A DNA stretch of 27,761 nt from a virus, in the IMG/VR virus record IMGVR_UViG_3300022688_000026, positions 1-27,761 of that record; one strand, given 5' to 3'. Positions 1-27,761 of the stretch are shown in pieces. The translations under genes were made by a program, and so were the position numbers. The notes below the pieces were generated by a model that saw nothing but the letters and a program-made list of their open reading frames with translations, had not been told where the DNA came from and did no database searches. Numbering within the stretch: the first letter of the stretch is position 1; the number at the start of each line of letters is the position of its first letter.

Positions 1-810
1 CCAAATATACCAACCGGCATTGACATTGACCGGGCGCGTTTCGGTTCCCAATGGGGAAGACGGGGTAGCGTCAAAAGCCAAAAGCGCGGTTCCACCGCCG
101 CCGGTACCAAGGTTTAGAATGTACCCGCCCGTACCCCCCGTGAGCTCCAAATTGCCCTCTAGTTTTTGTGCGTAAAACAACCCGGCGCCGGCAAGGGCGG
201 TGTCCGAAATGTAGTGTGCGTGGTTTTCCACTTCCTCGTCTTGATCCGTGCCGTGATAGCCACGGTTTGCCGCCTCAGGATCGACGCCGGGCGCTACGTC
301 GGAGCCCCTTAAGAATTTGCCCCGCATGTCCGGCAATTTCATATATGGGCCGGCGGTGGTTCGGGTGGTACCCGCCGCGTCACTAGATTTATAAAATGCA
401 TCGGCATCGGCATCAGCATTGTTGCCGTCCCCGATGTAGCACGCGGTAACAAGGTCCGGGTAGCTGGCAATTAGTATGCCGGAACCGTCGAGCTCTAAAA
501 GCCGCAAGCCCAACGTGGCGGGGTCCAAAGCCGTGGCGCACGCCACAATCAAACCGGGATATCCACAAGTCCGTCGGATGCCGTCAAATACATCCGAATC
601 CGTGGCATGATCGGGGTTCCCACTTGGGGTGATTCCGGCCCGCTGGAGGATTTCTTGTTGGAGCCCCCACCAATCATCAACAAAGTCTTTTACGAATGGG
701 GTACCCGTGCCGTCCCCGGGTGTTGTGATATTTTGTGCGGACCCGTATGGGTAGTCCGCGCTTGGGGCCGTGGTTTGTGTCGGCCACTTGCTATTAGGAT
801 TTAATGCCAT
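1..810 (-). CDS. Tail fibre with phage tail-collar domain (partial, C-terminus off the window)
   Basis: The reading frame is open from an ATG at 810 to the window edge (270 codons, no stop). A good Shine-Dalgarno (AGAGGTGA) sits 5 bases upstream. The N-terminal ~80 residues resemble the conserved head of phage fibre proteins (MALNPNSKWPTQT, then a segment with WWGLQQEILQRAG). Around residues 160-200 lies the collar-type motif LPDMRGKFLRGSD followed by GVDPEAANRG and NHAHYIS, and near the window edge TETRPVNVNAGWYIW. This layout is typical of the Phage Tail Collar family of host-recognition fibres. It lies directly downstream of three smaller fibre-like genes, at the end of the baseplate operon where Mu-type phages keep their fibres. 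It is probably nearly complete. A fibre-assembly chaperone would be expected just beyond the edge, but that is inference. Confidence 0.88.
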   Translation of the reverse strand, partial: MALNPNSKWPTQTTAPSADYPYGSAQNITTPGDGTGTPFVKDFVDDWWGLQQEILQRAGITPSGNPDHATDSDVFDGIRRTCGYPGLIVACATALDPATLGLRLLELDGSGILIASYPDLVTACYIGDGNNADADADAFYKSSDAAGTTRTTAGPYMKLPDMRGKFLRGSDVAPGVDPEAANRGYHGTDQDEEVENHAHYISDTALAGAGLFYAQKLEGNLELTGGTGGYILNLGTGGGGTALLAFDATPSSPLGTETRPVNVNAGWYIW

Positions 811-825
811 TTTTTCACCTCTCTT

Positions 826-1407
826 TTACGGTACGGGGTATCCGTAAAAAAATTCATATACCATTAATTGCGTCAACCCCAACCGATTTCTGACCCTAAC
901 ATTTGTACCATTGTCGAAAATTGCAAACTTAGTGTCCGTGTCCGCGAGCACTGCGTTTGTGGAATTTGCGATAAACAGGGGAATCCCCGTGGCGCTCCAC
1001 GTAATATCGCCAAATTCTATTCCGCCGCCCGGTAACGCTGAGGACAGCACAAATTTACCAAAGCCCCACGTTTCGTCGGGCAGATCGATATAAGCGTCAT
1101 CGGCAAGTTCGATCGGGTCGTCCTGGATAACCACAAAACCGCCGTTTTCATTTATAATTCGCAAACCATAGGATGGGGCGGTAAATCCGACCAAAATTTG
1201 ATCCCAAGTTATGGGGGAATGGTTTGTCAATACCCAATAACTCTTGTAGTCGACCTGGTATGCGATTTGATGCACGTGGTCTGCTGTTAATACAATGCCG
1301 TTTAGCTCGTTAGTTCCGTTTCGTCGGTTTGAAGCGTTTGCGTATTGCAGGTTATTAACCCCGTGGCGTTTGCCTATACTCACCTCGCTATGGTTTATAT
1401 ACGTCAT
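826..1407 (-). CDS. Fibre-like structural protein, tandem paralogue 3
   Basis: A 193-residue protein that I do not assign to a named family. It is clearly homologous to the next gene upstream: both share an N-terminal block (H..NL.Y.NA..R..GTNE..GIVL), the segment SYWVLTNHSPI.W, a middle block with DD.YIDLP...GFG.F.L.S, and a C-terminal block containing NGTNVRVRNRLG. I chose the ATG at 1407 rather than an in-frame GTG at 1449 because it overlaps the preceding stop as ATGA and aligns with the paralogue's start; the Shine-Dalgarno is weak (GGGG), so translational coupling is likely. It is mostly beta-rich with no signal peptide. Its place between gp48-like baseplate and collar-fibre genes suggests a receptor-binding or fibre component. 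The family repetition is seen directly; the function is inferred. Confidence 0.72.
   Translation of the reverse strand: MTYINHSEVSIGKRHGVNNLQYANASNRRNGTNELNGIVLTADHVHQIAYQVDYKSYWVLTNHSPITWDQILVGFTAPSYGLRIINENGGFVVIQDDPIELADDAYIDLPDETWGFGKFVLSSALPGGGIEFGDITWSATGIPLFIANSTNAVLADTDTKFAIFDNGTNVRVRNRLGLTQLMVYEFFYGYPVP
885..959 (-). repeat. Direct repeat copy A (3' part of fibre paralogue 3)
   Basis: This stretch is highly similar to 1460-1534, 575 bases away and in the same orientation. It encodes the shared motif NGTNVRVRNRLG and the preceding residues. Most differences fall at third codon positions, indicating gene duplication under purifying selection rather than a targeted mutagenesis cassette. 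Confidence 0.75.
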
Positions 1408-1988
1408 ATTTTTGCCCCAAAAAAATACTCGTTCGTCAAATACTTCCACGATCCCAAACGATTTCGGACCCTAACATTTGTACCGTTGTCAAAAATCGCG
1501 AACTTGGTGTCAGTGTTTGCTAGTACCGCATTAGTCGAGGGTGATCCCACAAATTCAGGTACCCCGTTCAGACTCCACGCGATTTCGGCATATTCCTGTG
1601 TTGCTCCCCCTGACGTTAAAATAAACCGCCCAAAACCGTATGTATTGGTAGGCAAATCTATATACTCGTCATCCTCTAACCTGAGTGGGGGGTATTGCCT
1701 GACGTAAAACCCGCCCTTAGCAATTTCGACATATAAATTTGTGTACCCCAAAACCGTCAATCGGGAACCCGTCAAAATATGTTGCCATAAAATCGGGGAG
1801 TGATTCGTTAGCACCCAATAGCTGGGCACGTCTGTTTGACACGCTACTTGGCCCACGTTATCGGAGCTGAGGACAATTCCGCTCACTTCGTTTGTCCCGG
1901 CGATTCGGTCTGCTGCGTTAGTGTACTCGAGATTGTGTGGAGCGTGGATAGACCCCGCTTCAACGTCTTTATGTGCTTTTATGTACAC
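1404..1988 (-). CDS. Fibre-like structural protein, tandem paralogue 2
   Basis: A 194-residue protein starting at a GTG (1988) preceded by a consensus AAGGAG 8 bases away. It shares the block order of both neighbours: HAPHNLEYTNAADR and GTNEVSGIVL near the N-terminus, PSYWVLTNHSPILW around residues 57-70, EYIDLPTNTYGFGRFILTS in the middle, and FDNGTNVRVRNRLG near the end, followed by a short aromatic tail ending EYFFGAKI. It is closest to paralogue 3, even at nucleotide level in the C-terminal block. The variable stretch between the W-containing motif and the YIDLP block differs strongly between copies, as expected of a ligand-contact surface. Its role as a tail fibre or receptor-binding subunit is inferred from position and from duplication with divergence. 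Confidence 0.73.
   Translation of the reverse strand: MYIKAHKDVEAGSIHAPHNLEYTNAADRIAGTNEVSGIVLSSDNVGQVACQTDVPSYWVLTNHSPILWQHILTGSRLTVLGYTNLYVEIAKGGFYVRQYPPLRLEDDEYIDLPTNTYGFGRFILTSGGATQEYAEIAWSLNGVPEFVGSPSTNAVLANTDTKFAIFDNGTNVRVRNRLGSWKYLTNEYFFGAKI
1460..1534 (-). repeat. Direct repeat copy B (3' part of fibre paralogue 2)
   Basis: Partner of the repeat at 885-959. The two copies could recombine and delete or fuse the intervening fibre gene. That possibility is inference. Confidence 0.75.
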
Positions 1989-1990
1989 GG

Positions 1991-2566
1991 CTATAACTCC
2001 TTATAAAACGCTTCAAACAGTAAATACAGCGTTGACCCAAGTCGATTACGGATTACCAAATAGTTACTACCCGACGAAAAAGCGCACATATTCCCGGCCG
2101 TATCGGAGAGTATAGCATTCGCGGATTTTCCGATTTCAGTTGGCGTGCCCGTGGAATCCCAAGCCAGGACAATCCATTCCGCGGCGGGCGTGCCCGTATG
2201 CGATGTGAGCATAAACCGCCCGAAACCGAAAGACTGAGGGGGCATAGTGATTGACCCATTGCTGAATAATTGATTTACCCCGTCACATCGTTTCGAAAAC
2301 GGCCCGTCATACTCGTGACAAAATCGTTCACCTTCAATACTGCTTTCACTGTCTGCGTTAATTACTCGCATACTCGTGTTAGTGGCCAGGTCATTCAAAA
2401 CCCACAAGCCGTAAACGCTTTTTGACCATTGTTGTTCGACCAGATCGCTTTGGCGTAGGCCGTTAATCTCATTTGTACCCGCTTCAACGTCTTCCGGGGT
2501 CGGGTACTCCGCATTAATTGGGCTGTGTCTCGATCCGGACTGCGTTTCACTGTGATTTTTACTCAC
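1991..2566 (-). CDS. Fibre-like structural protein, tandem paralogue 1
   Basis: A 191-residue protein and the most diverged of the three tandem copies. Landmarks are H.P.NAEY near the N-terminus, GTNEINGL, the segment YGLWVLNDLA, then SFGFGRFMLTSHTG and WDSTGTPTEIGKSANAILSD in the middle, and SGSNYLVIRNRLG near the end, ending with an aromatic-rich tail. The start is a GTG that overlaps the preceding baseplate gene by 8 bases (GTGAGTAA), with a GGGGAG Shine-Dalgarno about 8 bases upstream. Two cysteines lie in the middle insert and one later. Like its neighbours it is probably a fibre or receptor-binding protein fixed to the baseplate. It replaces the single long fibre gene found after gp48 in Mu. 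Confidence 0.72.
   Translation of the reverse strand: MSKNHSETQSGSRHSPINAEYPTPEDVEAGTNEINGLRQSDLVEQQWSKSVYGLWVLNDLATNTSMRVINADSESSIEGERFCHEYDGPFSKRCDGVNQLFSNGSITMPPQSFGFGRFMLTSHTGTPAAEWIVLAWDSTGTPTEIGKSANAILSDTAGNMCAFSSGSNYLVIRNRLGSTLYLLFEAFYKEL
1997..2002 (-). promoter_or_regulatory. Consensus ribosome binding site deciding a GTG start
   Basis: AAGGAG on the minus strand with 8 bases to the GTG at 1988. It lies at the end of the preceding fibre gene and supports the GTG as the true start of paralogue 2. Confidence 0.75.
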
Positions 2567-3416
2567 CTAGATACTCCCCGCTATCGTCGTCTAGCAGTAG
2601 TTCGCTTGTTTCGTCCTCAATTATCAAGTCTGTATAGTTGACGAATAGCCCAATCCATTGTTGCGTCGGGCATACTTTCAAAAGCAGATTTTCAAATTCT
2701 TCTTTTCTGTCATTAAGTACGATAGCAGATTCCCCAAATACCGCCCCGCCAAAATACAAAAAATAGGGCCATGTGTCCGGGTCTTCTGGTATGGTGTAAG
2801 TTTTACGTTCAATTTTGTATCCGTCATATTCCCCACATTGGGCCCCAGATTCCCCGGCTTCCGCTAATGCCTCTTCACACCGAATTGTCCAATCGTTTTC
2901 TGCAAGGTCCACTTTGTTGACCAACCAAGATGGGTGCTCCCCCACGGGGGTCCGTTCCCCACAAGCCGCCCCGTCTTCCCCACATTCGGCAATGTCTTCA
3001 TCACACTCGCATGCGATGCCAATTAACCAGTTGAGGGGGTTCCGGGCTTCCACGGGGCTTGACGCAGGGACCCACCATTCGTGGATGTACACGCCAAAAC
3101 CGGCCGCCTGGAGGGTATCTTGGATATACCGGGGGTCCTGACCGCCAATGGCCGCCCACGTGGCTTCCAAGCGGTCCCTCCGTTCCTGTTCAGTTAAACC
3201 TGTATCCGGGAGCCCCCATTGGTATTCCCATGCATTCAATTCGCGGGTAGTTTGCGGAAATAGGTCATAGTAGACCAAATCCACGTAGTCTTGGACGTCC
3301 GCGGGTAGTTCCTTCAACCCGTCAAAAAATTGCCTCAAAAACTTGTCAACGGTGATTTGCCACGCCTTGCCGCGGGGTAAAAGGTGTTTAAAAATATTTA
3401 GCCAAGAAACGGTCAT
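2559..3416 (-). CDS. Baseplate protein, Mu gp48-like (DUF2313 type)
   Basis: A 285-residue baseplate protein matching the Mu gp48 / DUF2313 type in N-terminal pattern (LLPRGKAW near residues 12-19, then DLFPQTTRELNAWEYQWGLP and a run of charged helix) and in position, last of the core baseplate genes. In Mu-type phages this family acts with gp47 and gp46 as part of the wedge surrounding the spike. The middle carries an unusual Cys/Glu segment: CECDEDIAECGEDGAACGE around residues 136-154 and a related CEEALAEAGESGAQCGE around 180-196. The start ATG overlaps the stop of the gp47-like gene as ATGA. The C-terminal tail is very acidic. Confidence 0.85.
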   Translation of the reverse strand: MTVSWLNIFKHLLPRGKAWQITVDKFLRQFFDGLKELPADVQDYVDLVYYDLFPQTTRELNAWEYQWGLPDTGLTEQERRDRLEATWAAIGGQDPRYIQDTLQAAGFGVYIHEWWVPASSPVEARNPLNWLIGIACECDEDIAECGEDGAACGERTPVGEHPSWLVNKVDLAENDWTIRCEEALAEAGESGAQCGEYDGYKIERKTYTIPEDPDTWPYFLYFGGAVFGESAIVLNDRKEEFENLLLKVCPTQQWIGLFVNYTDLIIEDETSELLLDDDSGEYLGE

Positions 3417-4615
3417 GTGAAGGTCACCGTAGTTTTTGCCTTTTCACCTTCGCCCAAAATACGCACCCCAAAGGGGACGCCCCCTTCCTTCAGTGTGACC
3501 CCGGTAAAGATACCCCCAAGAGAAGACACCACGTCATTGACTACCCCGGCCACCCCGGCTTCAAATATCTGGTCTTTTCGCACCCCAATGGACCAACCCG
3601 GGATATACGGTTCGCGGGTTAAAAACCAAGACTGTAATTCAGAAGTGATAGAAGCTTGATCGGCCGTTTCATTGTCCGAAACTAGGTTTTCGACTTCCAC
3701 CACAAATGCCGTTCGGGTGATTGGCAAGCTATTGACATATGCGTTGGCCGGCCGCCGGCTTGCCAAGCCCGAATCTGTCACCTCAATGGCGTTATACACC
3801 TCCAAAAGTTTGGCTGGATTGGGGATGCCGTCCGCGTCCAACGCCGTGGATACTTCCGAATAGACGTCCACTTGCCCCGGGTCCCCGGTATATGGGTATA
3901 CATTGACAATTCCAGGCACCGTTTCACCCCATATTGAGTAGTCCGCATAAGCCCCACCTTGGGGCGGGGTTTGGAAGCGTGCCGCAATGCGGCTTTTGTA
4001 GACTTCCAAGTCTTCTTCATCCGTGCCCTCCACGTCCACGGATTTGATTACCCCATCCCGTTCAATGTTGGCCGGCGGTGCCACAAATGAAAGGGTGGTG
4101 CCCGCGTCCAAATTGCCGATGACACCCGCCCCATTGCCGCCGTTTTGGTCACCCGCGGCACGGATCGTTACGTCCTCTGTTACCGGAGCTCCCCCGCCGC
4201 CGTAGGACTTGTCCCCTACCGTGACGTATGTTACCCCGTTGGAGTCACTCAAAATCGGCGTGCCGCTCTCCAGGGTGTCCGCCCCCGTGGGCAATATGGG
4301 CGTGAAGGTGAAGGTGTATTCCGCCGCCACCGCGGCCGTGGGCGGCCCCACCCCCACCAAAATGCCATACTGAGTCAACGGCCGCAATTGTTGGCCGTTG
4401 ATGTACGTCAATTCATTGCTTGCGGTGTCCACAAATAGCTGGAGAAAAATAAACCCGCAATACTTGTACAAAATCACAAATACCCCGGCTAACGCTTTGG
4501 CCAAAACCCGCATAAATGACTTGGGCAAAAGGGGAATTGTTTGGCTTAAATAGCTTTCCAATTGGGCGATAATGAGATCATTTATATCCGTTGTGGTTTT
4601 GGGTTGTATAGTCAT
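3413..4615 (-). CDS. Baseplate J-like protein (Mu gp47 type)
   Basis: A 400-residue protein of the baseplate J family, the wedge component that connects the hub to the periphery of contractile tails. Family hallmarks are the membrane-like N-terminal helix region (ALAGVFVILYKYCGFIF), the central VTEDVTIRAAGDQNGGNGAG segment typical of J proteins (an extended region around residues 145-190 with AGTTLSFVAPPANIERDG), then GTDEEDLEVYKSRIAARFQTPPQGG at about 200-224. That last stretch is the conserved (D.E..E..R.R....QNPP.GG) signature. The ATG directly abuts the gp46-like stop (TAAATG), indicating coupled translation. Length and position match Mu gp47. Confidence 0.92.
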   Translation of the reverse strand: MTIQPKTTTDINDLIIAQLESYLSQTIPLLPKSFMRVLAKALAGVFVILYKYCGFIFLQLFVDTASNELTYINGQQLRPLTQYGILVGVGPPTAAVAAEYTFTFTPILPTGADTLESGTPILSDSNGVTYVTVGDKSYGGGGAPVTEDVTIRAAGDQNGGNGAGVIGNLDAGTTLSFVAPPANIERDGVIKSVDVEGTDEEDLEVYKSRIAARFQTPPQGGAYADYSIWGETVPGIVNVYPYTGDPGQVDVYSEVSTALDADGIPNPAKLLEVYNAIEVTDSGLASRRPANAYVNSLPITRTAFVVEVENLVSDNETADQASITSELQSWFLTREPYIPGWSIGVRKDQIFEAGVAGVVNDVVSSLGGIFTGVTLKEGGVPFGVRILGEGEKAKTTVTFT

Positions 4616-5083
4616 TTAGACACTTGTCTCCCAATTATCGGTGAATTCAAATTGTGACCGGTTGCCTTGCGCTTCAATTTCAATGGTCAAAGTTATGGCG
4701 TTGACCTTGGGGATCGTGGCGGTCACGGTCACGGTGTCCGCAATCTTGGTGCGCACAAAGGCTTTTTCAAGGTCCCGTTGGGCGGCCGCTTCCACAAGGC
4801 GTAAATTGCCGCTTGTGGCCGGTATACCATTAATTAGGTTTTGGTACTCGGAACGGTAGTGCTTGTCTTCATCCGGTTCCGAGAAATTGCCCCACCATTG
4901 TTGGCTTTTGTCGTCCCCTCCGGAATCCTCCACATTGCCGCCATAAAGCGTCAGATAGGCCATTGTGTCAAAATTCGAAGTCATTTCCACAATGCCGTCT
5001 TCCACGTGGATTTCACCGTTTTCCGTGCTTTGATATAATTTGACGTCCCCGTCTTGGGGGCGGTTGTTTCCATAATTACCCAA
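4616..5083 (-). CDS. Baseplate wedge protein, Mu gp46-like
   Basis: A 155-residue protein of the Mu gp46 type, functionally related to the gp25/W wedge proteins that trigger sheath contraction. Visible features are the early beta segment (DVKLYQSTENGEIHVEDGIVE), the WWGNF motif near residue 64, a conserved AQRDLEKAF helix, and a terminal beta region. It begins with TTG at 5083; an AAGGTGA Shine-Dalgarno 6 bases upstream and the absence of a nearby in-frame ATG support this. The start overlaps the previous stop by 8 bases. Order gp45-x-gp46-gp47-gp48 matches Mu apart from the extra small gene upstream. Confidence 0.88.
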   Translation of the reverse strand: MGNYGNNRPQDGDVKLYQSTENGEIHVEDGIVEMTSNFDTMAYLTLYGGNVEDSGGDDKSQQWWGNFSEPDEDKHYRSEYQNLINGIPATSGNLRLVEAAAQRDLEKAFVRTKIADTVTVTATIPKVNAITLTIEIEAQGNRSQFEFTDNWETSV

Positions 5084-5477
5084 GTGTCACCTTGTCTTGT
5101 CCCGCTGCGTCCACAATGACCGTGGCAAACGGGACAATAGCTTTGGCCGGGGGCGTGGACGTGGGTACCCCCCAACACACCATTGATTCTTCATCCCCCA
5201 CCCGCATTATGTCAGAAATGCCGGAAGCCGTTGGGGGGATGTCATTGTCCACAGGGATGCCCACGTCATTAATGGTTTCCACCGTGCCGTTGACAAAGCC
5301 CGTAGCATTGCCCCCACTAAATGTGTACTCAAGGGGCCCCCTGTATACATTGTCACCACTGATTTTGAAGTTTGAATCATCTTGCCCGGGCTTGATTGTG
5401 AAGGCGCCCCCCGACACGGAAGAAAACGCCTTGTGTGCAATGCTCCCGTTAGTAGTCATGATATGTTTGGCGGTCAT
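5076..5477 (-). CDS. Small baseplate-region protein of unknown family
   Basis: A 133-residue protein that I do not recognise. I chose the ATG at 5477 because it forms an ATGA overlap with the stop of the spike gene; an in-frame TTG at 5522 would add 15 residues. The sequence is rich in Gly, Thr, Ser and Val with alternating beta pattern, includes FTIKPGQDDSNFKISGDNVY and a short Pro run (STPPAKAIVPF) near residue 105, and has one Cys. It lies between the gp45-like spike and the gp46-like wedge, where Mu has no extra gene. A spike-associated role, for instance a tip or PAAR-like cap, is possible from context, but no PAAR hallmark is visible. Confidence 0.7.
   Translation of the reverse strand: MTAKHIMTTNGSIAHKAFSSVSGGAFTIKPGQDDSNFKISGDNVYRGPLEYTFSGGNATGFVNGTVETINDVGIPVDNDIPPTASGISDIMRVGDEESMVCWGVPTSTPPAKAIVPFATVIVDAAGQDKVTLG
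5087..5093 (-). promoter_or_regulatory. Ribosome binding site deciding a TTG start
   Basis: AAGGTGA on the minus strand, AAGG core 6 bases before the TTG at 5083. It is what fixes the start of the gp46-like gene. Confidence 0.7.
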
Positions 5478-6007
5478 GGGTTTTGTCCCGGCGCTATGGT
5501 CACCCACCCGTTGACTAGACAACCGGTGGCCCCCAAGTCGACTTCATTGGATGAGTTTTGAAGTTTGATATACCCGGTGGTGGGTGAAATCGTAATCGCC
5601 CCGGCGGCATTGTAAACTTTAATTTCTCCCGTGTTGGTCATTTCAAAAATCCCCTTTTGCTCGCCACTTGTGTCCGTGGCGTACACGTCCACCGCCCCGG
5701 TGTTTTTGAGGTGAACGTAAGCTAGGCGGGCACCGTCACTCCCGCGGGAGTAAATGTAGACCCCGCCATTTCCCGCCCCGTTACTTTGGGCCACGTCCAC
5801 AAAACCCACAATGACATATTCTTCCGCCCCGTCCACCTCCGATAAAATGGCCAAATCACCTTTCAAGGGCTTGCTATGGAATCCGGCGGGGGACGTGTCC
5901 AAAACGGTGACCACGTCATTGGCGCCAAGGTCCACGGTAATCTCCGCCGCCTTGTCACCGTCCACGGTCACGTCTTTATACTCGACTATTTGACCTATTC
6001 GTCCCAT
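5474..6007 (-). CDS. Baseplate spike protein, Mu gp45 / gpV-like
   Basis: A 177-residue protein of the Mu gp45 (baseplate assembly protein V) type, the central spike that punctures the outer membrane. The N-terminal ~85 residues form an OB-fold-like beta domain (GDLAILSEVDGAEEYVIVGFVDV), followed by a glycine-rich linker and a C-terminal beta-helix-like region with repeated short strands (GAVDVYATD, GEIKVYNAAGAITISPTTGYIKLQN, NEVDLGATGCLVNG). That repeat pattern is typical of trimeric spike shafts. It overlaps the upstream hub gene at its start and the downstream gene through ATGA. It is somewhat shorter than Mu gp45, so the tip may be provided by another protein. Confidence 0.88.
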   Translation of the reverse strand: MGRIGQIVEYKDVTVDGDKAAEITVDLGANDVVTVLDTSPAGFHSKPLKGDLAILSEVDGAEEYVIVGFVDVAQSNGAGNGGVYIYSRGSDGARLAYVHLKNTGAVDVYATDTSGEQKGIFEMTNTGEIKVYNAAGAITISPTTGYIKLQNSSNEVDLGATGCLVNGWVTIAPGQNP

Positions 6008-7233
6008 GGCAAACTTTCCGGGGCCACCCCCGTAAATGATCCCGGCAATATGAGTCCTAAACGCGCTACTTCTGAATGGGCGGTTTGTTCAAGTGTCACG
6101 TCTCTGATCAAAAATTCATACTCGTTATAAATCATAGCGTCCGGATACTCGATTTTGATTGTAGTGTTGGGCGTCCAGAGCTCCCCTTGGGGGTCCCTCC
6201 ACGTGGCCACGTCCACGGTGTAAGCGACCGCGTTGGCCAGCATACGCCCAAAGCGGGACGTGGCGGCCACGCGTGCGTCCGATTTTCGGCCGTTTTTGCA
6301 AATAAAATTTGAGGACCTGAAAAACCCCCGTCCCTTGGGATTTGTCACCGTATAACCGGCGCCCCGTGACCCCAATTTTGTGGTTTTGATGGCCGTGACG
6401 TCACTAAAATATTGTTGGGGGTTTTGGGCCCCTTGGGTCACCCCTAATAGTGGCTGGCTCCCCTGCTTTAAAACGGCCACGGGTTTCCCGGGTGCGGTGG
6501 CTTGGGTGAAGACGGCTTCCCCGGTGGGGTTGTCCGTGATAATTAAATTTCTTTGCTTGGCCAATTCGGAAAGGAAAGAAAGGATCGTTTGTTCGGGCTT
6601 CAATTTGACGCGGCGAAAGGGGGCACCCGGGTCCGCATCAAAAACCACTTCAACGTCGTAGTATTGACACACTTCAATCGCTATTTGTTGGAGGTTAAGC
6701 CCGTTCAGCTCAATCGGGAACGCGGAAATCGGCGCCGTACAATCGTTTAGAACCCCCGGGAAGCCATACCCGGACACGTTAACCGTGGCGCCCCCCTCCA
6801 CGCCCTTGGCGGTCACGTTGACCATGGTCCCGGTGAAGTGTAGGGCGCCCCCGATAAACAGATTCAAAGCCACAAATCGGAAGGGCCGGAACGTGTCCCG
6901 GAATTCCCGTGAAGTAGGTTCGAATGGTGCGGTGAATTGCGCGCTCGAGAATTTGTCAATGCTGCGTTGGATTTGGGCGTTGGTCCAGTGTTGGAACGTC
7001 TTGGCGTCCACCCGGACTTCAACTTCATTGAGGGCCCCCGCGGTGCCTTGCTGTGACGTGTTTTGGGGGGCGGACGTGTCCGTGGGGGTGGTTAGAACTT
7101 CCCCCGCCTTGAAGGGTTCCCGGGCTCCCGGGTTGGCCTTGCGTATTTTATAGGCTTTACGATCATCACCGTACACAATACGGGCCACCGTTTCAAACGT
7201 ATCCCCGGCCCTTGCTGTGTACGTGCTAGACAT
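5995..7233 (-). CDS. Baseplate hub protein, Mu gpP (gp44)-like, with N-terminal LysM domain
   Basis: About 412 residues from the ATG at 7233, which overlaps the upstream stop as ATGTCTAG; an in-frame start at 7281 would add 16 residues lying inside the previous gene. Residues 1-50 are a LysM-type module (YTARAGDTFETVARIVYGDD ... NP...EPFKAGEVLTTP), a peptidoglycan-associated fold common in tail hub proteins. The remainder resembles the gpD/gpP hub (T4 gp27 type), with segments such as GGALHFTGTMVNVTAKGVEGGATVNVSGYGFPGVLNDC, EQTILSFLSELAKQRNLIITDN and a C-terminal DVTLEQTAHSEVARLGLILPG. The hub joins the tail tube to the spike. A LysM fused in the same polypeptide replaces a separate protein such as P2 gpX. 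Confidence 0.88.
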   Translation of the reverse strand: MSSTYTARAGDTFETVARIVYGDDRKAYKIRKANPGAREPFKAGEVLTTPTDTSAPQNTSQQGTAGALNEVEVRVDAKTFQHWTNAQIQRSIDKFSSAQFTAPFEPTSREFRDTFRPFRFVALNLFIGGALHFTGTMVNVTAKGVEGGATVNVSGYGFPGVLNDCTAPISAFPIELNGLNLQQIAIEVCQYYDVEVVFDADPGAPFRRVKLKPEQTILSFLSELAKQRNLIITDNPTGEAVFTQATAPGKPVAVLKQGSQPLLGVTQGAQNPQQYFSDVTAIKTTKLGSRGAGYTVTNPKGRGFFRSSNFICKNGRKSDARVAATSRFGRMLANAVAYTVDVATWRDPQGELWTPNTTIKIEYPDAMIYNEYEFLIRDVTLEQTAHSEVARLGLILPGSFTGVAPESLPWDE

Positions 7234-8488
7234 AATATTTGATTTTCCGTCCCTTGGGGATCTCCAAAATTTCCACCCCACTTAAATTGTTTGAGTTGAT
7301 GAAGAAGTCCAATTGGTCTTCAAACCCTTCTCCGTAAAGCTCGTATCCCAATTCCAGCATATTGCGGGCGCGGTCCAAAACCACCGCCCTTTCTTGCTTC
7401 AATGTAAAAGAGATCCGGACCAAGAAACCGGCGGCAAGCCCCACCGCATCCACTAATGATTGGTACCCCTGGCCAATGTCAACCAAGTTGTAAGCCGGAA
7501 GGGCTTCCGTATCTAAAGCCGCTAGATAATCCCAGTTGGCGTCCAGCCATGTCAAATACGTTTCCCACTGGTCAAGTAGGGTGAGGGCCGCTTCCAACGC
7601 TTCCGACCGGGTGTCAAATTGGTGGTTAATAACGGACACTACGGACCCCGAAACATATCCGGAAGCAAACAAATCCCGGGTCAAAAACTTGTTGGCATCA
7701 CTGGACGTGGCATCCGGCCGGCCAAATATATCCGCCGCCAAATTGCCATACGCGTCCAAGCGGTCCCGGATTGCCGTGGCCGCGCGCGCGGGGGCCTGAA
7801 TTGCTATCTTGGTTTGAAAAGCCAAGGTGAGGGGGTCTCGAATTAGAACATCAATACCCCGGTTGATACTGTCATTCACCTGGTTGAATTGGTCATTGAC
7901 TTTTTCCGTAGTGGCCGCGATACGAGAAGTGGCTTCCGACACTTCACCCAAAAACGATTCCACACGGTCTTTGAAAGTGATAGTTTCCGCTTCCGAATCC
8001 AAATCAATTTGTTTTTCGAACTGTGCCGCGCTTGCCGCGTTAAAGTCGTCCACAGAAGCCGTCACGGTACCGGAAAGGTCGGTATCTCCCGCGGGGTATA
8101 TGACCCCAAGGGTTTCCCAAAACTCGACTTCCAGCACGGTTTGGTTGGCCGCGGTTTTAAGGTCATCCCGCCGGGTGATCTCGCCAAACGGAACGACGTC
8201 CGCGGGGTCATATAGGGGGTGTTCAAGACGTCCAAAACCGTCTTCATTGAGTAAAGCCACAAAACCCTTTGCTTCAATGTCATGGTCATCGCCGGAAAAA
8301 TAGCAAAGCATGGGGAAGCGCCGGCCGGAAGTGCCGCGGCTTTGGATATACGTCCCATTGACGTTGGCAAATTCATAGGCGGTGGCTTTTTTGGTCCAAT
8401 TGTACGAAACGTCTTCAAAATCAAACGTCAACCGGTTGCCGTTGGGGCTTGTATATGCGGCTTCCTTGATTCGTTGTTCCCAAGACAT
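7226..8488 (-). CDS. Mu gpN-like tail/DNA circularisation protein
   Basis: A 420-residue protein whose first ~130 residues match the DNA circularisation N-terminal domain family of Mu gpN: WEQRIKEAAYTSPNG, FDFEDVSYNWTKKATAYEF, RRFPMLCYFSGDDHDIEAKGF, then LEHPLYDPADVVPFGEITRRDDL. In Mu-like phages the protein is a tail/baseplate structural component located between the tape measure and the hub; the circularisation label is historical. The rest is helical (long stretches between residues 150 and 380). The ATG lies 2 bases after the tape-measure stop, and the gene's end overlaps the LysM-hub start. Confidence 0.9.
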   Translation of the reverse strand: MSWEQRIKEAAYTSPNGNRLTFDFEDVSYNWTKKATAYEFANVNGTYIQSRGTSGRRFPMLCYFSGDDHDIEAKGFVALLNEDGFGRLEHPLYDPADVVPFGEITRRDDLKTAANQTVLEVEFWETLGVIYPAGDTDLSGTVTASVDDFNAASAAQFEKQIDLDSEAETITFKDRVESFLGEVSEATSRIAATTEKVNDQFNQVNDSINRGIDVLIRDPLTLAFQTKIAIQAPARAATAIRDRLDAYGNLAADIFGRPDATSSDANKFLTRDLFASGYVSGSVVSVINHQFDTRSEALEAALTLLDQWETYLTWLDANWDYLAALDTEALPAYNLVDIGQGYQSLVDAVGLAAGFLVRISFTLKQERAVVLDRARNMLELGYELYGEGFEDQLDFFINSNNLSGVEILEIPKGRKIKYYV

Positions 8489-8490
8489 TA

Positions 8491-10107
8491 TTAATATGAC
8501 CCCGTTGGTTGTAAGGTGACCCCCTGGCCAAGTTCCCCGGACGTAAGGGCGGCCCGTCCGGTGGCGTCCCTTATCGTCACTTCCGCCGTGGAGGACTTTC
8601 TTGTCTCCTGAATCATTCGGGCCGTCTTTTGTTCGGAAGTTACAAGGCGGCTTTGGCTCCCGGCCCCCGCGTCCCCCTCACTACCAAAACCGAAAAACCC
8701 GCCCACTTTTTTGGCCACGTTGATCGCCGGGGCCGCGAACTCCAACACCTTGGCCACCGCGTTTTTGACGGTCGCCACAATGCCGTCCCAAAGCTCCACA
8801 AAAAAGTCCTTAAGCATCTCCCACGCATCCCGGATCTGGATGGAGAAATCTTTAAAGAAAGCCATCATCTTTTCCCACACTTTGAACTTGATAAAAAGAG
8901 TGGTCAAAATAGCAATCAAAGCCACAACACCCATAATAATTAGGACCACCGGGTTGGCCGCCATGACCAAATTGATCACGGTCAAGACACCGGTTAGTAT
9001 TTTGACTATTGCAATGAGGGACCCGATAATCCCGATCACAATGGCAATCCCCCTGGCATTTTCCACCACCCATTTGATGGCCCCGCCAAGGGCTTCCATA
9101 ACTGCAAAAAATTTACCCACGGCCGCTTTGTTGGAGATCAAGTTTTGGATGCCCTTGGCCAATTTGGTAAAGCCCGTTTTTAGGCGTTCCACGACTTCCG
9201 CCACACGGGATTTAATCAACTCTTGGTTATTCGCCACCCACTCCCGCACCTTGCCGGCGACACCGATCATTTTGGTCATTATGTCTTTGATAACCGGGGC
9301 CAATGTTTCGCCCAAAGACGCGGCGGTCAATTGGATATTGTCCTTCAATGTGGAAAAAATTCCGGAAGTCGTTTTTGACGCTATTTCCATCCCCTTGAAG
9401 AAAATGCCCCCTTCACCGGTCATTTTTTCAAACGTCCCGGTCAAGTCTTCCACGGACACTTTGCCGGCGGAAATACTTTTGAAAAACTTCTTGTCAACGG
9501 ACTTGCCCATGGACTTGGCCAATTCGGTGAAAATGGGGACCCCCGCTTCCGCTATCATGTTAAGGGATTCCATATCCACTTTCCCTTTTAAAGACGCTTT
9601 GGTGAAACCCCGGGTGATAGACTCCATCTTTTGAGCATTGCCGCCGGCGGTATCCCCTAGCATTCTAATCGTCTTCACCGTCCGTTTGATGTCCCCTTCC
9701 ATCACTGGCAATAGTTGGGATGCACTTCCGGAAAGGGTTTCAAGCTGAAAAGGGGTGGTGGCCGCGGTTTGATTCAACGCATCCACCATTTCCTTGGCTT
9801 TTTTCGCGCCCCCCAATAATGGGGTGAAAGCGGCTTCCGCGTCTTCCACTTTGGAAAATTGTTTTACGACATAACCAATTCCGGCGCCCAATGCCAAAAG
9901 ACCGCCCAAGGCCACCTTGCCGGCCGTCTTGGCCACACGACCAAAGCCACGGACTAGTTTATCCGATACCCTATTGAGACCTTTGAGCCCCCGTTTCATG
10001 CGGTGGGTGAAACGGGCAATTCGTCTTTGCATCTTGCCAAGGGGCTTGGACATTTTATCAACGGCTTTAAATACCGTTTTGATTGTCAATTGTTTGGCCA
10101 CGGTCAC
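8491..10107 (-). CDS. Tail tape measure protein
   Basis: A 538-residue tape measure protein. It starts with a basic helix region (TIKTVFKAVDKMSKPLGKMQRRIARFTHRMKRG), continues with the conserved tape-measure domain (KVEDAEAAFTPLLGGAKKAKEMVDALNQTAATTPFQLETL, residues ~85-130, and GEGGIFFKGMEIASKTTSGIFSTLKDN, ~230-255), and has hydrophobic membrane-like segments at about 350-420 (GIAIVIGIIGSLIAIVKILTG, ANPVVLIIMGVVALIAILTTL). The start is GTG with a GTGA overlap to the chaperone extension; another in-frame GTG at 10101 is better spaced from an AAAGGGG motif and may be the real start. Family rules of roughly 0.15 nm per residue suggest a tail near 80 nm, which is inference. Confidence 0.93.
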   Translation of the reverse strand: MTVAKQLTIKTVFKAVDKMSKPLGKMQRRIARFTHRMKRGLKGLNRVSDKLVRGFGRVAKTAGKVALGGLLALGAGIGYVVKQFSKVEDAEAAFTPLLGGAKKAKEMVDALNQTAATTPFQLETLSGSASQLLPVMEGDIKRTVKTIRMLGDTAGGNAQKMESITRGFTKASLKGKVDMESLNMIAEAGVPIFTELAKSMGKSVDKKFFKSISAGKVSVEDLTGTFEKMTGEGGIFFKGMEIASKTTSGIFSTLKDNIQLTAASLGETLAPVIKDIMTKMIGVAGKVREWVANNQELIKSRVAEVVERLKTGFTKLAKGIQNLISNKAAVGKFFAVMEALGGAIKWVVENARGIAIVIGIIGSLIAIVKILTGVLTVINLVMAANPVVLIIMGVVALIAILTTLFIKFKVWEKMMAFFKDFSIQIRDAWEMLKDFFVELWDGIVATVKNAVAKVLEFAAPAINVAKKVGGFFGFGSEGDAGAGSQSRLVTSEQKTARMIQETRKSSTAEVTIRDATGRAALTSGELGQGVTLQPTGSY

Positions 10108-10319
10108 CCCTTTATTGGCTTTGTCGCTTCCCTTAAGGCATTGCGTCCCGCATTATAAAACATCTCAATCTCGTCATAAGTCAAAAGCCTAAAATCCCCC
10201 ACGTTGAAATCCGCCAATACTTGGAAGAACATTTCAGAAAAGACATTCCAAAAAGTATGATCCCTCCCCAAATGGACGTCATCCCCGTGGCGGACCAAAA
10301 GCGGCCCGGTCACTTCACA
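10104..10319 (-). CDS. Tail assembly chaperone, -1 frameshift extension (gp42 / E' / T-like)
   Basis: This frame has no ribosome binding site or ATG of its own at a useful place and overlaps the end of the chaperone gene in the -1 frame. Shifting on T_TTT_TTT (10325-10319) makes a 203-residue fusion: 132 residues from the zero frame, then CEVTGPLLVRHGDDVHLG through TYDEIEMFYNAGRNALREATKPIKG. The extension ends as GTGA with the start of the tape measure gene. In known systems the longer, rarer form binds the tape measure and the shorter form binds tube subunits. I infer the same division here. Confidence 0.85.
   Translation of the reverse strand, partial: CEVTGPLLVRHGDDVHLGRDHTFWNVFSEMFFQVLADFNVGDFRLLTYDEIEMFYNAGRNALREATKPIKG
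10291..10308 (-). promoter_or_regulatory. Possible frameshift-stimulating hairpin
   Basis: Ten bases downstream of the slippery site, CGGGCC can pair with GGTCCG (six pairs, one of them G-U) around a GCTTTT loop. Spacing is slightly longer than the usual 5-9 bases, so this is a weak candidate. Confidence 0.4.
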
Positions 10320-10714
10320 AAAAAAAGCCCCACAATGCGGGCGCAATTGTCAATATCATCCCAATTCATTTGCTGGATGACACTTGGAGCCGTATCACAA
10401 AGCGCCCCAATAATTGCGAATTGTTGGCCCACTTTATGCGCCTCTTTTTTCTTGTCAATCACTGCCACCGCCCGCCCATTGGGCTTGTGGAAAACGAGGG
10501 GGTCCCCGCCCCCTTCCGGGTGTACCACCGCTTGCCCTTCGTCGTTGATAGACACGCGGCCGGCCATTATTTCCCCGATTAATATTTCCACGTCTTCATT
10601 GACGTCCCGTCGCTCGTTTTCATCCATCCCTTCACGGTCGAGATGTAAACGCATCTCCGCTTTGAAACGCTGAAACTCTTGGGTGGCCATCTCTTTATTG
10701 ATAACTTCTGACAA
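10310..10714 (-). CDS. Tail assembly chaperone, zero-frame product (Mu gp41-like position)
   Basis: A 134-residue protein between tail tube and tape measure, the universal place of the tail-assembly chaperone that coats the tape measure during shaft assembly. It starts at TTG (10714) with an excellent GGAAGG Shine-Dalgarno 7 bases away; the first ATG (10690) has no properly spaced site. The middle contains DVEILIGEIMAGRVSINDEGQAVVHPEGG. The last codons run through eight T residues (CTT TTT TTT GTG AAG TGA), and the frame -1 to this stays open for 71 further codons to 10104. The stop lies 7 bases past the slippery site, exactly as in the G/GT and gpE/E' systems. Confidence 0.85.
   Translation of the reverse strand: MSEVINKEMATQEFQRFKAEMRLHLDREGMDENERRDVNEDVEILIGEIMAGRVSINDEGQAVVHPEGGGDPLVFHKPNGRAVAVIDKKKEAHKVGQQFAIIGALCDTAPSVIQQMNWDDIDNCARIVGLFFVK
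10319..10325 (-). promoter_or_regulatory. Slippery heptamer T_TTT_TTT for -1 programmed ribosomal frameshifting
   Basis: In the reading frame of the chaperone gene the codons are CTT TTT TTT GTG, so the heptamer has the X_XXY_YYZ arrangement required for tandem tRNA slippage. The run is eight T residues in total. Heptamers of this kind (T_TTT_TTG in P2) are established sites in tail chaperone genes. Confidence 0.85.
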
Positions 10715-10718
10715 AATT

Positions 10719-10730
10719 TCACCTTCCCTT
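10719..10730 (-). promoter_or_regulatory. Ribosome binding site deciding a TTG start
   Basis: AAGGGAAGGTGA on the minus strand, with the GGAAGG core 7 bases before the TTG at 10714. It supports translation of the chaperone from a TTG start rather than the downstream ATG at 10690. Confidence 0.7.
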
Positions 10731-10738
10731 GGATGAAT

Positions 10739-10786
10739 AAAAGCGCGGGGGCGGCCACTTAGGGATTAATGGCACTGACCCCCCGC
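10739..10786 (-). terminator. Terminator-like hairpin after the tail tube gene
   Basis: Starting 6 bases after the tube stop, GCGGGGG (10786-10780) pairs perfectly with CCCCCGC (10751-10745), with a 28-base loop, followed by GC and a TTTTATT run. The chaperone's ribosome binding site begins only 9 bases downstream of the T-run. It is likely a partial terminator or attenuator that lowers expression of the chaperone and tape measure relative to the tube. The long loop makes the call moderate. Confidence 0.5.
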
Positions 10787-10791
10787 ATAAA

Positions 10792-11172
10792 TCACTGTTG
10801 AGTCAGCTTTCCGGTCCCCTTCAACTCAATAGCGGCCGTGGTGTTCATGGATGCCGTGACAAATTCACCCGCCACGGTCCCCGTCCCCTGGTATACCGCC
10901 CCGCTTGCATAGGTGATTGTGATGGGGCCAAAGGTGTTGTCATCCGCGATCGCTTGGAGATACTCAGCATCATTATTGTCGTCATCAATTTGCACCGCAA
11001 GCCCGGACAATGTCCACGGGACCCGGGTCTTTATTTTGCGGCCCGTCCCATCCCCATTGGCTTCCACATCACTTTCAAAGCCCCCCAACTTTCGGTTGGA
11101 ATCCGAATCCGTGGCCACCGAAAAATCACGGCCATGGATATTGACATTCTCTATACTTCCACCGGTTGCCAT
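10792..11172 (-). CDS. Tail tube protein (Mu gpM type)
   Basis: A 126-residue protein directly after the sheath, where Mu places its tube gene. It begins ATGGSIENVNIHGRDFSVATDSD and contains the tube-family pattern SNRKLGGFESDVEANGDGTGRKIKTRVPWTLSGLAVQIDDD and a late beta segment ITYASGAVYQGTGTV ... AAIELKGTGKLTQQ. Size and beta-rich layout match the Phage tail tube family that stacks as hexamers inside the sheath. It ends just before a GC-rich hairpin. No gene intervenes between sheath and tube. Confidence 0.9.
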   Translation of the reverse strand: MATGGSIENVNIHGRDFSVATDSDSNRKLGGFESDVEANGDGTGRKIKTRVPWTLSGLAVQIDDDNNDAEYLQAIADDNTFGPITITYASGAVYQGTGTVAGEFVTASMNTTAAIELKGTGKLTQQ

Positions 11173-11187
11173 AACTTACCCCCTTTC

Positions 11188-12663
11188 CTATGCTGGGAAA
11201 TAGAACGAAAATTGAAGGTCAATTGATTTTTGATTTGTATTTCCCGACAAATAAACGGGGACAATAAGGTCCAACCTTTTGGAGTTGGAGTCATTGATAC
11301 CCGCTTGGATAAGCGGTTTTGTGGTTTCCGGAGCACTTAGCAACGCTTTCAAAGCCAATGCGTCCACCATTGCGGCCGCGGCCCCTTTGGCCGTCTTTGG
11401 CTTTTTAGCCGTTGGTTCCGTGACTGGTTGGTCATTCGGTACCAGGGGGGCTCCGTCCCAATCATCGGACGTAAAAATAACGTCCAAATTGTAGAGGACC
11501 TGCATCAATTTCATGATGTCAACCACATACCGATACGCGGGAAGTGGGTCGCCCGTAGGGTGGTAGTATGTCACCGTGTCCGACATCTTAACTACCGAAT
11601 CAATTAAATCCGTGGTGGACGTCCCCGCCTTCATGGCGGTGTCTTTTTGGGAATTGGTCCATTGTTGGGCATCCGTGCCACCGGTCAATGTGTCCAATTT
11701 CCGGCCGCCATAATCGTGGGGTGGGGTCACATTGGCAAGCTTTGCAATACGGGCCGCCGCCCTAGCCGCTATAACGCAAGGTAGGTCATTGGACCCGGGG
11801 ACCGTGACTTGGACATTGACCCGGTCCGTGGGGCGTGCATCCGGAACGGTGATGGCCGTGGCCAAGGTGGCTTCCCCGCTTCCGGTGATGGAAACCAAGG
11901 GCTTCCGGATCTCGGAACCCCACCGGGTTTCACCAAACGTTGCAATGGCGTCCAATGCCGTGGTATCGGTTGACTCCAGGCAATTGACAATGATGGTTTC
12001 CCACGTGTTGCCAATTTGAGTCAAAAGCGCATCCACGGTGGGGTTGGTAGCTCCACCGGTTGGTTGCGTGAACGCAAAAGTTACACCCAACGTGGTGGGA
12101 CCCGTGACTTCAACATAAAGATCATCACCGGACGCACCCTTCCATTTGGCCGTCAAGTCAACCGTGGTGGTGCTATCCACGGCGATCACGGGCATCTCGG
12201 ACACCGCGTTGATAGCCGCCGTGAACGCGGTGCAAACAGTGGCCACGGTGTCCGTGGTGCCAATTGTCACCGCCGCCGTGGCGATATTGTTCACCACCAC
12301 TTTGTATTCCGCGGAAGCGGTGGCGGCCACGGTGGGGGTTATGTCCCCCGCGCTTGCCGTGGTGCCGTCATCCAAGGGATACACGGTCACGGGGATGACC
12401 CCCACACCGTCCCCATTGGTGGGAAACAATTGGCGGGCCGCCAAATGTGCGGGTGACCCATAGCCACAAAGCTCCCCCACTTCTTCCGCGCTAAAAACTT
12501 GTGCCTTGGTTTGGGCGGGGGCTTCCGCCGTGGTCCCCTGGCCAAAAATAGCAATCCTTTGGGGGACAACTTGGACGGCCGTGGGCCCTATTTGCTTGTA
12601 TCGTGTCGAAATAGCGGTGGCCCGTCCACGTTGTGACGGGTCAATCGCGATCGTTGTAACCAT
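11188..12663 (-). CDS. Contractile tail sheath protein (Mu gpL type)
   Basis: A 491-residue tail sheath protein. The N-terminal stretch ATAISTRYKQIGPTAVQVVPQRIAIFGQGT is characteristic of the Mu gpL family, followed by EEVGELCGYGSPAHLAARQLFP. A middle domain at about residues 105-210 is rich in Thr and Ala and probably surface exposed. The C-terminal half contains the conserved assembly core (GGTDAQQWTNSQKDTAMKAGTSTTDLID, about 330-360) and the final strand IVPVYLSGNTNQKSIDLQFSFYFP that interlocks with neighbouring subunits. The sheath surrounds the tube and contracts on infection, which defines this phage as a myovirus. Confidence 0.95.
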   Translation of the reverse strand: MVTTIAIDPSQRGRATAISTRYKQIGPTAVQVVPQRIAIFGQGTTAEAPAQTKAQVFSAEEVGELCGYGSPAHLAARQLFPTNGDGVGVIPVTVYPLDDGTTASAGDITPTVAATASAEYKVVVNNIATAAVTIGTTDTVATVCTAFTAAINAVSEMPVIAVDSTTTVDLTAKWKGASGDDLYVEVTGPTTLGVTFAFTQPTGGATNPTVDALLTQIGNTWETIIVNCLESTDTTALDAIATFGETRWGSEIRKPLVSITGSGEATLATAITVPDARPTDRVNVQVTVPGSNDLPCVIAARAAARIAKLANVTPPHDYGGRKLDTLTGGTDAQQWTNSQKDTAMKAGTSTTDLIDSVVKMSDTVTYYHPTGDPLPAYRYVVDIMKLMQVLYNLDVIFTSDDWDGAPLVPNDQPVTEPTAKKPKTAKGAAAAMVDALALKALLSAPETTKPLIQAGINDSNSKRLDLIVPVYLSGNTNQKSIDLQFSFYFPA

Positions 12664-12677
12664 TTTCCCTTACCTTT

Positions 12678-13349
12678 CTACATTGTGTAGTCATAATCCG
12701 CTTCCGCGTAGACCAACCCATCACTTGCCCGGGTCACTTGTGCGGAAAGCAATTCAAGCGTTTCCGCCACATATTGCGGGCTAAATTCGTTGTAGTGCAC
12801 GGACAGAGCAATCCGGCCGGCAACCACTTGCTGGGCCGCCCTTTCCGTGTCTTGGGGTTGAAATATATTGATGGATTGAATCCACCGCCGCCAAACCACC
12901 CCACGCATATCCAAATAGGTGTAATAAGACGACATCAATATATTTCTCACCAACCGGACCACCCTATGGCATTCCGTGGACGCTTCCTTATCGCCGGCCA
13001 CGTGGCCGGCCCCATCCGCCCGCGCAAGCCCCCGGCCGTAACAATCAATGTTGAAGACCCCCTCACCCTTTTGTTGTTTGATATTATTCGAAGCGGCCTC
13101 ATCAAATACGGTTGAATCGAACCAAACGTTAACTATCGGGGTCTGATCCTCACTATTGAGGTACCTTTCCCACGGGTTGGACCTTTCAAGATAAACCAAA
13201 AACTTCCAATCATTCGGGTCCTCACCCGCGGCCGTGGCCAATGCTTGTTGAGATGCCGTTTCCACCGCCAATATGGCGGCAATTTCATCCCGAATAATCT
13301 CAAAATTATCTTGTTTGTCTATCAACTCTTGGATGGGGCCCAACGTCAT
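12678..13349 (-). CDS. Probable tail completion/terminator protein (Mu gp37-like position)
   Basis: A 223-residue protein directly before the sheath. Its pattern (PIVNVWFDSTVFDE, EGVFNIDCYGRG, RVVRLVRNILMSSYYTYLDMRGVVWRRWIQSINIFQP, QVVAGRIALSVHYNEFSPQ) is that of the gp37-type tail proteins upstream of sheath genes: a conserved beta strand giving N..V..D..V, a helix leading into the long central LVRNILM helix, then a strand that recites the sheath-side assembly. In other phages this slot holds the tail terminator that closes the tail before head joining. Its ATG overlaps the preceding stop as ATGA. The assignment rests on position and fold pattern, not on a clear family signature. Confidence 0.65.
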   Translation of the reverse strand: MTLGPIQELIDKQDNFEIIRDEIAAILAVETASQQALATAAGEDPNDWKFLVYLERSNPWERYLNSEDQTPIVNVWFDSTVFDEAASNNIKQQKGEGVFNIDCYGRGLARADGAGHVAGDKEASTECHRVVRLVRNILMSSYYTYLDMRGVVWRRWIQSINIFQPQDTERAAQQVVAGRIALSVHYNEFSPQYVAETLELLSAQVTRASDGLVYAEADYDYTM

Positions 13350-13735
13350 TGGTATACCTCTAAATCGAGAACCAATAAATTGACACCCCGGTCCGGGTGG
13401 GACTTGGCCACCTTAAACGTATGGGTGGTCCCGTTCAAATCGTCAAAAGCCACAACCCAAGGGCGGCCAGTGGTGTCCGGGACGTGGTCCGGGACACCGG
13501 ACAAACCGGCGGCGAGTATGTCAGTCAATGACAGTGCCACGGTGGCACGACGGCCCGAAATGTAATCGTCCGTGTCCGGGTCAATCAAAAGCGCGATATC
13601 ATTTGACCAACCAACAAAAGCCACCGCAACCGTTGGGGCCGTGGGGTCATATAAATTAATGGCCACCCCGGCCCCATTGGTGTCGTCATTGAGAATCTTC
13701 TTGGCATCACTTGCCGCTTGTGCCCGTAAACCCAT
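13346..13735 (-). CDS. Probable head-tail joining protein (lambda FII-like position)
   Basis: A 129-residue protein that starts ATGGGTTTACGG (MGLRAQAASDAKKILND), one residue pair after the previous stop (TAA then ATG). It has a Pro/Asp segment (LYDPTAPTVAV), the stretch GWSNDIALLIDPDTDDYISGRRATVALSL, and a C-terminal beta region ending KSHPDRGVNLLVLDLEVYQ. Small proteins of this size and beta-rich nature between the capsid protein and the tail are head completion or neck proteins in lambda-type heads. I recognise the context more than the sequence. It overlaps the next gene as ATGA. Confidence 0.6.
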   Translation of the reverse strand: MGLRAQAASDAKKILNDDTNGAGVAINLYDPTAPTVAVAFVGWSNDIALLIDPDTDDYISGRRATVALSLTDILAAGLSGVPDHVPDTTGRPWVVAFDDLNGTTHTFKVAKSHPDRGVNLLVLDLEVYQ

Positions 13736-14092
13736 TTATCTGGCTTTTTTCTTGACTCTGCCCAATTTCAGCTCCGGGGGTTCATCCACGGGCGCGGGTG
13801 CGGGTGCGGGTGCGGGTGCGGGTGCGGGTGCGGGTTCCTCCACGGGCGCGGGTGCGGGTTCCTCCACGGGCGCGGGTTCTTTATAGACCGGGTCCGGGCC
13901 GCCCTCCACCCCCCTCAAATGGAGTGATTTCCTATAATCCGCCCACGTGACCACAAACCCTTTTTTCAAAAGCCCTTCCAAAATTTCTTCACCGTTGACC
14001 CAATACGATTCGTCAACGGCTTCACCTTCCCCAACAATGCCTTTTTTGCTTGTGAGGGACTTTCCATATGCAACCACTAATTTCTTTTCCAT
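13736..14092 (-). CDS. Head-tail zone protein with Pro-Ala repeat tail (FI/gp35-like)
   Basis: 118 residues from an ATG at 14092 that has an AAGGGAAG site upstream; longer in-frame starts lie inside the capsid gene and the terminator and are unlikely. The first ~65 residues form a compact domain (KKLVVAYGKSLTSKKGIVGEGEAVDESYW, then GEEILEGLLKKGFV) that resembles small Mu gp35-type proteins near the capsid gene. The C-terminal part is low complexity: alternating PVEEPAP and PAPAPA stretches from about residue 70 to 102, then a basic end (KLGRVKKKAR). It may be an exposed flexible arm or binding tail. Function is unknown. Confidence 0.65.
   Translation of the reverse strand: MEKKLVVAYGKSLTSKKGIVGEGEAVDESYWVNGEEILEGLLKKGFVVTWADYRKSLHLRGVEGGPDPVYKEPAPVEEPAPAPVEEPAPAPAPAPAPAPAPVDEPPELKLGRVKKKAR
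13788..13883 (-). repeat. Low-complexity tandem repeat encoding Pro-Ala/Pro-Val-Glu-Glu arm
   Basis: A 6-base unit (GCACCC on the minus strand) is repeated many times, interspersed with longer GAGGAACC-containing units encoding PVEEPAP. Copy number in such tracts changes readily by slippage while keeping frame, since the unit is a multiple of three. The tract lies within the coding region of the small protein at 13736-14092. Confidence 0.85.
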
Positions 14093-14108
14093 TTTAACTT
14101 CCCTTTTT

Positions 14109-14150
14109 ATAGAAAACCGCGGGGGCCCTATGGCGGAAAGACCCCCGCGG
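14109..14150 (-). terminator. Rho-independent terminator-like hairpin after the major capsid gene
   Basis: CCGCGGGGGTC (14150-14140) pairs with GGCCCCCGCGG (14127-14117): eleven pairs with one G-U, a 12-base loop, followed by TTTTCTAT. It lies 7 bases after the capsid stop and just before the ribosome binding site of the next gene. The strong stem and T-run make it a good intrinsic terminator. Since downstream genes have no obvious promoter, it probably works as a partial terminator setting high capsid to connector ratios. Confidence 0.75.
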
Positions 14151-14157
14151 CCCCTTG

Positions 14158-15240
14158 TTAGATGTCCGTGTCCAAACAACCAAAGGTGTCAATGGCCGTG
14201 GGAATCAATAGCGGACGGGAAGCAACCCCACCCATAAGACTTGACCCGTCCGGGGTCACCCACGCATTAGGCCAGAGATCCATCCGACCGCGAACATTAC
14301 GCATCCGGGACGGCATATACCTCAAAACCCGGGCATCCGGCGGGACAAAGCGGGGGCAAGCGCCAAACGTGGCGTCCAACCGGGCCCCCGACGTGGCCAA
14401 AATCACCTTGTCATTGGGGACGTAAAGCGTCTTGGTGCCCGTTTGGGGGTGCTTATACCGCCCATTGTAGGTCCACAATTCATACGAATAATTCCCCGCT
14501 TCGAACATCCCGCGAAAAATCCCACCGTTCCCAAGCTTCCGCATTGTGCGGATATTGCCAAGGTCGACCCGGCGGGTATCAAACCGCTTCATGAAATCCG
14601 AGTCATTGATACATGTTTCGAAAGACCCGGCGCCCATGATAATTAAATCCGGGTCCCCAAGGCCGTCGTTCCGGATGACTTCCGAAAGAGAATTCAAATC
14701 CGCGGCTTTGGTGGAGCTCGCATTGTCCCACGCCACGGAAGCGGTGGGGAAATGTGTCGCTTTGGGTTGGTAGGAAAGGGTGTATACCGCGTTCCCATTT
14801 TCATCCACCAAAGTCACAATGCCAGTGGTCAAAATTTGGGACGCCTGCAATTCGATAGATCGACGAATTTTACTTTCCACGCGGCGGAAATTTTTCATCG
14901 AACGCAACATTGCTTTGGCCTGTGCCGCCACGTCCGCGTTGGTGGTGGTGCCGGCTTCCCGGGTCAAAAGGTCATAGTCTTGAAGCGCAAACGCTTCTTT
15001 ATGAACCGGCGGCTTGAATTGCTTGTTTGTGGTGTCGTCCGTTGAATTCCACTTGTACCCCGTGGAAAGATCGGTAATTGCCACGGAAAGGGCTTCATCG
15101 TCCCTTTCAATGTCAATTTCCACTTCCTGGCTTTGGTGGAAGTTTTCCGGCGGGGACGAAAAAAGCCCCGATAGAAAAAGGGTTGGCGGTGCGCTTTGAT
15201 TGTACGCACTTATCATTTTCCTGGTTACTGTTGTGCTCAT
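14158..15240 (-). CDS. Major capsid protein (lambda gpE family)
   Basis: A 360-residue protein of the E-type major capsid family (HK97 fold). Visible family features are LSGLFSSPPENFHQSQEVEIDIE (about 23-45), the loop segment KPPVHKEAFALQDYDLL, the long spine-helix region AQAKAMLRSMKNFRRVESKIRRSIELQASQIL (about 105-137), and the C-terminal segment LYVPNDKVILATSGARLDATFGACPRFV near 272-300, then the RMDLWPNAW motif. Length is close to lambda gpE (341). It forms the hexamers and pentamers of the head after scaffold-led assembly and protease maturation. The gene starts 15 bases after the decoration protein stop. Confidence 0.94.
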   Translation of the reverse strand: MSTTVTRKMISAYNQSAPPTLFLSGLFSSPPENFHQSQEVEIDIERDDEALSVAITDLSTGYKWNSTDDTTNKQFKPPVHKEAFALQDYDLLTREAGTTTNADVAAQAKAMLRSMKNFRRVESKIRRSIELQASQILTTGIVTLVDENGNAVYTLSYQPKATHFPTASVAWDNASSTKAADLNSLSEVIRNDGLGDPDLIIMGAGSFETCINDSDFMKRFDTRRVDLGNIRTMRKLGNGGIFRGMFEAGNYSYELWTYNGRYKHPQTGTKTLYVPNDKVILATSGARLDATFGACPRFVPPDARVLRYMPSRMRNVRGRMDLWPNAWVTPDGSSLMGGVASRPLLIPTAIDTFGCLDTDI

Positions 15241-15255
15241 ATCAAAAACGCTCCT

Positions 15256-16527
15256 TTACTGGTTGTCCTGAATGTTCAACTCTTTGACGTCCACGGCCAC
15301 GATACCGTAACTACGCAAAAGGTCCGTGTGAACATTCGTGACGGTGGTTCCATCCGCAATGACAAGGCGGTTTTTGTCGACTTCCCCGGCAATAATCGCC
15401 CGGATATAATTGTCCCCGTTGGCCCCCGCCAATTCCACGGGCATCACCGCTTTGGGGATACCGTTTTCGTTGGCGGTAATTGTCTCCACGGACAGGCCAA
15501 AAGCGGTCAATGCAGTGCCACCGGTGAAGTCCAATTCCGTGGTGGCCTTGATAACCGCCGCGTCCCCGGACACCGTGACGGTGGCCGTGGTGTCGGCTTC
15601 CACAACGGTCTTGAATTCGGTTGCGGTGACTGCGTCAATATCCCCGACATCACCGGTTCCGGCCGTGGCCGCCGCCCAACTCAAAGCGCAAGTCCCGGTC
15701 CCAATGGTAATATCAAAATCGGTCCCCTTGCCGTCCGTTGTAATGAGTAACTGACCCCCTGAAACGGAAACGGAAGCCCCGTCCAATTGGGCGTTCATCT
15801 GGGCCGCCACTTCCGCCACTTCCGTGGTTACCCCGGAAAAAGTGACGGTCTGGGCGACACCGTCAAAAGCGCCGCCACTGATAGTAACAATTTCCGTCAA
15901 ACCATCTTGGTCCGCAAGGCCCCCGGTGCCGGCCACGGCCGCGGCCCAAGTGAGAGCTCCGGTTCCGGCCGCAACTGATACCGATGAATCCACGCCAACC
16001 GAATCGGAGGTGATCTTCACCTGGCCGCCTACAACGGCAACCGAGCAACCACTGAGTTGGGCGTTCATCTGGCTCGCAACACTTGCCGCGGTAGTGGTTA
16101 CCCCGGAAAAAGTCACGGTTTGGGGTGTGCCACCGTCCACCGTGACAATGGACGTGAGTCCGTCTTGGTCCGCCACCGCATAAGTGGTGGTGTCAGTGAT
16201 TGAACCGGACGTCCCGCCGGTATATGTCGTTGTATCCGCAATTGTGGCCGCCGCCGCATCAAAAGTCGCGGTGGCCGCCCCTACGTCGTTCACGTCGACA
16301 ATCACGGTTTGCCCGGGTTCAATGTTGAACGGGCCGTCCCCGGTGCTTTTGAGGGCCGCGCCATTGGGCACATAGTTGACCAGTTTCCCGGAAACGGAAT
16401 CGCGGGCCAAAATTTGACCTTCCGAAACCGTTTGGGCCCCGGAAAGATTCAAAGTCTCGTCTTGAAAACGGCAATCCCTGTGTTGGATACTTCCAACGTC
16501 ATTGTTGGTAATTGTAATGTTGGCCAT
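15256..16527 (-). CDS. Head decoration protein (lambda gpD type) with large tandem-module insert
   Basis: A 423-residue protein occupying the gpD slot between protease and capsid genes. The family normally has 110-150 residues. Residues 1-75 (TLNLSGAQTVSEGQILARDSVSGKLVNY) and about 350-423 (NENGIPKAVMPVELAGANGDNYIRAIIAGEVDKNRLVIADG ... LLRSYGIVAVDVKEL) match the decoration fold. Between them sits an insert of some 270 residues with two tandem modules at 119-202 and 205-292, each starting ADQDGLT.IVT and containing QTVTFSGVTT, MNAQL.G and a closing W-AAA.AGTG, plus a further Thr-rich region. The module pattern (a helix with INAQL-like core, then strands) resembles flagellar hook IN-type insert domains, which would make a surface knob on each trimeric D spike. 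The start is TAATG with the protease stop. Confidence 0.83.
   Translation of the reverse strand: MANITITNNDVGSIQHRDCRFQDETLNLSGAQTVSEGQILARDSVSGKLVNYVPNGAALKSTGDGPFNIEPGQTVIVDVNDVGAATATFDAAAATIADTTTYTGGTSGSITDTTTYAVADQDGLTSIVTVDGGTPQTVTFSGVTTTAASVASQMNAQLSGCSVAVVGGQVKITSDSVGVDSSVSVAAGTGALTWAAAVAGTGGLADQDGLTEIVTISGGAFDGVAQTVTFSGVTTEVAEVAAQMNAQLDGASVSVSGGQLLITTDGKGTDFDITIGTGTCALSWAAATAGTGDVGDIDAVTATEFKTVVEADTTATVTVSGDAAVIKATTELDFTGGTALTAFGLSVETITANENGIPKAVMPVELAGANGDNYIRAIIAGEVDKNRLVIADGTTVTNVHTDLLRSYGIVAVDVKELNIQDNQ
15652..16173 (-). repeat. Two tandem ~85-codon modules inside the decoration protein
   Basis: Copy 1 covers 15922-16173 and copy 2 covers 15652-15915. They share ADQDGLT, QTVTFSGVTT, QMNAQL, SV.V.GGQ, IT.D..G.D and ALxWAAAxAGTG, and their DNA keeps recognisable blocks, such as CACTTTTTCCGGGGTAAC-like segments. 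This indicates an internal duplication that is not very old. The modules differ by one short loop (GGAFDGVA in copy 2). Confidence 0.8.
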
Positions 16528-16877
16528 TATTCCACCAACCCTTCTTCAAAAACCCCAAGCCCTTCGATCACCGCTTCACAAACCATGTCTTCTTCTGTCT
16601 TGACGGGCTTGTCCAATTCCCCGTTGACTTCCGGAGGATTGTCCGCGGTGCGGGCCGCCATTTGGGCTTTTTTGAGCCCCGCGGCTTGATACTTGGCGGT
16701 GTAGAGCGAATCCAATTCCGCCCCGCTTTTGATGGCTTCCATTGCCGTGCCCATGTCCCCGGAAGCTTCCCCCATAACCAAATGGGCTTCCGCTCGTTTG
16801 CGCTCGGTCATAACCCCCATATTGACCGCCGCTTCAAACACTTCCGGATGATCCTTTTCCAGTGTTTTCAGATCCAT
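16527..16877 (-). CDS. Nested scaffold protein from internal start (Nu3-like)
   Basis: An in-frame ATG at 16877 (codon 268 of the protease) has an ideal GGAAGGG Shine-Dalgarno 6 bases upstream. It would give a 116-residue helical protein (MDLKTLEKDHPEVFEAAV ... GVFEEGLVE). In lambda the scaffold Nu3 is made from an internal start in the C gene in the same way. No separate scaffold gene is present between protease and decoration. The site is seen; the scaffold role is known for the family; actual use is inferred. Confidence 0.65.
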   Translation of the reverse strand: MDLKTLEKDHPEVFEAAVNMGVMTERKRAEAHLVMGEASGDMGTAMEAIKSGAELDSLYTAKYQAAGLKKAQMAARTADNPPEVNGELDKPVKTEEDMVCEAVIEGLGVFEEGLVE

Positions 16878-17678
16878 TGCTTTCCCTTCCATTTGTTTTT
16901 CACCGCCGGCGGCGGTCTTTAATTGTCCAACCAAGTCTTGTAGACTCGAAACCCCGTCAATCATTCCGCGCTCTAAAGCTTCCGCGGCCAAAAATATGTC
17001 ACCCTTGCCGTATTTTTGTAATACAGTATCACGGTCCACGCCACGGTTGGCCGCCACATTATTAATAAAAATATCGGCCATGGCATCCACTTGACCTTGC
17101 AATTTGGCCAACCCTTCCTTGGAAGCCGGGTCCCGCCTTTTGTAAGGGCTTTGGGACGATACCACGGTGATTTCCCCGGTCTTGGCCCACGGGGTCACCG
17201 TCCCCACCACCCCAATGGACCCCACAAGGGCGGTCTGACTGGCCACAATGTTGTCCGCCGCGGACCCAAACCAATACGCCGCGCTGGCCATTGTGCCCGT
17301 CACAAAAGCCGTGGTGCGCTTATTGAGGGCCCTTATTTGGTCCGCCAAATCAGGCATCCCGGTGACCGATCCCCCGGGTGAATCCATCAAAATCACAATG
17401 TCAGTGACGTCATCGTCCGCTTCCAACGCCCTTAAATCCGCGGAAATTTGCTCCACACTAGACAACCCAAAAAGGTCGGCCAACCAAGAACTGCGAGGCA
17501 TAACAGGCCCGGACACGTCCAGGAAGCCCACATTGCCGTTGATGGACACTCGGTCCGCCGTGGCCAATTTGGCCCCCGTGTCCGCCGTGACGGCCCCATA
17601 CAAAACCGCCAAGTGTTTGGGGTCCATCCCCCAAATGTGTTGCTGTATTTCCGCCAACGCTTTTGGATTGTATTCCAT
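16527..17678 (-). CDS. Head maturation protease (S49/SppA-like, lambda gpC type) with C-terminal scaffold
   Basis: A 383-residue S49-type capsid protease. Residues 95-140 carry the core ILMDSPGGSVTGMPDLADQIRAL and GTMASAAYWFGSAAD, where Ser132 is the expected nucleophile, and Lys180 in SPYKRRDP is the expected general base. Residues 150-160 (ALVGSIGVVGT) and 228-241 (IFLAAEALERGMID) are further S49 hallmarks. From about 262 the sequence becomes charged and helical, the scaffold portion as in lambda gpC/Nu3. The protease digests scaffold and itself during head maturation. The start abuts the LamG gene stop (TGAATG), and the stop overlaps the decoration start (TAATG). Confidence 0.93.
   Translation of the reverse strand: MEYNPKALAEIQQHIWGMDPKHLAVLYGAVTADTGAKLATADRVSINGNVGFLDVSGPVMPRSSWLADLFGLSSVEQISADLRALEADDDVTDIVILMDSPGGSVTGMPDLADQIRALNKRTTAFVTGTMASAAYWFGSAADNIVASQTALVGSIGVVGTVTPWAKTGEITVVSSQSPYKRRDPASKEGLAKLQGQVDAMADIFINNVAANRGVDRDTVLQKYGKGDIFLAAEALERGMIDGVSSLQDLVGQLKTAAGGEKQMEGKAMDLKTLEKDHPEVFEAAVNMGVMTERKRAEAHLVMGEASGDMGTAMEAIKSGAELDSLYTAKYQAAGLKKAQMAARTADNPPEVNGELDKPVKTEEDMVCEAVIEGLGVFEEGLVE
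16884..16890 (-). promoter_or_regulatory. Internal ribosome binding site for the nested scaffold
   Basis: GGAAGGG inside the protease coding sequence, 6 bases before the in-frame ATG at 16877. A second ATG at 16892 has a weaker GGTGA site. Confidence 0.6.
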
Positions 17679-19667
17679 TCAAACCACCCCTAAATAGTGC
17701 GTGATTGCGTAGTCCCCTTTGACGTCGCCCAGTGCGATCATGTCACCCACCTCAGGTTCGAACGTCAAAAACTTTGATTCGGTATTTGTCGCATTAGTTA
17801 TAGGGTTCGTACCCGACCCGCCCGTCACGTCCACTAACGTATCATTCATGTACGTTGTAAAAACACCGCCCTCGCCAACCGTAACTCTATATTTGTTCCA
17901 TTGTCCCGATGATAAGTACCCCGCGGCCGTCAATTGCATTAACGTCCGTGACCCGCTCACTCGATAATACATACTATATGCGTCATCATTGTTTAATAAA
18001 ATCTCATATCCGTCAAAACCAGTTGCCGTTGGCGCCGTTTTTTGACTCGCAATGAAACAAACCCGCGGTTGGGTCCCCGGTGTCGCTTTATACACCCACC
18101 ATTCGAAAGTACCACGCGCCGCGCCCGCCGCGCCGACACGAAACAAGCTTGCGGGCATGGCCACTACACCCGCCGTGACGCACTTGAGCGCGCGCACTGG
18201 CCGCCCGTCAATTGTATCCGTCACGACATTAAACGACCCACTCACGACCTCGAAGGGCGTATTGCTGAGCGGTCCGCTCGTCACGGCCGCGCTCGTTTCG
18301 CGGGCGCCAAAATCAGTCTTGAAGGTCACAGTTTGAGCACCCTTGGCGTACTCGGCCGCTATCTCGTCGGGTGTTAGGGCGCGGTTGAATAGCTTGACGT
18401 CCGCAACGTCCCCAATTAGGTATGTCGAACCGCCATACGATCCTAAACGGAAGTCACTCGCGTTAGTAATTGTGCCGACACTCGTAACGGTTCCGACGCG
18501 CGTATCCGTATCGTTAACGCCGTCTATATAAACTCGGCAACCCGCTTGACTATCCCTATCGGCAACAATAGCAATTTGATGCCAAATAAAGTCTGTAACC
18601 GCGCCCGCCGCGGTAACAGTCAAAGTGTTGACGCCGTCCTGTATTTCGAAATAGGGCTTATTTGACGCATCAAACCCGACTTTATACGAGGCCGAACCCG
18701 ACGATCCCTTTTGGCATAGTCGTCTACTCGCGGCGCCCGGCGTTCGGGCCCACGCGATAAACGAAAAATCACCCGTACCGAAATTTAACGAATCGCTAGT
18801 ACCACAATTTATCGCGCCCGCGAGCCCGTCAAAATTCGCCGCCCTCCCCAAAACAGTATTAAAAAATGAAATATCCGTATCGCCTAAACCTAAATAGCTC
18901 GGACTACCGTCATTCCCGTTACCACTTTTATCAAAGACCGTGCCGCCCACGGCACGCATATCCCACGCGCCCACAAGGCCCGTGTCGGCCGTGTCCACTT
19001 CGATCCGTGACTTCGCGTGTGAGTAGACCTTATGTGGCCAACGGGCCGCTTTGAGGGCCCCGTAGACTTGCGCGTGCTCCGTGGCGGTAAGCGCTTTGTT
19101 GAATAGGCATATAGCGGACATCGTTTGGCCCAATACTCGACCGGATAACAGCCTATTACCCACTCCAATATCCGCGGTTCCGCTACCCTTCGCTAATACT
19201 GTCGGAAAAGCGCTTATAAACACGCCGTTTGCATAAAGATTAGGCGCGGCGCCGTCCGCCCAACTAAAAGACACGTTTCTAACATCGTTTAATTTCGCCG
19301 CAACACCCGCTAATACGGAGGGTGCATTATCAATAAGAAAAACAACAGTATTATTGTCAACGTCCAAATAGGCCGCAATACCGCCGACTTGTTCATAAAA
19401 TCGTCGAGTGGTGCCGGTTTCATTACTTCGCAAGCGACCGGCGAAATGCATAACTGAGGACATCCCATCGCCGTTGCCTATATCCAATTCCGCACTATAC
19501 GGAACCGTGACCAGGCTACTTTGATCCGTAAAACCGGCCCCATCGCGCGTCAATCCCGCGCCCGTGGGCGTCCCGTGGTTGCCATTCCCGGACCAATCCC
19601 GAAAAGACCCGGAACGGTAGTCATGGTACAAAACGCACCCGCCAATTTCATTCAAGAGATCAATCAT
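17679..19667 (-). CDS. Large LamG/concanavalin-like multidomain protein
   Basis: About 662 residues from the ATG at 19667, which has GAAAGG 7 bases upstream and overlaps the previous stop by 8 bases; a TTG at 19685 would add six residues. Three jelly-roll units are visible. Unit 1 (about 5-205) has DWSGNGNHG at 24-32 and ends AICLFNKALTATEHAQVYGAL. Unit 2 (225-435) has GLVGAWDMR, DKSGNGNDG at 246-254, FDGLAGAINCG, DFSFIAWA and ends DVADVKLFNRALTPDEIAAEY. Unit 3 (445-660) is a more diverged lectin-like sandwich. These are hallmarks of LamG/laminin-G-like carbohydrate-binding folds. There is no signal peptide or catalytic motif. It sits in the head operon just upstream of the protease, so a virion-attached adhesin is the leading inference. 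Confidence 0.82.
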   Translation of the reverse strand: MIDLLNEIGGCVLYHDYRSGSFRDWSGNGNHGTPTGAGLTRDGAGFTDQSSLVTVPYSAELDIGNGDGMSSVMHFAGRLRSNETGTTRRFYEQVGGIAAYLDVDNNTVVFLIDNAPSVLAGVAAKLNDVRNVSFSWADGAAPNLYANGVFISAFPTVLAKGSGTADIGVGNRLLSGRVLGQTMSAICLFNKALTATEHAQVYGALKAARWPHKVYSHAKSRIEVDTADTGLVGAWDMRAVGGTVFDKSGNGNDGSPSYLGLGDTDISFFNTVLGRAANFDGLAGAINCGTSDSLNFGTGDFSFIAWARTPGAASRRLCQKGSSGSASYKVGFDASNKPYFEIQDGVNTLTVTAAGAVTDFIWHQIAIVADRDSQAGCRVYIDGVNDTDTRVGTVTSVGTITNASDFRLGSYGGSTYLIGDVADVKLFNRALTPDEIAAEYAKGAQTVTFKTDFGARETSAAVTSGPLSNTPFEVVSGSFNVVTDTIDGRPVRALKCVTAGVVAMPASLFRVGAAGAARGTFEWWVYKATPGTQPRVCFIASQKTAPTATGFDGYEILLNNDDAYSMYYRVSGSRTLMQLTAAGYLSSGQWNKYRVTVGEGGVFTTYMNDTLVDVTGGSGTNPITNATNTESKFLTFEPEVGDMIALGDVKGDYAITHYLGVV

Positions 19668-20958
19668 CGTTCGCCTTTCGGCCAAGGCGTAACGTAAGAT
19701 CGGCCACTTGTAGAGGGGTTAAAGCTTTTTGCCAAACCATGAAACGGGTTATTTTGCCGTTAAATTGCGAAGCGGCCCCATCATATCTCGCGCCGATCGA
19801 CAAAACCGCGGGATCGGTCTGCGTCCACGCTGTATTGTCGTTTTGCACAATGGGCACACCGTTAATCCATACGCTTGTGTCCGCCGATACGCCCGAAACG
19901 ACTAAAACGCACCGCCGATTTTTTGACCAATATGGCGAATACGTCGCCGGGGCAATATCGGTGATTAAACTTTGCCCCAAAACAACACGCAAATCGTTAG
20001 ATGTTTCTTTTCGAACATAATACCTGACTCCACTTGTCGAGTCGAAAATAAAATATTCACTGCCGTCCCCCGCTTCAAAATCCGGTTCGAATTCAATCGC
20101 AATCGTCACGCCCGCCGCATTAAACACGCCCGTACCTACCACCGTCATATAGTCCCCACCGTCGAAATCGTACCCATGACGCGCGAGTTTTGTCGGGTAG
20201 GTTGTCGGCGTTGAACCGTCGCCAAATGTGGCGTGCCGAGCATTGCCACTCACGTCGAGCGTGCGAACGTTGGTGGGGTCGTGTTGCGCGGCGCCCATGG
20301 GCAAGTCAAGCGACGTTTGCTCGCGATACGAGTACACGTCATCATTGTAGAAATCGAGCGCTTCCTGTTGGGTTAGCTTGCGATCATAGATTTGAAATTT
20401 TGTGATACGGCCGTCAAAATACACGACGCCCGCCCCTAAACGAAACCCTAATATGTGCCTTAAGACGTCATGCGAAACAAAAGGTGTCACGACACTACCA
20501 ACTAAGTACCCATTTAAATAGACACGTACGCCCGAAGAATCCCCTTCCACTACCAAAACATTTCTTTTGTTTTGGTACCAATAACTTTGATACGTCCCCG
20601 GATTACAAACAACAGTATTCTTGCCGAGTCTACAATTTAGGGTGTCAGATGACACTTTTAAAATAAAATCATCGGGACCCGTGGCCCATAAATAACGGCT
20701 AACACCATCGTTCACTGCAAAATCCGGGTAAAATTCTAAAACCACGGAAGCCCGGTCCAAAATAAAACTATTAGTTACTATCCCTTCATATTGGACATAC
20801 TGCGTGCTACCGTCCAGAGTCACGCCCTTGTCAATTGCGGGCGATCCCACCGGTGACCCGCCATTACGCGCGACCGCCGCCGGGTTCTCGAATGTTTCGC
20901 TAAACACGCAACCGCGTGCACGCTCGGCCGCCGTCGTGTTGAGAGGCAAGCGACTCAC
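19660..20958 (-). CDS. LamG/concanavalin-like two-domain protein
   Basis: A 432-residue protein made of two similar lectin-like beta sandwiches. Unit 1 (about 10-205) contains GVTLDGSTQYVQYEG, ASVVLEFYPDF, YWYQNKRNVLVVEGD, VRVYLNGYLVGSV and the closing FDGRITKFQIYDRKLTQQEALDFY. Unit 2 (215-425) has the parallel series YDFDGGDYMTVVG, TIAIEFEPDF, YWSKNRRCVLVVSG, TSVWINGVPIV and NGKITRFMVWQKALTPLQ. The duplication is clear from these repeated landmarks. The start is GTG with a GTGA overlap to the small helical gene. It is cotranscribed with the larger LamG gene, and the two may assemble together or bind different glycans. Confidence 0.82.
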   Translation of the reverse strand: MSRLPLNTTAAERARGCVFSETFENPAAVARNGGSPVGSPAIDKGVTLDGSTQYVQYEGIVTNSFILDRASVVLEFYPDFAVNDGVSRYLWATGPDDFILKVSSDTLNCRLGKNTVVCNPGTYQSYWYQNKRNVLVVEGDSSGVRVYLNGYLVGSVVTPFVSHDVLRHILGFRLGAGVVYFDGRITKFQIYDRKLTQQEALDFYNDDVYSYREQTSLDLPMGAAQHDPTNVRTLDVSGNARHATFGDGSTPTTYPTKLARHGYDFDGGDYMTVVGTGVFNAAGVTIAIEFEPDFEAGDGSEYFIFDSTSGVRYYVRKETSNDLRVVLGQSLITDIAPATYSPYWSKNRRCVLVVSGVSADTSVWINGVPIVQNDNTAWTQTDPAVLSIGARYDGAASQFNGKITRFMVWQKALTPLQVADLTLRLGRKANDD

Positions 20959-21254
20959 GATTCATCCACCACGGTCAATTGCGCATAACGGCGGGCCCGA
21001 TATTGAACCACACGTTCAATTTGTTCGCGGGTTAGTTTCCATTTTTGACCTTGCGGGCCGGCGACAATTAATTCCCGCTTAATTTCCTTGAGCGACTTCC
21101 CCTGGCGCACTAAATCCACAATTTGAAGGGCCAGGGGCACGGTCAAATCGACACGTTTGGGTGGCGTCGCCACGCGGGCGGCCGCTTCGGCCTCTGTCTC
21201 CAGTTGCTCTAATGTGAGCGCGTCAATTGCTTGTTTGATCTCTTTTAGGCCCAT
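20955..21254 (-). CDS. Small helical protein of unknown function with HTH-like half
   Basis: A 99-residue, charged, mostly helical protein. The N-terminal half is acidic (LTLEQLETEAEAAARVA), the C-terminal half basic. The stretch IVDLVRQGKSLKEIKRELIVAGPQGQKWKLTREQIERVV looks like the helix-turn-helix part of large recombinases (pattern G.SL..I...L...G.....W....), but nothing else of a recombinase is present. LKEIK occurs twice (near residues 3 and 55). It lies between the beta-rich proteins and the LamG genes, ends in a GTGA overlap, and could be an adaptor or assembly factor for them, or a small DNA-binding protein. I do not assign a family. Confidence 0.7.
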   Translation of the reverse strand: MGLKEIKQAIDALTLEQLETEAEAAARVATPPKRVDLTVPLALQIVDLVRQGKSLKEIKRELIVAGPQGQKWKLTREQIERVVQYRARRYAQLTVVDES

Positions 21255-21259
21255 TTTTA

Positions 21260-21796
21260 TTACTCCAAACCGGTAGCCGTGACATTAATTTCCCATCGCA
21301 AGACAATCGGATCACCGCTATACGTGTCGCCCGACACATCCCGGTCAAATTGCGCAACAATAATATCGCCGGCCTCAACTGGCTGGTTGACGTTGTCGAA
21401 ATCGATCACAATATCCGACACGATAAATTCTTTATCCGTGCCCGCGCCGGATTGCGTGTATGTCGTTGTCGCCGTGACCGCGGTACCGTTGTCAACCGCC
21501 TCACCCTCGTCTATTGAGCGATATTGCAAATCCCATTTTACAGTTTCCGTGTCAGCTATTGCGTCGCCCGACTCGGGCACCCAATAGACACGAAAACGTA
21601 TATCACTCGCGCCATCCCACGACTCCGGCACCTCAAACTGGAAATTGACCGATTCGTTGTCCGCCGCGAATTGAAGGCCGCGGGCCGTGCCAATTGTGGC
21701 TCCACTTGGAGCCGTCGGGCCTAGCGTCGCGCTATTGGCCGAGATCCTTTCATGCAGATTGTACGGTGCTAATACGTCGCCGCTATAAGTAGTCAT
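21260..21796 (-). CDS. Beta-rich virion protein of unknown family
   Basis: A 178-residue, mostly beta protein with alternating hydrophobic strands (NFQFEVPESWDGASDIRFRVYW, EFIVSDIVIDFDNVNQPVEAGDIIVAQFDRD, PIVLRWEINVTATG). It resembles a single jelly-roll or carbohydrate-binding-like sandwich. The start codon overlaps the preceding stop by one base (TAATG). It belongs to the cassette between portal and protease, and probably contributes to the same surface structure as its neighbours. No enzymatic motif is visible. Confidence 0.7.
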   Translation of the reverse strand: MTTYSGDVLAPYNLHERISANSATLGPTAPSGATIGTARGLQFAADNESVNFQFEVPESWDGASDIRFRVYWVPESGDAIADTETVKWDLQYRSIDEGEAVDNGTAVTATTTYTQSGAGTDKEFIVSDIVIDFDNVNQPVEAGDIIVAQFDRDVSGDTYSGDPIVLRWEINVTATGLE

Positions 21797-22860
21797 TAGT
21801 ATAACCTCACGCCGTAGATCGTAATGTCCGCGTCATCGGCGGCGCCCGTCGCGGCGACGCACTTGAACCGAATATAAGTGTACCCGGCAAGCTTTTCAGC
21901 GTTATCCGCAAGGATCGTGTCCGCGGTCCACGTGGCGGCCCCAAAAGTGCCGATCCCAATGTCTTGATACGTGCGAGAAGCCGCCGCGACGCCTTCGTCT
22001 TGGCAGGTTCCCTCGAGGGAAACAGTCATTGTGCCCGACCCGCCGTTGATCTCGAGTTGGAAAAACCCCTTGCGGTAGTTATCCATCGAAACATAGCGAT
22101 AATACGTACCATCGGCAATATTGGTCTCGTCAATAATCGTGTCCGCTTGGCCGCGAGTGTCGATCGGGTCGATCTCTTCCACCCGGCCGCTCTCCGTGGC
22201 GGTTGTCAATGTTTCGTCGCGCGTTTGCAGTCGCAAGGTGCCGTCGATACCGGCCACGTCATATTTACCGACGCCCTCGATCCACACAGCCACGTCATAT
22301 CCAACCGTAAGCACGGCCGAACCGAACGTAATCGTGCCACCCGAATACGAGATCGCAAGATTGCCCGACCCCCGGCCGTAAACCCAATCCCAGTCGACTT
22401 CCCCGGACCCCGCGCGTATCGCGATCGCAACAATTCGATCGACGTCGACGGTCAACGCGCTCGGTAAATTGGTCAAATCGATTTCGGTAGTGGACGAGAT
22501 CGCCGCGGTGAAATCATCCCTCAAATTAGACCAACCGTATTGGCCGAGACTCGCCGCCGCGGAAGCCGCATTAGCAATTTCCAAAGCCGCTTCCGCGGCT
22601 TCAATCGCCGCCACCGTGGCCGCTCCCGTGGCCACAACGTCCGCTTCCACATCGTTGACCGCGGACACCGTGGCCGCTCCCGTGGACGTGACTTCCGCTT
22701 CCACATCGTTGACCGCGGATACCGTGGCCGCTCCCGTGGACGTGACTTCCGCTTCCACCGCCGCCACGGCCGTTTCTACATCGTTGACCGCGGCCAATAA
22801 AGCCGCGCTTGCCGTGGCCCCCGGGGGCCGGTTGCCGATAACAAGATCATTGTTGCTCAT
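21796..22860 (-). CDS. Fibre-like protein with N-terminal helical repeats and beta C-terminus
   Basis: A 354-residue protein. Residues 1-20 look like an attachment peptide (MSNNDLVIGNRPPGATASAA). Residues 24-105 are an Ala/Val/Glu-rich helical region with three 18-residue units at 32-85 (core VNDVEAEVTSTGAATVSA), typical of coiled-coil stalks in fibres. Residues 110-354 are beta-rich, with segments such as FTAAISSTTEIDLTNLPSAL, GGTITFGSAVLTVGYDVAVWIEG, FFQLEINGGSGTMTVSLEG and a terminal YTYIRFKCVAATGAADDADITIYGVRLY. This is the classic stalk-plus-head layout of a trimeric phage fibre, but it lies next to the portal rather than the baseplate. It is possibly a head or neck fibre. The start overlaps the upstream stop as ATGA. 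Confidence 0.75.
   Translation of the reverse strand: MSNNDLVIGNRPPGATASAALLAAVNDVETAVAAVEAEVTSTGAATVSAVNDVEAEVTSTGAATVSAVNDVEADVVATGAATVAAIEAAEAALEIANAASAAASLGQYGWSNLRDDFTAAISSTTEIDLTNLPSALTVDVDRIVAIAIRAGSGEVDWDWVYGRGSGNLAISYSGGTITFGSAVLTVGYDVAVWIEGVGKYDVAGIDGTLRLQTRDETLTTATESGRVEEIDPIDTRGQADTIIDETNIADGTYYRYVSMDNYRKGFFQLEINGGSGTMTVSLEGTCQDEGVAAASRTYQDIGIGTFGAATWTADTILADNAEKLAGYTYIRFKCVAATGAADDADITIYGVRLY
22606..22767 (-). repeat. 54-base tandem repeats (18-residue units)
   Basis: Three consecutive 54-base units encode VAAVEAEVTSTGAATVSA, VNDVEAEVTSTGAATVSA and VNDVEADVVATGAATVAA. The first two share the same DNA over most of their length. The unit keeps the frame, so stalk length could vary by whole units. 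Confidence 0.9.
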
Positions 22861-23117
22861 AACGACACCAAAACCCTTCCATCATATCCCCCGGCCCGGA
22901 TATAAATATCAGAAGCCACGTCCACCGAAATGGGTAGACCCGGTTCTGGCATCTCGCTCCCAAGCGAAGTGTCCGTAGGGGGGGCCCCACCGGTTGCAAC
23001 GTAATAGTGCATATAGGTTGCTTGGGGCTCCACGATCCACACTTGCCCTTCCGTCACATTGGTGGCCACCTTGGTCCACGTATTTTTTGTGAGATCAAAA
23101 GCTACCGGTGAAGCCAT
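22857..23117 (-). CDS. Small beta-rich virion-type protein, unknown
   Basis: An 86-residue protein directly after the portal. The sequence (FDLTKNTWTKVATNVTEGQVWIVEP, YYVATGGAPPTD, ISVDVASDIYIRAGGYDGRVLVSL) has the alternating strand pattern seen in many small phage structural proteins with a compact beta sandwich. Similar small proteins can precede fibre proteins in tailed phages. No signal peptide is seen. The gene begins two bases before the portal stop region and ends as ATGA with the fibre-like gene, so it is the first member of the inserted cassette. Confidence 0.72.
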   Translation of the reverse strand: MASPVAFDLTKNTWTKVATNVTEGQVWIVEPQATYMHYYVATGGAPPTDTSLGSEMPEPGLPISVDVASDIYIRAGGYDGRVLVSL

Positions 23118-23119
23118 TT

Positions 23120-24685
23120 CTATTTCCCTTCAAGCGCGTCAATGGCGCTTTCCAAATTGTCCGAAGCTTCCGCCACGGGAGCTCCCCCACCAACCAACGC
23201 TCTTTGGGCTTCCACCAATGGTTGGAGGGCTTCCGCTTTCAATTCGTTTTCTTTTTTTAGCCTTTTGATATTCTTCCGAAACTTGGTCCCGGTCAATTCC
23301 CTTGCGGACCGCTCGTTAGTGGTCCAACCTTCCGTGGTCATGGTTTTGAAGCCGTTGGCCATCTTGTTGATATCCACCGCCGGCTTAATGGCTCCGGACC
23401 AATCCGCGGACGTCCACGCCCCCAACACGTCCCATTGACGGGGGTCCGCCCGGGCTTCCAGGAAACCGGGGGCGGACACCTTCCCCAACAAAACGTTGGA
23501 CGTCAATTCCTCAATCCAAATGGGGTGCAAAACGCCTTCACCCACCCGGGTCCGCTCGCTATTGAGATACATCTTAAATTCGTTTGTGGCCGCTTGGGAC
23601 GCACTGTAATTGTGGGAAAATCCAAGTTGAAGAATTTCGGGCGGAATTTCATTAGCCCACGCAATTGTGGCAATCACAGCCGCTTCAAAAGCCCCAAAAT
23701 TAACGTCCGTCCCTTGCGTGGAATAGGGGACGGGAACTTCCCCGGTCTGCAATTCCTCAAAATAAACCCCGGGGACTTGCTCGGCCAGATTAAAAGTCCG
23801 TTCCGTCCCGGTGTTGTCTTCCACCGTGCCACTTCCCCGACGGACCGCGGCCCCGGTCATGGGCTTTGTGCCCATCTTGTCCGCATCTTTGCGGATATAC
23901 ATGGCAATAATGGCATTGATTATGGCTTTTCGGACCGCCGCGTCCCGGTACCGGTCGATCTCTTTCAACCCTTGGAGCATCAAGGACAAAAGCGGTTGGC
24001 CCCGAACATCGTCTTTCCGTTTATCGGTGGCATAGAATAACCACGCCACCCGTCTTCCCGAATTACGACCCCACGCCGGCACCCGCTTGGACCGCCCATT
24101 CTCTTGAGTGACCCAATACGCCACGTGGCGCCCCTTCCGGTCCACTTCCACACCGTACCTTATGTCACGTTGGCCGGGATCTTCCGGGTCCTCAACAAGC
24201 CGTCCCGACACCAATTGGACCTTGGGAAAATTCGTCACGTCATCAATATGCACAACAACTAAAATGTCCCCTTCCACAAGGGCTTCCCGGTATATCTCTT
24301 TTTGTAATTGGCCGTAAGTTTGCCGGCCGACAAAGTCACACAAAAGAGGGTTGGCCGCCCAAAGGGCGTGTCTGTTTTCAACGTCTTCCCGCCAATCGTT
24401 TAAAGAGTCTTCCGGGACCCCGATAATCTTTTCGTCCGGGGTGGATTCAAGGCCCAATCCGGTGTTGATTATGTTGGTCACAAGGCGGCGAATTAGGCCA
24501 CGGGCGTAAAGATTTTCGGTGAATAATTGGGCGGACCGCTCCCGTAATGTCCAATAGTCAACCGCGTAAATATTGGTGCCACCAAAACCGCCAAAAAATT
24601 TGTCCCCGTCCCACAAGGCGGATGAATTAACGGGGCTCGCAAACTCGTTCGCGGCCAAAAACACCGGTTCAACTTTCGAATTCAT
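23120..24685 (-). CDS. Portal protein (lambda gpB type)
   Basis: A 521-residue portal of the lambda B family that forms the dodecameric DNA channel at one capsid vertex and docks terminase. The landmarks are RSAQLFTENLYARGLIRRLVTNIINTGLGLESTPD (about 50-85), the wing region with WREDVENRHALWAANPLLCDFVGRQTYGQLQKEIYREALVEGDIL, and the conserved PEILQLGFSHNYSASQAATNEFK near 345-367. It ends with a Glu/Ala-rich C-terminus. The ATG follows the W-position gene by 9 bases. Length matches lambda gpB (533). No internal protease domain is present, consistent with a separate S49 gene. Confidence 0.94.
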   Translation of the reverse strand: MNSKVEPVFLAANEFASPVNSSALWDGDKFFGGFGGTNIYAVDYWTLRERSAQLFTENLYARGLIRRLVTNIINTGLGLESTPDEKIIGVPEDSLNDWREDVENRHALWAANPLLCDFVGRQTYGQLQKEIYREALVEGDILVVVHIDDVTNFPKVQLVSGRLVEDPEDPGQRDIRYGVEVDRKGRHVAYWVTQENGRSKRVPAWGRNSGRRVAWLFYATDKRKDDVRGQPLLSLMLQGLKEIDRYRDAAVRKAIINAIIAMYIRKDADKMGTKPMTGAAVRRGSGTVEDNTGTERTFNLAEQVPGVYFEELQTGEVPVPYSTQGTDVNFGAFEAAVIATIAWANEIPPEILQLGFSHNYSASQAATNEFKMYLNSERTRVGEGVLHPIWIEELTSNVLLGKVSAPGFLEARADPRQWDVLGAWTSADWSGAIKPAVDINKMANGFKTMTTEGWTTNERSARELTGTKFRKNIKRLKKENELKAEALQPLVEAQRALVGGGAPVAEASDNLESAIDALEGK

Positions 24686-24694
24686 GGGCCCTTT

Positions 24695-24955
24695 CTACCA
24701 ACCGGGCACCCCCTGAGCACCCCCGCCGTTTAACCTGGCTTCCAACGTGGCAAGCCGATTGTATAAGCGGTCAATGAACGCGGAAACACGTTCCAAATCA
24801 CGTTTCATCACCGTCACCACTGACTGACCGGTATTCAGTGTATAGCTTTTATTTGAAGGTGTATCTTCTAAAAGGAGGGCGGACAACACGTCTTCCGCGT
24901 TTTCAATCAACGTTTGGGTGGCCGTGATTCTGGCTTCCAACCAACTGTCTTGCAT
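24695..24955 (-). CDS. Small head protein in gpW position (head-tail joining-like)
   Basis: An 86-residue helical protein between terminase and portal, the slot of lambda gpW. The sequence begins MQDSWLEARITATQTLIENAEDVLSALL, has a central strand TPSNKSYTLNTGQSVVTVM, and continues with a second helix (RDLERVSAFIDRLYNRLATLEARLNG). The helix-strand-helix layout resembles W-like or DUF6148-type small phage proteins. The ATG has an AGGGC site upstream. Its role in completing the head for tail joining is inferred from position. Confidence 0.72.
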   Translation of the reverse strand: MQDSWLEARITATQTLIENAEDVLSALLLEDTPSNKSYTLNTGQSVVTVMKRDLERVSAFIDRLYNRLATLEARLNGGGAQGVPGW

Positions 24956-24978
24956 TTTTCGCCCTAAATAAGTGTGTG

Positions 24979-25011
24979 GTTATACCGTAGACCAAAAGAA
25001 CGGAAAGTCAA
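24979..25011 (-). promoter_or_regulatory. Weak candidate promoter in the gap after the large terminase
   Basis: TTGACT (25011-25006, overlapping the terminase stop) is a good -35 match, and TATAAC (24984-24979) could be a -10, but they are 21 bases apart, longer than the usual 16-18. The 52-base gap is the largest in the early part of the operon. Treat as a suggestion only. Confidence 0.2.
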
Positions 25012-26996
25012 GCAATTAGAAAAACACCGGAATCCGCGAAGTCCCAAAATTCGGGCCAATTGATTTGGTCCCTTTGAAAATGGTTTCTACATATGTCATA
25101 GGCCAAGATTTCAAGGCCCGCGTGGGTCATAACCAGAAGGTCCCAAAGCTCGTTCCGGGCATTGCCCGGCCGATACCATTGCCACGAGCGTTTCCCATTT
25201 TTGTCCAACACTTCGCGGCGGGTTTCCTTGGTCAACTCTTTTAGGGCTTTGTCCGTGGTGTCCATGGGTGCGTTGAAGTGATACGGATTTTGAGGACCGG
25301 CCAACGGTTGCCAATCCCTTCTAAGGGCCGGCGCAATGCGGTCCTTGTAATAGTCCACGGTGATTTTATACCCCGTATATCCCGCCTGAGTTTTGAAGGG
25401 TGCGAATTCCTGTATTTTTTGATTTTTGGTGGGACGGTCACGGCCCAAAGTGGGATAAACCCCGCTTTCATAGTCACTACAAAAGGTAGTAACCAATTCG
25501 TTTAGATACCCCGCGTCAATCAAAGTCAAATTGACCCGGTATTTGTTGCCGTCCATGGCCGTCCATTCCCGTTCTTCAATAATCTTTCGGACTTCACCCC
25601 ACACGGGGGATTCCGGGGCGGAGCAACCCTCCGCGGAATCGTCACGAAATTGAAGATACTCAATCAAATAACAACACGGGGATCGGGTCCACCCCATGAC
25701 CGTCACGGCCAAGAAATGGTCATGGACGTCCACGCAACATATGAGGAAAAGAATTTCCGAACCCGAATACTCCATAGCGAAATGGTTCGGGACTTCCCCC
25801 ATCCGATACTCGGCCCGGCGGTGACCACTAACCATGACAAAATGGATTTTGTTCCCCACCACCTCAAACGTTTCACCCAAAATATTGTTGTAGAACACCT
25901 GCAAAGCGGCCACATCTTTGACCCGTTTTTCCTCCACGTCCCATGCTTCCAGGAAAGCCGCAACCGATTTATACCATGGTTGCATTCCAATAGGGGAATA
26001 GAGGGCGGGAAGGTGATAGGAACGGATTCCCGGTTCCACGGCCCGGGCCGTGGGCTTCCACTCTGCCCCTTCATTGGGGGAGAATAGGGCGTTTTTGTCG
26101 TGCTCAAAGTGGTCATGCCCGCAATTCTGACACGAATACCGAACGGATTCGTGAAGCAATTGCCCGCGTTCCAACTCCCACTTGAACCCATAATCGAAGC
26201 CCTTATCATCATTGACCCCGTGCCACTTCAAAACTTGGGGGAAATTGCAATGCCGACACAAAACATAGTAAAGTCGTTGGTCCCCCTTCAAAAAAGCGCG
26301 TTCAATATGGGACGCCCCCTTGATTAAGGGGGTGGAGCCCCGGAAGACCTTCCGTGTGTGCCAGTACGCCGCGCACCGATCCGTAAACAACTTCACGGGG
26401 TCCCCCTGCTTGCCAAGGGACTGGACCCATTCGTCCACCTCGTCCATCAACATGTAGCGGATACTAAATTGACGGGCTTTGGCGGGGCTCCGGGCCCCGG
26501 CCGGCACAACGTATCCCCCGCCAACCCACTGGATATGATTTTTAGTCTTGCCCGTCTTGCGTGTGTTCTTAGTGTCGGACGATTGAATTCTATCTCCCAT
26601 ACCGCTTTGAAGGATCATAGGGATGATATTATTTTCGAAACGCGCGTTAGCCAAATCCCCTTCCGCCGTAACAAACATAATCGGGACCGTCCGCAAATGG
26701 AACGCAGCATAAAAAAGGATTGATTCGAGACACGTGGTATATGTGATCTGTACACCCTTTTTTAAATTCACTTCCCTGACGCCGGAGTCTTCATCAAAAC
26801 AGGAAAGGATCTCAATCATAGGGGGGTTGACGTCAAACCGAATGGGCCCGGGAAAAGGTGACACGGACTCAGGCAAATATCGGTGACGTTCATTGAAAGC
26901 CACAACAGAATCAATTTCCAATTTTGTGGTGATTAGCTTTAATTCGTCGAGAATCCAATTTTTGCCTAATCTCTTATGGTCGGGTGCGTGCAACAT
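25008..26996 (-). CDS. Terminase large subunit (GpA family)
   Basis: A 662-residue GpA-type packaging ATPase/nuclease. A deviant Walker A-like segment, KKGVQITYTT, lies at about 79-88, and Walker B is YMLMDEVDEW at 181-190. A zinc-finger-like pair CRHC (247-250) and CQNC (289-292) is typical of GpA proteins. The nuclease half begins near ICCVDVHDHFLAVTVMGWTR (D423) and includes TLIDAGYLNE (D494) with further conserved acidic sites. Together with the small subunit it recognises, cuts and pumps DNA into the prohead through the portal. The gene follows the small subunit after one base. Length matches lambda gpA (641). Whether ends are cos or headful cannot be told from this. Confidence 0.95.
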   Translation of the reverse strand: MLHAPDHKRLGKNWILDELKLITTKLEIDSVVAFNERHRYLPESVSPFPGPIRFDVNPPMIEILSCFDEDSGVREVNLKKGVQITYTTCLESILFYAAFHLRTVPIMFVTAEGDLANARFENNIIPMILQSGMGDRIQSSDTKNTRKTGKTKNHIQWVGGGYVVPAGARSPAKARQFSIRYMLMDEVDEWVQSLGKQGDPVKLFTDRCAAYWHTRKVFRGSTPLIKGASHIERAFLKGDQRLYYVLCRHCNFPQVLKWHGVNDDKGFDYGFKWELERGQLLHESVRYSCQNCGHDHFEHDKNALFSPNEGAEWKPTARAVEPGIRSYHLPALYSPIGMQPWYKSVAAFLEAWDVEEKRVKDVAALQVFYNNILGETFEVVGNKIHFVMVSGHRRAEYRMGEVPNHFAMEYSGSEILFLICCVDVHDHFLAVTVMGWTRSPCCYLIEYLQFRDDSAEGCSAPESPVWGEVRKIIEEREWTAMDGNKYRVNLTLIDAGYLNELVTTFCSDYESGVYPTLGRDRPTKNQKIQEFAPFKTQAGYTGYKITVDYYKDRIAPALRRDWQPLAGPQNPYHFNAPMDTTDKALKELTKETRREVLDKNGKRSWQWYRPGNARNELWDLLVMTHAGLEILAYDICRNHFQRDQINWPEFWDFADSGVFLIA

Positions 26997-26997
26997 A

Positions 26998-27642
26998 TCA
27001 AATATCCTTCATGCACCGGGACATTTTATCAACGCAACCGTCCAAGAAAGACCCCAAAACTTCCCGAATATACTTGACTATTTCGTCATGTTCAGACCCC
27101 GATTTAACCATGGCCGCGCACTTATTGGCGATACTCTTGGGCGCGTCCCCGAGCACTTGACGGAAGGTGGCATCAATGGTCATGAAAATTCCCACGTGGA
27201 CAAGGTCCCGGCGGACCAATTCCCCCCTCAAAGTCTCGTTTTTAATGCGTTTGGCTTCCACGGTTTCCATCTCTTTGATGGCTTTCAACCATTCCAGAAA
27301 ACGGAAGTCATCCCCGAACCAATATATCAAATCCCCTAAAGTATAATTAAGTAACCCCTTAATATCTTGGGACATTTCCTGTAGCTTCTGTTGATACCTT
27401 TCGTCTAAGTCCTGATGCGGGATAGGTCCATTAATGGCGGCCGCCGGGGGGCGGCCCCGGGTCGGTTGCATGTAATGGTTCTTTATCCGGTCCTCAATGT
27501 ATTTAAGGGCTTCCGGGTGTTCCGCATCAATTTTGCTCCGGACTTTGGCGTGCCTCAAGGTCCCCGAATTTGCCGCATTGGAAATGGTGGCGGGGGCCAC
27601 CCCGGCAAGCGCGGCAAATTCCCGTTGGCTAACTAATTTCAT
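26998..27642 (-). CDS. Terminase small subunit with N-terminal HTH (Nu1-like)
   Basis: A 214-residue protein directly upstream of the large terminase. Residues 1-40 (MKLVSQREFAALAGVAPATISNAANSGTL) form a typical helix-turn-helix of the Nu1/terminase DNA-recognition type, followed by a basic strand (HAKVRSKIDAEHPEALKYI). The middle is helical (LDERYQQKLQEMSQDIKGLLNYTLGDL), and the C-terminal part (ETLRGELVRRDLV and beyond) is helical with three Cys. It would bind the packaging start site and recruit the large subunit. No strong Shine-Dalgarno is visible in front of the ATG, which is unusual compared with its neighbours. Confidence 0.85.
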   Translation of the reverse strand: MKLVSQREFAALAGVAPATISNAANSGTLRHAKVRSKIDAEHPEALKYIEDRIKNHYMQPTRGRPPAAAINGPIPHQDLDERYQQKLQEMSQDIKGLLNYTLGDLIYWFGDDFRFLEWLKAIKEMETVEAKRIKNETLRGELVRRDLVHVGIFMTIDATFRQVLGDAPKSIANKCAAMVKSGSEHDEIVKYIREVLGSFLDGCVDKMSRCMKDI

Positions 27643-27761
27643 AGCTATATCAATAATATGCGTTTGAAAATTTGTAAAATGTATAAATATCCTAGAAATT
27701 ACACAATTACTGTAAGGAATTCCAGTGGCAGAATAAGCGGCCCGCGGGTGCGATTTTAAAC
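27643..27761 (-). other. AT-rich leader upstream of the terminase genes
   Basis: No gene in this stretch. The first ~70 bases upstream of the terminase start are very AT-rich. TTGTGT (27706-27701) followed by ATACAT/TATACA near 27685-27679 could be a poor -35/-10 pair at 15-16 bases. Further upstream, around 27739-27747, there is a GC-rich CCCGCGGG-like palindrome followed by TTATTC. A promoter for the structural operon would be expected here, but I cannot fix it. Confidence 0.3.

Follow-up and report, generated by a model that had tools for sequence, protein, structure and literature searches.

The window, by which we mean the whole stretch of DNA analysed, is a complete IMG/VR virus record of 27.8 kb and, judging from the size of its relatives, is probably part of a genome of about 43 kb. 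Its late genes lie on the minus strand and comprise terminases, portal, S49 protease, a decoration-type protein, capsid and neck genes, together with contractile sheath and tube, tape measure, baseplate and three fibre-tip genes, several of these names having been assigned from position and from annotated relatives. Between the portal and the S49 protease, an interval referred to here as the slot, six close-packed minus-strand ORFs (g1 to g6) occupy positions 17679-23117. A preliminary description of this DNA had placed six genes at this site, and a reading of the ORFs junction by junction confirms it. The cassette, its boundaries and its internal features are as follows.

23120-24685, minus strand: portal of the lambda family, bounding the slot on the left (Pfam Phage_portal_2, E=5.4e-54; PHROG portal)
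22857-23117, minus strand: g1, 86 aa, all-beta (family alignment; AF2)
21796-22860, minus strand: g2, 354 aa, fibre-like, with an N-terminal IGN peptide, a helical stalk and two C-terminal beta regions
22831-22842, minus strand: VIGN peptide, g2 residues 7-10, putative docking peptide (motif count)
22612-22758, minus strand: 54-bp tandem repeat in the g2 stalk (TRF, 93% match; 18 aa, 2.7 copies)
21260-21796, minus strand: g3, 178 aa, beta-rich-looking by sequence, an orphan
20955-21254, minus strand: g4, 99 aa, helical-looking, conserved in the cassette (homologues in L039 and L038)
19660-20958, minus strand: g5, 432 aa, two Laminin_G_3 domains, each half above the Pfam cut-off
17679-19667, minus strand: g6, 662 aa, three segments, the middle one a clear Laminin_G_3 domain (Pfam E=1.8e-25)
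16527-17678, minus strand: S49-type head maturation protease, bounding the slot on the right (Pfam Peptidase_S49, E=1.3e-20; PHROG 53)

The portal and g1 are 2 bp apart, g1 and g2 overlap in ATGA, g2 and g3 meet at TAATG, g4 and g5 at GTGA, and g6 gives way to the protease at TGAATG. The overlaps reported earlier (ATGA, TAATG, GTGA) are therefore present, with the exception of the g3-g4 junction, which is a 5-bp gap. The overlap of g5 and g6 amounts to 8 bp if g6 starts at the ATG at 19667, a start that is conserved in L039 and hence appears better placed than the listed TTG at 19685. Since every junction, including those with portal and protease, either overlaps or spans no more than 5 bp, the cassette lies embedded within the head operon. 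Five of the ORFs (g1, g2, g4, g5 and g6) have same-order counterparts of about 34-82% identity in independent contigs, and are thus not chance reading frames.

The complete cassette recurs, co-linear, in two related 43-kb phages (L038 and L039), and the claim that the six genes act as a single block is upheld by these copies. In L039 the portal (72% identity) is followed by g1 (63%), g4 (44%) and g6 (47%) and then by the protease; in L038 the order is unchanged, at identities of 34-47%, and a third contig, L002, carries g1 and g2 at its end. A fourth locus, L147, is distant in its portal (24%), TerL (27%), sheath (29%) and capsid (25%), with a protease at 35%. In its slot a g1 (37%) comes straight after the portal, and g6, divided over two ORFs (32% and 36%), comes straight before the protease; a 185-aa protein of this slot is 39% identical to one of the L039 slot proteins. 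The codon usage of g5 and g6 is likewise divergent, with RSCU correlations (r) of 0.38 and 0.40 against 0.68-0.90 for 11 of 12 core genes and 0.48 for the remaining one. Because the cassette genes of L147 are closer to those of the window than its core genes are, and because g5 and g6 diverge in codon usage, horizontal movement to the same genomic place is suggested, and the module appears, on these sequence comparisons, to be mobile. Single-sequence scans for cassette relatives returned none for g3, g5 and g6 and only L002 for g2, the remaining relatives being reached solely through alignment- or portal-based searches. Against cultured phages, tblastn found no direct relatives of g1, g2, g3 or g5, and only weak LamG matches for g6.

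The earlier reading of the block as combining a helical-stalk, fibre-like protein with lectin-fold proteins is borne out. The AF2 model of g2 has a confident helix at residues 15-104, the remaining beta part being of low confidence, so that the usable part of this model is the helix. The 18-aa tandem repeat lies within the helical stalk, and in alignments the length of this stalk differs between relatives. Identity of g2 to the proteins of L039 and L002 is 61-82%, the L039 protein reaching 76% across the C-terminal 248 residues. The L038 protein keeps the N-terminal peptide and the C-terminal domain (47%), and the stalk and middle are missing.

For g5 and g6, Laminin_G_3 (PF13385) scores of 67.6 and 90.3 bits compare with a curated cut-off of 27.6, which each half of g5 and the middle third of g6 also exceed when taken separately. 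The preliminary description had assigned LamG folds to two multidomain proteins; this stands for g5, with two domains, and for g6, with at least one, the N-terminal and C-terminal thirds of g6 giving no Laminin_G_3 match when scanned singly. Searched as a profile, g6 finds ConA-like/LamG domains in proteins of solved structure, the best match being an S-layer-domain protein (E=6e-9), and g5 matches tail proteins among the PHROGs. Homologues of g5 in L039 (52%) and L038 (34%) both carry an extra N-terminal region of about 430 aa; Beta_helix is matched by a single one of the scanned slot proteins, in keeping with the extra region of the L039 homologue. The L038 homologue of g6 is 35% identical. 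Neither an IGN peptide nor a recognised anchor was found in g5 or g6. The ligands of the LamG domains in both proteins are probably glycans, borne by the host surface, by mucus or by particles. As to the small proteins, g3 has no match in Pfam, PHROGs, phages or the PDB, and two 169-aa proteins occupy its position in L039. Conservation of g4 is confined to the cassette (37% identity to L038), and its candidate roles are those of an assembly factor or a regulator. A RovC_DNA-bd match (E=0.0013) raised the idea of a transcription factor, which we rejected, as the match is sub-threshold and occurs in the window copy without being reproduced in the homologues.

To place the cassette in context, relatives were gathered by portal similarity from viral contigs, genomes and annotated phages, and the portal-protease interval was measured. 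In this sample, which is non-random and includes near-duplicates, both ends of the slot were present in 101 viral or phage loci, where the interval was below 180 bp in 60, 180-499 bp in 3, 0.5-2 kb in 32 and above 2 kb in 6; ten further contigs run more than 500 bp beyond the portal with no protease within the available stretch. Lambda has no genes between portal and protease. The statement that lambda-type phages lack genes here thus holds for lambda and for some 60% of the relatives, and fails for the 41 of the 101 resolvable relatives in which the interval is at least 180 bp. The slot is empty in the cultured phages Scuro, VP16T and PS15B, and holds one or two genes in SppYZU01, PD0307, PY6, SFCi1, AeroV_348 and 367.14. 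Occupied slots contain 0.2-6.4 kb of fibre-like, collagen-like or beta-rich genes. Pfam Collagen was matched by 5 of the 64 slot proteins scanned, and collagen-like fibre genes occupy the slot in SppYZU01, PD0307, 367.14, L072 and L100; other slot proteins match beta-helix, Ice_binding or PHROG tail-fibre families, and the slot gene of AeroV_348 is annotated as a virion-associated protein. Given this occupancy and these contents, the slot can be described as holding optional, mostly fibre-type genes, and the cassette, since 60 of 101 relatives have an empty slot, as accessory.

The smallest member of the cassette offers a clue to how such genes might work together. The AF2 model of g1 is all-beta, with five strands and a mean pLDDT of 86.7, and it has no confident match among solved structures, either by profile search or among the top 50 PDB Foldseek matches. 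Compared with BFVD, it resembles a spread of function-unassigned phage proteins of 80-95 aa (best E=4e-5, TM 0.77), as well as segments of a few that are longer. g1 belongs to a family of all-beta proteins of 80-90 aa, members of which form the first gene of the slot at many loci, and the slots of PY6 and SFCi1 also begin with a g1-like ORF. In L099 and L116 the slot is filled by g1 alone, and two fibre-like proteins, of 617 aa in L068 and 397 aa in L098, begin with a fused g1 domain. The L068 slot (5324-9066) contains such a fusion and a second, stand-alone g1, then two successive proteins that start with IIGN. Copies of g1 were not found as prophages in 399 genomes of one phylum, in a search without a positive control, and other family members compared with phages gave nothing or one weak match to a Bacillus phage.

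A g1 of the WTxVAT type is associated with a particular N-terminal peptide in the protein downstream. The motif [VIMTL]IG[ND] occurs in the first 25 aa of 8 of 8 separate proteins downstream of such a g1, as against 3 among 1660 other ORFs 120 aa or longer; the motif was spotted by inspecting these same loci, and half of the eight proteins are g2 itself or homologous to it, so that the independent cases number four (L046, L068, L111 and L147, not detectably related to g2). Other g1 subtypes precede other N-terminal types, such as MLxxL in L102 and VP16C. The g1 family, including its two N-terminal fusions to fibres, and the association of WTxVAT-type g1 with the IGN peptide are what is new here. 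We infer that g1 docks the fibre through the fibre's N-terminal peptide.

We propose, with somewhat better than even confidence, that the best explanation of these data is an accessory adhesive appendage of the virion, with the portal-protease junction serving as an insertion slot for swappable adhesion modules, of which the cassette would be one. Under this proposal g1 would attach to the particle as a small beta adaptor, and g2 would plug into g1 by its IGN peptide and extend a beta-tipped helical stalk whose length varies; g3, g5 and g6 would add binding subunits. The proteins would be made alongside those of the head, and the adhesion that they confer would be reversible, non-essential and exerted before, or beside, that of the tail fibres. 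Attachment at the head or neck is plausible, the main argument being gene position, and it is modestly favoured by that position together with the occurrence of g1 alone beside the portal. We would also put forward, much more tentatively, that a docking site at the portal vertex or neck takes interchangeable kits, g1 being recognised by the IGN peptide of unrelated fibres, so that exchange of cassettes would swap appendages (in this case a multi-LamG array) between distant phages.

A more specific form of appendage, the neck collar spike, is a possibility that we regard as less likely than not. In Vibrio phage XM1, the neck-bound beta domain of gp40, about 100 residues long, is continued by a helical stalk that leads to a receptor-binding end (PMC10457771), and an accessory adhesive role has been proposed for it in what is a simple contractile phage (PMC10457771). 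The layout of the cassette is similar, in that the g1 beta domain precedes a fibre with the IGN peptide and a helix, and in L068 and L098 the two are fused; the small beta N-terminal domain, the coiled-coil stalk and the receptor-binding C-terminal part of gp40 may all have their likeness here. In contrast, gp40 is a single fused polypeptide of 839 aa with an Ig-like N-terminal domain, for which no LamG partners have been described, whereas g1, all-beta and 86 aa long, is usually a separate gene and the predicted helix of g2 (15-104) lies on a different chain. A search for XM1-family membership of g1 gave no match, no XM1 entry appearing in the profile search or among the top 50 Foldseek matches in the PDB.

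It is also conceivable, if rather doubtful in our estimation, that the products are receptor-binding proteins of the tail or baseplate that merely happen to be encoded beside the portal, with g1 joining a fibre to the tail. In VP16C (L155, 23525-26282), a g1-like 77-aa protein (orf28C) lies directly upstream of an 839-aa fibre-like protein (orf29C), outside the head operon and beyond the tail-fibre genes, and because of this pair gene position does not fix location on the particle. A search for a solved collar spike related to orf29C gave no PDB match. LamG proteins occur within the baseplate operon of L142 (48-896), where the portal-protease slot is empty, and downstream, in the tail/lysis region rather than the slot, of L143; these, together with the PHROG tail-protein matches of g5, also speak for a tail location. 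Against it, the window has baseplate fibre genes of its own (826-2566), with a counterpart in G002, from which the cassette is separate, as had been noted before; moreover, the slot adjoins the portal in all slot-bearing relatives, although position alone cannot decide. A non-structural function (scaffold- or maturation-associated, intracellular glycan-binding or regulatory, with g4 as a DNA-binding regulator) would fit a cassette within a head-morphogenesis operon and the sub-threshold RovC_DNA-bd match, but is improbable, as virion appendages are the typical setting of LamG, beta-helix, collagen and helical-stalk architectures and the slot, being empty in most relatives, is not needed for head maturation.

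The accessory appendage that we propose is already known in kind, and it is the adaptor-peptide rule and the LamG content that distinguish the cassette. The claim of an undescribed system was therefore too strong, given the head or neck fibres of phi29 (gp8.5), SPP1 (gp12), XM1 (gp40) and 7-7-1, and given the ordinary collagen-like fibres carried in the slot by cultured relatives. Capsid-borne alternatives are represented by phi29 gp8.5 and SPP1 gp12 (PMC7602432), the former resembling g2 as a dispensable, head-associated fibre with a helical stalk (PMC7602432). It belongs, however, to another type of virion and has no detectable homology to g2, the g2 profile having no PDB match at E<=0.1. 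We know of no adaptor or lectin genes that accompany gp8.5. SPP1 gp12 and the collagen-like capsid fibres are comparable in that collagen-like fibre genes occupy the slot of relatives; the cassette instead uses LamG proteins, and no window protein has a Pfam Collagen match (GXY repeats). AeroV_348, SFCi1 and PY6 share the genomic slot and the order of head and tail genes, but have one or two small beta genes where the cassette has six, lack LamG and carry other types of N-terminal peptide. In Agrobacterium phage 7-7-1, capsid appendages make the first contact with the host (PMC12796354); the fibre genes are not identified in that paper.

If the proposal is correct, environmental contractile phages would keep optional surface-binding proteins in a recurring genomic slot, and a predictive rule (a g1 adaptor followed by an IGN-type peptide) would find such modules among hypothetical proteins. 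The adaptor-peptide pair could likewise explain how adhesins are exchanged while the tail fibres remain unaltered. A correction of annotation also follows, as a slot protein is called a portal protein in one record and PHROGs of the same name match slot fibres. The record is that of PD0307 (L030, 5378-6508), where the name 'portal protein' is given to the collagen-like slot protein and 'putative capsid protein' to the real portal. Matches of slot fibres to PHROG 1289/2271 ('portal protein') are accordingly discounted as annotation carry-over, the real portal being the adjoining gene.

The decoration-type protein (15256-16527, 423 aa) matches short head decoration homologues at residues 1-57 and 352-423 and carries an insert of about 295 aa with internal repeats; a full-length form is found in L039 (71% identity), and L038 has one without the insert. 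Within the neck region, a 147-aa protein (13736-14179) ends in a Pro/Ala/Glu repeat tail derived from 6/24-bp tandem repeats. The fibre-tip genes at 826-2566 are three adjoining paralogues of 191-207 aa, where G002 has a single copy.
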